From contig CAIVPR010000053.1 in assembly GCA_903907865.1 (NCBI GenBank), positions 1 through 64,000 of the forward strand: a stretch of 64,000 nt of DNA, written 5' to 3'. The notes under the pieces were generated by a model. It saw only the letters and a list, made by a program, of their open reading frames with translations. It made no database searches and was not told where the DNA came from. This stretch comes from an uncultured Acidobacteriia bacterium. Lineage in GTDB: Bacteria > Acidobacteriota > Terriglobia > Bryobacterales > Bryobacteraceae. The translations under genes and the position numbers were made by a program. Positions 1 through 64,000 of the stretch are shown here, in pieces (position 1 is the first letter of the stretch; each line of letters opens with the position of its first letter).

Positions 1-139
1 AAGGCATCAACAGCCTCATTCAAGCCGCCAAGGCCAAAGCGCGCGGCTACCGCTCCGACAAGAACCTCATCACCATGATCTACCTCATCGCCGGCAAGCT
101 CGACCTGAAGGTCCTACCCACATAAAACAGCGAAGAACC
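1..139 (+). mobile_element. 3' end of an ISL3-type insertion sequence
   Basis: The reading frame 3-125 encodes the last 40 residues of a transposase. It contains NSLIQAAKAKARGY and ends in IAGKLDLKVLPT, which is typical of ISL3-family (IS204/IS1001/IS1096/IS1165) transposase C-termini. Five bases after the stop, cgaagaacc (131-139) reads as ggttcttcg on the other strand, matching the GG(C/T)TCTTC start of ISL3-type terminal repeats, so the element probably ends at 139. The left part is outside the window. The base just beyond 139 falls inside a secreted-protein reading frame that the insertion appears to have cut. Family assignment is by recall of the C-terminal motif; the exact terminus is inference. 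Confidence 0.75.
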
Positions 140-379
140 GGAATAGGTAACAGTCTGGATGTTCGAGAGCAAGGGCGCGAACGGGGCTGGCAGTTTGCCG
201 AAAGGAGTCCAGCGCTGGATGAAGAAATAGGCGACAGGATTCGCTGCCGTCGGTGCCACAGAAGAGCCCGCAATCAGTGCCGAGTTGGGATCGGCGAAGC
301 GCCAGTCATAGGCGGCGGACGCCCGTGAAGCGCACACGGCAATGCCAAAAAGAGCCGTCAAGGCACGATGAGACGTCAT
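140..379 (-). pseudogene. N-terminal fragment of a secreted protein cut by the IS
   Basis: An ATG at 379 is preceded by AAGGAG at good spacing. The frame begins MTSHRALTALFGIAVCAS, a signal peptide with likely cleavage after ASA, followed by about 60 residues of mature sequence (YDWRFADPNSALIAGSS) up to base 140, where the IS end begins. The open frame runs on into the IS to base 80, but those residues are IS sequence. I do not recognise the family. An alternative GTG start lies nine bases upstream. Signal peptide, Shine-Dalgarno and an abrupt junction with the IS together support a gene disrupted by insertion; the missing C-terminal part would lie left of the IS, outside the window. Confidence 0.6.
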
Positions 380-388
380 ATTCCACAC

Positions 389-733
389 TCCTTTTTAGAT
401 ACTCGCGATGAGGCAACACCACTACGGCTGACAAGTCGGCAGCGACCCTTGTATTTGGAAGCAGGTCCAAAATGCGACGGTCGTCAAAGCTTTGGTGCGC
501 CCGTTGGCTGCGTGCAAGGATTTCGCGGCGCAGTTAGGGCGTAGGTTTCAGCAGGGAAAACATCCTCTGGAAGAACGGACCCGAGACTTGGGTGTACGCG
601 GCCTGCGTCCATGCGGTCTCGGGTCCGAACTGCTGGGGGGTTCGTCGGACGCGGAAAACGTCCGCGGAGGTTGTATCTTGGCCACCACCACGCGGCACTA
701 AATCAAGCCGATGAGGTGGCCAAGTTGGGTATG
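389..733. other. Gene-free stretch of about 345 bases
   Basis: I see no convincing gene here. A minus-strand frame ending at 534 gives GPETAWTQAAYTQVSG-like text that looks faintly protein-like, but it has no start with a ribosome site and is the tail of a frame that runs antisense through the next gene. The right part holds the hairpin at 677-724. Confidence 0.5.
677..724 (-). repeat. Inverted repeat downstream of the mini-protein gene
   Basis: CTTGGCCACC (677-686) and GGTGGCCAAG (715-724) are perfect 10-base complements separated by 28 bases. They begin ten bases after the stop of the 51-residue gene on the minus strand. No T-run follows, so it is a possible 3' mRNA stabiliser or factor-dependent terminator rather than a standard intrinsic terminator. 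Confidence 0.5.
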
Positions 734-889
734 TTAACGTCGCCTCCGTGTACGGAACACCAGCAGCGCACCACTGAGGAGCGCGATTGCACTGGCACCC
801 GAGGCCGGGTCTATCTCGGGCACTGAAACCGCCATCAGGCAGACGGAACTGCCGATGGCCAGAAGCGCGACGGCTGCGATTGTTTTCAT
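734..889 (-). CDS. 51-aa mini-protein: signal peptide plus VPEID-type sorting tail
   Basis: This frame is too short for many gene finders but well supported. The ATG at 889 has AAGGAG ten bases upstream. The protein has an N-terminal signal sequence (MKTIAAVALLAIGSS), a short VPEIDPASG motif, a second hydrophobic helix (AIALLSGALLVF) and a terminal RTRRRR. That tripartite tail (motif, helix, arginine cluster) is the layout of PEP-CTERM-like exosortase/rhombosortase sorting signals. Almost nothing lies between signal peptide and sorting tail, so the protein is in effect all targeting sequence. Similar ~50-residue VPEIDP proteins occur in Acidobacteria (recall). Function is unknown; a membrane-anchored peptide or a surface-structure subunit are possibilities. 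Confidence 0.75.
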   Translation of the reverse strand: MKTIAAVALLAIGSSVCLMAVSVPEIDPASGASAIALLSGALLVFRTRRRR

Positions 890-997
890 GCGATAAGAAC
901 TCCTTACGTTGGCGGTCTCGACTTGGTGGTCGAACTTCCAAGCCCGCTTTAATTCTAGTACTACCAGTACTTTCTGTCAAGAGGTATTGCGAAAATT

Positions 998-2005
998 TCA
1001 GCGCGAATACCGGAAGACCCGCCACTCGCTGGGCACGCCCCGTTCGCCCTTGGCGTTGAACGGCCAGACACGCCACCGTCCCGGTTGCGCGCCGACGAAA
1101 TCGAACGAGAGCTCCGTGCCTGTCACCATGGTGCCGAACTCGCCCATCTTGGTCTTTTCGGCATGCCAGCCATCGTCGAAGTAGTCCCACTGCAGCAGGT
1201 AGGAGGTAGCGCCCGGGACCGCTTGCCACGAACATTGGGTGGTCCTGGGGTAGGTGTTGAATTCGGCTTGGTCGGCGGGGGCGACCGGAATTGGCGGGCC
1301 GAGCTTCAGATCCTGGGGGGAGCGGGGATCGATCATCGTGTAAGTGAACGGGCTGGCGGTCTTCACCGGGATTGGGGTTGATCGACCAGCAGAAACGGTT
1401 TCCAGTTCCAATACGGCGTGGAGGGGCTGGGCTACCGGGGTGAACCGCCAAGTCCGAAGCTGGTTCGCGATCTCCCCAGCGCGGGAAGCATTTGTCCCCG
1501 GGACAGCCACACCGGAGACTCTGCCGTTGGTCGCAACATCGAATTCGGCCCGTACCTTGTCCCCAGCCTGACTGCTTCCCGGCTCCCCAACCTGGCGGCT
1601 TCCCAGCCTAGGCACCCGGCCCTCGACCAATTCCGGCGGTGCGGATTGGAGAGGCGAAAACGTCAGGCGCGACAGCACGCCGTCGAAGTCCATCAACCGA
1701 AGGTTGACTTCGATGGTGCTAGGGAAATCCAGGGGGCTGCCCGCCTTGCTGGCAGGCTCGAAACGCCACTTGTTGACCGCCTCGACCGCCTTGGCGTCCA
1801 ATCCGAATCCGGCACCGCGCAAGATCCTCACGTTCTTCGGGATTCCGTTGGTGTCGACTACCAGTCCCACCGTCAGCGTGGCGTTCACCTTGGCACGGGA
1901 TGCCTCTGCCGAATAGGACGGGTCGATCCGCAGGATTACTTTGGGTGGTACGGTCTGAGCGGTCGCCGCGACCGCGATTGCAAGAAGGGCTGGAATCGCA
2001 CGCAT
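998..2005 (-). CDS. Secreted TonB-C-domain protein (TonB family)
   Basis: The 335-residue protein starts with a signal peptide (MRAIPALLAIAVAATAQT). A TonB C-terminal-like domain follows at about residues 25-105, recognisable by LTVGLVVDTNGIPKNV and KAVEAVNKWRFEPA. A second, weaker copy (AEFDVATNGRVSG ... QLRTWRFTPV) lies in the middle, and a beta-rich C-terminal region contains the fibronectin-like CSWQAVPGATSYLLQW. There is no N-terminal TonB membrane anchor and no Pro-rich spacer, so it is more likely a periplasmic TonB-C-fold protein than a classical energy transducer. Such stand-alone copies are frequent in Acidobacteria. Partner receptors could be those at 17.1 or 47.9 kb, but nothing in the sequence ties them together. 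Confidence 0.75.
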   Translation of the reverse strand: MRAIPALLAIAVAATAQTVPPKVILRIDPSYSAEASRAKVNATLTVGLVVDTNGIPKNVRILRGAGFGLDAKAVEAVNKWRFEPASKAGSPLDFPSTIEVNLRLMDFDGVLSRLTFSPLQSAPPELVEGRVPRLGSRQVGEPGSSQAGDKVRAEFDVATNGRVSGVAVPGTNASRAGEIANQLRTWRFTPVAQPLHAVLELETVSAGRSTPIPVKTASPFTYTMIDPRSPQDLKLGPPIPVAPADQAEFNTYPRTTQCSWQAVPGATSYLLQWDYFDDGWHAEKTKMGEFGTMVTGTELSFDFVGAQPGRWRVWPFNAKGERGVPSEWRVFRYSR

Positions 2006-2065
2006 AATCTCGCACTGATTGTACCTGAAAACAAGGCCCTGCAGCGAACGTTGTAACCTGAATCG

Positions 2066-3907
2066 ATGGCGGGCATCCTCAACTCGATCTCCGCCCTGCG
2101 CGAGCGGCCGGAATGGAAGTTCTTCGGTGTCCTGCCGAAGGCTGCCCCCGGCTTGGCCGCCGCGTGGTGGACGGTACTGATTCTGCAGGGCCTACTCCCC
2201 GCCCTATTCGCCCTTGCGATTGGCAGACTGGTGGGCGCCGTCGAGCACCAAAGCACGCTCGCCGTACCGTTGGCCTTCGCCGGAACGGTCTTCGTCCTCC
2301 TGCAGATCCTGTCGCCGTTGCAACGGGCAATCGGCGCGAATCTCGGCAGCCGCGTTTCAGCCTGGCTCTACGATGAGTTGACCCGCTCCTGCGTCGCACC
2401 TCCAGGAATGGGCCACTTGGAAGACCAACGACTGACCACGGACTTGGCAGTGGCCCGCGACTTCGACCTCGGAATCACCGGCGCGCCCATGTCGATCTCC
2501 GTGGATTTCATTGCCGGAGGATTGGTGGGAATGTTTTCAGGACTGGCGGCGGCCGCACTCCTAGGACTGTGGGCATGGTGGGCACCGTTGGTCTTGGCCG
2601 GAGCCTGGCTCGGCACCCACTGGCTGCTACGGGAGAGCGCAATCTGGCAGGACAGGAATACGGACGAGGTTCGCAGCGCCCAGCGCCATGCCGACTATGC
2701 CTATCGCCTCGCCGTGGAGCCGCCCGCAGCCAAGGAACTGCGGCTGTTTGGGCTCGGCAAATGGACCGTGGAGCGCTTTACCTCCCGCCGCCGACACTTG
2801 CTCGACCTCCAGTACCACGCGACCCGACTACGGGAGCAACCCTTGGCTTGGAGCCTGCTCCTGGTGCTGGCGGCCAATGGATTGGTCTTTGCAATGCTGG
2901 TTTCGGACGCAATCGCCGGGCGGCTGACGCTGGGACAAGCGGTCACGTTCGCCAACGCGGCGGTAGGTGCCGGAGCAATCGCATTCGGGGGCCTTTCGTG
3001 GGCCGTCGACTCGGCGTCCGCCCCGGTGGGCGCTGTCCTGCGCCTCAGGGCGGCGATGGCCAAAGCCGGGGCTTTGGGAACCCTGGTCGGCACGAAACCC
3101 GCAGCGGGAATGCCAGCGGCCCAGGTCCGATTCCGCAACGTGCACTTCCACTACGAGGGCGAGGGTGCCAAACCCGTACTCGACGGACTCGACCTCACCA
3201 TCCCCGCTGGAACCTCCATGGCAATCGTGGGCCGCAACGGCGCGGGCAAGACCACCTTCGCCAAATTGCTCTGCCGCCTCTACGACCCGCAGCAGGGCGC
3301 AATCGAAATCGACGGCGTCGACTTGCGGGATCTGGATCTCGACGCTTGGCGGCATCGCGTCACCGCCGTCTTCCAGGATTTCATCCGCTTCGAACTCCCG
3401 CTGCGCGACAACGTGGCACCCGCCGGAGCCCCGGACGACGCCCCCATCCGCGATGCTCTCGCCGAAGCCGGGGCCTCGTCGCTGGCCAGCCTCGACACCA
3501 CGCTCGCCAAGGGCTACCAAGGCGGCACCGACCTTTCTGGCGGCCAGTGGCAGCGGGTCGCGCTCGCCCGCGCCCTTTGTGCTGTCAAACTCGGCGCGGG
3601 ACTGGTGCTGCTCGACGAGCCCACCGCGCAGCTCGACGTCCGCGGAGAGGCTGAGATCTTCGAGCGTATCCTCAAAGCCACGCGTCACACCACAACCATC
3701 CTGATCTCGCACCGATTCTCCACCGTCCGCCTGGCAGACCGGATCTGCGTCATCGAAGACGGCAAGGTGGTGGAACTGGGCAGCCACGAGGAACTGATGG
3801 CGCTCGGGGGGCGCTACCGGACCATGTTCGACATGCAGGCGTCGCGCTTCGACGAGACGGAAGACGCCGAAACCAGCGGGGAGGTGTCGCTCGATGAGCC
3901 GGCCTAA
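2066..3907 (+). CDS. ABC exporter half-transporter, catalytically normal subunit
   Basis: The 613-residue protein fuses an N-terminal membrane domain (several hydrophobic spans within residues 20-320) to an ATPase domain. Visible ATPase motifs are Walker A GRNGAGKTT at about 389-397, a Q-loop FQDFIRFE, signature LSGGQ at about 490-494, Walker B LVLLDEP near 516 and the H-loop ISHRFSTVR. This is the type I exporter layout. The stop overlaps the start of the following half-transporter by 14 bases, so the two are probably co-translated as a heterodimer. FQDFxRFE-type Q-loops are common in exporters near peptide natural-product clusters, but no such cluster is visible here, so the substrate is unknown. 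Confidence 0.88.
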   Translation: MAGILNSISALRERPEWKFFGVLPKAAPGLAAAWWTVLILQGLLPALFALAIGRLVGAVEHQSTLAVPLAFAGTVFVLLQILSPLQRAIGANLGSRVSAWLYDELTRSCVAPPGMGHLEDQRLTTDLAVARDFDLGITGAPMSISVDFIAGGLVGMFSGLAAAALLGLWAWWAPLVLAGAWLGTHWLLRESAIWQDRNTDEVRSAQRHADYAYRLAVEPPAAKELRLFGLGKWTVERFTSRRRHLLDLQYHATRLREQPLAWSLLLVLAANGLVFAMLVSDAIAGRLTLGQAVTFANAAVGAGAIAFGGLSWAVDSASAPVGAVLRLRAAMAKAGALGTLVGTKPAAGMPAAQVRFRNVHFHYEGEGAKPVLDGLDLTIPAGTSMAIVGRNGAGKTTFAKLLCRLYDPQQGAIEIDGVDLRDLDLDAWRHRVTAVFQDFIRFELPLRDNVAPAGAPDDAPIRDALAEAGASSLASLDTTLAKGYQGGTDLSGGQWQRVALARALCAVKLGAGLVLLDEPTAQLDVRGEAEIFERILKATRHTTTILISHRFSTVRLADRICVIEDGKVVELGSHEELMALGGRYRTMFDMQASRFDETEDAETSGEVSLDEPA

Positions 3908-5693
3908 GCGCTTCGACGACATGCCCGCCGCGCTGCCCGCGATGTGGCGGGCCTTGCTGCGCGCCCACCAAGCCGAGCCGCGACTGCTGGCGTTCTCCCT
4001 CAGCCTCTCGCTGCTCTCGGCGCTGCCAGACGCTCTGATGGCGCTCTGGCTGAAGCTGCTGGCCGACGGCTTCGTCCACAAGAACCGCAACTTGGCGATG
4101 GCGGCGGGCGTGGGCTTGGCGGCATCGGTGGTGGCAACGTGGTTCCTGCGAATCACCAGCGACCGAGCACAACGGCGATTCCGCGACCGGGTCGCGGTGG
4201 CGCTCGAATCGCACGTGGCGAACCTACAGGCGTCGGTCGCCACCATCGCCCACCACGAACGACCGGATTATCTCAACCGGCTTGCCATGCTGCGCGATCA
4301 AGTTTTCGTCTTGGACCACATGTACATGTCGTTGTTCGCCACCTGCGGCTGGTTGCTGCGGCTGGGTGTCACCGTCGCGCTGCTGGTTTCGGTGCACCCG
4401 GTGTTGGCGCTGTTGGTCCTGTTCGCGCTGCCGACGGTGGCGACTTCGGGCTGGCGTCCGGGCGTGGAGCGCAAGACCGAGGAGTCCGTGGCGTCCTTCA
4501 ATCGTTTGGCACGGCACCTGTTTTTGGTGGCCACGACTGCGCCTCCGGGCAAGGAAGTCCGCGTGGCTGGGATCGGAAACCTGCTGGTGGCCAAACGCCG
4601 CGAGGTATGGGAGCGCTGGTATGGTCCGGTGGCTACGGCACGATGGGGCAGCGCGGTGTGGCATTCGCTGGCGTGGGCCGTGTTCGGGCTGGCGTGGGTG
4701 GCGGCGATTATCTTCGTGGCGCAACGCCCCGGCGCGACTGCGGGAACAACGCTGCTGGTCCTGGCGGCGGGGGCGCGGTTGTCGGCATATGTGGGCGAGA
4801 CGGTGGGGGAAATCGGGTTCCTGCGGGGTTTCTGGCTGGAGGGGTCGCGCCGCATGGCATGGCTAGAGGACTACGCGGCGTCGTTCACCGAAACCGCCGA
4901 TACGCCGCCGCCGGACCGGCTACAGACCGGAATCGACGTCGAAAACCTCTCATTCGCCTATCCCGGCACGGAAAAGCTCGTCTTGGAGGATGTCTCGGTA
5001 CACCTGCCGCCGGGCAAGGTGGTAGCAGTCGTGGGCGAGAACGGCGCGGGCAAGAGCACGCTGGTGAAGTTGCTGTGCCGGATGTACCAGCCGGACAAAG
5101 GTCGGATTGCAGTGGATGGCGTGGATCTGTCGCGGTTCCCGGTCGAGGAGTGGCGGGCCCGCTGCGCCGGGGCGTTCCAGGATTTCTTCCGGTTCGAGTT
5201 CCGCGCCGGTCAGACGGTCGGGCTGGGCGATTTGCCCAACTTGGACGACGCGCCGTCCGTGGATGCCGCCATCGGACGCGCCGGGGCGGAGGACGTGATC
5301 GAACGTCTCCCGGCGGGCGTCGCAACGCAGCTGGGCCCAAGTTGGCCGGAGGGTGTCGACGCGAGTTTCGGACAGTGGCAGAAACTGGCGCTGGCCCGCG
5401 GTTTCATGCGAGAGCGCCCTTTGCTAATGGTGCTGGACGAGCCGACCGCCGCGCTGGACGCCGAGACCGAGCATGCGTTGTTCGAGCGGTATGCGGAGGC
5501 GGCCAAAGCGGGATCGCCGAACGGCGGGATCACAGTGCTGGTGTCGCACCGCTTCAGCACCGTGCGGATGGCGGATTTGATCCTGGTGCTGAACGGGTCG
5601 AAGCTGGTCGAGGTCGGCAGCCACGAGGAGCTGATGGATAAGGGCGGCCACTACGCGGAGTTGTATGGGATTCAGGCGGCGGCATATCGGTAG
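3894..5693 (+). CDS. ABC exporter half-transporter, degenerate-signature subunit
   Basis: 599 residues with an N-terminal six-span-type membrane domain and a C-terminal ATPase domain. Walker A GENGAGKST lies at about 381-389, Q-loop FQDFFRFE, Walker B LMVLDEP near 515 and H-loop VSHRFSTVR. The signature is ASFGQ (about 490-494) instead of LSGGQ. In heterodimeric exporters one composite ATP site is often degenerate, which fits pairing with the upstream gene that carries a canonical LSGGQ. The start lies inside the upstream gene (14-base overlap). The stop faces the M28 peptidase stop with one base between them. Substrate unknown. Confidence 0.87.
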   Translation: MSRPKRFDDMPAALPAMWRALLRAHQAEPRLLAFSLSLSLLSALPDALMALWLKLLADGFVHKNRNLAMAAGVGLAASVVATWFLRITSDRAQRRFRDRVAVALESHVANLQASVATIAHHERPDYLNRLAMLRDQVFVLDHMYMSLFATCGWLLRLGVTVALLVSVHPVLALLVLFALPTVATSGWRPGVERKTEESVASFNRLARHLFLVATTAPPGKEVRVAGIGNLLVAKRREVWERWYGPVATARWGSAVWHSLAWAVFGLAWVAAIIFVAQRPGATAGTTLLVLAAGARLSAYVGETVGEIGFLRGFWLEGSRRMAWLEDYAASFTETADTPPPDRLQTGIDVENLSFAYPGTEKLVLEDVSVHLPPGKVVAVVGENGAGKSTLVKLLCRMYQPDKGRIAVDGVDLSRFPVEEWRARCAGAFQDFFRFEFRAGQTVGLGDLPNLDDAPSVDAAIGRAGAEDVIERLPAGVATQLGPSWPEGVDASFGQWQKLALARGFMRERPLLMVLDEPTAALDAETEHALFERYAEAAKAGSPNGGITVLVSHRFSTVRMADLILVLNGSKLVEVGSHEELMDKGGHYAELYGIQAAAYR

Positions 5694-5694
5694 C

Positions 5695-7095
5695 CTACTT
5701 CCACTCGGCCAAGCCCCAGGCCATCACCGCGAACGTCGCCACGCACTTGCGGAAGTCCTCGCGGTTGACCTTGTCAAACGTGTCGGCCTCGGTGTGGTGG
5801 TAATCGAAGTAGTGCTCCATCGTGGTGCGCAATCCAAGCACCGGGACGCCGGCGGCCAGTAGCGGCTCCACATCCGCCTCCGATTCCCCGACGACCACTT
5901 TGTCCGAATGAATCCGGGCGAGCAGCTTGGCGATAGCCGCAACCTTGGGCTGGAAATCAGCCGGCACCGTCGGCGGAGCAGCGGCACCGCCCGCGCGGGC
6001 CCGTCGGCGGGGGCTGGCCGAGGCCGCAACTTCGAACCCGACCGGCGTTTCCGCGCCGCCATCCATCTCGATGGCCGCCACGTGCTTGCCCACATTGTCG
6101 CCGAGCCAGTCGCGGTACGCCACGCCTCCGCGACCGCCGTTCTCCTCGTTGGTCCAAAAAACCACCCGGATGGTGCGGCGCGGGCGGATACCCAGCTTTT
6201 TCATCAACGACACGGCCTCCAGCGCCGCCATCAAGCTGGCACCGTCGTCGTGTGCGCCCTGGCCCACATCCCACGAGTCGATATGCCCGCCAATGGCGAT
6301 GATCTCGTCCGGCTTCTCGGAGCCCACGATTTCCCCCATCACGTCGAACGAATCGGCGTCGGCGTCGGTGCGGGCTTCCATTTCCAGATGGACCCGGACA
6401 TTTTGCCCCGCGCGTGCGAGGCCGTGGAGCCACATCGCGTCCTCGACCGAGACGGCGGCGGTTGGAATCTGCGGGTCCCCCGCGCTGTAGCGCATGGCAC
6501 CGGTGTGGGGGTCGCGCAGACTACGAGCCGTGACGGACCGGACAAGCGCGGCCACGGCACCCAAGTGCGCCGCACGAGAGGCACCGGCCCCCCGGTAGGC
6601 GACGGTCTCCCCGTAGGACGTAAACGGAGCGTCGTAGAGCACAATCTTGCCTTGTACGGCGGCGCGGCCCAGCTTTTCCAGCTCGTCGAAGCTCGACACC
6701 ACGACCACGTCGGCGGTGATGCCTTCCTTGGGCGTGGCAACGCTGCCACCCAAGCCCAGGATGTACAGCGGCTGTTCGGCAGGGGCAACCAGACGCGCCG
6801 ATTCCCTGCCCCGCACCCAATGCGGAACCTTGACCGGAATGGTTCGGACGTTCTCCAAGCCAGCCTTTCGCATCTCCTCGGCAGACCACTGGATGGCGCG
6901 TTCCAAGCCCTGCGACCCGCTCAGGCGGTTGCCGATTTGGTAGCAGAGGTATTCCAGCCGATCCATGGACGTGCGGTCGGCGAGGGCGGCGTCGATGAGC
7001 CGGTTGGCGGTTTGAGGGTAGTTGGCGGGCAGGTCGGCGGCGTGGGCGACGGCAGCCAGAATCGGGAGGATAAGGACAGCCAGACGGTTGGACAT
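5695..7095 (-). CDS. Secreted M28 family zinc peptidase
   Basis: The start at 7095 is preferred because GGAAG sits eight bases upstream and the protein then opens with a signal peptide (MSNRLAVLILPILAAVAHA). In-frame ATGs at 7101 and 7110 are alternatives. The 466-residue protein has a PA-like insert and an M28 catalytic domain: GGHIDSWDVGQGAHDDG (zinc-binding His near 271, Asp in AHDDG), FWTNEENGG with the catalytic Glu pair, and a C-terminal YHHTEADTFDKV supplying the last His. It is likely an exported aminopeptidase or carboxypeptidase acting on peptides in the periplasm or medium. Convergent with the ABC pair. Confidence 0.88.
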   Translation of the reverse strand: MSNRLAVLILPILAAVAHAADLPANYPQTANRLIDAALADRTSMDRLEYLCYQIGNRLSGSQGLERAIQWSAEEMRKAGLENVRTIPVKVPHWVRGRESARLVAPAEQPLYILGLGGSVATPKEGITADVVVVSSFDELEKLGRAAVQGKIVLYDAPFTSYGETVAYRGAGASRAAHLGAVAALVRSVTARSLRDPHTGAMRYSAGDPQIPTAAVSVEDAMWLHGLARAGQNVRVHLEMEARTDADADSFDVMGEIVGSEKPDEIIAIGGHIDSWDVGQGAHDDGASLMAALEAVSLMKKLGIRPRRTIRVVFWTNEENGGRGGVAYRDWLGDNVGKHVAAIEMDGGAETPVGFEVAASASPRRRARAGGAAAPPTVPADFQPKVAAIAKLLARIHSDKVVVGESEADVEPLLAAGVPVLGLRTTMEHYFDYHHTEADTFDKVNREDFRKCVATFAVMAWGLAEWK

Positions 7096-7121
7096 GCGCA
7101 TAACTTCCATTCTGACAGTAC

Positions 7122-7805
7122 CTAGCCGAAAAGAATCGAGAGGTCCAAGCGGGTCAAATCCTCCAGCAGATGGTCCGGTCCGCACGCCTCCAGTTCCCCC
7201 GGCGGCGTGACGCCGGTCCGTACCGCGATCGACTGGATGCCGTTCTCCTGTGCGGCGCGGATGTCCTGGGGGGCGTCACCGATGAGGGAAATGCGTGCGC
7301 CCGGTGTGATCCGACCGTCCCGAAGCGCGTCCGCAATTGCCAATTTCGTCAAACCGCCGCGCGTCGGGGCCATGCCGCCGAATCCGCCGTGGCGGAAGTA
7401 GTGGTGGATGCCGGCCCGCTCCAACTTGCGCCAGCCGATGCGAGGCAGATTGCCGGTCACCAGCGCCATCGCCACGCCACGTTCCGCCAATAGATCCAAG
7501 ATTTCAGGTACCGCCGGACAACGCTTGTCGCGGATGTCGGGAATCTCGGTCGCGAGATACGCCTCCTCGGCGGCAATTAGAATGGCGGGCATGGCCGCGT
7601 CGATGTCGGAAGGCGCGATGTCCGCGTTTTCCAGCATGCACCGAATGATATCGGGGTCCAGCATGCCATGCAGCGGCACCCCGTCTGTAGTGGTATCGAG
7701 GCCGAGGACATCGTGCACGGCGCGGATCAGCGCCAGCCGGTGTTGCGGACCGGCCCGGCGCACCAATGTTCCATCAATATCGAAAAGGACCAAGCTGGGG
7801 GACAT
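7122..7805 (-). CDS. HAD-superfamily phosphatase
   Basis: 227 residues beginning MSPSLVLFDIDGTL, with the nucleophile/acid pair Asp9 and Asp11. The second motif is VTGNL, the conserved Lys is in GGLTKLAI and the last motif is IGDAPQDIRAA. An alpha-helical cap lies between motifs one and two, as in phosphoglycolate-phosphatase-like members. The open frame extends far upstream, but that part runs antisense to the nitrilase gene and is not coding. The gene is divergent from aguB (55 bases apart) and lies 26 bases upstream of the M28 peptidase start, so the two may be cotranscribed. Substrate not predictable. Confidence 0.85.
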   Translation of the reverse strand: MSPSLVLFDIDGTLVRRAGPQHRLALIRAVHDVLGLDTTTDGVPLHGMLDPDIIRCMLENADIAPSDIDAAMPAILIAAEEAYLATEIPDIRDKRCPAVPEILDLLAERGVAMALVTGNLPRIGWRKLERAGIHHYFRHGGFGGMAPTRGGLTKLAIADALRDGRITPGARISLIGDAPQDIRAAQENGIQSIAVRTGVTPPGELEACGPDHLLEDLTRLDLSILFG

Positions 7806-7860
7806 ATCCCAGTGTATCGGGCACGCCCGGACCCGCTCCCGCAGCGACCCGCCCCGTAAA

Positions 7861-8751
7861 ATGGTCCTAGTGACTCCCGAAAAATTCCGTATCGGCTTGG
7901 TACAGACGCGGTGCGGACTCGACTCCGACGCGAATCTCGAACTAGCGGCCACGAAGATCCGCGAGGCGGCGGCCAAAGGTGCCCAGATTGTCTGTTTGGA
8001 AGAACTCTTCCGGTCGCAGTACTTCTGCCGGGAGGAGGACGCGCGGCTGTTCGACCTCGCCGAGTCCATCCCCGGCCCCTCGACCGAGCGGCTCTGCCCG
8101 CTGGCGGCGGAATTGGGGGTCGTCATAATCGCGTCGCTGTTTGAAAAGCGCGCCCCCGGCCTGTACCACAACACGGCGGTGATCATCGACGCCGATGGCG
8201 CGCTGCTCGGCATGTACCGGAAGATGCACATCCCGGACGATCCGCTGTTCTTCGAAAAGTTCTACTTCACTCCCGGCGACCTCGGCTTCCGCGCGTTCGA
8301 TACGAAGTTCGGGCGTATCGCGACGCTCGTCTGCTGGGACCAGTGGTATCCCGAGGCGGCCCGTTTGGCGGCGTTAACCGGTGCCCGCATCCTGTTCTAT
8401 CCCACCGCCATCGGTTGGCACCCGGCGGAGAAAGCCGAATTCGGCGAAGCCCAGCACGACGCATGGCGGACGGCGCAACGCGCCCACGCCATCGCGAACG
8501 GAGTTTATGTGGCGGCAGTCAACAGGGTCGGCTTCGAGGGACCCGAGGACAAGGGCCTCGAATTCTGGGGCGGGTCGTTCGTGAGCGACCCCTTCGGGCG
8601 GGTGGTCGCCGAGGCGTCGCACAGCGAAGAAGAGATCCTCGTGGTGGAGTGCGACGAGAAAGTGATGGAAGAGACCCGGCGCGGCTGGCCGTTCCTGCGC
8701 GACCGGCGGATCGACGCCTACGGGCCCATCCTGAACAGGTTCCTCGCATAA
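7861..8751 (+). CDS. aguB: N-carbamoylputrescine amidase
   Basis: The 296-residue nitrilase-superfamily enzyme hydrolyses N-carbamoylputrescine to putrescine, CO2 and ammonia. The catalytic triad is visible as Glu48 (LEELFRSQYF), Lys121 (YRKMHIPDD) and Cys158 (LVCWDQWYPEAAR). The extended match around the Cys and the C-terminal WPFLRDRR are characteristic of AguB. The start ATG at 7861 has no strong ribosome site; GTG at 7870 is an alternative. Its stop overlaps the agmatine deiminase start by one base (TAATG), completing the two-step agmatine-to-putrescine route. Cytoplasmic. Confidence 0.93.
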   Translation: MVLVTPEKFRIGLVQTRCGLDSDANLELAATKIREAAAKGAQIVCLEELFRSQYFCREEDARLFDLAESIPGPSTERLCPLAAELGVVIIASLFEKRAPGLYHNTAVIIDADGALLGMYRKMHIPDDPLFFEKFYFTPGDLGFRAFDTKFGRIATLVCWDQWYPEAARLAALTGARILFYPTAIGWHPAEKAEFGEAQHDAWRTAQRAHAIANGVYVAAVNRVGFEGPEDKGLEFWGGSFVSDPFGRVVAEASHSEEEILVVECDEKVMEETRRGWPFLRDRRIDAYGPILNRFLA

Positions 8752-9749
8752 TGCGCTACCGGATGCCTGCGGAGTGGGAGCCCCACGAGGCGACCTGGAT
8801 CGCCTGGCCACACAACGTTGAAGACTGGCCGGACCGGTTCGAGCCGATTCCCTGGGTTTACGGGGAGATCGTGCGCAAGCTGGCGGCGGTCGAGAAGGTG
8901 CGGATCCTGGTGCGTGACGAGGAATTGCGGGAGTCGGCGCGCGTCGTTTTGGAGATGGTCGGGGCAGACCTGGCTGCGGTCGAGTTCTACATCCAGCCGA
9001 CCGACCGGGTCTGGACGCGCGATTTCGCGCCGTTGTTCGTGAAGAATGAGGGCGGTCGGGTGGGCGCGACGAAGTGGCGTTTCAACGGGTGGGCGAAGTA
9101 CGACAACAACCTGCTGGACGAGGTGGCGGGGCGTGCGATCCCGCAATTGGCCGGAGTGTCCGCCACGATGCCCGAAATGGTGCTCGAGGGCGGCAGTATC
9201 GACGTCAACGGCTCGGGACTGCTGCTGACGACCGAGGAATGCCTGCTGAGTCCGGTACAGGCGCGAAATCCGGGCATGTCGCGGGCAGACATCGAGGCGA
9301 TGCTGGGCCAATACCTAGGCGTCGACCGGGTGCTGTGGCTTCGAAACGGAATCGCGGGTGACGACACGCACGGCCACGTGGACGATTTGGCGCGCTTCAC
9401 GGACGCCGAGTCCATTGTGATGGTGTCCCAGGACGACCCCTCCGACGCCAACTACGAGGTTCTAAAGGAGAACTGGGATTTGGTTGCGGACTGGCCGCTG
9501 CGGAAGCGCGAACTGCCGATGCCAGAGCCGTTGGTCTTCGAAGGGGTGCGGTTGCCAGCCAGCTACGCGAACTTCTACATCGCCAACAAGACAGTGCTGG
9601 TGCCGACATTCAACGATCCGAATGACCGGGTAGCTTTAAACGTGCTCGCAGAGTGCTTCCCTGACCGGCGCGTAGTGGGGATCAACTGCGTCGAGCTGGT
9701 GTGGGGGTTGGGCACCCTGCACTGCATGACGCAACAGCAGCCGGCCTAA
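8751..9749 (+). CDS. aguA: Agmatine deiminase
   Basis: 332 residues, the usual length for AguA, which converts agmatine to N-carbamoylputrescine and ammonia, the substrate of the product of the preceding gene. Family signatures are MPAEWEPHEATWIAWP at the N-terminus, DRVWTRDFAP, EGGSIDVNG, GDDTHGHVDD with the catalytic His, and the C-terminal GLGTLHCMTQQQPA with the nucleophile Cys325. Translationally coupled to aguB through a TAATG junction. No arginine decarboxylase that would supply agmatine is visible in the window. Confidence 0.94.
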   Translation: MRYRMPAEWEPHEATWIAWPHNVEDWPDRFEPIPWVYGEIVRKLAAVEKVRILVRDEELRESARVVLEMVGADLAAVEFYIQPTDRVWTRDFAPLFVKNEGGRVGATKWRFNGWAKYDNNLLDEVAGRAIPQLAGVSATMPEMVLEGGSIDVNGSGLLLTTEECLLSPVQARNPGMSRADIEAMLGQYLGVDRVLWLRNGIAGDDTHGHVDDLARFTDAESIVMVSQDDPSDANYEVLKENWDLVADWPLRKRELPMPEPLVFEGVRLPASYANFYIANKTVLVPTFNDPNDRVALNVLAECFPDRRVVGINCVELVWGLGTLHCMTQQQPA

Positions 9750-9752
9750 GGA

Positions 9753-10274
9753 TTACTCCCGAACGCAGCGGACCGAGAACGCCCTGCCCTTTTCGCCTTC
9801 CGACTGCCGAAAAAGCGATTTTTGGCCTTTGGCGAAATTGTAGTAGATCGCCGTGCCCGGTCCGTCTTCTGTGGAGGTCCAGTAGAATCCGTGGGCCTCG
9901 AGGCGAGCGTAGGTACCGTCAAGCCCGCGGCCTCCACCCAGGAGCACGTTGAAGCCCGATTTGCCTGCGCGCAGGAGAGGTTCGTAGGCGGATTTGCCTC
10001 CGTATTGTTGCGCCAGCCGATCCCATTCGGCATCGCTTGGTAGATGCCATCCCCCGTCCAAGGACGTGCAGGCCTGGAGGGCGGAGTCCCACGTGTACAA
10101 GCGTCCGTATGCGGCGCAATTCGATTCCGAGTCCCCGTAACAGAAGGACCCGGCGGTGTTGACGGGGAAGTTCCGGGTCATCCAATGTCTGCCGTCCAGC
10201 ATTCGCGTGTGGGGCACCGGGGCGGCGTGCAAGGCCAGCGCGAAGAGGACGACGAGGGTGCCAAGGCCTTTCAT
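9753..10274 (-). CDS. Secreted Fib_succ/DUF1566-like protein
   Basis: 173 residues from the ATG at 10274: signal peptide MKGLGTLVVLFALALHAAP, then a compact domain with DGRHWMTRNF, CYGDSESNCAAYGRLYTW, GWHLPSDAEWDRL, GFYWTSTED and a terminal FSVRCVRE. This order matches the Fibrobacter succinogenes major paralogous domain (TIGR02145), which has a C-type-lectin-like look. Similar WRLPT/WSS...CVR elements recur at the C-terminus of the kinase at 21.6 kb. Probably a periplasmic or surface binding protein. An ATG at 10283 is an alternative start. Convergent with aguA, three bases apart. Confidence 0.8.
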   Translation of the reverse strand: MKGLGTLVVLFALALHAAPVPHTRMLDGRHWMTRNFPVNTAGSFCYGDSESNCAAYGRLYTWDSALQACTSLDGGWHLPSDAEWDRLAQQYGGKSAYEPLLRAGKSGFNVLLGGGRGLDGTYARLEAHGFYWTSTEDGPGTAIYYNFAKGQKSLFRQSEGEKGRAFSVRCVRE

Positions 10275-10322
10275 ATGTTCCATCTTACGGGGGGAATCGG
10301 TAGAATGGAGTCGGAGAGGCAA

Positions 10323-10910
10323 ATGTCGACGCTAGCCATACCGTTTCTGAGTCCGGAGAAGTACTTGGAGATCGAGCGCCAAGCCGAGTTCCGGAGCGAG
10401 TACATCAACGGACAGGCCTATGCCATGTCGGGCGGGACTTCCAACCACGCTTGGATTATTTCCAATACTTTGATCGAACTCGGCGGACAATTGCGAGGCA
10501 AGTCCTGCGGTGCCATGTCCAGCGACATGCGGGTCTACAGCAAGACATACGGTCTGTACACGTATCCCGACGTTGTCGTCGCCTGCTCGCCGCTGCAGTT
10601 CCTCGACAAGCACAAGGACACCATAACCGACGCGGTTGTCATCATCGAAGTCTTGTCGCCCTCGACGAGAAACTATGATCGGAGCGAGAAGTTCGACTTC
10701 TACCGGTCCCTACCCTCGTTCACCGAATACTTGCTAATCGAGCAGCACTCCATCCGCGCCGAACACCGCGTCCGCCAACCCAACGGTTCCTGGCTTTTTA
10801 CCGACTACACGTCTTCTGAGGACGTCATCGAACTGGCGTCTATCGGCTCTCGGCTAACGCTCGGGCCCCTGTACGAACGCGTGGAATTTGAACCTGTGCC
10901 AACGGCCTAA
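10323..10910 (+). CDS. Uma2 family (DUF820) putative restriction-type endonuclease
   Basis: 195 residues; the ATG at 10323 has GGAGAGG just upstream. It shows the PD-(D/E)XK-like core of the family: SEYINGQAYAMSGGT, MRVYSKTYGLYTYPDVVV with the active-site Asp, and VVIIEVLSPSTRNYDR with the catalytic Glu, followed by KFDFYRSLPSFTEYLLIEQ. Uma2 proteins are abundant in cyanobacteria and Acidobacteria, and their cellular role is mostly unknown. No partner methylase or toxin-antitoxin mate is adjacent. Stop almost abuts the convergent Nramp stop. Confidence 0.85.
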   Translation: MSTLAIPFLSPEKYLEIERQAEFRSEYINGQAYAMSGGTSNHAWIISNTLIELGGQLRGKSCGAMSSDMRVYSKTYGLYTYPDVVVACSPLQFLDKHKDTITDAVVIIEVLSPSTRNYDRSEKFDFYRSLPSFTEYLLIEQHSIRAEHRVRQPNGSWLFTDYTSSEDVIELASIGSRLTLGPLYERVEFEPVPTA

Positions 10911-10911
10911 C

Positions 10912-12789
10912 CTACGCGTCCCGCACCACCAAGATCGGGATCTTCAACCGGTGCCGCACCGGGTTGATCGTATTCCCGAAGATCAGATCCTGCAATCCTC
11001 CGTGGCCGTGCGCGCCCATCACGATCAAGTCCGGTTGAATTTCCTGCGCGTACTTCACGATCTCCTTGCGGGGATTCGAACCGTGCCGCACGGTCATCTC
11101 CACCCCTATCTCCTTGGCACCCAACGACTGCACCAAGCTTTCGAGATACGCCCTACCCGCCTCGACCTCCGCCGTGGACGACTCCGACCCGTACACTTGG
11201 CTCGTCACCCCCTCCTCAACGTGCAGGATGTAGACCCGCGCACGGTGGGGGGCGGCAATGCCTACCGCGTGGCTGAGCGATAAACGGTCCAGCGGAGAGT
11301 GGTCGATTGGAACCAGAATCTTCCGGTAACTGGGCGGGGCGAGCAGTTCTGCCGACGCCTGGTCCAGCCCCAGCGTCACGGCGGCAGCGGCGGGCGTCCG
11401 GAAGGGCCGAATGACGATCCACGCCAGCAGCGCCAACATGCCCCCGGCAACCGTCCCGCAAACCACCCACACTAGCGGAGCCCACGTGCCAGCCGACGCC
11501 GCCCAGTCCGACGCGCTCTGCGCCGCCAGCCACAGGTTCAGCCCGACTACCACCACCGCCGTGACCCAGCCACCCAACTTCAACCACGTCGCGCTCACGA
11601 AAGAGCCCATGCGTTTCGGGTCGTTGGTGAACTGCAACAACGGGATGATCGCGAACGGCAGTTGAAGATTCAGCACCACTTGGCTCAGCACCAGCAACCG
11701 GAACGTGCCAGCGTTCCCCATCACCCAGATCACCGCGATGGCGGGGATGATCGCCAGCAACCTCGTCACCAACCGGCGCAGCCACGGGCTGACCCGGATG
11801 TTGAGGAACCCTTCCATCACGATCTGTCCAGCCATGGTCCCGGTCAATGTGGACGACTGGCCGGAACAAAACAAAGCCACTCCGAACAGTTTGGCCGCCA
11901 GCACGGTGCCCAGCAGTGGCGAGAGCAGCAAATATGCCTGCTGGATCTCCGTCACCGACTTCCCCGCCTTGTGGAACACCGCCGCCGCCAAAATCAGGAT
12001 CGCGGCATTGACGAACATCGCCCCGTTCAGGGCGATCACGCAATCCACCAGCGTCCAGCGGCAGGCCGACCGTTTCTCATTTTCGCTGGCCCCGATCCGC
12101 CTCGTCTGGACCAACGCCGAGTGCAGGTACAAGTTGTGCGGCATAACCGTGGCCCCCAACATGGCGACGGCGGTATACAGGCTGCGCCCGTTCAAACGCG
12201 GAACCAGTCCGGCTGCGATTCCCATCGCGTCCGGCTTGGCCATGAAGATCTCGATCGTCAGGCAAGCACCGATCACAAGGATAAGGCCGATCACAAACGC
12301 TTCCAGATGCCGGATGCCGAGCCTTTGGAGCCCGAGGATCAGCAAAGTATCCGCCGCCGTGATCAGGACCGCCACCATCAGCGGAATCCCAAACAGCAAA
12401 TTCAAAGCGATGGCAGCCCCTAGGACTTCAGCCAAGTCGCAGGCAACAATGGCGATTTCGCACAAGAACCAGAGAGCGGCGTTGACGCCCTTCGGGTAGG
12501 TCTCGCGGCAGGCCTGCGCCAAGTCCCGGCCCGTCACGATGCCGAGACGTGCCGCCAGTGCCTGAAGCAGGATCGCCATGATGTTGGACATCACCAACAC
12601 CCAGAGGAGCTGATAGCCGTAGTTGGCACCGCCATCAAGGTCCGTGGCCCAGTTGCCCGGATCCATGTAGCCGACGCTGACCAAATAGGCCGGTCCCGCG
12701 AACGACATCATGCGCCGGAACATGGTGGCGTGGTCCGTCGAAACGGAATGGTGCACTTCCGAAAGCGAGCGGGTGCGCGAGTCGGTCAT
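10912..12789 (-). CDS. Nramp divalent-metal transporter fused to a UspA domain
   Basis: 625 residues. Residues ~25-450 are an Nramp/MntH transporter with MDPGNWATDL (Asp43 and Asn46 of the metal site) and TVMPHNLYLHS (Met and His of helix 6), importing Mn2+ or Fe2+ with protons. Residues ~480-625 form a universal-stress-protein domain: YRKILVPIDHSPLD, VYILHVEEG, and the ATP-binding-type GAHGHGGLQDLIFGN ... ILVVRD. Ordinary MntH ends after the membrane domain, so the fused cytoplasmic UspA domain is an addition that could sense ATP or stress. The start overlaps the MntR-like gene stop by four bases (ATGA), so both share the operator at 13469-13490. Confidence 0.93.
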   Translation of the reverse strand: MTDSRTRSLSEVHHSVSTDHATMFRRMMSFAGPAYLVSVGYMDPGNWATDLDGGANYGYQLLWVLVMSNIMAILLQALAARLGIVTGRDLAQACRETYPKGVNAALWFLCEIAIVACDLAEVLGAAIALNLLFGIPLMVAVLITAADTLLILGLQRLGIRHLEAFVIGLILVIGACLTIEIFMAKPDAMGIAAGLVPRLNGRSLYTAVAMLGATVMPHNLYLHSALVQTRRIGASENEKRSACRWTLVDCVIALNGAMFVNAAILILAAAVFHKAGKSVTEIQQAYLLLSPLLGTVLAAKLFGVALFCSGQSSTLTGTMAGQIVMEGFLNIRVSPWLRRLVTRLLAIIPAIAVIWVMGNAGTFRLLVLSQVVLNLQLPFAIIPLLQFTNDPKRMGSFVSATWLKLGGWVTAVVVVGLNLWLAAQSASDWAASAGTWAPLVWVVCGTVAGGMLALLAWIVIRPFRTPAAAAVTLGLDQASAELLAPPSYRKILVPIDHSPLDRLSLSHAVGIAAPHRARVYILHVEEGVTSQVYGSESSTAEVEAGRAYLESLVQSLGAKEIGVEMTVRHGSNPRKEIVKYAQEIQPDLIVMGAHGHGGLQDLIFGNTINPVRHRLKIPILVVRDA

Positions 12790-13469
12790 CGCGGACCTCC
12801 AGCCAGCATGATTCCAGCGGCAAGTTCGCTGGAAACGCGGGTCGGGGAGTCGGACCCAATCCTTACGAGGATGCTTCCGGCCCGCGTTCCCGGTTCCACC
12901 ACAAGCACGGTGCCGGGCAGCAGGCCGAGACGCTTCATCTCGCGAAGTTCGGCAGGGTTCCGGTCAGAGACGCTACTGATGGCGGCAGGCACGTCGCACG
13001 GCCAGCTGGCCAGCGCGACTTCGTGCCGCTCGGCAACCGCGCCATCCTTTTCGGGGATGGAATGGCCGTGCGGATCGAGCGCCGGATCGCCCAGCTTGGC
13101 CGCAATCCGATCCTCGAGTCGCTCGGAAATGTAGTGTTCCAGACGCTCGGCCTCCTCGTGGACTTCGTCCCACGAGTAGTCGAGGAAATCGTGGAGGAAG
13201 CGCTCCAGCAACCGGTGGTGGCGGATGACCTCCAGTGCGCGCCGCCGACCGACCACCGAGAGACGCACGCCATAATGCTTCTGGTAGTGTACGAAGGACG
13301 GTTCGCGGGCGGCCAGCTTCTGGAGCATGCCGGTCACGGACGCCGCTCGCACGCCAAGGTGCTCGGCCAGCGCGTTGCTGGTGACGGCATCCTCGTCGAC
13401 ACCGCTCAGTTCCAGGATGGCCTTGAGGTAGTCGTCAACGGCTTCGGTGCTTTGCGGTGCGTCGGACAT
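12786..13469 (-). CDS. DtxR/MntR family metal-dependent repressor
   Basis: 227 residues with the DtxR-family layout: N-terminal winged helix (EAVDDYLKAILEL, TSNALAEHLGVRAASVTGMLQKLA), dimerisation/metal domain (HHRLLERFLHDFL, WDEVHEEAERLEHYISERLEDRI, DPHGHSIP) and a C-terminal FeoA/SH3-like domain. The metal-ligand residues Glu/His in HEEAERLEH and DPHG are present. Expected to repress the downstream Nramp transporter when Mn2+ or Fe2+ is sufficient, and itself, because the operator overlaps the first bases of this gene. IdeR-like iron sensing is an alternative to manganese; the Nramp partner favours Mn. Confidence 0.9.
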   Translation of the reverse strand: MSDAPQSTEAVDDYLKAILELSGVDEDAVTSNALAEHLGVRAASVTGMLQKLAAREPSFVHYQKHYGVRLSVVGRRRALEVIRHHRLLERFLHDFLDYSWDEVHEEAERLEHYISERLEDRIAAKLGDPALDPHGHSIPEKDGAVAERHEVALASWPCDVPAAISSVSDRNPAELREMKRLGLLPGTVLVVEPGTRAGSILVRIGSDSPTRVSSELAAGIMLAGGPR

Positions 13470-13490
13470 AATTTAGCTAAACCTAAATTA
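13469..13490 (-). promoter_or_regulatory. MntR/DtxR-type operator
   Basis: TAATTTAG (13469-13476) and CTAAATTA (13483-13490) are perfect inverted repeats around a six-base spacer, an AT-rich palindrome in a GC-rich region. It touches the first base of the metal-regulator ATG. Size and TTTAG...CTAAA core resemble DtxR/MntR boxes. It also lies 25 bases before the divergent MerR-TPR gene, so it might affect that gene too. Confidence 0.75.
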
Positions 13491-13514
13491 CCACACGCGG
13501 CATCGAAAAGGTGG

Positions 13515-14489
13515 ATGGCAGTGGACGCGACCCTACCCGCTGCTTCAAAATGGACATTGCGGATGATTGTTCAGGAAGCTGCCACGGCGGTACCGGAAAT
13601 CAGGGCGGCGGGCTACACCCGCGACGTTGTGAAGCGGATGCTCGGCCTGTCCGAGCGGCAACTGCAGTCCTGGGAGAAGCAGGATCTGGTCACCGCCTTG
13701 GAGCACTACGAATTCTCCGACCTCTTGGCATTGAAGACTCTGGTCCGGCTGCGCGATTTGGGGGCCAGACCCGTCCGCATCAGGCAGGCAATCGATGCCC
13801 TCCGGCTCCGGCTGACCGATGTCGAACACCCCTTGGTGGAACTACGGATGACGGTGGAGGACGGCAAGATTACCGTCCACGTCTCGGGAACCCGCATGGA
13901 GCCACTCACGGGCCAGTTGCTGCTTGATTTCGACGCGAGGGAAATCGAAAAGCTGCGTTCCTTTCCGGTCGCAAAGCCTGCCGAAGCCGCCCCGCCGGCC
14001 GGCGACGAACAAGCGTCGGAGGTATGGTTTCAAAAGGGTCTCACCCTGGAGGAGACCGGGGCACCGGCGGGCGAGGCCATCGCGGCCTACAAGAAAGCTA
14101 TCGAAGCCAATCCGAACGCCTGTGGTGCGCTGGTGAACCTTGGAACGATCTATTTCCGCTTGAAGCGCCTGAAGGAGGCCGCGGAATGCTACAGTCGCGC
14201 CTTGCAGTCCGATCCAGACTATGCGCTGGCGCACTTCAACCTTGGTAATCTCTATGACGAGCAAGGGCAGGTGGAGGTCGCGCGAGGCTACTACCTGACG
14301 GCGATCCGGCTCAACAGCCGCTACGCCGACGCCTATTTCAACCTGGCGCTGCTGTGCGAACGGAACAACGAGATCCTGCAGGCAATCGGCTACTGGCAGC
14401 AGTATTTGAAGCTGGACGCCACCAGCGAATGGGCCCGCGCAGCCCGGAAGCAGCTGGACCGCCTGAAGAGCTCCGTCCGGCAAAAGTAG
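13515..14489 (+). CDS. MerR-like HTH protein with TPR repeats
   Basis: 324 residues from the ATG at 13515; the ATG at 13563 is an equally possible start. The first ~100 residues form a MerR-type winged helix (YTRDVVKRMLGLSERQLQSWEKQ, LLALKTLVRLRDLGARPVRIRQAIDAL). A linker precedes at least three tetratricopeptide repeats (AIAAYKKAIEANPNACGALVN, AAECYSRALQSDPDYALAHFN, ARGYYLTAIRLNSRYADAYFN). The MerR effector-binding region is thus replaced by a protein-interaction scaffold. Such MerR-TPR proteins recur in Acidobacteria; targets are unknown. Divergent from the metal-regulator operon. Confidence 0.82.
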   Translation: MAVDATLPAASKWTLRMIVQEAATAVPEIRAAGYTRDVVKRMLGLSERQLQSWEKQDLVTALEHYEFSDLLALKTLVRLRDLGARPVRIRQAIDALRLRLTDVEHPLVELRMTVEDGKITVHVSGTRMEPLTGQLLLDFDAREIEKLRSFPVAKPAEAAPPAGDEQASEVWFQKGLTLEETGAPAGEAIAAYKKAIEANPNACGALVNLGTIYFRLKRLKEAAECYSRALQSDPDYALAHFNLGNLYDEQGQVEVARGYYLTAIRLNSRYADAYFNLALLCERNNEILQAIGYWQQYLKLDATSEWARAARKQLDRLKSSVRQK

Positions 14490-14503
14490 GGTAAGATCAA
14501 GAC

Positions 14504-14842
14504 ATGAACCCGGTTGTGACCAATGTGGTCAATTTGCCCTTCGTTCAGGTCGCGCTGCCGATCCTGATCGGGTTTATCACCATCGGCTGGTGGCAAAACA
14601 AGCGTTTGGATGAGATGGGTCGTCGCTTTGACGACAAGATCGACTCAGCCAGTAGGCGGTCGGATGATCGAATCGATGCGGCGAGTCGGCGTTCGGATGA
14701 GCGCATCGACTCGTTGGCCAAGCGATTGGACGAAGGATTCTCCTCCGTCAACCGCAGGTTGGACCGCATCGAGTCCAAACTCGACAACCATTCCGACCGC
14801 ATCGCCCGGCTCGAAGAACACACTTCGCTTGTTCGCGCCTAG
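14504..14842 (+). CDS. Small membrane-anchored coiled-coil protein
   Basis: 112 residues: one N-terminal transmembrane helix (LPFVQVALPILIGFITIGWW) followed by a highly charged coiled coil. The coil is built from 11-residue repeats of the pattern RRxDxRIDxxx (RRFDDKIDSAS, RRSDDRIDAAS, RRSDERIDSLA, then KRLDEGFSSVN and RRLDRIESKLD). Undecad repeats favour a right-handed or straight coiled coil. 14 bases downstream of the MerR-TPR gene, so likely cotranscribed. Function unknown; a membrane-tethered oligomeric spacer is plausible. Confidence 0.75.
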   Translation: MNPVVTNVVNLPFVQVALPILIGFITIGWWQNKRLDEMGRRFDDKIDSASRRSDDRIDAASRRSDERIDSLAKRLDEGFSSVNRRLDRIESKLDNHSDRIARLEEHTSLVRA

Positions 14843-14848
14843 TCCCGC

Positions 14849-15973
14849 TTACTGCGGCGGCGCGAACGGGTAATACCCGGCCCGGTAGCGCAAGGTCACG
14901 TTGGGCAAATTGTTGACCGTGATCTTGATACGGCGGAACTGCCTGTCAGCCCGCTTCTCCCCAACATCGGGGTTGTAGCGCATCACGTACTGAGTCGTGA
15001 TCTCGCCCGCAATGTTGGCGATCGACCGGAAGATCGCGCTCGAAATCTCGGCCGTATAGCCGCCGGTACCGACCGCGATCGCATAGTTGCCTGCATCCGA
15101 AGGCGTTGACAGGTACCCGGAAATATCCTTGTAGATGTTGTTGAGCGGCGTTTCCACCTTGCCGCCGGTCTGCTCGGTCAGTTGCACCAGGTTGTCCTCG
15201 TCCTCCGTATGCGCCCCGAAAGAGACGGTGCTCATGGCGTAGATGGTCACGAGGTTCCGTTGCGCGATCTCGATCACTTCCTTGAGCGTCTTCTTGCTGG
15301 TGTTGTCGTGCCCGTCGCCTATGATCACGATTACGCGGCGCGGCTCGTAAGGCTCGCCCTGGACGGTCTTGCGGCTGGTGCAGGCCAGATAGATGGCGTC
15401 GTACAGCGCCGACCCGCCGCCCGGCTTCATCTTCGCCAATTTCGCCACCATCTTCTCGGAATCAAAATTGGTGTCAGCCACCAGTTCCGCCTCGTTGCCG
15501 TAGGTGATCAAGTAACCGCTGTACTTCTTGTCGCCCGGCAGCAGGTTCAGGATCAGTTCCGTGGCGGCCTCCTGGTATTTGGCCCAGTGGATCTTCATCC
15601 CGTTGCTCTGGTCGAGCAGGAAACCGATGACGATGGGCTGCGACTGCTCATGGCTGAAGTACCCGATATTCTGCTCCTTGCCCTCGTCGAACAGGTGGAA
15701 ATCGCTTTTCACGAGGTTCGAGACGAAACGGCCCTTGTCGTCGGCCACGGTTACGGGCACGATGACTTCGTTGACCGAAACACGGATCGGTTCTTGACCG
15801 CGGGCGGCCGGGTTCAGCACCAAGGCGGCGGCCAGGGTGACGGCCAAAACGGCGCGGACACCCCTCGATTCAACGGCTCTCCTGCTAGAGAACACGGCCA
15901 GCCTCGGCGTGATTGCGGGCTGGGCGCGCCGCGGCTCGTGTGCTGGAGGACGGGATCCGAAGAAGCGGGACAT
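14849..15973 (-). CDS. VWFA-related Acidobacterial protein (TIGR03436-like)
   Basis: 374 residues; the ATG at 15973 is preceded by TAGGAG. An N-terminal stretch of ~40 basic residues precedes a hydrophobic segment (VRAVLAVTLAAALVLNPAARG), then the family signature IRVSVNEVIVPVTVADDKGRFV and a von Willebrand A domain. The metal-ion site reads LLDQSNGM instead of DxSxS, so the MIDAS is degenerate, although GGGSALYDAIYLA and IIGDGHDNTSKKTL keep the fold pattern. The C-terminus ends YRAGYYPFAPP, typical of the group. Exported; probably involved in surface interactions, function not established. Confidence 0.88.
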   Translation of the reverse strand: MSRFFGSRPPAHEPRRAQPAITPRLAVFSSRRAVESRGVRAVLAVTLAAALVLNPAARGQEPIRVSVNEVIVPVTVADDKGRFVSNLVKSDFHLFDEGKEQNIGYFSHEQSQPIVIGFLLDQSNGMKIHWAKYQEAATELILNLLPGDKKYSGYLITYGNEAELVADTNFDSEKMVAKLAKMKPGGGSALYDAIYLACTSRKTVQGEPYEPRRVIVIIGDGHDNTSKKTLKEVIEIAQRNLVTIYAMSTVSFGAHTEDEDNLVQLTEQTGGKVETPLNNIYKDISGYLSTPSDAGNYAIAVGTGGYTAEISSAIFRSIANIAGEITTQYVMRYNPDVGEKRADRQFRRIKITVNNLPNVTLRYRAGYYPFAPPQ

Positions 15974-16109
15974 GGTGCTCCTATTTTATCCCCTTCGGAA
16001 CCTGTCCCGCACAACGAGCCCCCGCGTTGCCGTTCGAATGTCCTCGACGCACCCAAATGTCTATAAAAAATTTATGCACCCGACGCCATGGTACGCTTGA
16101 ATCGTCGCG

Positions 16110-16943
16110 ATGTATAAGGCCTTCTTTGGACTTGTCAGCAATCCGTTGAACCTGAGCCCGGACCCTGCCTTTCTGTATCGCAGCCCCCACCACGAGGAGG
16201 CGCTGGCGAACCTGATCTACGGCGTCCAGAGCCGGAAGGGTTTCATCGTGCTCACCGGTGAAGTCGGAACCGGTAAAACCACGATGCTGGAATGCCTTCG
16301 GGACCATTTGGACTCGCACCGCATCCCCTTTGCCTTTGTTTTCAACTCGCGCCTGACCCCGGACCAGTTCTTCGAGATGGTCGCGTACGATTTGGAACTG
16401 CCCTGCCAGCGCACCTCCAAGACCGAAGTGCTGATCGCCCTCAACAACATGCTGCTGGAGCGCACCAACCAAGGGCGGACGACGGCGCTGATTGTCGACG
16501 AGGCCCAAAACCTCGACTGGGACGTACTTGAGGAGATCCGGCTCCTCGGCAATCTTGAAAACCGCCGGGGCAAACTGCTCCAGATCATCCTCGCGGGCCA
16601 GCCCGAATTCCAGGACAAACTGGAACAGACCGAGTACCGCCAATTGCGCCAAAGGATCGCACTTCGCTGCAACCTGCGGCCGTTCAACCTTGCCGAAACC
16701 GGCGAGTACATCGCCACACGGCTCGCCCGCTCGGGCATGCGCACCCAAAAGGTGTTTCCATCCGAGGTCCTGGCCGCGATCCACCACCGCACTCGCGGGA
16801 TCCCCCGTCTCATCAACTCGGTCTGCGACAATCTGCTGCTGACCGCGTTCGCCATGGAGAGCCGGGTCGCGACGTTGGAGATGCTCGACGAGGTCTCGCG
16901 CGACCTCCAGTTGGACTTCACGTCCGCGCTCGCCACAGCTTAA
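16110..16943 (+). CDS. ExeA/MshM-like AAA ATPase
   Basis: 277 residues starting MYKAFFGLVSNPLNLSPDP, the conserved opening of ExeA-type ATPases. Walker A GEVGTGKTT lies at about 51-59, Walker B ALIVDEAQN, then sensor-like LAGQPEFQDKL and GIPRLINSVCDN. Members serve type II secretion, MSHA pili or exopolysaccharide/PEP-CTERM loci, remodelling assemblies at the inner membrane. This copy lacks the C-terminal peptidoglycan-binding domain of ExeA and has no secretion genes nearby, so its system is not identifiable from the window. Confidence 0.87.
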   Translation: MYKAFFGLVSNPLNLSPDPAFLYRSPHHEEALANLIYGVQSRKGFIVLTGEVGTGKTTMLECLRDHLDSHRIPFAFVFNSRLTPDQFFEMVAYDLELPCQRTSKTEVLIALNNMLLERTNQGRTTALIVDEAQNLDWDVLEEIRLLGNLENRRGKLLQIILAGQPEFQDKLEQTEYRQLRQRIALRCNLRPFNLAETGEYIATRLARSGMRTQKVFPSEVLAAIHHRTRGIPRLINSVCDNLLLTAFAMESRVATLEMLDEVSRDLQLDFTSALATA

Positions 16944-16986
16944 GGGCCCGAAATCCCCGTTCAACAGCCCCAACCGCCCGCTGCAA

Positions 16987-17015
16987 TTGACATCGTCAAC
17001 CGGGTGATATATCAT
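16987..17015 (+). promoter_or_regulatory. Sigma70-type promoter of the TonB receptor gene
   Basis: TTGACA (16987-16992), a 17-base spacer and TATCAT (17010-17015) form a near-consensus promoter about 98 bases before the receptor ATG. A perfect palindrome TGATATATCA (17005-17014) overlaps the -10 and could be an operator. Confidence 0.7.
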
Positions 17016-17113
17016 CGATACACTTGGGTCTGTCTTGGGGTCCGCGGTCCGCATTTTTTTCGCGGTCCTCTTGCGCCCCAGTGCTCTGCAAACAATTGAG
17101 GAAGGTTTAACAC

Positions 17114-20100
17114 ATGAAAAACTGGAAGGCAGCCGCGCTCGCGGCCTTCGCCATGGTCATCGCCGGCGTCCCGCTGCATGCCCAATCCATTTACGGAACG
17201 CTGACCGGAATCGTATCCGATCCGTCCCAAGCCGTTGTCGCCAACGCAAAACTGACATTGCGCGACCAGCAGTCCAGCTCGCGCCGCGAGTCCAAAACCA
17301 ATAATGACGGCTACTTCACGTTCGTTTCCCTGCCTCCGGGCGTCTACGAACTGACTGTTACGAACCCGGGCTTCGAGGAATTCCGCGAAACCGGCATCAA
17401 GGTGCTCGGCGGCGACAAGGTCAACGTCAACATCACGCTGAAAGTCGGCGCCACGACTGACTCCGTCGTCGTCTCGGGCGACGTGGACCAAGTGGTTCCG
17501 GTCGATTCCGGCGAAAAGTCCGAACGCCTCACCACCAAGGAACTGGAGAGTTTCATCCAGCTCGGTGCCAACGCTGCCGAATTCATCAAGATCATGCCGG
17601 GCTTCGGCATCTCCAACGGCACGTCGAACTACGCCAACTACAACGGCCAGACGGTCGGCATCAACGGCAACGGCGGCGGCGGCAACCAGAGTCCGCTCAA
17701 CAACGCCTATTCCTACAACGGCCTGCCCTCGAATTCACTCGACGTGACTGCCGACGGCGCGCACGTCTCCGACCCAGGCTGCAACTGCGCCACCCCGGTC
17801 AACCCGAACTCGAACATGATCTCCGAGTTCAAGATCCAGATGTCCAACTTCAGCGCCGAAAGCCAGAAGGGCCCCGGCGTGATCAGCTCGGTCGCCAAGG
17901 GCGGCGGCAGCGCGTTCCACGGCTCGGCGTTCGCCACCTTCCGCAACGCCGCATTGAACGCCAACGACTGGCTCTCGAACTACTCCAAGGTCGCCAAGCC
18001 GGAAAACAAGTACTACTATCCCGGCATGAACCTCAGCGGCCCGGTGCTGATTCCGAAAACGAACTTCAACAAGAACCGCGACAAGTTGTTCTTCTTCACC
18101 GGCTTCCAGTACTTCTACCAAGTGCTCGACACGGGCCTGCTGCGCGCCACGGTGCCGACCGCGGGCATGATCGGCGGCAACTTCTCGCCCGCCGAATTGT
18201 CCAAGCAGGGCAACTTCACCTCCTCCAATGCCCCGCCGTCGCCCATCAATGCCAAGAACCTGGCCCTGTATCCGGGCGGCATCCTGCCGACCTCGATCCT
18301 CGATCCAAACATGCAGGCCCTGATGAAGAACTACCCCGCCCCCAACGCCGACCCCAATTCCAACGGCGGCTACAACTGGGTGGACGACCTCCACTTCAAC
18401 CAAAACAGCTTCCAATCGATGTCACGCGTCGACTACAGCATCAGCGACAGCACCAAGCTCTACGTCCGCTACAACGGGCAGCGCGAAGTGCAGTTGTTCC
18501 CGATCGGCCTCTGGTCGGCGGCGCAAAACCAGCCAGCATATCCTTCGGCTGTCCAGGGCAAGAACCGGTCGGATTCCGTTACCGCCTCGCTGACGCACGT
18601 CTTCAACACTTCGATGACGAACGAATTCGTGTTCGGCTACACGTTCATCGGCTTCCCGAACGTGTTTGAGAACCCGGACAAGGTGGACCGCACGAAGATC
18701 GGCTACAACTACAAGGGCCTGTTCAAGAACGGCGTCGTGCAGATTCCGAACATTGGCGGCTCCGGCGAAACGGCCAGCATCTCCAACCAGGGCGGCTTCG
18801 AAGTCGGCGGTCCCGGACAGGGCCTGTACGCCAACAAGTACATGCCCAGCTTCAGCGACACCGTGTCCAAGGTATGGGGCACGCACACCCTGAAGGCCGG
18901 TATCTTCTGGGAGCACATCCGCAACGCCCAACCGGCGAACAACGCCACCCAGGGTGCCTACAACTTCAACAACGGCAGCGCCAATTCGCTGGGCAACCCC
19001 TATGCGGACATGGCGACCGGAACAATCAACACCTACGCGGAAACGTCGTTCAACCGTATCAACGACATTTCGTACAACACCTTCGAAGGCTTCATCCAGG
19101 ATAGCTGGAAGGTCAACAAGAAGCTGACGCTGGAACTGGGCATCCGTATCACCCACTTCAGCCCGTGGGCCGACAACCTCGGGTTCGGCTTCTCGGTTTT
19201 CAATTACTCGAAGTACAACTCGAACTGCAAGCCGACCGACTACTGCGGATTCCTCTGGAACAAGCGCGATCCGTCCGTGCCGCTTGGCGGCTTCCCGACC
19301 AACACGGCGTTCTACCAACCCCGCTTCGGCGTGGCGTACGCCTTGGACAACAACACCGTGCTCCGCGGCGGCTGGGGACGTTACTACTACCACTCGGGCC
19401 AGTTCACCACGGGCCTGAACGTTTCGGCTGGTATGCAGACAGTCACACTGTCCTCCAACCAAGGCGGACCGAACAATAACCAACCGTTGTACGCCCGGAT
19501 GCTGGACACCCAGTCGTTTGCCACACAGGCGCTCTCGACCGGTGCGGTGGACACCAAGGACGACAAGGACCCCTACACCGACAGCTACAGCTTCACCGTT
19601 TCGCGCCGCGTACCCTTTTCGGGATTGGTGGAAGCGTCGTATGTCGGCAACCAGAGCCACCAGTTGCTGAACCAATCCGGTTACGGCAGCGATATCAACC
19701 TCGTGCCGGTCGGGGCGATGCTGTCGTCGAAGAACAACGGCGTGGACCCCAATACGCTGACGGCGAACAACTTCCGTCCGCTAGCCGGGTTTGCCAGCCT
19801 GCCGCTCTCGACGAACAACCTGTTCGCCAACTACAACTCGTTCCAGACCAAGTACACGCGGACCAAGGGCAACAAGGTGTTCCTCGTCAACTACACCTGG
19901 GGCAAGGCGCTCGGCATCGTCGGTTCCACGCTGGACTCGTTCAACATCAAGAACGACTATGCGGAGCAATCGACCAACCGCAAACACATCTTCAATGCGG
20001 CGTACTCCTACACCTTCGGGAAGTACTCGCGGAACAAGATCGTGGGCGGCGCGATCAACAGCTGGCAGATCTCGGGCGTGACGCAGCTCCAGAGCGGCGT

Positions 20101-20584
20101 CAACCTGACCGGCCAGCGCGGCCAGAACTTCGCGATGAACCTGAATGGCGGCAAGATTCCGGGCACCACGTTCAACATCAGTTCGACTTCCCTGCTGGGG
20201 ACTCCGAACATCCAGTTGAATCCGATCCTGACCTGCGATCCGAGGGCGAATCTTGCACCGCACCAGTACATCAACCCGAGCTGCTTCTCGTTCCCGAACC
20301 AAGTGGGACAGAACGGCCCGAACACGCTGCCCGCGATCTACGGACCGGCGTACTTCAACTCCGACTTGGCGCTGTTCAAGAACTTCAGCATCACGGAGAA
20401 GCAGAAGCTGCAGTTCCGGATGAACGCGTACAACTTCCTGAACCATCCGCTGTGGTCGTTCAACGGGTCGAACCTGACCCTTGGCTACTCGGCGGCAGGT
20501 GTGTTGAACACTCCGCTGTTCGGAACGGTGACCACCAAGCAGGGGCACCGGATCGTGCAGTTTGGCGTGACGTACAACTTCTAG
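17114..20584 (+). CDS. TonB-dependent receptor with N-terminal carboxypeptidase-regulatory domain
   Basis: 1,156 residues. Signal peptide MKNWKAAALAAFAMVIAG...HAQ, then a CarboxypepD_reg-like beta-sandwich (YGTLTGIVSDPSQAVVANA ... DGYFTFVSLPPGVYELTV), a plug region (GVISSVAKGGGSAFHGSAF) and a long beta-barrel ending in FGVTYNF with a terminal aromatic residue. This is the giant OmpA/TonB receptor class expanded in Acidobacteria and linked to uptake of plant-polymer oligosaccharides or siderophores; the ligand is unknown. It is a single-gene unit with a strong promoter at 16987 and a perfect terminator at 20611, suggesting independent, possibly high expression. No SusD partner. Confidence 0.92.
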   Translation: MKNWKAAALAAFAMVIAGVPLHAQSIYGTLTGIVSDPSQAVVANAKLTLRDQQSSSRRESKTNNDGYFTFVSLPPGVYELTVTNPGFEEFRETGIKVLGGDKVNVNITLKVGATTDSVVVSGDVDQVVPVDSGEKSERLTTKELESFIQLGANAAEFIKIMPGFGISNGTSNYANYNGQTVGINGNGGGGNQSPLNNAYSYNGLPSNSLDVTADGAHVSDPGCNCATPVNPNSNMISEFKIQMSNFSAESQKGPGVISSVAKGGGSAFHGSAFATFRNAALNANDWLSNYSKVAKPENKYYYPGMNLSGPVLIPKTNFNKNRDKLFFFTGFQYFYQVLDTGLLRATVPTAGMIGGNFSPAELSKQGNFTSSNAPPSPINAKNLALYPGGILPTSILDPNMQALMKNYPAPNADPNSNGGYNWVDDLHFNQNSFQSMSRVDYSISDSTKLYVRYNGQREVQLFPIGLWSAAQNQPAYPSAVQGKNRSDSVTASLTHVFNTSMTNEFVFGYTFIGFPNVFENPDKVDRTKIGYNYKGLFKNGVVQIPNIGGSGETASISNQGGFEVGGPGQGLYANKYMPSFSDTVSKVWGTHTLKAGIFWEHIRNAQPANNATQGAYNFNNGSANSLGNPYADMATGTINTYAETSFNRINDISYNTFEGFIQDSWKVNKKLTLELGIRITHFSPWADNLGFGFSVFNYSKYNSNCKPTDYCGFLWNKRDPSVPLGGFPTNTAFYQPRFGVAYALDNNTVLRGGWGRYYYHSGQFTTGLNVSAGMQTVTLSSNQGGPNNNQPLYARMLDTQSFATQALSTGAVDTKDDKDPYTDSYSFTVSRRVPFSGLVEASYVGNQSHQLLNQSGYGSDINLVPVGAMLSSKNNGVDPNTLTANNFRPLAGFASLPLSTNNLFANYNSFQTKYTRTKGNKVFLVNYTWGKALGIVGSTLDSFNIKNDYAEQSTNRKHIFNAAYSYTFGKYSRNKIVGGAINSWQISGVTQLQSGVNLTGQRGQNFAMNLNGGKIPGTTFNISSTSLLGTPNIQLNPILTCDPRANLAPHQYINPSCFSFPNQVGQNGPNTLPAIYGPAYFNSDLALFKNFSITEKQKLQFRMNAYNFLNHPLWSFNGSNLTLGYSAAGVLNTPLFGTVTTKQGHRIVQFGVTYNF

Positions 20585-20610
20585 GGTTGTATAGATTTGA
20601 GCGGGAGGGA

Positions 20611-20639
20611 GGCGGGGCTGGCGACAGCCCCGCCTTTTT
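20611..20639 (+). terminator. Intrinsic terminator of the TonB receptor gene
   Basis: GGCGGGGCTG (20611-20620), loop GCGA, CAGCCCCGCC (20625-20634), then TTTTT. Perfect 10-base-pair stem, 27 bases after the stop. Confidence 0.93.
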
Positions 20640-20659
20640 ATTTGGGTGCCGGAGAACAC

Positions 20660-20899
20660 TCACCGACTTCTCGCAGTCGCCATCCATTCGTCGAGCTTAC
20701 GATGCGTGTCCACCCAGAATTGAGGGGTGACATCAATCGACTCACCTGAGTTCAGGCCTTCCAGCGCCAGCTCCTCGATCTCGTGCTTCCACGTTTGATC
20801 CGCCCCGAGCAGGTACTCGATGTATGCCGAAGGTGTGAGCCCCTCGGCCTCGGCGCCCCGCAGCAGGCGTTCCTCGATCTGCGGATCCAATGCGAGCAT
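20660..20899 (-). CDS. Orphan antitoxin-like small protein
   Basis: 79 residues (MLALDPQIEERLLRGAEAEG ... LDEWMATARSR); GGGAGA lies nine bases before the ATG. PQIEERLLRGAEAEGLTPSAYIEYLL resembles the ribbon-helix-helix start of CopG/ParD-type antitoxins. No toxin gene follows; downstream is the receptor terminator. It is divergent from the DUF433/DUF5615 pair by 74 bases. Could be a solitary antitoxin or regulator. Confidence 0.6.
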   Translation of the reverse strand: MLALDPQIEERLLRGAEAEGLTPSAYIEYLLGADQTWKHEIEELALEGLNSGESIDVTPQFWVDTHRKLDEWMATARSR

Positions 20900-20973
20900 G
20901 GATGCAAGTCTCCCAGACGCCAGTTTACCGCGTGGGGGGGCTCCGAAAGCAGTAAACTGGAATCGAGGAACAC

Positions 20974-21192
20974 ATGACCGCTTTCGACGATCCCATCATC
21001 CGCGACCCCGAAATCATGAGCGGTACGCCCGTCTTCCGGGGCACGCGCGTTCCATTCCAGGCTCTGATCGACTACTGGAAGGGGGGCCAGACGCTGGATG
21101 AATTCATCGACGATTTTCCGACCGTCACCCGCCAAGCGGCCATCGCAGCGATGGAAAAGGCGAAGGGAATCCTCGTCGCGCAATTGGGATGA
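20974..21192 (+). CDS. DUF433 (VapB45-like) antitoxin
   Basis: 72 residues with the complete DUF433 pattern: IIRDPEIMSGTPVFRGTRVP, LIDYWKGGQTLDEFIDDFP and the C-terminal AAIAAMEKAKGILV. The fold is a winged-helix DNA-binding module. Its stop overlaps the start of the PIN-like toxin gene by four bases (ATGA), the usual arrangement in which DUF433 neutralises a DUF5615 partner and autoregulates. Confidence 0.88.
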   Translation: MTAFDDPIIRDPEIMSGTPVFRGTRVPFQALIDYWKGGQTLDEFIDDFPTVTRQAAIAAMEKAKGILVAQLG

Positions 21193-21548
21193 GAATCCTG
21201 CTTGACGAATGCATACCCCGGAGGCTGAAGGCGAGCTTCCGGGATCATGTTTGCCTGACAGTCCCGGAAGCTGGCTTCGGCGGAAAGAAGAACGGGGTCT
21301 TGCTCGGCTTGGCCGAGACTGCCGGATTTGATGTCTTCGTTACGATGGACCGGGGGTTGGAGTTTCAACAGCATCTGTCCGGTCGGAAATTCGCTGTCAT
21401 TGTCTTGTTCGCCGCATCGAACCGGTTGGCCGACCTGCTGCCACTTGTACCTGAAATTCGATTGTTACTGGAGACGATGCAGGCGGGCACGGTCCTACAC
21501 GTTGGGGGCCGCGGAATGGCGAACGATCCGGTAAACGGCAAGGAATAA
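21189..21548 (+). CDS. DUF5615 PIN-like toxin
   Basis: 119 residues beginning MRILLDECIPRRLKASF, with acidic residues of a Mut7-C/PIN-like nuclease site: Asp6/Glu7 and FVTMDRGLEFQQ. The remaining pattern, ALVLFAASNRLADLLPLVPEI-like, is typical of the DUF5615 family. Translationally coupled to the DUF433 antitoxin. Expected to be a ribonuclease restrained by the upstream protein; activity is inference from the family. Confidence 0.85.
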   Translation: MRILLDECIPRRLKASFRDHVCLTVPEAGFGGKKNGVLLGLAETAGFDVFVTMDRGLEFQQHLSGRKFAVIVLFAASNRLADLLPLVPEIRLLLETMQAGTVLHVGGRGMANDPVNGKE

Positions 21549-21576
21549 TCAAATGATCGAATAACCGAATATCCCA

Positions 21577-22770
21577 TCATTCTCCGGCAGGACGCACGCA
21601 AAGCACCCTATTGCCGTCGTCGTCGCGGTTCTGGTAGGACTCGCCCGAGACGAAGTTGAGGCCCAGGCCAGCCTCCGAACTCCAAACCCGCCACCCATTC
21701 AGTTGCACGCCTTTGGCGTGAAAGCCCGGCAGGTTGCGATCGTACAGACCCTTCAGTTCGGCGATTGTTGGCAACCGCCAATCGGTGAAGCCACCCAGCC
21801 GTAAGTCCTCGGAATATTTCTTCGCCTCCTCCCAACTGAACCACTCTCCGTTGTCCTTGGCGGTCCACATCAGCTTGGTGTCCGGGTCGACCCAAGTTCC
21901 CGGCGGGGCCACCTTTGGGACTTCCTTCCTCCCCAACTCAGTTGCGAACTCGCTGCAATTCCGGTAGCGGTCCTTCGGCACCTTCCGCAACGCCCGCCCC
22001 AAGACTGCGTCCACGCGTTCCGGCACTGCTGGATTCACTTTGCTCGGGGCAACCGGTTCCTCGTTGAGAATCCGCCCATAAACCTCCAGTGACGCTTCGC
22101 CGAACGGCTTCCGCCCGGTCAGCATCTCGTACGCAACCACCGCCAGCGAAAACTGGTCACTCGCCTGGTTGGCACCCTGGTTCTTGATCTGCTCGGGCGA
22201 CATGTACGCCGGCGTCGCCAGCATCATGCCAGTCTTGGTCAAATTCTGGTTGCCGACGCGCGCAATGCCGAAATCGATCAGTTTCACGCGTCCGTCCGGC
22301 TGAATCAGAATGTTGCCGGGCTTGATGTCGCGGTGGATGATGCCCTTGGAATGAACGTAGTCCAGAGCGAAGGCGACTTGGTTGAGGATCGGTAGCGAGG
22401 CGGCCAATGTCATCGCCCCGCCCTTCAGCCGCTGCGCAAGCGACTCCCCCGCCACCAGTTCCATCGCGTACCACGGCGGATTCCGCGCATCACCGAACTC
22501 CCCTTCGTGATAAAAGAACAGGACCGGGATGTTCTCGTGCGGAAACAACTCCCCCAGCGTCTGGACCTCGGTCTCGAAACGCCATTTCGCCTCGTTGAGC
22601 TCCTCTTCCGTCGCTGGAGACGGCACCTTCGGAACCTTGACAGCGGCCCAGCGTCTGACGTTCGGGTCGAAGCCCCGGTAGACCATCGCCATATCCGACC
22701 CGGCGATCAGCGATTGAATCTGGTACGAGCCGATTTTTTGAGGCAGCTGCGATGCGGAACCATTAGCCAT
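21577..22770 (-). CDS. Ser/Thr protein kinase with C-terminal DUF1566-like domain
   Basis: 397 residues from the ATG at 22770; an in-frame start at 22824 is possible. Kinase domain residues ~14-280: the nucleotide loop is atypical (LIAGSDMAMVY instead of GxGxxGxV), but the Lys of AAVKVPK (Lys45), HRDIKPGNIL, LIDFGIARVG and the activation segment APE-equivalent ATPAYMSPEQI are intact, so it should be active. The C-terminal ~110 residues (TWVDPDTKLMWTAKDNG, WRLPTIAELKGLYD, WRVWSSEAG, NRVLCVRPAGE) form a DUF1566/Fib_succ-like domain that may bind ligand. No transmembrane segment is evident between them, so the domain is probably cytoplasmic. Confidence 0.87.
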   Translation of the reverse strand: MANGSASQLPQKIGSYQIQSLIAGSDMAMVYRGFDPNVRRWAAVKVPKVPSPATEEELNEAKWRFETEVQTLGELFPHENIPVLFFYHEGEFGDARNPPWYAMELVAGESLAQRLKGGAMTLAASLPILNQVAFALDYVHSKGIIHRDIKPGNILIQPDGRVKLIDFGIARVGNQNLTKTGMMLATPAYMSPEQIKNQGANQASDQFSLAVVAYEMLTGRKPFGEASLEVYGRILNEEPVAPSKVNPAVPERVDAVLGRALRKVPKDRYRNCSEFATELGRKEVPKVAPPGTWVDPDTKLMWTAKDNGEWFSWEEAKKYSEDLRLGGFTDWRLPTIAELKGLYDRNLPGFHAKGVQLNGWRVWSSEAGLGLNFVSGESYQNRDDDGNRVLCVRPAGE

Positions 22771-22847
22771 AGAAACGTTGGGGATCTTTCCGATTATTCC
22801 ACGCGGCATCCTTCCCCCAGCCATCCGCCCGTAGTAACTTTAAGTTC

Positions 22848-24200
22848 GTGACGGTACGAATCCCCCTTCTCCTCCTTATTGCCGCAGGCCTGGCCTCCGG
22901 TGCTTCCGAATACCGGGCCGGTGTGGCCACGGTGGACATCACCCCGCTGGTCCCCATCCGCCTCTCCGGCTACGCCAGCCGCACCAAACCCTCGGAAGGC
23001 AAGATCACGGACCTCCACGCCAAGGCCCTCGTCATTGAACGCGGCAAATCGCAGAAGGTCGTCATCGTGACCACGGACCTCATCGGCCTCCCCCGCAGCA
23101 TCACGGACGTCGTCGCGACCCGCGTCGCCAAAACCAACGGCCTCGAACGCGCCCAGATCCTGTTCAATTCCTCGCACACCCACACCGGGCCCTACGTCCG
23201 GGGCACGCTCCCGCTCATGTTTCCCATGACGGAGGCAGAAAAGACCGTCATCGCGCAGTACGCCGACCGTCTAACCGACCAGCTCGTCGAAGTGATCGGA
23301 CGCGCCATGCAGGACCTTGGCCCGGTCGAAATCTCGGTCGCGCACGGCGAGACGAAGTTCGCCATCAACCGACGGCAGGGCCCGTCCGGCGCTGTGAAGA
23401 TCGGGCTGAATCCCAACGGACCGTCGGATTTCGACGTACCCGTGCTGCGCGTTGAAGGCATCGGCCCGAATAAAACGCGGAAGCTCAAGGCGATCCTCTT
23501 CGGCTACGCCTGCCACAACACCACCCATCCCGGCGACGACAACCTCATCAGCGGCGACTACGCCGGTTTCGCGCAGATGGCCATCGAATCAGCGAATCCG
23601 GGGGCTACGGCGCTGTTCGTCATCCTCTGCGGCGCCGACCAGAATCCCAATCCGAGGGGCAACGTCGACTGGGCCCGCAAGCACGGCGAAGAACTGGCCA
23701 CCGAGGTCGGGCGCGTCCTCGCCGGCAAGCAGGACAAGGTAACCGGGCCCATCAAGAGCGCCTTCCAAGTGGTGGATTTGGACTTCCAGTCGACCGACCG
23801 GGCCACCTTCGAGGCGCGACTCAACGACAAACTGGCGGCGCGCGTGACCCACGCCAAGGCCATGATCGAGCGCATCGACCGGGGCGACCCGATCCGCCAC
23901 TACCCCTATCCCGTACAGGCCATTTCGTTCGGCAAGAGCTTCACCGTGGTGGCGATGGGAGGCGAGACGCTGGTGGATTACGACCTGCGCATCAAGAAGG
24001 AGTTCGCCGGAATGAACCTGATGGTGGCCGGGTATTCGAACGACGTGATGGCGTACATCCCGTCATTGCGCGTGTCCAAAGAGGGCGGCTACGAGGTGAT
24101 GGATTCGATGTACTACTACGGGATGCCGGCCCCGTGGGCTGACAGCACCGAGGAACGGATCATGGCGACCGTCCACAAAGTGATGGCCCGGGTGAAGTAG
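22848..24200 (+). CDS. Neutral/alkaline non-lysosomal ceramidase-like secreted enzyme
   Basis: 450 residues; GTG start at 22848, signal peptide MTVRIPLLLLIAAGLASGAS. The N-terminal pattern YRAGVATVDITPLVPIRLSGYASR and the zinc-site-like NSSHTHTGP and GYACHNTTHPGDDNLISGDYAG match the neutral ceramidase N-terminal domain, which hydrolyses N-acyl sphingosines. Shorter than classical ceramidases (~650 aa) because the C-terminal immunoglobulin-like domain is missing. Many bacterial members of this shorter group have unknown substrates, so amidase or lipid hydrolase is the safe description. Divergent from the kinase by 77 bases. Confidence 0.82.
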   Translation: MTVRIPLLLLIAAGLASGASEYRAGVATVDITPLVPIRLSGYASRTKPSEGKITDLHAKALVIERGKSQKVVIVTTDLIGLPRSITDVVATRVAKTNGLERAQILFNSSHTHTGPYVRGTLPLMFPMTEAEKTVIAQYADRLTDQLVEVIGRAMQDLGPVEISVAHGETKFAINRRQGPSGAVKIGLNPNGPSDFDVPVLRVEGIGPNKTRKLKAILFGYACHNTTHPGDDNLISGDYAGFAQMAIESANPGATALFVILCGADQNPNPRGNVDWARKHGEELATEVGRVLAGKQDKVTGPIKSAFQVVDLDFQSTDRATFEARLNDKLAARVTHAKAMIERIDRGDPIRHYPYPVQAISFGKSFTVVAMGGETLVDYDLRIKKEFAGMNLMVAGYSNDVMAYIPSLRVSKEGGYEVMDSMYYYGMPAPWADSTEERIMATVHKVMARVK

Positions 24201-24279
24201 CGCATCCAGACGAAGATCGGTTGTCTATGGTAAACTCGCGGTGTTACTGGAAAACAGGAAAGATGGAGGTCGGTAGATA

Positions 24280-24657
24280 GTGATCATCGTGTGCGCATTC
24301 ATCGGGTTCATCGTTGGATTTATTCCGATGGCTTCATTCCTGCTGATTCCGTTGGAGGGGTACTTGCTGTACTCGATCATGGACAAGTACCACGCCTTCG
24401 ATCTGTGGGTCTTCCTGGGCTCTTTTACCGTCCTTGCGGGATTGAGTTTCCTCCTGAAAGGGCTGGCGAGCTTCCTCCACGCGCTTCCTGGGATTGGCCA
24501 GTTCGCGAACTCGATCGTCGCCTGCGGTTGGATTCTGGTCTTCGGATTCCTGGCCGACAAGCACTACGCCGAGCTTGCGAAGCCGGAGCCCCGGTCCTAC
24601 CTGAGCGCCCCGGCTCCGGGACCGAATCCGCGGGATATGCGCAGACTGTTGGCTTAA
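24280..24657 (+). CDS. Small integral membrane protein, unknown
   Basis: 125 residues, GTG start at 24280 preceded by GGAGGT. At least three hydrophobic helices (IIVCAFIGFIVGFIPMASFLL, LWVFLGSFTVLAGLSFLL, FANSIVACGWILVFGFLA) and a short Pro-rich C-terminal tail (APAPGPNPRD). I do not recognise a family. Nine bases separate it from the MFS gene, so cotranscription is likely. Confidence 0.7.
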   Translation: MIIVCAFIGFIVGFIPMASFLLIPLEGYLLYSIMDKYHAFDLWVFLGSFTVLAGLSFLLKGLASFLHALPGIGQFANSIVACGWILVFGFLADKHYAELAKPEPRSYLSAPAPGPNPRDMRRLLA

Positions 24658-24666
24658 CCTAGCGCG

Positions 24667-25884
24667 ATGCACCGGCGGAATCGGGAGTTCCTGCGCCTGT
24701 GGGTCGGCCAAGCCGTTTCCCAAGTGGGGAACAGCATCAGCGGGGTCGCGCTGCAGTTCGTGGCCGTATCGACGCTCAACGCCACTCCGGCGGAAATGGG
24801 CCTCCTCGCGGCCGCCAACGGGCTGAGCGTGCTGCTGTTCGGCCTGTTTGCCGGAGCGTTCGCGGACCGGGTCCGACGGCGGCCCATCCTGATCGGCGTG
24901 GATCTCGGAAGGGCGCTGGTGTTGGCCACCATCCCGCTCGGCGCGATGTACGGACGGCTGACGATGGGCCACCTGTACGCCGTCGCCGCCGTGATCGGCG
25001 CGCTGACGGTCCTATTCGACTCGGCCTACCCGGCCTACATCCCGAGCATCGTGGACGAGCCGGACCTGCTGGAGGCCAACGCGAAGCTGGCACTGAGCCA
25101 GTCGGTTTCGGAGGTGGCCGGCCCTGGGGTGGCTGGCGTGCTGGTGCGGGTGGCCGGGGCGCCGGTCGCGGTGCTGCTGGATGCGGTTTCATTCGTGTGG
25201 TCGGCGATGTGGCTGGGGGCGATTCGGAAGCGCGAGCCGGAACCCGCCGCGAGGGATGCCGATTCGCACGTTTTCGAGGAGATCCGCGAGGGGCTGCAGA
25301 CAGCTTGGCACCACCCGATCTTGCGGGCATTGGCGCTCAAAAACGCGACGGGGGCGTTCTTCCTCGGCTTCATCGGAGGTCTGTATTTCCTCTTCGCGGT
25401 GCGGGAGTTGAAGCTGGACCCGGGCGTGATCGGGGCCATCATCTCGTTCGGCGGCGTGTTCAGCGTCGCGGGGTCGGCGGGCGCACAGCGGCTGGCGGGG
25501 AAGTTCGGGCTTGGACGGTCAATGATTGTGGCCGCGTTGGGGAGCGGGATCGGCTGCCTTCTGATTGGTCTGGCGCGCGGACCAGTGGTGGTCTGCGCGG
25601 GATTCCTGTGCGCATCGCAGATGTTCGATATCGCCTGGCCCGTCTACGGCATCGGGCAAACGACTTTGATCCAATCGGTTACGCCGCCAGAGTTCATGGG
25701 ACGCGTGAACTCGGCGATCAACCTCTTGTTCCGTGGCATCGTGCCTCTCGGCTCGGTAGTGGCGGGATACTTGGCGGAAATCACCGGATTGCGGGGGGCG
25801 ATGTTGGCGGGCGGCGCGGGGTATCTGCTGTCCGCATTCTGGCTCGTGCGGTGCAAGGAACTGCGCGATTGGGGTCGCGTATGA
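24667..25884 (+). CDS. MFS exporter, EntS-like
   Basis: 405 residues, twelve predicted membrane spans. It opens FLRLWVGQAVSQVGNSIS and contains LLFGLFAGAFADRVRRRPIL (the MFS loop 2-3 motif) and DLLEANAKLALSQSVSEVAGPGVAG, both typical of the EntS/MFS_3 efflux group that exports siderophores, macrolides or other amphiphiles. Substrate unknown. The short gap to the preceding small membrane protein and to the gamma-glutamyltransferase (10 bases) suggests one transcript. Confidence 0.87.
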   Translation: MHRRNREFLRLWVGQAVSQVGNSISGVALQFVAVSTLNATPAEMGLLAAANGLSVLLFGLFAGAFADRVRRRPILIGVDLGRALVLATIPLGAMYGRLTMGHLYAVAAVIGALTVLFDSAYPAYIPSIVDEPDLLEANAKLALSQSVSEVAGPGVAGVLVRVAGAPVAVLLDAVSFVWSAMWLGAIRKREPEPAARDADSHVFEEIREGLQTAWHHPILRALALKNATGAFFLGFIGGLYFLFAVRELKLDPGVIGAIISFGGVFSVAGSAGAQRLAGKFGLGRSMIVAALGSGIGCLLIGLARGPVVVCAGFLCASQMFDIAWPVYGIGQTTLIQSVTPPEFMGRVNSAINLLFRGIVPLGSVVAGYLAEITGLRGAMLAGGAGYLLSAFWLVRCKELRDWGRV

Positions 25885-25894
25885 CAATCATGTT

Positions 25895-27619
25895 GTGAAG
25901 CCCAAATTTTTGATTTCGTTGTTGATTGCGGTGCTGGCGTCAGCCCAGGAGCGCTCCCAGAGCGGGTTGGATTTCGAAGGTGCCCGCCCGATGCTGTCGC
26001 AGCCGGAGCGAACCTCGAAGGCGATGATCGCCTCGGCGCACGAACTGGCGACGGCGGCGGGCCTCGAAATCCTCAAAAAGGGTGGCAACGCTGTCGACGC
26101 CGCAGTCGCGGTCGGTTTCGCGCTCGGCGTGGTGCACCCGGAGGCCGGGAATCTCGGAGGCGGCGGCTATATGGTGGTCCGGATGGCGGACGGCCGCACG
26201 AAGGCCTTCGACTACAAGGAGACCATCCCGGCGGCAACCAAGCTCGAGGGTTTTCCTAACACCAACAAGCCCTACGTTGGATTCAAGACGGCGGGCGTTC
26301 CCGGCACCGTGGCGGGACTTGCCATGGCCCACAAGCGGTTTGGCAAGCTGCCGTGGGCGACGGTGCTGGAGCCCGCGCGATTGCTGGCCGAACGCGGATT
26401 CCCGGCCTCGCAACGCATGGAGATCGTGCTGAAGCTCCAAGCGCCGGTGATGAAGGATTTCCCGGAGGCTGCCAAGGTTTTCCTGCATGGGTCGGACCAG
26501 CCCCTCCGGCAAGGGGAACTGGTGAAGCTGCCGGATTTGGCGGCAACCATCCGGCGCATCCAGAAACAGGGCGCGCGCGAGTTCTACGAAGGCGAAACCG
26601 CTCGCCTTATCGCCGCCGACATGAAAGCGCAAGGCGGCTTCATGACGCTGGAGGACCTGAAGGGCTACCAACCGATTGAGGAAGACCCCATAACCGGCAC
26701 CTACCGGGGCAACAAGATCCTGACCATGCCGCCGAGCAGCTCAGGTGGCTTTGTTTTGTTGGAAATGCTCAACATGCTGGAACGGTTCCCGATGGAACTC
26801 GGGATGGAGGGCTCGTCGTCGTCGAAGCACCTGTTGGTGGAGGCGATGCGGCGCGGTTTCCGCGACCGGCTGCTCTATGCCGCCGACCCGAAGGTCGCCG
26901 CAGTGCCCCTCGACAAGCTCCTGAGCGCGGAGTATGCCGACCGCGAGGCGGCGTCGATCCGGGCCCACGACGGGATCACTCCGGCCAAGGACTTGCCGGG
27001 AATCGACGGCAGCATTCCCGTGCCTTCCCCTTGGGCCGAATCACCGCACACGACACACTTCAGCGTCGTAGACCCGGACGGGAATCTAGTGTCGAACACC
27101 TACACACTGGGAAGCTTCTACGGGTCGCAGGCGATGCCCAAAGGCACCGGGGTGCTCCTGGGAGACATGGTGGGGACGATTGCGCAGGGGGCGAAGTCCA
27201 CTGCCGGACGTCCCGCGCGGAATCCGTTGACGCCGGGCACGCGGCTGGTTTCAACCATGTCGCCCGCAATTCTGATCCATCCCGACGGCACGCCGTGGGT
27301 GGCGTTCGGGACACCGGGCGGGGTCACGATCCCGTCGACTCTGCTGCAGATCGTGGTGAATCTGGTGGACTACAAGATGCCGCTGCGGGACGCGATCGAG
27401 TACCCGCGCATCCACGACGCCTTTTCGCCGGACCGGATCGAGGCCGAGCCGGGCGCTCTGGTGCGCGACGTGGCCGACAAGCTGGTTGCCGAGGGGTATC
27501 TGATCGACAAGCGGTTGAGGTCGCAGGGGGACGTCCACGCCGTGGCGATCGAGGAGAAGACGGGGATGCGGCTGGGGTGGTCTGACGGACGGCGCGGTGG
27601 CCGGGCAGGAGGGTATTAG
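25895..27619 (+). CDS. ggt: Gamma-glutamyltransferase
   Basis: 574 residues; GTG start at 25895 and a short signal peptide (MKPKFLISLLIAVLASAQ). Self-cleaving Ntn-hydrolase: the N-terminal nucleophile after autoprocessing is Thr386 in SPHTTHFSVVD, followed by YTLGSFYGSQ. Large-subunit signatures AHELATAAGLEILKKGGNAVDAA-type text and GNLGGGGYM are present, and the oxyanion GTPGG is near the C-terminus. Periplasmic hydrolysis or transfer of gamma-glutamyl groups from glutathione. Ends about 40 bases from the convergent Gly-rich gene with a perfect hairpin between. Confidence 0.93.
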   Translation: MKPKFLISLLIAVLASAQERSQSGLDFEGARPMLSQPERTSKAMIASAHELATAAGLEILKKGGNAVDAAVAVGFALGVVHPEAGNLGGGGYMVVRMADGRTKAFDYKETIPAATKLEGFPNTNKPYVGFKTAGVPGTVAGLAMAHKRFGKLPWATVLEPARLLAERGFPASQRMEIVLKLQAPVMKDFPEAAKVFLHGSDQPLRQGELVKLPDLAATIRRIQKQGAREFYEGETARLIAADMKAQGGFMTLEDLKGYQPIEEDPITGTYRGNKILTMPPSSSGGFVLLEMLNMLERFPMELGMEGSSSSKHLLVEAMRRGFRDRLLYAADPKVAAVPLDKLLSAEYADREAASIRAHDGITPAKDLPGIDGSIPVPSPWAESPHTTHFSVVDPDGNLVSNTYTLGSFYGSQAMPKGTGVLLGDMVGTIAQGAKSTAGRPARNPLTPGTRLVSTMSPAILIHPDGTPWVAFGTPGGVTIPSTLLQIVVNLVDYKMPLRDAIEYPRIHDAFSPDRIEAEPGALVRDVADKLVAEGYLIDKRLRSQGDVHAVAIEEKTGMRLGWSDGRRGGRAGGY

Positions 27620-27624
27620 GGGCA

Positions 27625-27650
27625 GGGGGCAGCTGGTTCCAGCTGCCCCC
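27625..27650. terminator. Bidirectional hairpin between convergent genes
   Basis: GGGGGCAGCTGG (27625-27636) and CCAGCTGCCCCC (27639-27650) form a perfect 12-base inverted repeat in the 39-base gap between two convergent stops. There is no T-run on either side, so it would work as a roadblock or processing hairpin rather than a canonical intrinsic terminator. Confidence 0.65.
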
Positions 27651-27658
27651 CACTGGTG

Positions 27659-28612
27659 CTAGAGGCTCAGAGCGCCCTTGTAGGTCATTTCCTTGGGCTC
27701 GAACTTGGCCTTGATGGTCATGGGCCCGAACTTCATCTGGACGAGGACGTCCTTGTCCTTGGCGTCGAGCGGGAAGTCCTTCTTCGGGAAACCGAAGATC
27801 AACGACTGCTTGTCTGCGGTCTGCAGGACCATGTCGGGAACCGCGGGGTCATGCCCCTTCGCGGTCAAGGACACGGACTGCAGCAAGCGGGCCACCATGG
27901 CCTTTTGACGTACTGCCGGATCCTCAGGGGGCGCTTCCGGAGCGGGTGCGCCTTCGCGACCGGCACCTTCTCGGCCAGCACCTTCTCGACCACCGCCATC
28001 CCTACCACCGCCATCCCTACCGCCCCGGCCTCCACGACCGCGCCCACCACCGGCAAGCGCCATCATCAACAGTTGCTGGGGCAGGCCGGTCACGCTCAAA
28101 GCATAGTGGTCGGCCATCTCCGGGGGAAACTTGTCCTTCTTGATGTCGGTCAGGGGGCCGGCACTTTCCCAACGAACGACGACTTCGGGACCCAACTGGG
28201 CAAATTCGCCGCCACCGCCTTCTCCACCGCCACCGCCACGACCACCGCCGCGGCCTCCGCCACCACCGCCGCCGCCAATCCCGTTGCTCTCGGCTCCGGC
28301 AATGCCGTTTCCAGCCAAGCCGCCATTGCCCCCGCGACCGCCGCCGCGTCCGCCACCGCCGCCTTCACCACCGCCGCGGCCACCGCCACCGCCGGTCATT
28401 TCGCCGCGGACCTTCTTGGCCCAAGGCGACTTCGTCTTCAGGGCCTCTTTTTCCGCGTCGGTCCATTCACCGGCTGGTTTCTTGTTCCAAAAGTCGGAGG
28501 CCGCGAAGGCCATGGGCGCGGAGGCGTAGAACCATCCGGCCCCGGCGGCGAGGCCGAGTAGGCGTCGCCGACTGGTCGACGCCGCAGTGTTTGCGATAGG
28601 CATAAATCCCAT
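27659..28612 (-). CDS. Exported Gly-rich low-complexity protein with GWxTD-like motif
   Basis: 317 residues. Twin-arginine-like leader (STSRRRLLGLAAGAGWFYAS), then DFWNKKPAGEWTDAEKEALKTKSPWAKKV, which resembles the GWxTD-type segment seen in Acidobacteria. Two Gly/Arg-rich tracts (about residues 73-135 and 187-222, the latter made of GGR/DGGGR/EGAGR units) flank a short structured segment. The C-terminal ~75 residues (SLTAKGHDPAVPDMVLQTADKQ ...) are ordinary globular sequence. On DNA the tracts are simple CCN repeats but remain in frame, so it is coding. Function unknown. Confidence 0.72.
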   Translation of the reverse strand: MGFMPIANTAASTSRRRLLGLAAGAGWFYASAPMAFAASDFWNKKPAGEWTDAEKEALKTKSPWAKKVRGEMTGGGGGRGGGEGGGGGRGGGRGGNGGLAGNGIAGAESNGIGGGGGGGGRGGGRGGGGGEGGGGEFAQLGPEVVVRWESAGPLTDIKKDKFPPEMADHYALSVTGLPQQLLMMALAGGGRGRGGRGGRDGGGRDGGGREGAGREGAGREGAPAPEAPPEDPAVRQKAMVARLLQSVSLTAKGHDPAVPDMVLQTADKQSLIFGFPKKDFPLDAKDKDVLVQMKFGPMTIKAKFEPKEMTYKGALSL

Positions 28613-28759
28613 TAGAACGCCGTAGACCGGGCGGTGTCTTGGAATCGGGCCGGGTATGACAATGTCTTACAAAAGCGACCGCGCCGCCGGACGCGGCAGC
28701 GATGGAATAGGAACCACCCCTCCTTGCCGCGGTCTGCGGCGAGGTCGGGCGCGACTTGT

Positions 28760-29551
28760 TTAGTTGGCGACAGGGAGCCGGTCGACAGTATCGAGAACGA
28801 GGACGTCCACCGAGGCCTTCTCGGCGTTAAAGCGCAGCCCCAACTGATCCTGGATGAGACCTGTCAGCGAGGGACCGTCGTCACTGCCCCGCAGCATTCC
28901 TTCGAAGGCGTGCTTCATTCCGATCATGTCGTCGGCCACCTTCAGTTCGAAGTCATACCGGCCTTCGAGTCCAGTCTTGTCCTGAATGGGCCTGTCAATC
29001 CGAAACGGAACGCCGGCGAGCGTGGCGATCAGATCTTGAATCGTGTAGTTGCGGAATCGGATGGAGCCGCCGTCGAACTGCATAGACTTGTCGCCAGGCT
29101 CGGACGCCACCCGCAGCTTCTGGCCTCGCTTGCCAATCTCCAAAGAGTACACCGCGATTTCCTTGTTTTTGTGGTGCAAGGTGACATGGAAACGTTCGGC
29201 GAGGAGCGTTTGCAGCATGAGCCGCAACTGGTCCGGCTTCACCGGACCCACGGATTTCCCAGCTATGTCGAAGCGCGCAGTGTCCAGCCATGCAGGGCCC
29301 TCGATCTGGTGGGAATAGACGTTGTATGCGGTCTTGATACAGGTCGTCAGGGTGACGTTGGTCATGGTGACGCCGCCGGGCTCCAGGACAATCCTGTCCG
29401 TCGCCGGCTTGTTGTTGACCTCGCCGTTGCCGCTGTTGATCTTGATGGACGCGACGTCGAAGGAGACGGCGGCGAAGGCCGGCGCGAACGGGAATGCGAA
29501 GAGAAGCACGGCAGCAGAGCGGATCATGCCCCTATTGCCGCCGGACGCCAT
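28760..29551 (-). CDS. TIGR03435 (Soli_cterm) family secreted protein
   Basis: 263 residues from the ATG at 29551 (29527 is an alternative). Signal peptide ending FAPAFAA, then FDVASIKIN, the near-invariant FEVASIK-type opening of TIGR03435 proteins, LRLMLQTLLAERFHVTLH, LEIGKRGQKL and a C-terminal GLRFNAEKASVDVLVLDTVDR. The family is massively expanded in Solibacter/Bryobacter and carries the genus-level diagnosis of the window; its function is not established. Follows larE by 19 bases, likely one transcript. Confidence 0.9.
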   Translation of the reverse strand: MASGGNRGMIRSAAVLLFAFPFAPAFAAVSFDVASIKINSGNGEVNNKPATDRIVLEPGGVTMTNVTLTTCIKTAYNVYSHQIEGPAWLDTARFDIAGKSVGPVKPDQLRLMLQTLLAERFHVTLHHKNKEIAVYSLEIGKRGQKLRVASEPGDKSMQFDGGSIRFRNYTIQDLIATLAGVPFRIDRPIQDKTGLEGRYDFELKVADDMIGMKHAFEGMLRGSDDGPSLTGLIQDQLGLRFNAEKASVDVLVLDTVDRLPVAN

Positions 29552-29570
29552 TGAAGGTTCCAAACAATTC

Positions 29571-30416
29571 CTACGCCCGGGTCGACAGAACCTCGTTCAA
29601 CGACCCCTGCCGGTAGCCTTCCAGGTCCAGCGTGACGTATTTATACCCCAAGCCCTTGAAGATGGAGGTAAAGCGGGCAGCCATCGACGGGTCGAGCGCC
29701 TTCGGCAACTCTTCGCGGGCGATCTCGATGCGCACTAGCTCGCCATGGAAGCGCGTCCGGAATTGGCGGAAGCCGAGGGCCTTGATTTCCTCCTCGCCGA
29801 CCTCCACGGTCTTGATGTTTTGGATGGTGACGGGCGTCCCGTAGGGTATGCGGGAGCTGAGGCAAGCGGCTGCGGGACGGTCCCACGTCGGGAGTCCGGC
29901 CAGCCGGGAGAGCTCGCGGATCTCGGGTTTCGTCAGTCCCGCCTCCACGAGCGGAGCCTTGACGTGGTGCAACTGGGCGGCGCGCTGGCCAGGGCGGTAG
30001 TCGCCAAGGTCGTCCTTGTTGACGCCGTAGACGATGTTGGAATAACCGCGCTCTTCCGACATGCGTTCGAGGACCGCGAACAGTTCGTCCTTGCAGTGGA
30101 AGCAGCGGTCGGGGCCGTTCTTGACGTAGTCGGGATTCTCGAACTCGCGGGTTTCGACGTACTCGTGGCGGATGCCGTACTTGTGGACGAAATCCTCGGC
30201 GTCGCGCTTGTGCGAGGCCGGGATCGAGGCGGAGTCGGCAGTGACAGCCAGCGCATTGTCGCCCAGTTCGCGCCATGCCATCCAAGCGAGATAGGCCGAG
30301 TCGGTGCCGCCGGAGTAGGCCACCACAACCTGCCCCATGTCGCGGAGCAGGGCCGCGAGGGTCTCCTCCTTGGCCTGAAGTCCCGACTGCGTGCTCAATT
30401 CAACCAATACCGGCAT
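29571..30416 (-). CDS. larE: LarE-like ATP-dependent sulfur transferase
   Basis: 281 residues. PP-loop SGGTDS (35-40) for adenylation, EYVETREFENPDYVKNGPDRC-type region, and PAAACLSSRIPYG with Cys185 at the position of the sacrificial cysteine of LarE. A second pair, Cys105 and Cys108 (RCFHCK), makes three cysteines in all, which could permit an iron-sulfur-linked variant. LarE donates sulfur to the pyridinium cofactor of nickel-pincer enzymes such as lactate racemase, but larA, larB and larC are not in the window. The ribosome site AAAGGA touches the ATG at 30416; TTG at 30407 would be better spaced. Confidence 0.9.
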   Translation of the reverse strand: MPVLVELSTQSGLQAKEETLAALLRDMGQVVVAYSGGTDSAYLAWMAWRELGDNALAVTADSASIPASHKRDAEDFVHKYGIRHEYVETREFENPDYVKNGPDRCFHCKDELFAVLERMSEERGYSNIVYGVNKDDLGDYRPGQRAAQLHHVKAPLVEAGLTKPEIRELSRLAGLPTWDRPAAACLSSRIPYGTPVTIQNIKTVEVGEEEIKALGFRQFRTRFHGELVRIEIAREELPKALDPSMAARFTSIFKGLGYKYVTLDLEGYRQGSLNEVLSTRA

Positions 30417-30470
30417 TCCTTTATGATACCGTCGGGCGCGCTGGTTGGCATTTACATTGGAGGCGCAAGC

Positions 30471-31841
30471 GTGGCCATACGCGAAACTGGGATGATGCGT
30501 GCCATCCTGCACTCCGCCGCCGAGCGTGCCTCCCGCTATCTGGACGAGATCCAGGAAAGGCGCGTCTCGCCTTCCGCAGAGGCGGTCGTCGCGTTGGACG
30601 CGCTAGTCGAGCCGATGCCGCAGCATTCGTCCGACGCCGAATCCGTCCTCCGCCAGTTGGACGAACTGGGCTCGCCCGCGACGATGGGAATCTCAGGACC
30701 GCGTTTCTTCGGGTTTGTGATTGGCGGCTCGGTGCCCGCTGCGCTGGCGGCCAACTGGTTAGCCGGGGCGTGGGACCAAAACGCGGGACTCTTTGCGGCG
30801 ACTCCGATTTCGGCGATGCTGGAGGAAATCTCGACGACCTGGCTGCTCGACGTGTTGAAGCTGCCTGCCGGATGCGCGAGCGCCTTCGTCACCGGGGCGA
30901 CGGTCGCGAACTTCACGGCACTCGCGGCCGCGAGACACGCGGTCCTCGCCCGGGCCGGGTGGGATGTCGAGGCGCAGGGCTTGTTCGGCGCGCCGGCAAT
31001 CCAAGTCGTTGTCAGCGACGAGGCCCATCCTTCGGTCATCAAGTCATTGGGCATGCTCGGGTTGGGCCGCGAACGGGTCCAGCGCGTGCCAACCGACGAG
31101 CACGGCAGGATGATTGCCGAAAAGATGCCTGACCTGTCGGGTCCTGCGATTGTGTGCCTTCAGGCAGGCAACGTAAACACGGGGGCGTTCGATCCCGCCG
31201 TCGAAATCTGCCGCCGTGCGAAGGACGCAGGAGCGTGGGTCCATGTCGACGGCGCATTCGGGATTTGGGCCGCCGCGAGCCCGGAACTGGCGCACTTGGT
31301 GGAAGGCGTCGATCAGGCCGATTCCTGGGCCACCGACGCGCACAAGTGGCTGAACGTGCCTTACGATTCCGGCTTGGCGTTCGTACGAGACCCCTTGGAC
31401 CTTCGCGGCGCGATGTCGTTGACTGCGCCGTACCTGCCTCAGGGGGCGCGTCGGGAACCTTTGATGTATGTGCCGGAGCTCTCTCGCCGGGCCCGAGGCG
31501 TGGAGGTTTGGGCGGCACTGAAGTCGCTGGGACGCGAGGGCTTGGCCGAACTGATATCGCGCAACTGCCGCTGCGCCCGGCGATTTTCCGACGGGCTGCG
31601 GGCGGCGGGGTACGAAGTGCTGAACGATGTCGTGTTGAACCAGGTCCTGGTGAGCTTCGGGGACGCGGATCGGAACCGCGCCGTCATCGCGGCGATTCAG
31701 GAAGACGGCACCTGCTGGGCTGGCCCGACGTTGTGGCAAGGCCGGACGGCGATGCGGATCAGCGTGTCGTCCTGGGCGACCACGGAGGCCGATGTGGACC
31801 GGAGTCTGACGGCGATGTTGCGGTGCGCGGGAGCGGCGTAG
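30471..31841 (+). CDS. PLP-dependent amino-acid decarboxylase (group II)
   Basis: 456 residues. The GTG at 30471 is chosen because GGAGG stands seven bases before it; ATG 30423 has no such site. The fold-type I domain has FFGFVIGGSVPAALAANWLA, FVTGATVANFTALAAAR, VDGAFGIWAA and TDAHKWLNVPYD with the PLP lysine Lys292. The family contains aromatic-L-amino-acid, glutamate and related decarboxylases; substrate cannot be read from the sequence. Some members act as aldolase-like or aminotransferase-like enzymes. Divergent from larE. Confidence 0.87.
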   Translation: MAIRETGMMRAILHSAAERASRYLDEIQERRVSPSAEAVVALDALVEPMPQHSSDAESVLRQLDELGSPATMGISGPRFFGFVIGGSVPAALAANWLAGAWDQNAGLFAATPISAMLEEISTTWLLDVLKLPAGCASAFVTGATVANFTALAAARHAVLARAGWDVEAQGLFGAPAIQVVVSDEAHPSVIKSLGMLGLGRERVQRVPTDEHGRMIAEKMPDLSGPAIVCLQAGNVNTGAFDPAVEICRRAKDAGAWVHVDGAFGIWAAASPELAHLVEGVDQADSWATDAHKWLNVPYDSGLAFVRDPLDLRGAMSLTAPYLPQGARREPLMYVPELSRRARGVEVWAALKSLGREGLAELISRNCRCARRFSDGLRAAGYEVLNDVVLNQVLVSFGDADRNRAVIAAIQEDGTCWAGPTLWQGRTAMRISVSSWATTEADVDRSLTAMLRCAGAA

Positions 31842-31925
31842 GCGGGGCTATGGACCAAGGCTCGACGGCCTTTGCCCGTGCCGTCAACTGTCCGGCGTGG
31901 GCGATACAATGGAATCGGTCCACAA

Positions 31926-32363
31926 ATGCCAGCCCTAGCCTTGGACACCCTTTACGAGACCGACCTCGCCGAATGGGCCGACACCCAGGCTGCGGCGCTG
32001 GAGCAGCATGACATTAGCAGTCTCGATTGGGAGAACTTGGCCGAGGAGATCCGAGCTTTGAGCCGCAGCGACAAACGCGCCATCGAATCCCACCTGAAAA
32101 ACATCCTGCTACACCTTATCAAGTGGGAACTCCAGCCGCAACTGCGCTCCATTTCATGGCGACTTTCCATCCGCAATTCCCGTGAGGCAATACGAAAGCT
32201 CGTTGCCGAATCCCCAAGTCTCCGCTCACACCCGGCCCAAGTCCACGCCGAAGCCTTGGCGGACGCTTACGCTGATGCCTTGATCGAGACAGGTCTGCCC
32301 GACCCGCAACCTTTCACTCCGTTCACCATCGCCCAAGTGCTTGACCAGGAATTCATGCCGTAA
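31926..32363 (+). CDS. DUF29 family protein
   Basis: 145 residues with the DUF29 pattern LYETDLAEWADTQAAALEQHDISSLDWENLAEEI, SDKRAIESHLKNILLHLIKW and SWRLSIRNSREAI. Helical, cytoplasmic, common in cyanobacteria and Acidobacteria; function unknown. It sits just left of the duplicated 3' end described at 32406. Confidence 0.85.
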   Translation: MPALALDTLYETDLAEWADTQAAALEQHDISSLDWENLAEEIRALSRSDKRAIESHLKNILLHLIKWELQPQLRSISWRLSIRNSREAIRKLVAESPSLRSHPAQVHAEALADAYADALIETGLPDPQPFTPFTIAQVLDQEFMP

Positions 32364-32405
32364 GGCAGGGCGACGTGGGCGAAAACGGGGTGTGGACGCG
32401 GCTAC

Positions 32406-32459
32406 GCGATCAGCTGTTTCGCCAACTCCCCGTGCACGTCCGTCAGCCGGAACGGCCGA
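32406..32459. repeat. Direct repeat A1 (duplicate of DUF1501 gene 3' end)
   Basis: 54 bases identical at 53 positions to 33200-33253; the one difference is G/A. On the minus strand it encodes [18 protein letters not shown] followed directly by TAG. It lies 24 bases beyond the stop of the cassette gene and is not joined to any recognisable DUF1501 sequence upstream. Confidence 0.95.
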
Positions 32460-32483
32460 ACTCTCCCGGCGAACCCACACAAA

Positions 32484-33128
32484 TCAAAAGTCTTCGGCGC
32501 GCATCGTAAGCCGGACGGTGCCGTTCTGGCCCGGATTGATGGTGAGCGTCGCAACTTGACCCGTGGCGGGGTCGATGAAGCGTTTGACAACCGGATCGGT
32601 TAGGACCAGAAGAAACTCGCGCGTCACCGGATCGGGTCCGATCTCTGCGATGTTGATCGGTATGTTGTTGGTGCTTCCGATGGTGATCACTTCGTCGTCA
32701 CCGGCACCTTTGATCCCGCCCTTGATGGCATCCACTCCGAATGCCGAGACGGCACCGAGGACGCCGGTCAGCCCCCCTGTCGCGACCCCGATCCCCGCAC
32801 CCAGGATGGTCGCAAACAACCCAAGAAGGAACTTCGCCACGTCGCTTGTTTGCTGCCGATTAACGACGGTGAGGTTCAACAAGGTGGAGTCCTGGACCTC
32901 CTCCTTGAACAGGCCATTGCTCGAAAAGCCTCCGAGGGACAGGTCGTTGTCGCCCGACACCAAGTCTGCGACCGTCAGCGCTGACGTCACGGTGGGGGCA
33001 CCAGAACGAGGATAGATCAACGTCGCCATCACGGCGTGCTTGATCGACTCGTCATGCACGTTTGGGGGTTCACCGGTCAGATTGAGGGTAATGCTGTCAA
33101 TGGAAACGAATAAAAGTTTTCTCTGCAT
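32484..33128 (-). CDS. Hypothetical protein with central hydrophobic segment (cassette A)
   Basis: 214 residues; the ATG at 33128 has a strong AAAGGAG seven bases upstream. Soluble N-terminal half (SIDSITLNLTGEPPNVHDES, LTVADLVSGDNDL), a Gly/Ala-rich hydrophobic stretch at about 99-135 (FLLGLFATILGAGIGVATGG, LTGVLGAVSAFG), and a beta-rich C-terminal half ending TVRLTMRAEDF. No family recognised. Gly-Ala hydrophobic stretches of this kind occur in membrane-inserting effectors and phage proteins, but that is only a resemblance. It is the sole gene between the 54-base direct repeats. Confidence 0.7.
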   Translation of the reverse strand: MQRKLLFVSIDSITLNLTGEPPNVHDESIKHAVMATLIYPRSGAPTVTSALTVADLVSGDNDLSLGGFSSNGLFKEEVQDSTLLNLTVVNRQQTSDVAKFLLGLFATILGAGIGVATGGLTGVLGAVSAFGVDAIKGGIKGAGDDEVITIGSTNNIPINIAEIGPDPVTREFLLVLTDPVVKRFIDPATGQVATLTINPGQNGTVRLTMRAEDF

Positions 33129-33195
33129 TCGAATTCTCCTTTGAACTGGACTGAGCTTCTGCCATGTTAGCTAATCGCCAGCTTGAATGCAAGGT

Positions 33196-34599
33196 TCAAG
33201 CGATCAGCTGTTTCGCCAACTCCCCGTGCACGTCCGTCAACCGGAACGGCCGACCTTGGAACTTGAAAGTCAGTTTCGTGTGGTCGAAGCCCAGCAAGTG
33301 CAGCATCGTCGCGTGCAAGTCATGCACGTGGACCTTGTCCTTCACCACGTTGAACCCGAGGTCGTCGGTCTCGCCGATCACCGCCCCGCGCTTGATCCCG
33401 CCGCCCGCCATCCACATCGTGAAAGCGTTCGGATGGTGGTCGCGGCCGTCGTCGCCACCCTGCACCATCGGCGTCCGACCGAATTCCCCGCCCCAAACGA
33501 CCAGCGTGCTGTCCAGCAACCCGCGCTGCTTCAGGTCCTTAATCAGTGCCGCCGCCGCGCGGTCGGTATCCTGGCAGTTCTTCGTGATGTCCTTCACCAG
33601 CGCCGAGTGCTGGTCCCACGCCTCGTGGTAGAGCTGGACGAAACGCACTCCCTTCTCCACCAAACGGCGCGCGTAGAGGCAGTTGTTGGCGAACGAAGGC
33701 TTGCCCGGCTCGGCCCCGTACATCTCGAGCGTTTCCTTCGACTCCTTGCTCAGATCCATCAGTTCCGGCGCGCTGGCCTGCATCCGGAAAGCCATCTCGT
33801 AGGAATTGATGCGGGTGGAGATTTCGGGGTCGCCCGACACGCCCAAGTGCATCTCGTTCAACTTCTTGATCGAATCGAGGGAGTCGCGCTGCACCTGGTC
33901 GTCGGCACCGGCGGGGTTGGAGAGATACAGCACCGGGTCTCCCGACGAACGGAACTGGACGCCTTGGTACACCGACGGCAGGAAGCCGCTGCCCCAGCAC
34001 GAACTGCCGCCGCTCGGGCCTTTCTTGCCCGAACTGAACACCACGAACGCCGGGAGGTTGCGCGATTCGCTGCCCAACCCGTACGTCACCCACGCCCCCA
34101 TCGACGGCCGTCCAAACAGCATCGACCCCGTGTTCATCAGCAACTGCCCGGGCGCGTGGTTGAAGGCGTCGGTCACCATCGACTTCACGATGGTGATGTC
34201 GTCCACAATCTCCGCAAGGTGTGGCACCAGGTTGGTAAGTTCCGCGCCCGCCTGGCCGTACTTCTTGAACTCGAACTTCGGCCCTAGCAGCTTGGAATTG
34301 GGATTGATGAAGGCCGACCGGTAGCCTTTCAGCAACTCCGGCGGCGGCAGCGTGCCGTCGAACTTCTTGAGTTGCGGCTTGTTGTCGAATAGCTCCAAGT
34401 GGCTGGGCGCGCCCGCCATGAACAGGAAAATGACGTTCTTTGCCTTGGGCGCGAACTGCGGGGGCTTGGGGGCCAGCGGGTCGGACGACACGGCCGCCTG
34501 CGCGGAATCCTCCATGAGGCTGCGCAGCGCGACCGCGCCCAGCCCGACTCCGCATTGCTCGAAGAACCAACGACGTGAAATTTGGGTACCGATGTTCAT
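33196..34599 (-). CDS. DUF1501 family exported protein
   Basis: 467 residues with a twin-arginine-like leader ([21 protein letters not shown]). The sulfatase-like alkaline-phosphatase fold is seen in [58 protein letters not shown] and [16 protein letters not shown]1501 genes normally follow a DUF1549/DUF1553 cytochrome gene in Planctomycetes and Acidobacteria. Here that partner (37140-40160) is on the same strand but separated by 2.5 kb of inserted material. A duplicate of the partner's 3' end lies three bases before this ATG (TAGGCCATG). Function of the pair is unknown, probably periplasmic polymer breakdown. Confidence 0.9.
33200..33253. repeat. Direct repeat A2 (within intact DUF1501 gene 3' end)
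   Basis: Partner of 32406-32459. Just left of it, CTTGAA (33182-33187) and TTCAAG (33195-33200) form an inverted repeat that abuts the junction. The TGA stop of the present DUF1501 gene lies outside the repeat, i.e. in cassette sequence, whereas copy A1 keeps a TAG. Confidence 0.95.
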
Positions 34600-34601
34600 G
34601 G

Positions 34602-34633
34602 CCTAATCCTTGGTGATCGTTTCGTCGAGATTC
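34602..34633. repeat. Direct repeat B1 (duplicate of DUF1553 gene 3' end)
   Basis: 32 bases matching 37139-37170 at 31 positions. On the minus strand it encodes NLDETITKD then TAG, three bases before the DUF1501 ATG, i.e. what the original operon junction should look like. Confidence 0.93.
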
Positions 34634-34857
34634 CGCGCATGAATAACCGCCCCGTGCGCACGCTCTCCCACACCCCGATCTTGATCATACTCCAAACCAT
34701 GACTACGAGCCCGCTCCCTGACCCCCTCAACCGTTCCTTGCACCGCGCCCTCGGCCAGCAAGAGCGCCGAGAGTCGTTCCCGATGGTGCTCCAACAAGTG
34801 ATCGGCGAGGCGGTCGATGGCATCCAGCCGCTTTCGAATGCTGCGTTCCTGTCTCAA
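34603..34857 (-). CDS. Small helical protein downstream of the sigma-like factor
   Basis: 84 residues; TTG start at 34857 with GGAGGG just before it, 18 bases after the sigma-like stop. Charged and helical (RKRLDAIDRLADHLLEHHRERL, VEGVRERARSHGLE). The frame runs into repeat B1, so its last residues NLDETITKD come from the duplicated DUF1553 end. It may be a genuine small partner of the sigma-like factor (anti-sigma-type) whose tail was acquired at the junction, or a chance frame. Confidence 0.4.
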   Translation of the reverse strand: MRQERSIRKRLDAIDRLADHLLEHHRERLSALLLAEGAVQGTVEGVRERARSHGLEYDQDRGVGERAHGAVIHARNLDETITKD

Positions 34858-34875
34858 GTGCCCTCCAGATAGGCC

Positions 34876-35427
34876 TCAGGCTGTGGCAAGCGCACGGTAC
34901 CGGTTGGCGAAGGTCCGCTTGACGCGCCGCTTAACGTTCCGCACCCATTCCACCGTACGATTTGCGGCTGCGGCGATTGCCAGGTCGGCGTTGCCCAATT
35001 GGTTGTCGTCAATCTGCTCGACGGCGCGTAGCAGAACAGCCACCTCAGGGTCCTCCGCCGCCAACTCCCTCAGCGATTCGGCAATACGCGCCGGGCGTGT
35101 GTCCGTCGAACGGCTGGGACGCCGCCCACCGCAGGACGACAAGACCGGCCGGGCGGGGTCGTCCAGCGAACGCGTGCGTTTGCTGCGCAGGAGTCGGTCC
35201 ATGAGTCTGCGCTTGAGGACCAAACAGAGGTAGTTCTCCAAAGTTCCACGATCCGGATCGAACGGGAGGTCCCCTTGCTGGTACGCGAGAAGGACATCGT
35301 GGACCGCGTCCTCTGCGGAACAACCGTCGAATACGGCCGGAAAGGCCATCGCCACCAAGCCCGCGCGTGTCCAGAGCGCCAGCAAGAGCTTCCTCATCTC
35401 GGTGTCGTCCAGTTGTTGTTGGGCCAT
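34876..35427 (-). CDS. Sigma-70/ECF-like RNA polymerase sigma factor
   Basis: 183 residues from the ATG at 35427, which has GGGAGG five bases upstream; the frame extends to 35493. Region 2-like sequence MRKLLLALWTRAGLVAMAF, CSAEDAVHDVLLAYQQGD, RGTLENYLCLVLKRRLMDRLL, and a region 4-like helix-turn-helix LGNADLAIAAAANRTVEWVRNVKRRVKRTF. Likely an ECF-type factor with a divergent linker (Arg/Ser/Pro-rich, residues ~100-125). Located in cassette B next to a divergently transcribed PEP-CTERM protein, which it might control. Confidence 0.7.
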   Translation of the reverse strand: MAQQQLDDTEMRKLLLALWTRAGLVAMAFPAVFDGCSAEDAVHDVLLAYQQGDLPFDPDRGTLENYLCLVLKRRLMDRLLRSKRTRSLDDPARPVLSSCGGRRPSRSTDTRPARIAESLRELAAEDPEVAVLLRAVEQIDDNQLGNADLAIAAAANRTVEWVRNVKRRVKRTFANRYRALATA

Positions 35428-35576
35428 GCGCGCCTCCCGTATCCATTGCGATTGAGATCGGGCGGTTTCGTCAAGAATCTTTTCAAAAAACACATGGCGA
35501 AACTTGGAGTTGCCATTCGCAGGATGTTCGAGGGTTGGCCAGCGCCTAACCCGAGACTATTTTCAGGAGATTACGG

Positions 35577-36695
35577 ATGAGGATGAATCGAACGAATCAG
35601 ATGTTCCTGCTGGGGCTGGTGGCGTGCGGGCCGGCCATGGGAGCGTCCATCACGGACCTAGGGACGTTGGGTGGGTTTGGGAGCTGGGCGTATGGCGTCA
35701 ACGCCAGTGGCCAAGTCGTGGGAAGTGCTGTCACTTCTGATTTGGAATCTCACCCGTTCGTGTGGTCGGCAGCCACAGGAATGGCGGATCTGGGCACACT
35801 GGACGGCAACTATGGCGAAGCTCATGGCATCAACGCGAGTGGGCAGGTCGTGGGATATGTCGACGGCCCGGGGGTGACCGGCCGTGCGTTCCTGTGGTCG
35901 GCGGGAGGCGGCATGACCGACCTCGGTACACTCGGCGGCACTTTCAGCCTAGCGTATGGCATCAACGCCGACGGGGAGGTCGTAGGTGGCGCAGCTACCT
36001 CGACAGGTGCGAATCACGCGTTCTTGTGGACGGCGGGCGTGGGAATGACGGATCTGGGTACGCTAGGGGGCTCCTTCAGCAACGCCTATGCCATCAACGC
36101 CGGTGGGCAGGTTGTGGGCGAAGCGTCCACTTCGGGCGGTGCGAGTCACGCGTTCTTGTGGTCGGCGGGCGGAGGAATGACGCAACTTGGCATCTTAGGT
36201 AATTTCGGTACCGGCCGAGGGATCAATTCAGCCGGACAGGTCGTGGGCGATTCCTACACTACAGACAATGGCCTATTTGACCCATTCGGATACAAGGGAG
36301 AAGAACCGTTCCCTCTCGGTGGAGGCGGTGGTGTTGGCACCGCCACGGGTATCAACAACCGTGGTCAGATCGCTGGTTACTCATATAATGCCACTGGCAA
36401 TCTTGATCTCGTCGCGTATTGGTACTCGGGAGGTGTTGTGACAGATCTGAATACTCTCCTTCCTGCCAATTCTGGCTGGCAACTTGAGAAAGCCACCGCG
36501 ATCAATGACGCCGGGCAGATCGTAGGATACGGCATCAACCCAGACGGCCAAACGCATGCGTTCCTCCTCGACACGGCGGCCCCGGAGCCCGGCTCAATTG
36601 TCCTACTGTTGTCCGGCTCTGCCATCCTGGTAATCAAACGCCGGACCACCCTCGCTTCCCTCAGGTTCAGACGTAAGCATCTTGGGATACGATGA
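35577..36695 (+). CDS. HAF-repeat protein with PEP-CTERM sorting signal
   Basis: 372 residues; AGGAG precedes the ATG. Signal peptide (FLLGLVACGPAMGA), then about seven tandem HAF repeats of the type TDLGTLGGxxSxAYGINAxGQVVG ... HAFLW, a beta-propeller-like array. The C-terminus PEPGSIVLLLSGSAILVIKRR is a PEP-CTERM tail, followed by an extra basic extension. Exported and processed by an exosortase, not in the window. Repeat-to-repeat similarity is very high in the middle three units, suggesting recent internal duplication. In cassette B. Confidence 0.9.
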   Translation: MRMNRTNQMFLLGLVACGPAMGASITDLGTLGGFGSWAYGVNASGQVVGSAVTSDLESHPFVWSAATGMADLGTLDGNYGEAHGINASGQVVGYVDGPGVTGRAFLWSAGGGMTDLGTLGGTFSLAYGINADGEVVGGAATSTGANHAFLWTAGVGMTDLGTLGGSFSNAYAINAGGQVVGEASTSGGASHAFLWSAGGGMTQLGILGNFGTGRGINSAGQVVGDSYTTDNGLFDPFGYKGEEPFPLGGGGGVGTATGINNRGQIAGYSYNATGNLDLVAYWYSGGVVTDLNTLLPANSGWQLEKATAINDAGQIVGYGINPDGQTHAFLLDTAAPEPGSIVLLLSGSAILVIKRRTTLASLRFRRKHLGIR

Positions 36696-36699
36696 GGGT

Positions 36700-36936
36700 A
36701 TGGAAACCACGTGTGATTGGTCCGCCTGTCTAGCAGTTGATCGGAACCCGGAGCGCCTTGGCGGAGCCTGGGCGTTTCGGGGCACCCGTGTGCCGGTCTC
36801 CGCGCTCTTCACAAACCTCGCGAGCGGTGCAACCGTGGACGAGTTTACCGATTGGTTCCCCGGGGTCAGCCAAGAGCAGGTGAACTTGGTCCTTGAACAT
36901 GCCGCTCAAGGACTGACGGCCCCGCTCGCCGCGTAA
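36700..36936 (+). CDS. Solitary DUF433 protein
   Basis: 78 residues from the ATG at 36700. DUF433 signatures LGGAWAFRGTRVPVSALF, LASGATVDEFTDWFPG and VSQEQVNLVLEHAA. Antitoxin-like DNA-binding fold, but unlike the copy at 20974 no DUF5615 toxin follows; the next 200 bases carry no gene. Starts five bases after the PEP-CTERM gene stop. N-terminal Cys residues (CDWSACLAVD) are characteristic of one DUF433 subgroup. Confidence 0.8.
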   Translation: METTCDWSACLAVDRNPERLGGAWAFRGTRVPVSALFTNLASGATVDEFTDWFPGVSQEQVNLVLEHAAQGLTAPLAA

Positions 36937-36988
36937 CCGTCCGCGACCCTCCCGCGCCTCTGCGCGGGCACCAGGTCGACTCCTGTTT

Positions 36989-37096
36989 CAGAGCCACGAC
37001 AGCGATGGACCGGGCCCTTCAATCTCCCCACAAACGCTCGTTCCCAGTTGCACAATGGGTTGCGGGAAAGACTGCTCCATGACTGTCGCGGCTCTG
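36989..37096. repeat. Diverged, rearranged copy of the GGTCGCGGCTC inverted-repeat family
   Basis: Arms 36989-37008 and 37077-37096 are complementary at about 17 of 20 positions. They contain GAGCCACGAC and GTCGCGGCTC, the cores of the repeats at 46259 and 59600, but in the opposite order, as if right and left halves of neighbouring units had been joined. Located between two convergent stops at the right end of cassette B. Confidence 0.55.
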
Positions 37097-37138
37097 TCAA
37101 CGCGCAGCCCGCCCATTAACCGGGAAGAGGACATAAGC

Positions 37139-37170
37139 CCTATTCCTTGGTGATCGTTTCGTCGAGATTC
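37139..37170. repeat. Direct repeat B2 (3' end of intact DUF1553 gene)
   Basis: Partner of 34602-34633 with one A/T difference. Encodes the closing NLDETITKE of the intact gene, a strongly conserved ending (LNLDE-type) in this family. Confidence 0.93.
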
Positions 37171-40160
37171 AGCACCACGCGAGAAACCGCAGTCCAAGCT
37201 GCGGCCTTCACTGCATCGCCGCCTTTGGCCAGGGCCGGACCCGCGAACTTTGCCGGATCCAAGCCACTGCCCGCAAACCGCGACTGCTCCCGTGCCAGCA
37301 GCGCCAGCAGTTCGGCCTGTTCCGGCGCGCTCGGCGGACGCGACAGCACCCGCTTCACCACATACCGGATGCGCTGTTCGTCGGTCGTGCCACCATTTTC
37401 GAGTGCCTTCGCCGCCAACGCCTGCGCCGATTCGAGGAACAACGGCTCGTTCAACATCGCCAGCGACTGCAACGGCGTGTTCGACCGCGACCGTCGCACG
37501 CACGAACTCTCCCCGTTCGGCGCGTCGAAGGTCTGCAGGATCGGATACGGCACGCTGCGGAAACGGAACGTATACAGCGCCCGACGGTATTTCTCCCCGC
37601 CTGTCGATTCATTCCACACCTTCGGACCGTAGCTGGTCGGGGGCTGGAACAGGAACGACGGCGCGGGCGGGTAGGCGTTGTCGCCGCCAACCGTGGAGTT
37701 CAGCAGCCCGCTGGTAGCCAATGCGATGTCCCGGACCAACTCCGCATCCACACGAAAACGGGGGCCTCGCGCCAGAAGCCGGTTGTACGGATCCTTCGAC
37801 AACAACTCCGGCGTCGCATTCGACGATTGCCGGTAGGCGGCGGACAGCAGGATCGTTCGCAGCGTACCCTTGACGTCCCAGCCCTTGTCCATAAACTCGA
37901 CCGCCAGCCAGTCCAGCAACTCCGGATGCGATGGTGGCGAGGCCTGGGAGCCGAAATCCTCGGCGGTCTCCACGATGCCGGTACCGAACACCTCAAGCCA
38001 CATCCGGTTGACGAACGCTCGGGCGGTAGTCGGGGAGTCGCGCGCCACGATCCACTTCGCCAATGTGAGGCGATTCACCGGCGCGTTGGCAGGCAGCGGA
38101 TTCAGAAACGACGGCACGCCAGGCTGCACGACCTTCCCCGGCGTCAGGAAACTCCCGCGGGTAAGTTGGTGCGTTTCGCGCATCTCGTCGCGCTCGTTCA
38201 GGACCAGCTGCGACGAACCCTCGGGATGGGTCTTCCACAACTCCGCGATGGTTGTATTTTCGTCCTTCCACTCGGGAACGGTCGTCCGCCAGTAGGCGAA
38301 GACGGCCTGTTCCTGGTCCGACGAGCGCCGCTCAGCGGGAATCGCCATGATCTCGCGCACCTTGGCAGGGACGGGGTCGGCAACGGCGTCGGGATCAGTG
38401 GTGACGGACACGCGCATCCGCCCCAAGTTCTGGTTCTGGTTGTCGTCGCTGTTCCAGCCGCCGCCATTCTGCTTCAGGTAAACGGTGAGGATGGTTTCGC
38501 CTTCGGTCGAAATCGCTTCAGCTGCGTTGAAAACGGCCTTGCGGGCCTGATTGCGCAGTCCGGGCCCGACATCAATGCCCCATGCCGAGTTGTCGTTGCT
38601 ATCGATGGCCAGCTCCACCGGGCCGGTGGTGCGCTTCTTGTCCGTCTTGTCGAAGTACATCGGCAGCAGCGGCGCTTCCGCCGGATTCACGTCGGCGGTG
38701 GCGCGGACGAACTTCACCACCTTCACGGCCTTCGGGTCCGACGCGGGCGCGATCTCCACTTTGAACTCGCTCAGCGCGCCGGTTCCAGTGATCGACCGAC
38801 CCGGTCCACCCAACGGCAGATTCGGATCCGTCAACAGTTCCAGCCGGAACGCCGTGATGTTCTTCAGGTCAGTCTTCGCCGTCAGCTTGACGGTGTGTTT
38901 GGTGGGCGCATAGCCCTGTGCCAGCAACGACCCATCCTCCTGCAGGATGTAGCGCTGCCCGCCGGTGGAAATGTCGTCCACCTCCGGCTTGATCACAGTC
39001 CAGCGGGTCTTGTCCGGCACCGAGGCCTCCCAGCGGTGCATCTTCTCACGCCAGTCGGAGGTACGGTGCTGCAACCCGGCCTCGATTTCCTTCGTCCGCC
39101 GCAAGATCCCCGCGATCTGCATCTGCTGCGCCGGGGAATACACAGGTGCCGTCGATTCGTGCGAGTTGTTGAGGAACGCGAAAAGCCGGTAGTACTCCTC
39201 CTGCTTGAGCGGGTCGTACTTGTGGTCGTGGCACTGGGCGCACTGGATGGTGACGCCGAGCATGCCCTTCCCGATGGCCTCCATGCGGTCGAACATGGCC
39301 TCCATGCGGAACTGTTCGGGGTCGATGCCGCCCTCCTCGTTGATCATGGAGTTTCTGAGGTAACCTGTCGCAACCCGTTGATCCTGCGTAGGGTTGGGCA
39401 ACAGGTCGCCAGCGATCTGCTCCGTGATGAACTGGTTGTAGGGCATGTTGCGGTTGAAGGCGTTGATGACCCAATCGCGGTAGAACCAGACGAAGCGGGG
39501 CTTGTCCTTCTCGTAGCCGTCGGAGTCTGCGTAACGAGCACCGTCGAGCCAGTGGCGCGCCCATTTTTCACCATAGTGGGGCGACGCGAGGAGGCGGTCA
39601 ACCTGTTTCTCCCAGGCGCGCGGACTGCGGTCGGCGAGGAAGGCGTCGACTTCCTCGGGTGTCGGTGGAAGCCCCGTGATGTCGAGCGCGGCACGGCGGA
39701 GGAACGTGGCACGGTCGGCTTCGGGCGAGGGCGACAGGCCTTCGGCTTCCAGCTTGGCCAGGATGAACCGGTCCACCGGGTTCCGCAGCCACTTTGCGTT
39801 CTTCACCGGCGGCAGCGCCGGACGGACCGGGGCCACAAACGCCCAGTGCTTCTTCTTGGAGCCCGCGATCGAATCGGCCCACGTCTTGATGGTGGCGATG
39901 TCGGCGTCGGCAAGCCGGCCGCCCATCGGCATGCGGGCCGCGTCGCCCACTCCGGCCACTCGCCGGTAGATGTCGGCGGCCTTGGCATCAATGGATTCCG
40001 GACGGTCCAGCCGCAGCCCCCCGCTCTGGAGTTTTTCGCCGTGGCAGGAGACGCAGCGCGTTTCGAGGATCGGGCGGATGGGGGCGGTCTGGGCGTGGAG
40101 GCAGTGTAGGGCGAAGAGCGGGATGGCGGCGGCGACCATGGCGGGGCGGCGTGGAGGCAT
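37140..40160 (-). CDS. PSCyt1-DUF1549-DUF1553 protein (planctomycete-type cytochrome)
   Basis: 1,006 residues. Signal peptide (AAAIPLFALHCLHAQ), a cytochrome-like heme site CVSCH near residue 36 (PSCyt1), DUF1549 (PVDRFILAKLEAEGL, FLRRAALDITGLPPTPEEV, LDGARYADSDGYEKDK), a second CAQCH site, a central beta domain, and DUF1553 (LTLAKWIVARDSPTTARAF-type, VNRMWLEVFGTGIVETAEDFG, SNTPLQSLAMLNEPLFLE). Periplasmic; thought to take part in oxidative polymer degradation, function unproven. Its usual DUF1501 neighbour is displaced by cassette B. Confidence 0.93.
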   Translation of the reverse strand: MPPRRPAMVAAAIPLFALHCLHAQTAPIRPILETRCVSCHGEKLQSGGLRLDRPESIDAKAADIYRRVAGVGDAARMPMGGRLADADIATIKTWADSIAGSKKKHWAFVAPVRPALPPVKNAKWLRNPVDRFILAKLEAEGLSPSPEADRATFLRRAALDITGLPPTPEEVDAFLADRSPRAWEKQVDRLLASPHYGEKWARHWLDGARYADSDGYEKDKPRFVWFYRDWVINAFNRNMPYNQFITEQIAGDLLPNPTQDQRVATGYLRNSMINEEGGIDPEQFRMEAMFDRMEAIGKGMLGVTIQCAQCHDHKYDPLKQEEYYRLFAFLNNSHESTAPVYSPAQQMQIAGILRRTKEIEAGLQHRTSDWREKMHRWEASVPDKTRWTVIKPEVDDISTGGQRYILQEDGSLLAQGYAPTKHTVKLTAKTDLKNITAFRLELLTDPNLPLGGPGRSITGTGALSEFKVEIAPASDPKAVKVVKFVRATADVNPAEAPLLPMYFDKTDKKRTTGPVELAIDSNDNSAWGIDVGPGLRNQARKAVFNAAEAISTEGETILTVYLKQNGGGWNSDDNQNQNLGRMRVSVTTDPDAVADPVPAKVREIMAIPAERRSSDQEQAVFAYWRTTVPEWKDENTTIAELWKTHPEGSSQLVLNERDEMRETHQLTRGSFLTPGKVVQPGVPSFLNPLPANAPVNRLTLAKWIVARDSPTTARAFVNRMWLEVFGTGIVETAEDFGSQASPPSHPELLDWLAVEFMDKGWDVKGTLRTILLSAAYRQSSNATPELLSKDPYNRLLARGPRFRVDAELVRDIALATSGLLNSTVGGDNAYPPAPSFLFQPPTSYGPKVWNESTGGEKYRRALYTFRFRSVPYPILQTFDAPNGESSCVRRSRSNTPLQSLAMLNEPLFLESAQALAAKALENGGTTDEQRIRYVVKRVLSRPPSAPEQAELLALLAREQSRFAGSGLDPAKFAGPALAKGGDAVKAAAWTAVSRVVLNLDETITKE

Positions 40161-40307
40161 CGTGTTGCTTCTACTTTATAACGTGGGGATGGGGGATGAG
40201 GGACAGGTATCCACTAGGCTTCCCATTCAGATCTGGACCAAAGCCCGGCAGAAGTAAAATCGAGAAAAATCGTTTGACGATACAGAATCATGCTACTATC
40301 GATCATC

Positions 40308-40646
40308 ATGGCTAGAAGACTTGGTATTTCGTTAGGCGTACTGATCATAATTTCAGGGGCCTTGGCAGAAAATTCAGATCAATGCCGTTCATGGACGTCA
40401 ACCAGGGTAATTATGCAGGCGTGTTCCTATGAGAGTGGCAGGTCCGGGTACTATAAAATCACGAATAACGGCCGCGCGGCTGCCGATGTTTGCTGGACAG
40501 TCACTTCCAACAAGGGAAAAGAAGATAAAGGCTGCCACTCAAATATGCCTGCAGGCGAAACGACGTCGGGTGTCTGTGTCTGGTGCGGCGCAAGAAACGA
40601 GGGCGTGAGGTCCATTAGCCTTGATAAGTACAATCTCGTCAGGTAG
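40308..40646 (+). CDS. Small secreted Cys-containing protein
   Basis: 112 residues from the ATG at 40308 (40290 is possible). Signal peptide ARRLGISLGVLIIISGALA, then a ~90-residue mature protein with six cysteines (QCRSW, MQACSYE, ADVCWTV, KGCHSN, GVCVWCG), probably disulfide-bonded in the periplasm. The region 40170-40660 is visibly richer in A/T than its neighbours, a hint of foreign origin. No family recognised. Confidence 0.65.
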   Translation: MARRLGISLGVLIIISGALAENSDQCRSWTSTRVIMQACSYESGRSGYYKITNNGRAAADVCWTVTSNKGKEDKGCHSNMPAGETTSGVCVWCGARNEGVRSISLDKYNLVR

Positions 40647-40652
40647 ATTGTA

Positions 40653-40856
40653 CTATTTGGTTGGGCTCTGATGGCTTGGTGCTTCGTAAGAGCGCGCCCC
40701 CGGCCTCAGGAAATCCGTCGCATCCACTTGGTCCAGCGTGGCTTCCTCGTGGTATCGAATCTGACGCGGGCTATAGAAATCAATCCAGGTGCCCGTGGGG
40801 TTGTACCGCTCCCGCGTGACGATCAGCAAGTGGAATCCGTGCCAGGACACGGCCAA
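40653..40856 (-). CDS. Possible small protein or gene remnant
   Basis: 67 residues, TTG start, no clear ribosome site. Sequence such as HLLIVTRERYNPTGTWIDFY and ATLDQVDATDFLRP has codon usage like a real gene (G/C-rich third positions). A neighbouring frame upstream also looks coding-like, so this may be the remains of a longer broken gene. No family recognised. Confidence 0.3.
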   Translation of the reverse strand: MAVSWHGFHLLIVTRERYNPTGTWIDFYSPRQIRYHEEATLDQVDATDFLRPGARSYEAPSHQSPTK

Positions 40857-40926
40857 CCTCGTCGGCTCCGCCGCCGATCAAGGTAACGATCAAGCGATGT
40901 GACGGCGTCCGGTGGGAGGCTCCGTC

Positions 40927-41150
40927 TCAGGCGGCAAACTGCAGGACTTCGATTTCGGCACCGTTTCCCATAGCCACCTCTGCCCGCCTGAGAACACTGC
41001 CGCAATCTGCTCGGAAAGATAGTACTCGCCGCAGTTGTCGCAGACCTCGACCGGAACCCCCTTGAGTATCACAGTCGTCTCGCCTCGTTGAAGGGTCGCG
41101 ACGATCCTTCCGACGCGGGTCTCACCGTGCCGGCAGATAACGCATTTCAT
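40927..41150 (-). pseudogene. Frameshifted MqsA-type (YgiT zinc-finger) antitoxin
   Basis: From ATG 41150: MKCVICRHGETRVG with the first CxxC, TLQRGETTVILKGVP and VCDNCGEYYLSEQIA with the second CxxC. After that the frame breaks at an ACAC dinucleotide repeat (about 40994-40997). The alternative frame continues LRRAEVAMGNGAEIEVLQFAA and stops at 40927, exactly the family's normal ending. Removing two bases would restore a 73-residue antitoxin. The unshifted frame instead runs to 40890 with unrelated residues. Confidence 0.75.
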
Positions 41151-41415
41151 GATCGCCTCCGCGTTGGGAACCCTGGCTGCCAGACGGCAGGATTCGGCAC
41201 GTATGTCGTGATCACATGGCACACCGACCCAACGGGATCGAGGGCGTCAACAACATGGACGGGACAACCAGCCGGAGATCCTAGCATCAAACAGTTTGCA
41301 AATGGTTTGCCCTCGGGATACGGCATAATCACCTCGCCCGAACGGAGGACGGCGACAACCCGTCCTTGCCGATGTTCCACTCGAACATCCGCCTGACCGC
41401 ATGCCTGTTAAACAG
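41147..41415 (-). pseudogene. Frameshifted DUF4258 toxin
   Basis: Overlaps the antitoxin start by four bases (ATGA), the usual DUF4258-YgiT order. Frame one gives HAVRRMFEWNIGKD, the conserved His/Arg start of DUF4258. Near 41359-41367 a one-base loss moves the reading to VVAVLRSGEVIMPYPEGKPF ... HVVDALDPVG ... ITTYVPNPAVWQPGF, the rest of the domain. A stop just before 41415 leaves no normal start. Both members of the module are therefore broken. Confidence 0.72.
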
Positions 41416-41504
41416 CTACCGGCTGAAAGCGGGTAGAATTGATTGCGACTGAAAGTCGAGGGTGCGGCTGAAGCCGCCTGAAGTCTGTTCCGGCTGAGAG
41501 CCGG
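41416..41504. repeat. Cluster of four short hairpins beside the IS200-like transposase
   Basis: Four palindromes of one design: 41416-41436, 41446-41458 (CGACT-GAA-AGTCG), 41464-41477 (GCGGCT-GA-AGCCGC) and 41490-41504 (CCGGCT-GAG-AGCCGG). All have a CT-GA(A/G)-AG tip, with changing but compensated stems. This is the look of REP-like or IS200/IS605-end hairpins. Confidence 0.8.
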
Positions 41505-41505
41505 C

Positions 41506-41883
41506 TCAAGGCTCGGTGGGCGCGGTTATCTTGAACCCCTCCTCGTCCTCGTCCCACGTCTGGTTCTCGATATAGGCCTTGATCGTTGCCTCATCCACCG
41601 CGCCCACCGTCGCGCAGAAATACCATCGAGCCCACATGTGCTGGCCCCAGTACCGCTTCCGCAAGTCCGGGAATTCCGCCTGCAGATGCCGCGACGACCG
41701 GCCTTTAATGTACTGCGCTAGTTTCGCCGGTGCCAGGATTGGCGGTGCCGACAGCTGCAGGTGGATGTGGTCCGGCGACACCGCCCCCCGCCCCTTCAGA
41801 ATCTTGTATCGGTATTTCGTGCACCACACCAAGTGGTACTTCAAGTCGAACACCGCGTGTGCGCTATGCCTGTACTCCGCCAT
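41506..41883 (-). pseudogene. tnpA: IS200/IS605-type Y1 transposase with internal deletion
   Basis: 125 residues from ATG 41883. The N-terminal motif FDLKYHLVWCTKYRYKIL and the HUH site SPDHIHLQL, KGRSSRHLQAEFPDL, WGQHMWARWYFCATVGAV and AYIENQ with the catalytic Tyr are those of TnpA. Between KILKGR and GAVSPDHIH about 23-26 residues normally present (the helix after beta-2) are missing, in frame. The enzyme is probably inactive, although an unusual short variant cannot be excluded. Hairpins flank the gene on both sides. Confidence 0.8.
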
Positions 41884-41911
41884 CCATCCCATTGTCGAAG
41901 ATCGGAACGGG

Positions 41912-41940
41912 CCGCTGGAAGCGGACCGCCTCAAAGGCGG
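41912..41940. repeat. Hairpin pair upstream of the IS200-like transposase
   Basis: CCGCT-GGA-AGCGG (41912-41924) and CCGCC-TCAAA-GGCGG (41926-41940), next to the transposase 5' end. Counterpart of the cluster at 41416-41504; together they may mark both ends of the element. Confidence 0.65.
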
Positions 41941-42183
41941 TGGGATTAGACCGGGCGGACGGAGCTAAATACGATTCGCTCCCATTGCAATTGCGATACG
42001 CCTTCACGTTCGATGCTCTCCTGGAACCGTCAATCCATTCTTGCGCGAACCTGGCGTTGCACAACGCCGCCACCGGGGGGACGCAAGAATCGGAGCGGAC
42101 TACCCGGCAAAAGCTGCTGGCCAGCCCGGCGGTCGGCATCCAACATTTCCCGGACACCGAGGCGCAACCGAAAACTGAAAACC
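41941..42183. other. Intergenic region, nothing recognised
   Basis: About 240 bases between the IS200-like element and the response regulator stop. No frame with a ribosome site or family resemblance on either strand. Confidence 0.5.
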
Positions 42184-42891
42184 CTACGCCTCCATCGCCT
42201 CGCCGCCAGCCCGCGCGGCCTTTTCGGGGGCCTCGATCATGTAACCGATGCCGCGCACGGTGTGGATGAGCTTGACCGGGTAGCGGTCGTCAATTTTGCT
42301 GCGCAAATGGCGGATATAGACGTCGACAATGTTGGTCAGACCGTCGTAGTCCATGTCCCAAACGTGCTCCACGATCATGGTGCGGCTCAGCGGACGGCCC
42401 TTGTTGCGCATCATGTATTCCAGGATGCCGAATTCCTTGGGAGCCAGTTCCAAGGTCTCGGTGCCGCGGATCACCTTCCGACGGGAACAATCGACGACGA
42501 GGTCGGCCACTTGGAGGCGCTCGGGCGTGGGCTGACCGCGGCGCAGCAGGGCACGCACGCGCGCCAGAAGCTCAACGAAGGCGAAGGGCTTGGTCAGGTA
42601 GTCGTCGGCACCCTGTTCGAGGCCTTTGACGCGGTCGTCCACATGGCCGCGGGCGCTCAGGATCAGCACGGGGGGACCTGTGCGCCGGGCCCGGATGCGC
42701 TCCAGCACCTTGAGGCCGTCCATATCCGGCAACATCAGGTCGAGGATGACGAGATCGTAGTCGGTATCGTGGGTGAATTGGAGGGCGCGCGTGCCGTCCG
42801 GGGCGACGTCCACGGCGTAACCGGCACCCTGTAGGCCCCGTCCCAGGAAGTCCGCGATCTTTTTCTCGTCTTCGACAACCAGTATGCGCAT
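42184..42891 (-). CDS. OmpR/CusR-type response regulator
   Basis: 235 residues. Receiver domain with acidic pocket Glu8/Asp9 (VVEDEKKI), phosphoacceptor Asp in LVILDLMLPDMDGL, Thr/Ser of LILSARG and Lys of YLTKPF. The winged-helix output domain has LELAPKEFGILEYMMRNKG and VDVYIRHLRSKIDD ... IHTVRGIGYMI. Closest in style to heavy-metal regulators such as CusR. No histidine kinase is adjacent, so it is an orphan here. Divergent from the GH16-like gene; their starts are 55 bases apart. Confidence 0.92.
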   Translation of the reverse strand: MRILVVEDEKKIADFLGRGLQGAGYAVDVAPDGTRALQFTHDTDYDLVILDLMLPDMDGLKVLERIRARRTGPPVLILSARGHVDDRVKGLEQGADDYLTKPFAFVELLARVRALLRRGQPTPERLQVADLVVDCSRRKVIRGTETLELAPKEFGILEYMMRNKGRPLSRTMIVEHVWDMDYDGLTNIVDVYIRHLRSKIDDRYPVKLIHTVRGIGYMIEAPEKAARAGGEAMEA

Positions 42892-42946
42892 GCTGCCCTC
42901 AGATTACCGCAACGGGACAACCGCCCGCGCGCGTCACGAATACCGA

Positions 42947-43738
42947 GTGACACAGACGCGTGTTTTCGTTTCGCTGATTCTGATCGCCGCCGCGCTGCCG
43001 CTGACTGCGCAGACCAAGGCACTGTCCAAGGCGAAGACGCCGGTCGTGCCGCCAACACCGCAGTGGGTCGAAACGTTCTCCGAAGACTTCAACGGCACGG
43101 AACTCGAATTCCCCAAGTGGACCGCGCACGATCCCTGGGGCAAGGAGCGACCGCGCGAGGTCCAGGCCTACGTTCCCGAAGCTTTGACCTTGGCCGACGG
43201 CATCCTCCGCATCACGGCCAGACGCGGGTCGGCCCGGTACGCGGGCCAGTTGCGCGAATACACCTCGGGGTCCGTCGCGACGTGGGGATCGTTCGCCCAG
43301 ACCTACGGAAAGTTCGAGATCCGCTGCCGGATGCCCGCAGCCAAAGGCCTGGAGCCGAAGTTCTGGCTCGTGCCCCTCTCCGGTTCCGAGATTCCCTCGA
43401 TCGACGTCTTCGACGCCATTGGCTCCGACCCCACCCGCCTCCTGATGGCCAACCGCTGGGGAGACGAGAAAACCGAGCGCTCCTTCAGCGGCTCCTGGTC
43501 CGACGTGGACTTCTCCCGCGACTTCCACACTTTCGCCGTCGAGTGGGACGCCGACAAGATCGTCTGGTTGGTGGACGGCAAAGAGCGCCTGCGGGCCACC
43601 GAAGGCATCCCCAGCCAGCCGCTGTGCCTCGTGATCAATCTGGCGGTCGGAGGCCTTCAGGCGCGCTATCCGGACAACTCCACCCCGCTTCCCGCGACGT
43701 TCGAGATCGACTACGTCCGGGTCTACCAACGTCCCTGA
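42947..43738 (+). CDS. GH16-fold secreted protein lacking catalytic glutamates
   Basis: 263 residues, GTG start at 42947, signal peptide (VFVSLILIAAALPLTAQ). Jelly-roll GH16 features: EDFNGTELEFPKW, YTSGSVATWGSFAQTYGKFEIRCRMP, FHTFAVEWDADKIVWLVDG and the C-terminal EIDYVRVYQ. The family's active site is ExDxxE (usually PEIDIFE). Here the corresponding segment reads PSIDVFDAIG, so the nucleophile Glu is Ser and the acid/base Glu is Asp. It is probably a carbohydrate-binding pseudo-enzyme, or has shifted chemistry. Its fold assignment is secure. Confidence 0.85.
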   Translation: MTQTRVFVSLILIAAALPLTAQTKALSKAKTPVVPPTPQWVETFSEDFNGTELEFPKWTAHDPWGKERPREVQAYVPEALTLADGILRITARRGSARYAGQLREYTSGSVATWGSFAQTYGKFEIRCRMPAAKGLEPKFWLVPLSGSEIPSIDVFDAIGSDPTRLLMANRWGDEKTERSFSGSWSDVDFSRDFHTFAVEWDADKIVWLVDGKERLRATEGIPSQPLCLVINLAVGGLQARYPDNSTPLPATFEIDYVRVYQRP

Positions 43739-43756
43739 GGGCGTCATACTGGTATT

Positions 43757-45172
43757 TTGCCCCCGAAAAACCCATGGTGGACGTGGCTGGCGGTCGTCGG
43801 CGCGGTCGCGATCCTCGCCGCGCTCTACCTTTCCAACCTGTCGACGATGGGGCTGGTGAGCGTCGACGAGCCGCGTTACGCCGACATCGGCCGCGCAATG
43901 GCAACCTCGGGCGACTGGATTACACCCCGCCTCTTCGGCTCCCCTTGGTTTGAGAAACCGCCCCTGCTGTACTGGATGGTCGCTATCGGTTTCAAGCTGG
44001 GCCTCGGACCGGAGACGGCCCCGCGCTTGCCGGTGGCTTTGGCCGGCCTGGGCTTCCTAGCCTTCTACTGGTTGCGTCTGCGCCGCCTGTGGGACACCCG
44101 CGCGGCGACGTGGGCCACGGCCATGCTGGCGACCAGCGCGGGCTGGATGGCCTACAGCCGGATCGCCATCACCGACATCCCGCTGGCAGTCCTCTTCAAC
44201 GTGGCGCTTCTGGCGTCACTGACTCCGGGTCGGCGCAATACCCTGCTGGCGGCCATGGCGCTCGGAATGGCGATGCTGGCCAAGAGCCTGCTGCCGCTTG
44301 TGCTGTTTTTCCCGGTCTTGGTGTTGGCTCTGCGCTCCGATGCCCCGCGCAGGCTGCGCGAATGGCTCTCCCCCGCCCCGCTCCTCTTGTTCGTCGCATG
44401 TGCGCTGCCATGGCACGTCCTTTGCTATTCCCGCAACGGCTGGGCGTTCATCCAGGTGCTGTTCGTCGACCACCAGTTCGGCCGAGCCGTCTCCACAGCG
44501 TTGCAGCACGCCCAGAAACCCTGGTTCTACCTGCCGGTTCTCGCGATGCTGCTGTTTCCGTGGTTCCCGCTGGTCGCTCTAATCCGCCCGGATCGGAAAG
44601 ACCCAAGTGTCCGAACGTTGCTGTCGGTCACGCTGTTTGGCTTCGTGTTCCTGTCCGCCGTGATCAATAAGCTGCCGCACTACGTCTTGCCTTTGGTCCC
44701 GCCCCTATGTGCCTTGATGGGGCGCGGCGTGGCACGCAGCCAACGGCCTCAGTGGGCGCTGGCGATCCCTGTTGGCCTGCTGGGGCTCCTGCCGGTTGCT
44801 GCGCAAGTGCTCCCGAACGCCCTGGCCCACGGACTCCGCGCGACCCCGGTGGTACTCTCCGGCGCGGCATGGTGGATCTTCGCCGCGCTCGGCGCATGGG
44901 CTGCGTTGGCGGCGTGGAGGGGCCCAAAGGTAGCGGTGATAGCCCCCCTGTCGGCCGCGACGGCATACCTCTGGCTCCAGTCGGCAGCCTTCCCCAACCT
45001 CGACCTGGCCGCGTCCGCCCGGCCTCTCTGGGTCCGCGAACATCCAGCCTGCCTCTCGTCGCCCAGCCGCGCGACCGGCTACGGCCTCTCCTACTATGCG
45101 CACCGCCTGCTTCCGCCGTGTTCGCCAAACGTCGCCCCCCTTGACCTGGGAGCCCGCGCCGTTATACGGTAA
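43757..45172 (+). CDS. GT39/ArnT-like membrane glycosyltransferase
   Basis: 471 residues; TTG start at 43757. Polytopic, with the periplasmic-loop motif VDEPRYADIGRAMATSGDWI and SPWFEKPPLLYWM, the acidic site shared by PMT/ArnT enzymes that use polyprenyl-phosphate sugars. KLPHYVLPLVPPLCAL matches the conserved NKLPxYxLPxxP segment. Likely adds a sugar (aminoarabinose-type in ArnT) to lipid A or another envelope acceptor; acceptor unknown. Follows the GH16-like gene by 18 bases. Confidence 0.86.
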   Translation: MPPKNPWWTWLAVVGAVAILAALYLSNLSTMGLVSVDEPRYADIGRAMATSGDWITPRLFGSPWFEKPPLLYWMVAIGFKLGLGPETAPRLPVALAGLGFLAFYWLRLRRLWDTRAATWATAMLATSAGWMAYSRIAITDIPLAVLFNVALLASLTPGRRNTLLAAMALGMAMLAKSLLPLVLFFPVLVLALRSDAPRRLREWLSPAPLLLFVACALPWHVLCYSRNGWAFIQVLFVDHQFGRAVSTALQHAQKPWFYLPVLAMLLFPWFPLVALIRPDRKDPSVRTLLSVTLFGFVFLSAVINKLPHYVLPLVPPLCALMGRGVARSQRPQWALAIPVGLLGLLPVAAQVLPNALAHGLRATPVVLSGAAWWIFAALGAWAALAAWRGPKVAVIAPLSAATAYLWLQSAAFPNLDLAASARPLWVREHPACLSSPSRATGYGLSYYAHRLLPPCSPNVAPLDLGARAVIR

Positions 45173-45196
45173 CCTAGTACAGGTCGACCACGAAAA

Positions 45197-46249
45197 ATGA
45201 TTCTTCCCGGCAGCTACCTATTCACAATCGGTCTCCTCGTCCTCGGCATGCTTTGCTGGGGATCCTGGGCCAACACATTCAAGTCCACAGGGCCGAAATG
45301 GCGCTTCGAGTTGTACTACTTCGATTTCGCGCTAGGTGTGGCGATAGCGACAACAATTGAGGGCTTCACGATGGGAAGCCTGGGCTGGGACGGATTTTCG
45401 TTCCTCGACGACCTCCGCAATGCCGGCAAGAAGCAGGATCTATACGCCTTTCTTTCCGGCGGCGTCTTCAACCTTGCGAACATGCTCATCCTGGGAGGCC
45501 TGTCCGTCTCCGGCATGGCAACCGCGATGCCCATCGGAATCGGGATCGCACTGGTCGTCGGCACCGTTTGGAACTACTTCCTGCATCCCGGAGCCAATCT
45601 CATGATCTCGGCGCTGGGCTGCGGCCTGCTGATTGCCGCGGTGGTGTTCAACATCGTGGCCTTCCGCAACTACTCCCTGTACCGTCAACTCCTCTCCATC
45701 CAGGCTGGAAAGGCGAAGTCGACGAAAAAATACTTCACCGGGACGGCAGTCATTCTATCGGTGGCAGGCGGACTGGTGTTGGGCTGCTACCTGCCGCTGC
45801 TGGAAGCCGCCAGGGACACCGATATCGGCCTTGGCCCGTATGCCGCCGCATTCCTGTTCGCGGGTGGAATGGTGTTCACAACGTTCCTGTACAACCTGTT
45901 CTTCATGAACCTGCCCGTTCAGGGCCAGCCGGTCGATTTCTCGGAGTACTTCAAGGGCTTGGCGCGCGACCACTACATCGGCATCGCCGGAGGAATCCTC
46001 TTCGCCATCGGACTCATTTGCAACTTGGTCGCTGGACGGGCCGAGGCGGCCGCTGCGGCACCGGCCGGGCTGGTGTTCGGGATGACCCTCGGGGGCGGCC
46101 TAGTGAGCGCACTTTGGGGCTTGGTGATTTGGAGGGAGTACGAGGGTGCCGAGGCTGGCGTCCGGACGTTCATGTCCGTCATGCTGTGCCTGTTCCTGTT
46201 TGGCGTAACACTAGTTTCGATCGCGCCGCTGTTCCCGACCTTGCACTAG
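45197..46249 (+). CDS. RhaT/GRP-like sugar permease (DMT superfamily)
   Basis: 350 residues, about ten hydrophobic helices. LGMLCWGSWANTFKSTGPKWRFELYYFDFALGV resembles the GRP/ureide-permease/RhaT group of the drug-metabolite transporter superfamily, as does SGGVFNLANMLILGGLSVSGMATAMPIG. Such proteins import sugars (glucose, rhamnose) or purine derivatives. Followed immediately by the inverted repeat at 46259. Confidence 0.75.
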   Translation: MILPGSYLFTIGLLVLGMLCWGSWANTFKSTGPKWRFELYYFDFALGVAIATTIEGFTMGSLGWDGFSFLDDLRNAGKKQDLYAFLSGGVFNLANMLILGGLSVSGMATAMPIGIGIALVVGTVWNYFLHPGANLMISALGCGLLIAAVVFNIVAFRNYSLYRQLLSIQAGKAKSTKKYFTGTAVILSVAGGLVLGCYLPLLEAARDTDIGLGPYAAAFLFAGGMVFTTFLYNLFFMNLPVQGQPVDFSEYFKGLARDHYIGIAGGILFAIGLICNLVAGRAEAAAAAPAGLVFGMTLGGGLVSALWGLVIWREYEGAEAGVRTFMSVMLCLFLFGVTLVSIAPLFPTLH

Positions 46250-46258
46250 CCAAGGACC

Positions 46259-46321
46259 AACGCTTCCGTGCGGTCGCGGCTCGTTAACGCTTAGCCGAGC
46301 CACGACCGCAAGGGAGTGTTT
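46259..46321. repeat. Dispersed inverted repeat, copy 1
   Basis: 63-base imperfect palindrome. Core arms GCGGTCGCGGCTCG (46270-46283) and CGAGCCACGACCGC (46296-46309) with one mismatch; outer arms AACGCTTCC and AGTGTTT. Fills the gap between convergent stops at 46249 and 46333. Same family as 59600-59669. Confidence 0.85.
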
Positions 46322-46332
46322 CATTTGGGCTC

Positions 46333-47844
46333 TCAGACGGCCACCACCTTCGCATCCCGTGGGCGAACGTACCAATCCAGCGCCTCGGGCATTCCCAAGC
46401 CGTTCGGCTCCGCCGCCGCATCGGGGTGCGTCGACCGGAACCGCACCAGCATCTCCCCGGACAACCGCTTCACGACGTCCGCGTGTCTTAACGCCACATC
46501 GTGGAACTCGCCTGGATCGGCCTGCAGGTCGTAAAGACGGACGTACCGGCCCGGCGTCGGGTTGTCGGTCTTGTATCCGTCGGTCCGCAGCCGCTTCCCG
46601 CTGCAATGGATGAACTTCCATCGCGACGTCCGCACAAGCGCCTCCTCGTTCTCCAAATACTCGCTGAACACCGTCGCGCGCGGCCTCGCCACCCGCCTCC
46701 CTTGCAAGTACGGCTTCAAACTCTGCCCATGCTGGATCGGCAAGGGTTCCGCAGCCAACAGGTCCAGAATTGTCGGCGGGACGTCGACCGACTCGGTAAA
46801 ATCCCGCACCACGCCCCGGGAGACCCTTCCCGGCCAACGGATGATCAACGGCACCCGGAGCGCCGGATCGTACCCGCAATGCTTCTCGAAGCGCCCGTGC
46901 TGCCCCAGGCAGTAGCCATGGTCGGCCATGTAGACCACCAGGGTATCGTTCTCCAGGTTCAACTGGCGGAGCTTGTCCAGCACCACCCCCACGTTGTAGT
47001 CGAGGAAGTTCACGCTGGTGTAGTACGCTTGCGCAATCCCTTGCTTCTCTGGACCAGTCAAGTCCCGGAATATCAGAGGGATCTGCCCTGTATCCTCAGG
47101 CCCCACTTGAGGTATGGCGAATGCCTCCGGCTTGTACTTGTTGCGCCACTCCACCGGAAAATCGTACGGCGAGTGCGGCTCCTGGAAGCTGACCCAGAGC
47201 GCGAACCGGTCGTCCTTGTGCTCCTGGAGGAACCTGCAGGCCTCGCGCGCCACCCACGTTGACTTCATCTGCTCCCGAACACGCGGAAACGGCAGCGCTT
47301 CCGAGTTCAACCAAATCCGCGCCGGATCTTGAAACGGATGCCACGCCGGCTTTGTCTTTTCGTTGCCGAAACTTGGCACCGGCCCCACTTCCTTGGACCA
47401 TTGCCGGGCCACAACGTCCTCGGTCCACGCCATGTCAAACCCGTGCAAGCCCGGCTTGCCCGGCTGGTTGAAGTGCATCTTCCCGATGACGCCCGTCGTC
47501 GCGCCCTCATGCTGGAGAACTTTGGCCAGTGTCATCCGGTCGTCCGCCAGTGGGGTTTCAAGCACCGTGACACCCGCCGAATGCGGCAACCGCCCAGTCA
47601 GGATGCACTGCCGCGACGGAGTGCACACCGGCGAATTGCAGTAGTTGGACGCAAAACGTGTACCCTCGGAGGCCAGGCGATCCAAGTTTGGAGTCTGCGC
47701 CAAGCGATTCCCATCAGCCCCCAGCACGTAACCGGCATGGTCGTCGGCCAGGATGAATAGGAGGTTGGGCTTGCGATCCGTGGCGCGTGCGGGCTTGGCC
47801 ACCAGGGCGGCTGCGGTCTGGATCAGTTCACGACGGGAAACCAT
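46333..47844 (-). CDS. Sulfatase (type I, formylglycine)
   Basis: 503 residues, short leader without obvious cleavage site (MVSRRELIQTAAALVAKPARA, twin-Arg-like). NLLFILADDHAG supplies the metal-binding Asp34/Asp35. CTPSRQCILTGR holds Cys74, modified to formylglycine (CxPSR), and YMADHGYCLGQHG supplies the second metal pair. Hydrolyses sulfate esters, probably on polysaccharides. A maturase for formylglycine is not in the window. Convergent with the sugar permease, close to the TonB receptor 3' region. Confidence 0.9.
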   Translation of the reverse strand: MVSRRELIQTAAALVAKPARATDRKPNLLFILADDHAGYVLGADGNRLAQTPNLDRLASEGTRFASNYCNSPVCTPSRQCILTGRLPHSAGVTVLETPLADDRMTLAKVLQHEGATTGVIGKMHFNQPGKPGLHGFDMAWTEDVVARQWSKEVGPVPSFGNEKTKPAWHPFQDPARIWLNSEALPFPRVREQMKSTWVAREACRFLQEHKDDRFALWVSFQEPHSPYDFPVEWRNKYKPEAFAIPQVGPEDTGQIPLIFRDLTGPEKQGIAQAYYTSVNFLDYNVGVVLDKLRQLNLENDTLVVYMADHGYCLGQHGRFEKHCGYDPALRVPLIIRWPGRVSRGVVRDFTESVDVPPTILDLLAAEPLPIQHGQSLKPYLQGRRVARPRATVFSEYLENEEALVRTSRWKFIHCSGKRLRTDGYKTDNPTPGRYVRLYDLQADPGEFHDVALRHADVVKRLSGEMLVRFRSTHPDAAAEPNGLGMPEALDWYVRPRDAKVVAV

Positions 47845-47876
47845 ACCCCGACAGTCTATTCCATCCCGCCCGGGCG

Positions 47877-50800
47877 CTAGAACTCAAGCCGCATCAACAT
47901 CTGGAACTGCCGCGCGGCGTCGTTCAATGGAGCGAGCGCCGGAAACCCGGATGGCGCACCCTGGCGCCCGTACGTCGCGATCCCGAAATTCTTGTCGCCC
48001 AGCGTGCCGTCAGGATTGCCCAGATTCGCATGGTTGAGCACATTGAAGGCGTCGGCCCGCAGGGTCAGCGCGGCTGATTCCGGCATTCGCAGCGCGCGCG
48101 GCAAGCGGAGCGTCCGCGCCAACGAGAAGTCGACGTTGTACAGCCCCGGTCCCCGGAACGCGTTGCGCCCGGAAGTCCCCGGACCGTTTGCCCCCGGAAG
48201 CGCAAACCCTGCGGCGCTCAACAAATGCACGCCCCCGACCGCAGGGGTCGGAGTTGCCAGCACCGCCGTCGATACCGACACCAAATTCGCCCGCTGGTTG
48301 AGGATCGTACCGCCGAAATCCGGGATGCCGTTCGATGGAGCATACACCGTGTATGGCGTACCGGTCCGGAATGCCGAGAGCCACGAAAGCTTCCAACCGT
48401 TGGTCACAACCCGAGGAACCTTGCCGCTACGCACATCTGGCTGCCAAACGCCCAGCAGGAACAGGTTGTGCCTCTGGTCGAAGCCGGAACTGCCCCGGTC
48501 GGCGCGGTTGTCGAACTGTTTGGCGAAGGTCGCCTTGGGAGCGTTGCCCGACCCGTTGTTGATGGCCGTGAAATTCAGGTCGAAGAAGTCGCCGGTCAGC
48601 GGGTCGCTCTGGGTGTCGATGGAATGGCTCCAAGTATACGCGGCCTGCAACTGGGACGAACGGCCCCGGTACCGCACCAGCGCCGTGCCCGCATAGTAGT
48701 CCGAGATTCCCTGCCCCGAGCGCCATGAAACCAGCGGCAGGTTGTCATTCGCATACCCGAAGCCGGACGTGGTGGTGAAAGGCCTGTTCACGATGTCGGT
48801 CGTAACCAGCCGCCGCGCGAGCGAACTGGTACCGGTTGCCTCGAAAACGACGTTACCCTCGGAATGCTGGACACCGAGGAACGACGATTCCGTGTACCCG
48901 TTCCGCAAACGAGGATCCATCACGGTCAGCCCAGGGAAGTCGCTCGACGACGCCCCCAAAGTCTTCAACGCCGCGCCCACCGGCTGCAAGTAGTTGGTGG
49001 AGGTCGAAGGCAGAAAATACGTCGGCAGCACGATCCGGTTGTTCCGGACGTTCTGCCACAGGTTGTCGAAGGGCCGGTCATAGAAGACGCCGAAGCCCCC
49101 GCGCACCACGGTGTTCGCCAAGCGGCTCTTCCTGTCCCCGAACGGTTCCCAGGAAAAGCCGAATCGCGGTGCCAAATCGCCGTTGTCGGCTCCGTACAGT
49201 TGCTGATTGCCGGACGCAGGTGCCGCCAAAGTCGCCGACGCCAGCCGCGCGTTGAAGCTGGCACCGCTGCCGAGGTTCAGCAACGCGTCCTTCACAGCCC
49301 CGGTGTTGGACGGCGCGCCGAAACGCTCGTACCGCAGCCCGAAATTCAAGGTCAGGCGCGAAGTTAGCCGATAGCTGTCCTGCACGAACACGAAAGTCTG
49401 GTTCTGGCGGTAACTGCGGTCGAAATTCGGAACTACAGGATCCTTCGAAAGCCTGTCGATCGCGGCCCGGAACGTGTCCGGCTCGTCCAGTTCAAACGCA
49501 ATGGGCCCGCTGAACGTGTACAGCCCGTCGCGCCCCGCCGTCATATACCCGCTGTTGGACCGGAACAGCAGACCGACCCCGGCCGTCAGCACATGCCGGT
49601 TCCGGGTCCACACCATGCTGTAAGTCGGCTCCACGGAGCGGTTCCGGTTCCGGTAGGCGTAAAACGCGGGACTGCCCGGGAGCTGGGTCCCGTCCCCCAC
49701 TGACAAGGTCGGGATCTCGGGATGCGCCCGGTCCCACCACAGGTTGTCGTCGCCGAAACCCAGCTTCAGCTCGCTGGTCACGCGAGGGGTCCACGAGCGC
49801 TGCCAGTTCGCAGCCACGCTCGCCGTGTTCTGGTGCAGACCGGAAATGAAATCGGGGTAAGGGGACCAGACGAAATCCGGTTGGCTGGTGCGGGCCAGCG
49901 CGAGACGCCCCATGAAGTGGTCCCGTCCGCTTTTCGGAGCATAGTCGACGCGTTCGAGCGCCAGCAGGCGGTCCGTCACCACCGGCGGGGCCACCGTATA
50001 GTTCCCGGTCACGCCGGTCGTCGCGACCACCGGAGCCGGATACTTCTGCAACAACTGGTAGGCTTGCCGGGTCGACGGCAGGCTGAAGATGGACGCGAAC
50101 GCGGGCGACGGCACCTTGAAAGCCGTGGTCGACTGGGTCCCGTGGCTCACCAATTCCTCCAACGAGCTCGAGAGGAACAACCGGTCCCGAAGCCCCTGCC
50201 TGGGAACCAGCGGACCACCCGCTTGGTAGCCAAACTGGTTCTGCTGTTGCTTGCGCCGTCCCACGCCCCGCAGGTTGTCGGCGAAATCCGCTGCGTTGAG
50301 CGCAGTGTTCTTCAGGTACTCCCAAGCCACGGCGTGGTACGAGCCGCTGCCGGCCTTGGTCACGGCGTTGGCCACGAAACCCGCCGTACGCCCGTACTCG
50401 GCCGAGTAGTTGTTGGTCGAAATCCGGTATTCCTGCACGGACTCCGGCGTGGCCTGCGCCAGCGGCCCGGTAACAAGATAGTTGTCGTTCTCGACGCCAT
50501 CCAGCAGGTAGTTCGACGACGAGGGCCGCTGCCCGGCCACCGAAATGCCCAAACCTCGCCCGGTACCGCTATCGGCGGCCACTCCAGGAAGGCTCACCAG
50601 CATCGTGTAAACGTCGCGCCCCTGGAGCGGGAGGTCGGCAATCTGGGTGGGGTCGACAACGTAGGAAGCCGAGGTGTCGAGGGTCCCTTTGTCGCCCTTC
50701 TGGGCCTCGAAAGTGCCGGAACGGCTGGAATCGACATCGGGCCCGTAGAACGTCAGGATGGTCTTCGTGCCGGGCAGGAACACACTGCGGTACTGGCCCG

Positions 50801-51167
50801 ATTCCCAGACGTCGTTCAAAGGGCGCAGCCGGAAGTCCAGTTGGACGCGGCCGGCGACCGCCAATTCGATCCGCTGCAGTTCCTGGGGCTGGAAACCGAC
50901 GCCGGACGCGCGCACAACATACGTCCCCGCCGAGAGGAGCGGCAAGAAATAGTACCCGCCAGCGTCCGTTTGCAGCGTACCCGACGCGGAGAGCGCCGTA
51001 CTGGAATAGGCGACCGACGCGCCCGGCACCGGTCGGCCCGTCACGGAATTGAGCACCCGGCCGGAGATAAGTCCCTGCGTGGTTTGCGCGTTGCCGGTCG
51101 CCAAGCACGCCAAGGCGGCGAAAACCTGTGCCAGTACCTTCGATGCGGAACGTCGGCGGCGCATCAT
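47877..51167 (-). CDS. TonB-dependent receptor with carboxypeptidase-regulatory domain
   Basis: 1,096 residues from the ATG at 51167. Basic leader and signal peptide (RRRRSASKVLAQVFAALACL), CarboxypepD_reg domain (GLISGRVLNSVTGRPVPGAS ... DAGGYYFLPLLSAGTYVVRASG), plug (DLPLQGRDVYTMLVSLPGV, VAGQRPSSSNYLLDGVEN) and beta-barrel ending in LMRLEF. The plug is of the DGVEND type, distinct from the receptor at 17.1 kb. Transports an unknown ligand; the sulfatase next to it on the same strand, 32 bases downstream, suggests a sulfated glycan. Confidence 0.9.
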   Translation of the reverse strand: MMRRRRSASKVLAQVFAALACLATGNAQTTQGLISGRVLNSVTGRPVPGASVAYSSTALSASGTLQTDAGGYYFLPLLSAGTYVVRASGVGFQPQELQRIELAVAGRVQLDFRLRPLNDVWESGQYRSVFLPGTKTILTFYGPDVDSSRSGTFEAQKGDKGTLDTSASYVVDPTQIADLPLQGRDVYTMLVSLPGVAADSGTGRGLGISVAGQRPSSSNYLLDGVENDNYLVTGPLAQATPESVQEYRISTNNYSAEYGRTAGFVANAVTKAGSGSYHAVAWEYLKNTALNAADFADNLRGVGRRKQQQNQFGYQAGGPLVPRQGLRDRLFLSSSLEELVSHGTQSTTAFKVPSPAFASIFSLPSTRQAYQLLQKYPAPVVATTGVTGNYTVAPPVVTDRLLALERVDYAPKSGRDHFMGRLALARTSQPDFVWSPYPDFISGLHQNTASVAANWQRSWTPRVTSELKLGFGDDNLWWDRAHPEIPTLSVGDGTQLPGSPAFYAYRNRNRSVEPTYSMVWTRNRHVLTAGVGLLFRSNSGYMTAGRDGLYTFSGPIAFELDEPDTFRAAIDRLSKDPVVPNFDRSYRQNQTFVFVQDSYRLTSRLTLNFGLRYERFGAPSNTGAVKDALLNLGSGASFNARLASATLAAPASGNQQLYGADNGDLAPRFGFSWEPFGDRKSRLANTVVRGGFGVFYDRPFDNLWQNVRNNRIVLPTYFLPSTSTNYLQPVGAALKTLGASSSDFPGLTVMDPRLRNGYTESSFLGVQHSEGNVVFEATGTSSLARRLVTTDIVNRPFTTTSGFGYANDNLPLVSWRSGQGISDYYAGTALVRYRGRSSQLQAAYTWSHSIDTQSDPLTGDFFDLNFTAINNGSGNAPKATFAKQFDNRADRGSSGFDQRHNLFLLGVWQPDVRSGKVPRVVTNGWKLSWLSAFRTGTPYTVYAPSNGIPDFGGTILNQRANLVSVSTAVLATPTPAVGGVHLLSAAGFALPGANGPGTSGRNAFRGPGLYNVDFSLARTLRLPRALRMPESAALTLRADAFNVLNHANLGNPDGTLGDKNFGIATYGRQGAPSGFPALAPLNDAARQFQMLMRLEF

Positions 51168-51273
51168 TTGATTATAGATGTGGATTCTGGTTCCACGCCC
51201 CACGGAGCCGCGCCCGCCCGGGGGCCGCGTTTCTTACTGGCACCGAAGTCCGAACTCAGGTATTGTGGTAAGA

Positions 51274-51789
51274 ATGAGCAAGAGTTCAATTGCCGCACTC
51301 GCATTATTGATCGGTGCATCGATTCCGAACGCCGCACTGGCGGGCGATATGGTGGGCAAAAGTTACCGCAAAGCGTCCGGAGCCTACGGCGTCAGGTTGG
51401 ACCTCGCCCAAGCGCAGGGGTTGATCGTGCCATTCCGGGTAGCATTCGAAAACCCTACCGCAGGCCGGGTATGCTTCGACCGCGTCCAAGTGAAAGGCAC
51501 CGGGGACGGCAAGCAGGCCTTTATCTTTTCCATGTTCATGACCAGTCCCACGGAGATTTCGGCGACCCCCCAAAATAAGACCGAGGCTCCCGCGTTGAAA
51601 ACGGACTTCTTCTGGACTGCGCTCCCACAGGCAGGCGTGCGAGTCGACAACGTTGAAATAAGGAGTCTGGACTGGAGTGCGGCCAGTTCCCAACAGGTCG
51701 CCATCCGGTTCTTCTTCAATCCTGCCGGTCCCGGTCGAGCCGGTTGCACCCCGCCTCCGTCGGACACCTTCGTGTTCACGGGGAAATAA
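51274..51789 (+). CDS. Secreted protein, paralog 1 of a tandem pair
   Basis: 171 residues from the ATG at 51274. Signal peptide SSIAALALLIGASIPNAALAG, then a single beta-rich domain with AFENPTAGRVCFDRVQVKG, DFFWTALPQAG, and a C-terminal GCTPPPSDTFVF. Two cysteines (CFD and the GCTPPP Cys) are kept in the next gene, suggesting a disulfide. No family recognised. Head of a probable five-gene operon leading to the cyclase. Confidence 0.7.
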   Translation: MSKSSIAALALLIGASIPNAALAGDMVGKSYRKASGAYGVRLDLAQAQGLIVPFRVAFENPTAGRVCFDRVQVKGTGDGKQAFIFSMFMTSPTEISATPQNKTEAPALKTDFFWTALPQAGVRVDNVEIRSLDWSAASSQQVAIRFFFNPAGPGRAGCTPPPSDTFVFTGK

Positions 51790-51846
51790 CGAAAGAATTA
51801 AGACCAGCTTATGCAAGCCTTATGCCACCTGGGCTAGGATAAACGC

Positions 51847-52380
51847 TTGCAGCGAATTCAAAGTTTATTCCTCGGGCTCCTGCTGACCGCGACCTCCGCG
51901 CTCGCCATGGACCCGGACACGCATCCCATTCGCAAGACGGCGAACCTCGTGGCGGTATCCGTTTGGGCGGGACGCCTCGACTCGATTGCCGGGGGCGTGC
52001 CGTTCCAAGTGCAAGTGGAGAACCTAGGCCAGAAGGACTTGTGCTTCGACCAGATCCAAGTCCGCGGCATCGGGGAAGGCCGAATTCGCTTCGCGTTCAC
52101 AATGTTCCGGGGGTCGGATGGCAGGGTCGAAATCACGGCGGAATCCACCGGCGATTTGCAAACCGTGGATCCGCCGCTTTTTTGGAAACTCGCGCCGGGA
52201 GGAGGCATGAAATTTCCCGAAAATGTCATCAAGAGCCTCGGCTGGATCGGGGCCAAGCGCCGGGATCTGTCCGTCATCCTCGAATTCGCGCGCGCCAACT
52301 CGAAGATGAAATCTTGCGACGTGCCGCCGCCGCACGCGTTCGACTTCACCCCCGATCCCATCCCGGTCACACCGAAGTGA
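51847..52380 (+). CDS. Secreted protein, paralog 2 of a tandem pair
   Basis: 177 residues; TTG start at 51847, signal peptide LFLGLLLTATSALA. Clearly related to the preceding protein: VENLGQKDLCFDQIQVRGIGEG against ENPTAGRVCFDRVQVKGTGDG, LFWKLAPGGG against FFWTALPQAG, and SCDVPPPHAFDF against GCTPPPSDTFVF. Both cysteines align. Gene duplication followed by divergence. 26 bases before the CHASE2-cyclase, so probably cotranscribed; it could be an extracytoplasmic partner of the CHASE2 sensor, which is inference. Confidence 0.7.
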   Translation: MQRIQSLFLGLLLTATSALAMDPDTHPIRKTANLVAVSVWAGRLDSIAGGVPFQVQVENLGQKDLCFDQIQVRGIGEGRIRFAFTMFRGSDGRVEITAESTGDLQTVDPPLFWKLAPGGGMKFPENVIKSLGWIGAKRRDLSVILEFARANSKMKSCDVPPPHAFDFTPDPIPVTPK

Positions 52381-52406
52381 GTTAGACTACAGTCGGGAAT
52401 CTGGAT

Positions 52407-54281
52407 TTGACTCGTAAAGCCAAGCGCGCCCTTGTCTGCGTCGCCATCGTGGCAGGCAGCGTCGGGCTCACGCTCGCGTTGTCGAGCCTTCGGATCTTCC
52501 AACTGATCAACCTGAAGGCCCAGGACGCCAATTTCCTGCTCCGCGGCACCATCCCGCCTAAGGACATCGTCCTTGTCGGCATCGACAACGAGACCAACAA
52601 CCGCTTCCCCGAGCTTTCCTATTTTTGGCACAAATACTACGCCGATGCCATGCGGGGAGCGGCCGAAGGCGGTGCCAAGGTGATGGTGCTCGACGTCACA
52701 TTCGGCGTTCCCGTCACCAAGTACGAGCCCGATTTCGACGCCTATCTCGCCCAGGCTTTCGCCGAGGTCAACCCGGTGATGCCGGTCGTTACCGCCTACG
52801 TCCCCGAGGCGATGGGGGCCCAGGCGGAATCGCAGTTCGCCATCCCGCTCAACATGATGTCGTCCGCCATGGGCAGCGCCGGCTACGCCAACCTCACCAA
52901 CGACCAGGACGATTTCGTCCGTCGCCAGGAACTGATTGAGGAGCCCAAGGCAGGCACTCCGACCGAATCCTTGGCGCGCAGCCTCGCATTTCTTGCCGTT
53001 GAGAAGTTCACCGGCAAGCAGGCCAAGTTCGTGGACGGCCAATTGCACCTCGGCGACACTCCCCTGCCCGTCGACACGGACCGGTTCCTGACCATCAACT
53101 ATGCCGGTCCGCCCGGCAGCTTCCCCCGCGTGCCCCTTTACCGCTTTATAGAGGCCACCCGCAAGCACGACGTGGCGCAGTTGCAGGCCTGGGTGAAGGA
53201 CAAGCTGGTGCTGCTGGGTCCCGACAACATCTCCGACCGCCACGACACGCCCTTCTACACCTTTCTCGGGGGCGACAAGTACACCACGCCCGGATTTGAA
53301 ATCCATGCCTCGACCGCGAACACCCTGCTGAGCCAGGCCTATTTGCGCCCGGTTCCGGAGTGGGCGCGGCTTGGCGCAATCCTGGCCACGGCCGCAGGTT
53401 GCGTGGCCATCGTCGCCTCGCTGCCGTTCTCGCAAACCGCGATCTGGTCCTTCGCGCTCCTGATCACGGTCCTCGGCGGCACCCATGCGTCCTTCCGGAC
53501 GGGGTGGCTATTCGCGACATCGGAAATCCTGCTCGCCTTCGGCACGGCGCTGCTCGGCGGTATTGTCTACCGGTTCGCGACGGCGGAACGCAAAAGCAGC
53601 TTCTTCAAGACCGCCGTCGAACTGTTCGTCGGCAAGCAGGTGGCTACGTCGCTCGATCAGCACGGCGTCATCGCCCTAACCGGCGAGCGCCAACTGGTGA
53701 CGATCCTCTTCACCGACATCCGCGGCTTCACCTCGTTCTGCGAATCCCGCGACCCGGCTGTCGTCGTCGACCTGCTGAACGAATACCTGCGCACCATGGT
53801 CTCGATCATCGTCAAGAACGGCGGCCACGTGAACAAATTTATCGGCGACGGCATCCTCGCCGTCTTCGCCGACACCGATCCCGGCGCCCGCCCAGGCGAC
53901 CACGCCGTCCGCACCGCGCGCTGCGCCACCGAGATGGTGGACACCATCGTGGGCGACTTCCGCACCGGTGCTGGCTTCCATTCCGGCGAGGTCGTCATCG
54001 GCAACGTGGGGTCGTCAGACAAAATGGAGTTTACGGTGCTGGGCGATACCGTCAACGTGGCGGCCCGCTTGGAGAGCCTCAACAAGGAAAAGGAGACGCG
54101 CCTGCTGATGAGTGTGGAGGCCCGTGAAATGTTGGGGGGGCTCATCGACACCATCTGTGTGGGAAGCGCCCGCGCCAAGGGCAAGAGCGAGGAGTTGCGG
54201 GTGTACACCGTCACCTCGCTGCTTGAAGAAAGCCGCATCGACGCGTTGCGGGAGTCCGAGTTGAAGGAAGCTGTCGCATGA
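52407..54281 (+). CDS. CHASE2-domain adenylate/guanylate cyclase
   Basis: 624 residues, TTG start at 52407. One N-terminal helix, an extracytoplasmic CHASE2 domain (about 35-330: DIVLVGIDNETNNRFP, ITINYAGPPGSFPRVPLYRF, KLVLLGPDNISDRHDTPF), then three closely spaced transmembrane helices (~335-395), and a class III cyclase domain (ILFTDIRGFTSFCE with metal Asp, NKFIGDGILAVF, FHSGEVVIGNVGSSDKMEFTVLGDTVNVAARLE). Makes cAMP or cGMP in response to a periplasmic signal. Stop overlaps the caspase gene start (ATGA). Confidence 0.93.
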   Translation: MTRKAKRALVCVAIVAGSVGLTLALSSLRIFQLINLKAQDANFLLRGTIPPKDIVLVGIDNETNNRFPELSYFWHKYYADAMRGAAEGGAKVMVLDVTFGVPVTKYEPDFDAYLAQAFAEVNPVMPVVTAYVPEAMGAQAESQFAIPLNMMSSAMGSAGYANLTNDQDDFVRRQELIEEPKAGTPTESLARSLAFLAVEKFTGKQAKFVDGQLHLGDTPLPVDTDRFLTINYAGPPGSFPRVPLYRFIEATRKHDVAQLQAWVKDKLVLLGPDNISDRHDTPFYTFLGGDKYTTPGFEIHASTANTLLSQAYLRPVPEWARLGAILATAAGCVAIVASLPFSQTAIWSFALLITVLGGTHASFRTGWLFATSEILLAFGTALLGGIVYRFATAERKSSFFKTAVELFVGKQVATSLDQHGVIALTGERQLVTILFTDIRGFTSFCESRDPAVVVDLLNEYLRTMVSIIVKNGGHVNKFIGDGILAVFADTDPGARPGDHAVRTARCATEMVDTIVGDFRTGAGFHSGEVVIGNVGSSDKMEFTVLGDTVNVAARLESLNKEKETRLLMSVEAREMLGGLIDTICVGSARAKGKSEELRVYTVTSLLEESRIDALRESELKEAVA

Positions 54282-57064
54282 GGAAGATCGTAGTTCTGGC
54301 CGCATTCGCGATGACCTTGCGAGCTGCCGCGACGCCTGCCCGCGAGGAGGCCGTCGGCTTGGTCCTGCTGCCCGGCGGGGCGAAGGTGCTGCGCGCCAAT
54401 ACCGAGACGCCTCTCGCTTCCAAAGCGGGCGACATCCTGTTTTCCGGCGACCAGCTCAAGGCGGAAGGGGCCGCCGCAACGTTCCTCTACTGCCCCAATA
54501 AGACCTCCCAATCGTTGGAGCCCGGCGGCGAAGTCCTGCTCGACGCCAAGCAGTTGAAGCTGAAGGCGGGAAAGTTGGGGGCCTCCAAGCCGGTCAACGC
54601 ATGCTTCCTGCCGCAGGTTGTGCGCGTCGCCGTGGCCAGCCAACAGCATTACGGGGTCAGCATGACCCGCGGTCTCACCAAGGCGGAGGGCGAAGTCCTC
54701 GCGTCCACTGCCCTGCCCCAGAACGTGCGCAATGAAATCGCGCCGCTGGAAGAGATGCTGAAGGCCAACCCCAACGACGGGCAAGCCTTGGTCGAGGAAG
54801 CCGTTGTGTTCGACCGTAGCAAATTGGAAGCCAACGCCTTGGCCGCCTACCGCAAGGCCTGGACCGCGTGGCCCGACGCCCTCTGGATCCGGGGCCGCAT
54901 GTTCGAGCTCGAGGAATCGCTCGCGACCCAGGCCGCCATCAAGGCCGCCGCGATTTTGCCGGACGCCAAGACGTACGCGATGGTCGTAGGCATCTCCAAG
55001 TACCAGAAACTGCCGCAGGAACTCTGGCTCCAGTATCCGGGCTCCGACGCGACGGCCTTCGGCCAATACCTGGCCAGCCCGATGGCCGGTTCCGTCCCCG
55101 CCGACCAGATGGTGGTCCTGACCGACGAACAAGCCACCACCGCCGCCCTGCGCAACGCCTTCCAGACGTTTCTCAAGACGCGTCCGGGCAAGAAGGACAC
55201 CGTTTTCATCCTCCTAGCCGGACACGGCACCGTCGACAGCCGGGGCGCGTTCCTTGTCACCTACGACAGCGATCCCCAGGACCTCTCCTCCACGGCGCTG
55301 CCGATGGCGGAACTGCAGCGCTTGGTTGAGCAGGACCTTTCACAAGTGGGCCGGGTCGTCCTGTTGGCCGACCTCTGCCGCGCCACCACCATTGGCAACA
55401 TCAAGAACGCGTCGATCGGCACCGTGGTCGAAAAGCTGGGCGAAGCTCCAGGAGAGATGCTGGGCCTGGTGGCCTCGCGTCCCAAGGAAATGGGGACGGA
55501 GGGCAGCCAATTCGGAGGCGGCCACGGCGCGTTCACCTACTCCATCCTGAAGGCCATGGGCGGCGGCGCCGATCAAAACCACGATAAATCCGTCACCGCC
55601 GGGGAGTTGATCGATTTCGTCCGCACCGACGTCCCCACCCAGACCGGCGGCAAACAGCATCCGCGCGACTTCGGCAGCATCGAGAACGGCACCAAGCTTT
55701 CCGATGTCTCCAAGGCCGGAATCAACATCACCCGCTTCAAGACCCTGTACGATTCGCGCAACGGCCAGCCGCTGCTGCTCGCCTCCGCCGCCGACGTACC
55801 GCTCACGCCCGAGGCGCAACGCGACGTCGACGCCTTCCAAGCCGCCGTCAAGGCGAAAAAGCTGCTGCCCGGCGAGCTCGGCAGCGCCTACGACCTCGTC
55901 GACAAGCTGCGCGGCGAGCTCAAGCCGGAATTGATGCTGCTGCAGGAGAACAATCTGCGGGTCGCGTTGGAGGACATGGCGCAACAGGTGCTCCTGCAGT
56001 ACCTAGCGGGCGACCAAGCCCCGGCTGGCAAATCGGAGTTCGACGCCGGTTCCAAGTACATGGAAGCCGCCATGAAGCTGACGCCGGAGTCGCTGTATCT
56101 TCAGGGTCGCGAGGCGTTCTTCCTCGGGCGCGCGCTGCTTTTCGAAAAGCGCTTCGCAGACGCCGCCGACCTGCTGGAAAAGTCGGTCCGCATCGACGCG
56201 GGCGAGGCCTACGGCTACAACGCGCTCGGCATCGCGTACCTCGAACAGGGGCAGTTCGCCAAGGCCATCCCCGCCTTGCGCGACGCTGCCAAGCGCGCCC
56301 CGAACTGGTCATATCCGCTGCACAACTTGGCACTGGCATACGTGGAATCGGGCGATACCGAGGGTGCCGTCCGGTCCTACCAACAGGCGATGAAGGTGAC
56401 GCCCCAGTTCGGCTACCTGCCGTACAACTTGGGACTCGTCTACCAGCGCACCAACCGCAATCGCGAGGCCGAACAGGCCTATCGGAAGGCGGCAGAGCTT
56501 GCGCCCGCGTCGGGCGAGCCGCTAAACGCACTCGGATCGCTGAAATCGGCTCAGGGCAAGAACACGGAAGCTGAAAAGTTCTTCCGCGACGCGCTCACCA
56601 AGAATCCCAACCTCCTTCCCGCCCGGCACAACCTGGCCCTGCTGCTTTCCGGCATCAAGGGCCGCGAAACCGAGGCCGCAGACCTCTGGAAGCAGAACCT
56701 CGCCATGCAGTCCGATTTCCTTCCGTCGCGCCTCGGCTTGGCCGAACTACTAGCGAAACAAGGAGATTCCGCCGGTGCCGCCGCCCAGTACCGCGAAGTG
56801 GTCGCCGCCCGGCCGGAGTACGTCGGAGCCCGCACCGCCTTGGCAACCGAACTCCTGAAAACCGGTCAGACCGACGCCGCCATCGAGCAACTCCGCGCCG
56901 CCGCCAAGCTGGACTCCCAGAACGCGGCGTTGTGGGAGCGCATCGGAGATGCGGAGCGCGCCAAAGGCAACACCACACAGGCCAAGGACGCCTACACGGA
57001 AGCGATGAAGCTTGGGGTTGAAAAGGCCGACCGCAAGCGCATCGGGAATAAAATGGCTTTCTGA
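54278..57064 (+). CDS. Caspase-like (C14) peptidase with FecR-like N-terminus and TPR tail
   Basis: 928 residues. Signal peptide (MRKIVVLAAFAMTLRAAA); an N-terminal beta region resembling FecR (GLVLLPGGAKVLRAN ... GDILFSGDQLKAE); a caspase domain from about 232 (TYAMVVGISKYQKLP) with catalytic His316 (LLAGHGTVD) and Cys367 (LLADLCRATT); and, from ~580 on, at least seven TPRs. Exported orthocaspase-type peptidase with a protein-interaction scaffold. Overlaps the cyclase by four bases and the MBL hydrolase by one, so all three are coupled in translation. Confidence 0.9.
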   Translation: MRKIVVLAAFAMTLRAAATPAREEAVGLVLLPGGAKVLRANTETPLASKAGDILFSGDQLKAEGAAATFLYCPNKTSQSLEPGGEVLLDAKQLKLKAGKLGASKPVNACFLPQVVRVAVASQQHYGVSMTRGLTKAEGEVLASTALPQNVRNEIAPLEEMLKANPNDGQALVEEAVVFDRSKLEANALAAYRKAWTAWPDALWIRGRMFELEESLATQAAIKAAAILPDAKTYAMVVGISKYQKLPQELWLQYPGSDATAFGQYLASPMAGSVPADQMVVLTDEQATTAALRNAFQTFLKTRPGKKDTVFILLAGHGTVDSRGAFLVTYDSDPQDLSSTALPMAELQRLVEQDLSQVGRVVLLADLCRATTIGNIKNASIGTVVEKLGEAPGEMLGLVASRPKEMGTEGSQFGGGHGAFTYSILKAMGGGADQNHDKSVTAGELIDFVRTDVPTQTGGKQHPRDFGSIENGTKLSDVSKAGINITRFKTLYDSRNGQPLLLASAADVPLTPEAQRDVDAFQAAVKAKKLLPGELGSAYDLVDKLRGELKPELMLLQENNLRVALEDMAQQVLLQYLAGDQAPAGKSEFDAGSKYMEAAMKLTPESLYLQGREAFFLGRALLFEKRFADAADLLEKSVRIDAGEAYGYNALGIAYLEQGQFAKAIPALRDAAKRAPNWSYPLHNLALAYVESGDTEGAVRSYQQAMKVTPQFGYLPYNLGLVYQRTNRNREAEQAYRKAAELAPASGEPLNALGSLKSAQGKNTEAEKFFRDALTKNPNLLPARHNLALLLSGIKGRETEAADLWKQNLAMQSDFLPSRLGLAELLAKQGDSAGAAAQYREVVAARPEYVGARTALATELLKTGQTDAAIEQLRAAAKLDSQNAALWERIGDAERAKGNTTQAKDAYTEAMKLGVEKADRKRIGNKMAF

Positions 57065-57912
57065 TGGGTGACACTCCGGTCCGTGTGAAGTTTTGGGGGG
57101 TGCGCGGGTCCACGCCGACCCCGCAAGTCGAAAACCTCGGCTACGGCGGCAACACGTCGTGCGTCGAAATCGGGACGCCAGCCGGGGAGACGTTGATCTT
57201 CGACGCGGGCAGCGGAATCCGCAACCTCGGCAACGAGATGATGCGGCGGGCGGCGGGCGCACCGCAGGATGTCTCGCTGTTCCTGACCCACTACCATTGG
57301 GACCACATCCAGGGCCTGCCGTTCTTCGTCCCCCTCTTCGGTGCCAAGAACCGCGTGTCGTTCTACACCGGTCTCGACAGCCGCCCCGTCCGCGACGTAC
57401 TGGAAGGCCAGATGTCGAAGCCGTACTTCCCCATCGGGCTCGACCAGGTGGCCGCACAACGCGAATTCGAGGTCATTCCGGAAGGCGAGTCGAAGTCGGT
57501 CGCGGGCTGCACCGTGATCCCGTTCCCCATGAACCATCCCCAAGGCGCGGCCGGATACCGCATCGAGGTCGGCAGATCGGTAATTGTCTATGCGACCGAC
57601 TACGAACACGGCAACGCGAAGCTGGATTCGATCCTGCTGGACCACGCGCGCGATGCCGACATTCTGATCTGCGACGCCCAATACACGCCCGCGGAGTACG
57701 AAACCCACCGCGGCTGGGGCCACAGTACCTGGGTCAATGCCGCCCACGTGGGACGCGAGGCCAACGCAAAACGCGTCGTCCTTTTCCACCACGACCCCCT
57801 CCACGACGACGCCTTCATGGACGCCATGGTCGCCGAGGCTCGCACCGCTTTCGACGGCCCCGCTTCTGACAGCATAGTGGCAGCCCGCGAAGGCCTGCAA
57901 ATCGTACTTTAA
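57064..57912 (+). CDS. MBL-fold metallo-hydrolase, PDE-like
   Basis: 282 residues; TGATG junction with the caspase gene. Opens VKFWGVRGSTPTPQ and YGGNTSCVEI, has the dinuclear metal motif THYHWDH, the Asp of YATDYEH, and a late His in VLFHHDPLHDD. This VRGSTPTP/GGNTSC subgroup resembles PhnP- and RNase Z-like phosphodiesterases, several of which act on cyclic phosphodiesters. Breakdown of the cyclic nucleotide made by the upstream cyclase is an attractive but unproven role. Cytoplasmic, no leader. Confidence 0.88.
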   Translation: MGDTPVRVKFWGVRGSTPTPQVENLGYGGNTSCVEIGTPAGETLIFDAGSGIRNLGNEMMRRAAGAPQDVSLFLTHYHWDHIQGLPFFVPLFGAKNRVSFYTGLDSRPVRDVLEGQMSKPYFPIGLDQVAAQREFEVIPEGESKSVAGCTVIPFPMNHPQGAAGYRIEVGRSVIVYATDYEHGNAKLDSILLDHARDADILICDAQYTPAEYETHRGWGHSTWVNAAHVGREANAKRVVLFHHDPLHDDAFMDAMVAEARTAFDGPASDSIVAAREGLQIVL

Positions 57913-58006
57913 ATTTTTTGCGACCCCTGTCGATTCCGAGGCTACCCGCGCGTCGTATCCACGAACGGGCAGCAGCCCGGAACGAAGAATCCACCAGGAG
58001 ACCACC

Positions 58007-58354
58007 ATGACCTACCTACTCACCATCTACGGCAACGAAGCGGCATCCGCGCAGGCAGCACCCGAAGACATGAAAGCGATGATGGCGGCCTACTACGCCT
58101 TCACCACCGAGATCAAGGAGAAGGGCGTCTACATCAATGGCAACGCCCTCCAGCCCACCGCCACCGCAACCACGGTGCGGGTCCGCGACGGCAAGACCGT
58201 CACCACCGACGGCCCCTTCGCCGAAACCAAGGAACAACTGGGCGGCTATTACCTAGTGAAGTGCGAGAACCTGGACGAGGCCATCGGCTGGGCGGCCAAG
58301 ATTCCCGGCGCGATCCACGGGTCGATCGAAGTCCGTCCCGTTTGGTCGATGTAG
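58007..58354 (+). CDS. YCII/DGPF-domain protein
   Basis: 115 residues; AGGAG precedes the ATG. YCII-like ferredoxin fold: MTYLLTIYGNEAAS, TTDGPFAETKEQLGGYYLVKCENLDEAIGWA and EVRPVW. The TTDGPFAETKE motif is the DGPF signature. Genes of this type stand next to ECF42 sigma factors, as here (stop to start: two bases). Function unknown; proposed small-molecule binding or enzyme. Confidence 0.92.
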   Translation: MTYLLTIYGNEAASAQAAPEDMKAMMAAYYAFTTEIKEKGVYINGNALQPTATATTVRVRDGKTVTTDGPFAETKEQLGGYYLVKCENLDEAIGWAAKIPGAIHGSIEVRPVWSM

Positions 58355-58356
58355 CC

Positions 58357-59574
58357 GTGGCAGCTCACTCGGCTAGGCTCGAAGACGTGTTCCGGCGCGA
58401 ATCGGGGCGGATCATCGCCTCCCTGATCCGCTATTCGGGCTCGTTCGACCTGGCCGAGGAGGCGCTTCAAGACGCCTGCGAGATCGCCGCCCGAAGTTGG
58501 GCTCTGGCCGGAGTGCCGGAAAATCCCGGTGCTTGGCTGACCGCCGCTGCCCGACGGCGCTTGATTGACGCCGTCCGCCGCGAACGCGTGCGGCGCGAAA
58601 AGGCTCACGACGTCCTGGCCGCAAGCGTTCTGGAATGCGAGATGCCCGACCCGGAGACCACCGAAATGCCGGACGACCGCCTGCGCCTCATCTTCACCTG
58701 CTGCCACCCCGCGCTGAACCCCGAGGCACAGATCGGCCTCACCCTGCGAACCCTCGGCGGCCTCACCACGGATGAGATCGCCCGCGCCTTCCTCATCCCC
58801 GAGCCGACGCTGGCCCAACGACTCGTCCGGGCCAAGAACAAGATCCGCCAAGCCGGAATCCCTTACGAAGTGCCGTCGCGCGAACGGCTTCCCGAACGCT
58901 GCGAGGCCGTCCGCACCGTCCTCTACCTCATCTTCAACGAGGGTTACTCCGCCACCTTCGCGCCGTCGCTTGTGCGGTCCGACCTTTGCGCCGAGGCCGT
59001 CCGTCTGGGCCGGGTCCTGTGCGAACTGATGCCGTGGGATCCCGAGAACCGTGGCCTGCTAGCACTGATGCTGTTGCAGGATTCGCGGCGCGCGGCGCGT
59101 GTCGACGCATCCGGTGGCTTGGTCACCTTGGAGGACCAAGACCGCGGACTGTGGAACGCGCCGCAGATCATCGAGGCTCTTGCTATCTTGATGCGGTCCG
59201 CCGATGGCCATGGCCGGTACGTCCTGGAGGCCCGCATCGCCGCCGAACACGCCCGTTCCGCCGCGACCGGCGAGACCGACTGGCGGGAGATCGTCCGGCT
59301 CTACGACGAACTGGCGTTGTTTTGTAGAACGCCTGTGGTGGAGTTGAACCGAGCCGCCGCCGTCGCGATGGCAGAAGGTTGCGAGGCCGGCCTCGCCCTG
59401 ATGGACCGGATTCCGGGCTTGGAAGCCTTCCACCTCTTCCACGCAGCACGCGCCGACCTTCTGCGCCGGATGGGTCGGCGCGCCGAAGCATCCGAGGCCT
59501 ACTCGAAGGCGCTCGATCTTGCAACCAACCCGGTGGAACGGGCCTACCTGGAACGCCGGTTGTCAGCGTTGTAG
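58357..59574 (+). CDS. ECF42-type RNA polymerase sigma factor
   Basis: 405 residues from the GTG at 58357. Sigma region 2 (RRESGRIIASLIRYSGSFDLAEEALQDA), region 4 (LTLRTLGGLTTDEIARAFLIPEPTLAQRLVRAKNKI), then a ~220-residue C-terminal extension (DUF6596 and TPR-like: NEGYSATFAPSLVRSDLCAEAVRL, YDELALFCRTPVVELNRAAAVAMAEG). The extension replaces an anti-sigma factor in ECF42 proteins, and the adjacent YCII gene is the expected target. Known in Streptomyces and Xanthomonas; linked there to stress and virulence. Confidence 0.9.
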   Translation: MAAHSARLEDVFRRESGRIIASLIRYSGSFDLAEEALQDACEIAARSWALAGVPENPGAWLTAAARRRLIDAVRRERVRREKAHDVLAASVLECEMPDPETTEMPDDRLRLIFTCCHPALNPEAQIGLTLRTLGGLTTDEIARAFLIPEPTLAQRLVRAKNKIRQAGIPYEVPSRERLPERCEAVRTVLYLIFNEGYSATFAPSLVRSDLCAEAVRLGRVLCELMPWDPENRGLLALMLLQDSRRAARVDASGGLVTLEDQDRGLWNAPQIIEALAILMRSADGHGRYVLEARIAAEHARSAATGETDWREIVRLYDELALFCRTPVVELNRAAAVAMAEGCEAGLALMDRIPGLEAFHLFHAARADLLRRMGRRAEASEAYSKALDLATNPVERAYLERRLSAL

Positions 59575-59599
59575 CAATGGAAGCTCTGTTGAGACGGCC

Positions 59600-59669
59600 A
59601 AACGCTCCCTCGCGGTCGCGGCTCGGCGGAACCAACATGTTGCCGAGCCACGACCGCAAGGACGTGTTT
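59600..59669. repeat. Dispersed inverted repeat, copy 2
   Basis: 70 bases. Core arms GCGGTCGCGGCTCGGC (59612-59627) and GCCGAGCCACGACCGC (59642-59657) differ at one position; outer arms AAACGCTCC and GTGTTT. In the convergent gap between the ECF42 stop and the LamG-gene terminator. Same family as 46259-46321. Confidence 0.85.
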
Positions 59670-59722
59670 GTTCGAGGAACCAATAATGCGCCGTGGTACG
59701 CAACTGCCGTTTCCATATTCAC

Positions 59723-59754
59723 AAAAAAGGCGGGCGCGTATGACCGCGCCCGCC
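59723..59754 (-). terminator. Intrinsic terminator of the LamG/PKD gene
   Basis: On the minus strand GGCGGGCGCG, a six-base loop and CGCGCCCGCC (59754-59729) precede TTTTTT (59728-59723). Perfect 10-base-pair stem, about 30 bases after the gene stop at 59783. Confidence 0.92.
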
Positions 59755-59782
59755 CAAATGCCGCCCAAAAACCACCAGGCGA

Positions 59783-62700
59783 CTACGGGACCGTGATGAT
59801 GCCCCAAACCGGTGATCCGACCGCAGTCCCCGTCGATGCATAGTATTGCACCATGTACGGGTGTTCGCCTTGACGGGCGTCCACGACCACCGGACAGTTT
59901 GTTGTCGTACACGAAACCACCGTCTTCTTGCTCGACGGCTGGATCACAGTAACCTTGGCCGTGGTGGCCTTGGCAACCGAAGCGAAGTTGAGCGTGACAG
60001 TCTTGTTCGTAATCACAGCAGGTTGCACGCCGCCCAACCGGACGGCCGGCCATTGGTGCGCCATGCCCATGCCGAAGGTGAACCCGAGCCACTTGTAGTT
60101 CCACGTGTTGTCGGAATCAAGCGCGGTGAGATAGACGTCATCCGAGTAGGGTCCGCCCAGCTTGCCCCACTGCGCCCCGTAGAACTTGTCGCCGAAGTCC
60201 TTATTCGTGGCTGTGGGATTGGCCTCATAGGCTACCCGCATCGCATTCTGCGCCTCGGCGTTCAGCATCCGGGCGCTGGCCCGCGAAGCCGGGTCGGTCG
60301 CATAGGTGCAATTCATCCGGGGATTGGTCTTGGGCTCGCACCCGCCCCATTCCCGTGCGTAGTTCAAGCCGCCGGTGACTGGATCGAAGCCCGTGTTCAT
60401 CAGCCAGTTGGCCGCCCCCGTCGCCAAGGTCGCATAGTCCTTGGCCGTGGTGCCCGTTGCGCCCAAGGAGGCAAGCTTCATCGCGAAGGTCTTGATCCCC
60501 AGCATGAAAGGCTGCTGGCCGTAGCCGAGTTCGCAGTACCGGGACGACATGTAAACACCCGTCGCGCCCGTCCAAGGCCGGTCCAACTTGATTGTGGAAG
60601 CGTCGACGTATTGGCACGCATAGAGCGTGTTCATGTTCGCGGCGTCCGTGTAGGTTCCGGCGAACGCCAGCCAGTAGTTGTCGGCCTCCAACTGGTAGGG
60701 GTAGGTTCCGGTGTCGCCGTCGTAAGGTGTGCTCATCACGATACCCGACGAGGAGTTCACCGTGTAGTAGGAGTAGAAGAGGTACGGTTGCCCGCTCCGC
60801 TTCCCCATGACGACGATCTTGGTCGACGGAACGAAAGGCCCGCCGCCGGTGCCCGTGCCGAACGTCAATCCGTTGGTGACAGGCGATCGTCCCCGTGCCG
60901 GTTACCGGACACATGGACGGACTCACGTTGCTTCCCGTGACCGTTGTGCTGCCGTTGGTCAGCGTGAACGATGCCCCGGTGTTGAAGCTCGGTGCCGGAA
61001 ACTCGTTGTTCGCGCCCTTGCAGGACTTGTCGCGGGCCAGCGCCAAGGCCAATTGCGCCTTCCAGTAGGAGCGCTGGTTGGGCGTATTCGGATCTCCCGT
61101 GTCCACCGGGTCGAACATGGCAGCCAATGCGATCCACGACAGGCCGTAGGCGCCTTCGCGGACATCCGAAGTACAGGGAGCAAGAATCGCGCCCCCGGCG
61201 TAGGGATTTTCGATGGCCTGCGAGGCCAGCCGGCGAATCGTATACCAGTTGTTGACGCGGGTGTTTGCCGCTCCCGTATCATCGGTACCGTCTAAAACGG
61301 CGGCCGCCACCAAGCCCGTGGCACCAACTCGCCGGGGCAGTATTCCCTGCCAGCCCTGGTCAAACCCGGGGGCCGTCGGGAGGTAGTCCCCAACTGCGCG
61401 GGCATTGTCCCGGAACATGGAGAAGCCGGAGCGATAGTACCCGGCATAGTGGGCCAGGACCTCGTCGTAGTAATTGGGACCGAATTCCGAGAACCAGTCC
61501 TGGGACGCGTCCTGGAAACGTACCGTCTGGCCTGTCTGATTCCCCTGCACGCTGGAGAAGATGTCGCCGTGGTAAACCCGCGTGTCGCTCTCGCAGGACG
61601 AGATGGAGGACAGGCTGTTGCCGACCGTGAGATCGGGCCGCAGCCAACCCCGCACCATGTACCGGCTCGGTTGCAGGATCGCGTAGCTGAAAGAACCGGC
61701 GTCCGCATCCACGGGCCAGGGTCGCCCCAGCATCATCGAATTGCCGCTGGCCACGTTTGCCACGGAGCTGAAGAACACGAACGCGACTCCACGGTGCGTC
61801 CCCTGGATCCGAATCCGCAGACTTTCGTACGTGCCATTCCAAGCCGTTCCCGTGCCCGTCAGCATGGTGGAGCCGGGTGTGGGGGAAACGGTCCCGGCCT
61901 TGTACGCCACGAATCCCGGCTCGCCTGGCCCGGCGGCGCAAAAATCGGTGAGGAATTTTGTGCCGACGCCCTTGGTTGTGGCCTGCCGCACAATCGAAAG
62001 TGCCGGCCAAGACTGTGCAACTGAAACCTGTTCGTACGTGCCAGCCATGAATGCGCGACCGTCATAGCATACGGTCAGGACATTTCCGGCGACCCCGCAG
62101 ATGCGGATTTGCTCCACCGGCGTCCAAACACTCGGCGTGTGGATCATGATGAGAGCGGGCAAGACCGAGAGGTCCATCGTGCTCACGTCGGTCACCGTGA
62201 TCGTCGTGTCGGTCGGACCAATTGCGGAGGCCAGTGTGGTCTGTGAGGACGAATTCGCGGAACTCGGGATGTAGCTGATGGTGCCCGAAAGGTTGGCACC
62301 CCACCCGGGAGGGCTGATTGCCGCCAAATACGGCTGCCGTACCTGGGCCGAATGTAGCGCCATTTGGTCCGCCCACGGCCACGGATTCTTGCCGAACGCG
62401 ATCATCGGGCCAAAGATCAAGTCTGCCGCAGGATTCGCCTGCACCACCACTCCGTTGTTGTCAGTCGCCACGGCCCCAACACTGATTACGCTGGTGGTTG
62501 ACTGGCCCGTGACGTCGGTAACGGCCAACGTGAAGGTGTAGGTCCCAAACACAAGGCCCCGGACGGTCGGGTTGGCGGCCGTTGGATCGGAGAAGACCAC
62601 CGGCGTGGGACCGGTCGCAGTCCAGGCATAGGTCACGACATTCGATGTTCCGTCCATGGAAAAGCTGTGCGAACCATCCAGGGTCGCCGCGAAACCTGCC

Positions 62701-64000
62701 CGCAACGATACCCAGGTTGACCAGGTTGGCGCTCCGCCGGTCCGCGGCAGGGAAACGGGCGGCTGTTTGGGGGTGGGGCCGAACACTGCCCCGGTACCGG
62801 AGGCGTCGTGGTGGTTGCCGGACGCGTCCAGCAGAGTCCCGTCGAACCTGAGGTTGGTCGCCATCACTTCGGACGAGTATGTTGTTGGAGGAGTGCTGCC
62901 ATCCGGCACGACCGTGTCCAGAATCCGGAAGAAGCCGAGGGTTGCGCTGGTGTTGCCGCCTCCGATGCTTCCGCCCGATCCCGACCACGCGTTGGGGCTG
63001 AATGTGGACGCAAAACTCTCATACCCGGTGCCGTCAAGATTCCAGAGTTCGGTCACGAACCGGGATTTCGCGGCATCGCGCTGGATGCGGACCAGAACGT
63101 TGGTGCGCCCGTTGAGCGCAACGTCGTTTACGCTTGCTCCGGTCACCATGGTGTCGCGTTCGTCATAGGTCCGCAGTATGACCGTGCCGCCTTCGGCCAC
63201 GTATGTGGATGCCCAGACACCCAGACCACCCATGTGCCACAGGGTGTCCCCGCCGGTCGTGGGGCACCAGTTGTTCAACTGGAATTCGACCCGCCACGAC
63301 GAGGTTGCCGCGCGAGCGGGGTCGGACACCAAAAAGGCGGGATTTCCCGAAACCAAGGTGAGGGATTGGGCGACGATCAGGGTCTGTGCGTACGCGGGAG
63401 ATGCCATCGTGATGTCGTGGTGGCCTCCGGAACTGTCGGCAACGTTCCCGTCGAAGTCCCAATAGTTGAGTGCCGAATCCTTCACGAACGGCGCGGGCAT
63501 GGCGCTGCCATCGGCCAGGATTGTATTGAACAGACGCGCAAAGGCAAGTTTCACAGTGGTGGACGCGCCGCCGAAGCCCTTGCCGCTGAACGTCTTCGAA
63601 ACCGGTACGATGCCGTAGCTGCTCTTGGCATACCCGGTTCCATCGGCATTCCAGATTTCACAAACAAAGCGGTTTTGCGTTGCGTCGCGCTGTACACGCA
63701 CCATCACATTGGTGCGGCTCGCCAGGGATAGGTCGCAGACTCCCGTGCCGGCTGTGGCGGTGTCGCGCGCATCCACCAGGCGGAGCCAGCTGACGCCGTT
63801 CGTGGCCTGGTAGATCGCGGCGGTGGCACCGATGCTGGAGAGCGACCAAATTGTCCCGGTCCCGGTAGTTGCGCTCCATCCATGCATCTGGAACTCGAAT
63901 CGCAGCGACTGGGAAATGCCGTAAAGGGCCTCTCCAACCTTGGTGCTGACTGCACCGGGCGTCAGGGACAGCGACTGGGCGGCCAACGGCGTCGTCGCGT
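59783..64000 (-). pseudogene. Large LamG/PKD surface protein, frameshifted, 5' end outside window
   Basis: The coding sequence enters from the right edge without a visible start. Two concanavalin/LamG-like repeats come first (LRFEFQMHGWSATTGTGTIW and WRVEFQLNNWCPTTGGDTLW, each ending in LFN/FRILDT...DGS), then a PKD-like domain (TYAWTATGPTPVVFSDPTAA, GTYTFTLAVTDVTGQ) and a long, helical C-terminal region. At about 60877-60884 the frame breaks after GTGTIAC: inserting one base gives TNGLTFGTGTGGGPFVPSTK and the rest to the stop at 59783. The reading frame left unshifted runs on as Arg/His-rich nonsense to 60225. Either a true pseudogene or a sequencing error. Followed by a good terminator. Confidence 0.75.

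Follow-up and report, generated by a model that had tools for sequence, protein, structure and literature searches.

The window analysed here, 64,000 nucleotides long, contains two adjacent minus-strand genes of one operon, a PSCyt/DUF1549/DUF1553 gene (37140..40160) and a DUF1501 gene (PF07394; 33196..34599), and family matches confirmed the names given to both in the initial annotation. Each gene has its 3' end in two minus-strand copies. In event A, the in-gene copy of the DUF1501 3' end (33200..33256) and a leftover copy (32406..32462), which carries the stop codon TAG and adjoins the outer flank, enclose an inserted minus-strand segment of 737 nt (32463..33199) with one orphan gene (32484-33128, minus strand). 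In event B, which splits the operon, the in-gene copy of the DUF1553 3' end (37139..37173) and a leftover inner copy (34602..34636), joined to the start of DUF1501 where it yields TAGGCCATG, flank a segment of 2502 nt (34637..37138). This insert contains a DUF433 gene (36703-36936) and a HAF-repeat PEP-CTERM gene (35577-36695) on the plus strand, and a sigma-70-like gene (34876-35493) and an 84-codon ORF (34603-34857), lying mostly within the insert and extending into the repeat, on the minus strand. The original description of one enclosed gene in A and several in B therefore holds.

Comparison of the window with itself recovered repeat A as 53/54 identical nucleotides (32406-32459 and 33200-33253), or 55/57 over the full copies (95.1 bits), and repeat B as 31/32 (34602-34633 and 37139-37170), or 33/35 over the full copies (55.4 bits), in agreement with the initial annotation. 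They rank second and fourth in this self-comparison, the score of B being barely above that of two unrelated pairs at 54.5 bits, 3221/5025 (175 nt, 68%) and a low-complexity pair near 28.2 kb. Sixty dinucleotide shuffles of a 14-kb stretch surrounding the locus produced no direct repeat above 36.5 bits, which rules out a chance origin of both repeats. No third copy of either was found in the whole assembly at E<=0.001, and positions 31000-41000 gave no Rfam match at the gathering score.

The supposition that B interrupts a formerly contiguous operon was borne out by comparison with relatives, the check proposed at the outset. DUF1553 and DUF1501 are contiguous in 15 of 18 orthologous regions, which thus represent the empty site for B, with a single copy of the sequence that flanks the insert as a long direct repeat in the window. 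Thirteen of these junctions were read as sequence and two (L045 and L047) by coordinates; L039 shows the DUF1553 3' end only, and twelve loci (L023-L034) lie outside the count. Of the three remaining regions, one carries insert B (L036, from G015) and two are ended by contig edges (L035 from G018 and L049 from G010). A further G018 contig, L065, also carries insert B, and the inner junction of the insert is identical in the two congeners G015 and G018.

Event A has a different distribution. The insert was seen solely in the window genome, and no relative was found in which DUF1501 adjoins the present outer flank. The outer copy terminates in GCGTAG, as in G018, while the in-gene copy terminates in GCTTGA, and the present TGA stop of the DUF1501 frame comes from the insert. 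The orphan gene had no match in Pfam, NCBIfam or PADLOC. Its homolog was present in one of 60 other genomes searched (G010, 42%), next to a different gene, and a contig scan returned the same G010 record plus a single distant match from an Aminicenantes MAG. Neither match had a visible flanking repeat, and the orphan gene was accordingly rejected as a self-mobile unit. Identity profiles against G018 and G015 gave no import signal in DUF1501 or DUF1553, and identity over the first 1350 nt of DUF1501 stays at 77-88% without a shift.

Since B occurs in three species and A in the window genome only, the two differ in age, consistent with the initial annotation of two separate events. Sharing of the cassettes by close relatives, which that annotation had set against its own reading, was thus observed for B, at the same place in G015 and G018, and not for A. 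As also proposed, no integrase is present among the family matches of proteins in inserts A and B.

Similar structures recur in the part of the genome that was scanned. A scan of 1.60 Mb of the window genome, including the window that prompted the search, gave 47 repeat pairs, which were trimmed by hand to 11 events by dropping pairs inside one gene, pairs between paralogous genes and families of more than three copies; the pairs C20 11297/15030 and C42 80569/81394 were treated as belonging to their own events. In this hand-selected list ten of 11 events are at gene ends. The search for duplicated 3' ends was rewarded in seven cases, with three others at 5' ends and one intergenic; the automatic tags show that C28 53890, scored as 5', also touches a 3' end and that C12, scored as intergenic, lies close to the 3' end of the gene in its own insert. 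Because either copy could score, the placement null used two random segments per event, and gave p=0.00025 for at least ten gene ends and p=0.0045 for at least seven 3' ends; with one segment, the latter had p=0.00025 and the former occurred in 0/4000 trials. A mechanism that targets 3' ends, as initially suggested, finds no support, the same structure being present at 5' ends (C114, C28) and between genes (C12).

Repeat lengths range from 29 to 543 nt, and the two copies share 85-97% identity in the nine events besides A and B. The leftover copy in C44 carries protein-changing differences, so divergence there may reflect decay after insertion and not a donor difference. The C28 query (presumably methylmalonyl-CoA mutase) aligned to G015 and G018 only until just before the repeat, and the gene at C114 is taken to be coaE. 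C42, at what we assume to be an amidohydrolase gene, has one intergenic region in two tandem versions, and the last part of its insert is a piece of the following gene (80569-80720), which abuts the leftover 29 nt with CAGG common to both sides. This resembles a microhomology join, but four shared bases could be chance. Among all the events, A and B included, both sides of the non-homologous join are visible in C42 alone.

The inserts sum to 17.4 kb. Family matches over the cut-off identify BrnT/BrnA in C44 and PIN_3 in C5, and matches below it suggest PIN in C20 and ParE in C114; B has DUF433 only, A has no such gene, and C13 has an ATPase. L158 789-1223 presumably encodes HicB/HicA. Among 140 sampled small proteins (of 357), the PIN, HicB-like, DUF5615, BrnA and ParE families gave 13 member matches, some of these members belonging to the inserts. 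Toxin-antitoxin genes seem likely to be enriched in the inserts. The G018 protein encoded beside DUF433 (L065 1057-1389) may be toxin-like but had no Pfam match.

The origin of the paired copies is clearest in C20, at a gene that we take to be rpoC. Across the gene body (16306-18768) the window genome (G000) differs from G018 at 223/2463 positions (9.05%), and in the 3' tract (15613-16297) at only 9/685 (1.31%; Fisher p=2.6e-15 for the contrast), while G018 and G015 differ by 5.36% and 3.65% in the same parts. The in-gene end has 8/540 differences to G018 and 24/540 to G015, and the leftover copy has 36/537 (6.7%) and 41/537 (7.6%). A tree of 17 rows unites the in-gene end with G018 and G015 and leaves the leftover copy outside (100/99), support for the in-gene end with G018 alone reaching only 89/62, while a gene-body tree of 5 rows places G000 outside G018 and G015 (100/100). 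The leftover frame agrees with the in-gene protein except in the C-terminal tail, which is similar to that of other congeners. The in-gene 3' end of rpoC is an import from a G018-like donor and the leftover copy is native, so that the apparent duplicate is the old end standing beside the donor end. The point of exchange maps between 16306 and 16258 and falls upstream of the repeat boundary at 16152. In G018 and G015 the native flank directly follows rpoC (in G015 for about its first 60 nt), providing an empty site with a single copy of the long direct repeat that flanks the insert in C20. G018 itself lacks the insert; the actual donor is not among the genomes seen, none of which has the donor arrangement. 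On reading, the small genes of the insert resemble those of the native flank, and there is one 51-nt match. The rpoC scar is the product of a one-sided homologous exchange and probably of a non-homologous join. A one-sided crossover with a donor tract was found for rpoC only, and its repeats are two alleles and not duplicates of one target; those of A and B (35-57 nt) are too short to tell.

Each of the structures is probably the scar of such a one-sided exchange with DNA of a related bacterium, and A and B, with repeats of 35-57 nt, would have arisen as rpoC did. A donor fragment with the same gene in a different neighbourhood would pair with the resident gene and recombine within it by an ordinary homologous crossover, and its non-homologous end would be joined slightly ahead of the stop codon of the resident gene; alternatively, a two-allele tandem trimmed later would give an equal product. 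The resulting order would be a hybrid gene with a donor 3' end, the donor neighbour genes, and the leftover native 3' end with the old flank. Ku, which 18 of the 19 genomes in the genus carry (G000 is one of them), presumably made the non-homologous join. Since no gene would be broken, selection could keep such outcomes and remove most others, so that the events would look targeted to gene ends; the preference for gene ends may thus reflect selection, which we infer to explain the positions observed.

Among the alternatives, a true target duplication is unlikely but fares best. A staggered or paired-nick break near a gene end would be filled in from both sides and stray DNA captured by Ku-type end joining, leaving copies identical at the start. 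The occurrence of Ku, the near-identity of the copies in A and B and the 97% identity in C28 and C42 agree with this, but the two rpoC copies come from different lineages, their 543 nt seem long for a staggered break, and the C42 insert holds a neighbouring-gene fragment. That fragment would suit a tandem duplication of native DNA in the lineage, later reduced by deletion and decay and with no foreign DNA involved, as would G001 and G009, which have second rpoC 3' ends and retain further rpoC fragments beside the leftover end. These three cases, with their additional same-locus remnants, come close to the remnant of a second gene copy that the initial annotation named as a competing origin. 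However, self-comparison revealed no strong flanking-gene copy in inserts A and B besides the end repeats, and the rpoC in-gene end was imported, making native duplication rather improbable. A site-specific cassette system mobilised in trans, recognising and rebuilding gene 3' ends, could account for the seven 3'-end events, with repeat boundaries no more than about 18 nt from the stop, and for two of 21 repeat pairs (A-C42 and B-C20) sharing a longer stretch than expected (p~0.03), but is rejected as highly improbable because the seven repeats have no evident core (no k-mer of at least 6 nt in more than three of them, the C5 segment having run on to the stop) and vary in length, the family matches of A and B include no integrase, 5'-end and intergenic cases exist, and in G010 no duplication was seen to flank the homolog of A's orphan gene. 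The initial proposal of a new cassette type is not supported either, given the same lack of a core, the differing payloads and the imported and native alleles at rpoC.

Under the one-sided exchange, gene ends in this genus might tentatively be regarded as general landing places for toxin-antitoxin, defence and orphan genes without a mobile element, and the known 'long target duplications' as side-by-side donor and native alleles of one gene end, so that each scar would record recipient, donor and breakpoint. To our knowledge, the movement of small addiction and defence genes from chromosome to chromosome without integrase or transposase is poorly explained. Should most scars turn out to be pairs of alleles like that at rpoC, gene acquisition without an integrase can be read from them, each showing donor lineage, crossover point and payload. 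The scars are also a warning that repeats at gene ends can be mistaken for a site-specific cassette where selection to keep genes intact could suffice.

Integrative elements in gene 3' ends rebuild the target gene with a duplicated 3' end; the events here differ from them in the lack of any integrase match in A or B, of an evident common core and of a constant repeat length. The pattern of A and B fits insertion with long target duplication as well as homology-facilitated illegitimate recombination. The former was described in Helicobacter pylori (Nobusato et al. 2000, as cited in PMC1643837 and PMC3154945) and likewise places gene-sized inserts between long target repeats, often carrying restriction-modification genes there (PMC1643837), as some inserts here have toxin-antitoxin or other defence-like genes. 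It differs in that the rpoC repeats are donor and native alleles and not copies of one target, and in the phylum. The latter, described in Acinetobacter, Pseudomonas stutzeri and pneumococcus (as cited in PMC5361080 and PMC2884548), shares with rpoC the single homologous anchor and probably the joining of the opposite end without homology. For T6SS loci of Vibrio, old effector 3' ends and immunity genes are thought to be displaced behind a new module (PMC5361080). The displaced locus there is an array of toxin and immunity genes, while rpoC and the DUF1553-DUF1501 operon retain whole genes with only a short native 3' end left. Transformation can form merodiploids, in which incoming DNA recombines and the region is left as tandem copies, but those duplications span about 100-900 kb (PMC3784515), and here only short gene ends are involved. 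Recombination scars are known in kind, and rpoC is an unusually clear example of the mechanism.

The positions and identities that the initial annotation had given for two gene-end repeats in the window were both borne out by sequence comparison. Repeat A is the 3' end of a DUF1501 gene, present at 32406-32462 and again at 33200-33256 around insert A, which holds one orphan gene; repeat B is the 3' end of a DUF1553 gene (34602-34636 and 37139-37173) and encloses insert B, with DUF433, sigma and HAF genes. When the window was compared with itself, repeat A (95.1 bits) ranked second and repeat B (55.4 bits) fourth; repeats inside the HAF gene took ranks one and three, and two unrelated pairs of 54.5 bits each lay just below repeat B. 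Sixty trials with shuffled sequence gave no repeat above 36.5 bits. No third copy of either repeat was found at E<=0.001 in the assembly holding the window (G000; 7.51 Mb, 186 contigs), where the window makes up bases 1-64000 of contig C53. A short ORF of the window (41506-41934, minus strand) resembles what we take to be a Y1/REP-associated transposase.

Same-strand repeat pairs 150-10000 bases apart were sought in 1,603,898 bases (about 21%) of G000, a non-random sample in which 1313 genes were called by a simple purpose-made predictor. The 47 pairs that passed were reduced to 11 events, with within-gene repeats, paralogs and repeat families taken out by hand. Seven of these lie at 3' ends (A, B and, by contig and position, C13 3847, C20 in rpoC, C44 271113, C5 64773 and C42 79838), three at 5' ends (C114 1198, counted in a joined piece that starts at contig base 90000; C28 53890; and C28 72375, at a contig end), and one, C12 9492, is intergenic. 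With two random segments of matched lengths placed per event, an average of 2.7 events touched a 3' end and 4.0 any gene end; at least seven 3' ends were reached with a frequency of 0.0045 and at least ten gene ends with 0.00025, figures that apply to 11 hand-chosen events. Separately, an intergenic repeat family on C44 (182.6-193.8 kb; GTTGTGGGGCAGCC...TTGGCTGC and variants) had between 9 and 22 BLAST matches for each query within 1.6 Mb, and in the congener G015 insert B starts with a similar stretch (L036 6713-6800).

The origin of the two gene ends could be traced at rpoC (C20 12258-16152, locus L087), where the repeat spans 543 nt at 92% identity and the native end was left 2.8 kb downstream. 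Between G000 and a second congener, G018, divergence is 9.05% (223/2463) over rpoC 16306-18768, whereas from 16297 to the stop it is 1.31% (9/685; p=2.6e-15 for the contrast); across the same two parts, G018 and G015 are 5.36% and 3.65% apart. The leftover copy, beyond the insert, is 6.7% from G018 and 7.6% from G015. In trees the in-gene end groups with G018 and G015, while the gene body and the leftover copy fall outside them, and in both congeners the native flank directly follows rpoC with no insert between. By these divergences, trees and uninterrupted flanks, the G000 gene is a hybrid: its last ~690 bases are imported from a G018-like donor, and the leftover copy is native. Recombination switched between the two sequences 100 nt or more upstream of the repeat, as expected of a linear event with one anchor and not of a circle integrating by crossover within the repeat. 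Immediately past the stop, the insert opens with a small gene, and it has a weak PIN match; the native flank has small genes that on reading are similar to those of the insert, with one 51-nt match.

The best account of such repeats is a one-sided homologous exchange with DNA of a relative, combined with a non-homologous join, or else a trimmed tandem of two alleles. The relative's DNA would exchange with the resident gene at one side only, and the opposite end of the incoming piece would be joined non-homologously; alternatively, a two-allele tandem might form and later be trimmed, with equal outcome. This account explains why repeat length varies, why the copies have diverged, why neither an integrase nor a core is present, and why 5'-end cases occur; the position at gene ends would arise if only outcomes leaving the gene intact survive. 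The end-joining protein Ku, present in 18/19 genomes of the genus, makes the non-homologous join plausible. Against one-sided exchange, rpoC is the single event tested, no donor genome is among those seen, donor comparisons at C13, C5 and C28 gave no information on origin, and the C44 leftover copy may reflect decay. Inserts A and B may be assigned to it by analogy; their repeat copies are too short for donor or native assignment, and DUF1501 shows no identity shift across its first 1350 nt. The initial annotation had suggested that both inserts might represent a new type of cassette targeting gene 3' ends, a reading left unsupported here.

DUF1501 homologs were present in 58/61 genomes searched, and DUF1553 immediately precedes DUF1501 in 15 of 18 regions taken from among the best matches. 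Insert B occurs in G015, with gene order and inner junction identical to those of G000, and on a separate contig (L065) in G018; it therefore stems from a single event that dates back to the separation of the three species or earlier, or else it spread among them. In all three, the leftover DUF1553 end continues the reading frame of its 84-codon ORF, as would be the case if the join had truncated a gene and the leftover copy had supplied a stop codon. Insert A is missing from G015 and G018, where another gene follows DUF1501, and its gene has a match in 1/60 other genomes searched. G018 carries slightly differing versions of the DUF1501 start on two contigs (L065 3770-3949 and L035 4906-6312), which suggests that strains were mixed or that the assembly breaks at the repeat.

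The layout on C42 is informative too. The end of an amidohydrolase-like gene (a name given by eye) is followed by a DUF2442 gene and part of the next gene; then come 29 leftover nt of the amidohydrolase-like gene end, another pair of small genes and finally the next gene itself. This looks like a single intergenic region present in two tandem versions that meet at a shared CAGG. In two other genomes of the genus, G009 (L146 2246-7770), whose insert contains a MazE-PIN pair, and G001 (L147 7642-13511), a second and partly decayed 3' end of rpoC lies downstream of the gene, with additional rpoC fragments; the 3' flank of rpoC thus has the look of a hotspot. At this flank in G015 there are ORFs (L149 2149-3425) that we presume to be transposase-like. 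At G015:C302:9983-10080, 98 nt match the end of a G000 methylmalonyl-CoA-mutase-like gene (its 3' end, 93% identity), about 1.8 kb from G015's own copy of this gene; the same gene in G000 carries a 5'-end event.

The inserts encode BrnT/BrnA (C44), PIN_3 and a small partner (C5), an AbiJ_NTD4/PDC-S32 protein (C12), a DUF4062 protein (C28) and a P-type ATPase (C13), with sub-threshold matches to ParE (C114) and PIN (C20). Because G000 has many toxin-antitoxin genes outside the inserts as well, their apparent enrichment is treated as a lead.

Among open-licence full texts, no paper joining toxin-antitoxin genes with homology-facilitated illegitimate recombination was found, and the only matches for Acidobacteria with illegitimate recombination were unrelated, judged by title and abstract start. 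Comparable arrangements are described in excerpts of several papers: 'insertion with long target duplication' in H. pylori (Nobusato et al. 2000, as cited in PMC1643837 and PMC3154945), and homology-facilitated illegitimate recombination, put forward for Vibrio T6SS loci, together with displacement of an effector 3' end (PMC5361080), and for variable segments (PMC2884548). Merodiploids made by transformation are described in PMC3784515; PMC2654758, PMC4615327 and PMC3031569 give context only. The likely explanation of repeats of the A and B type belongs to a known kind, of which rpoC is an unusually clear example.
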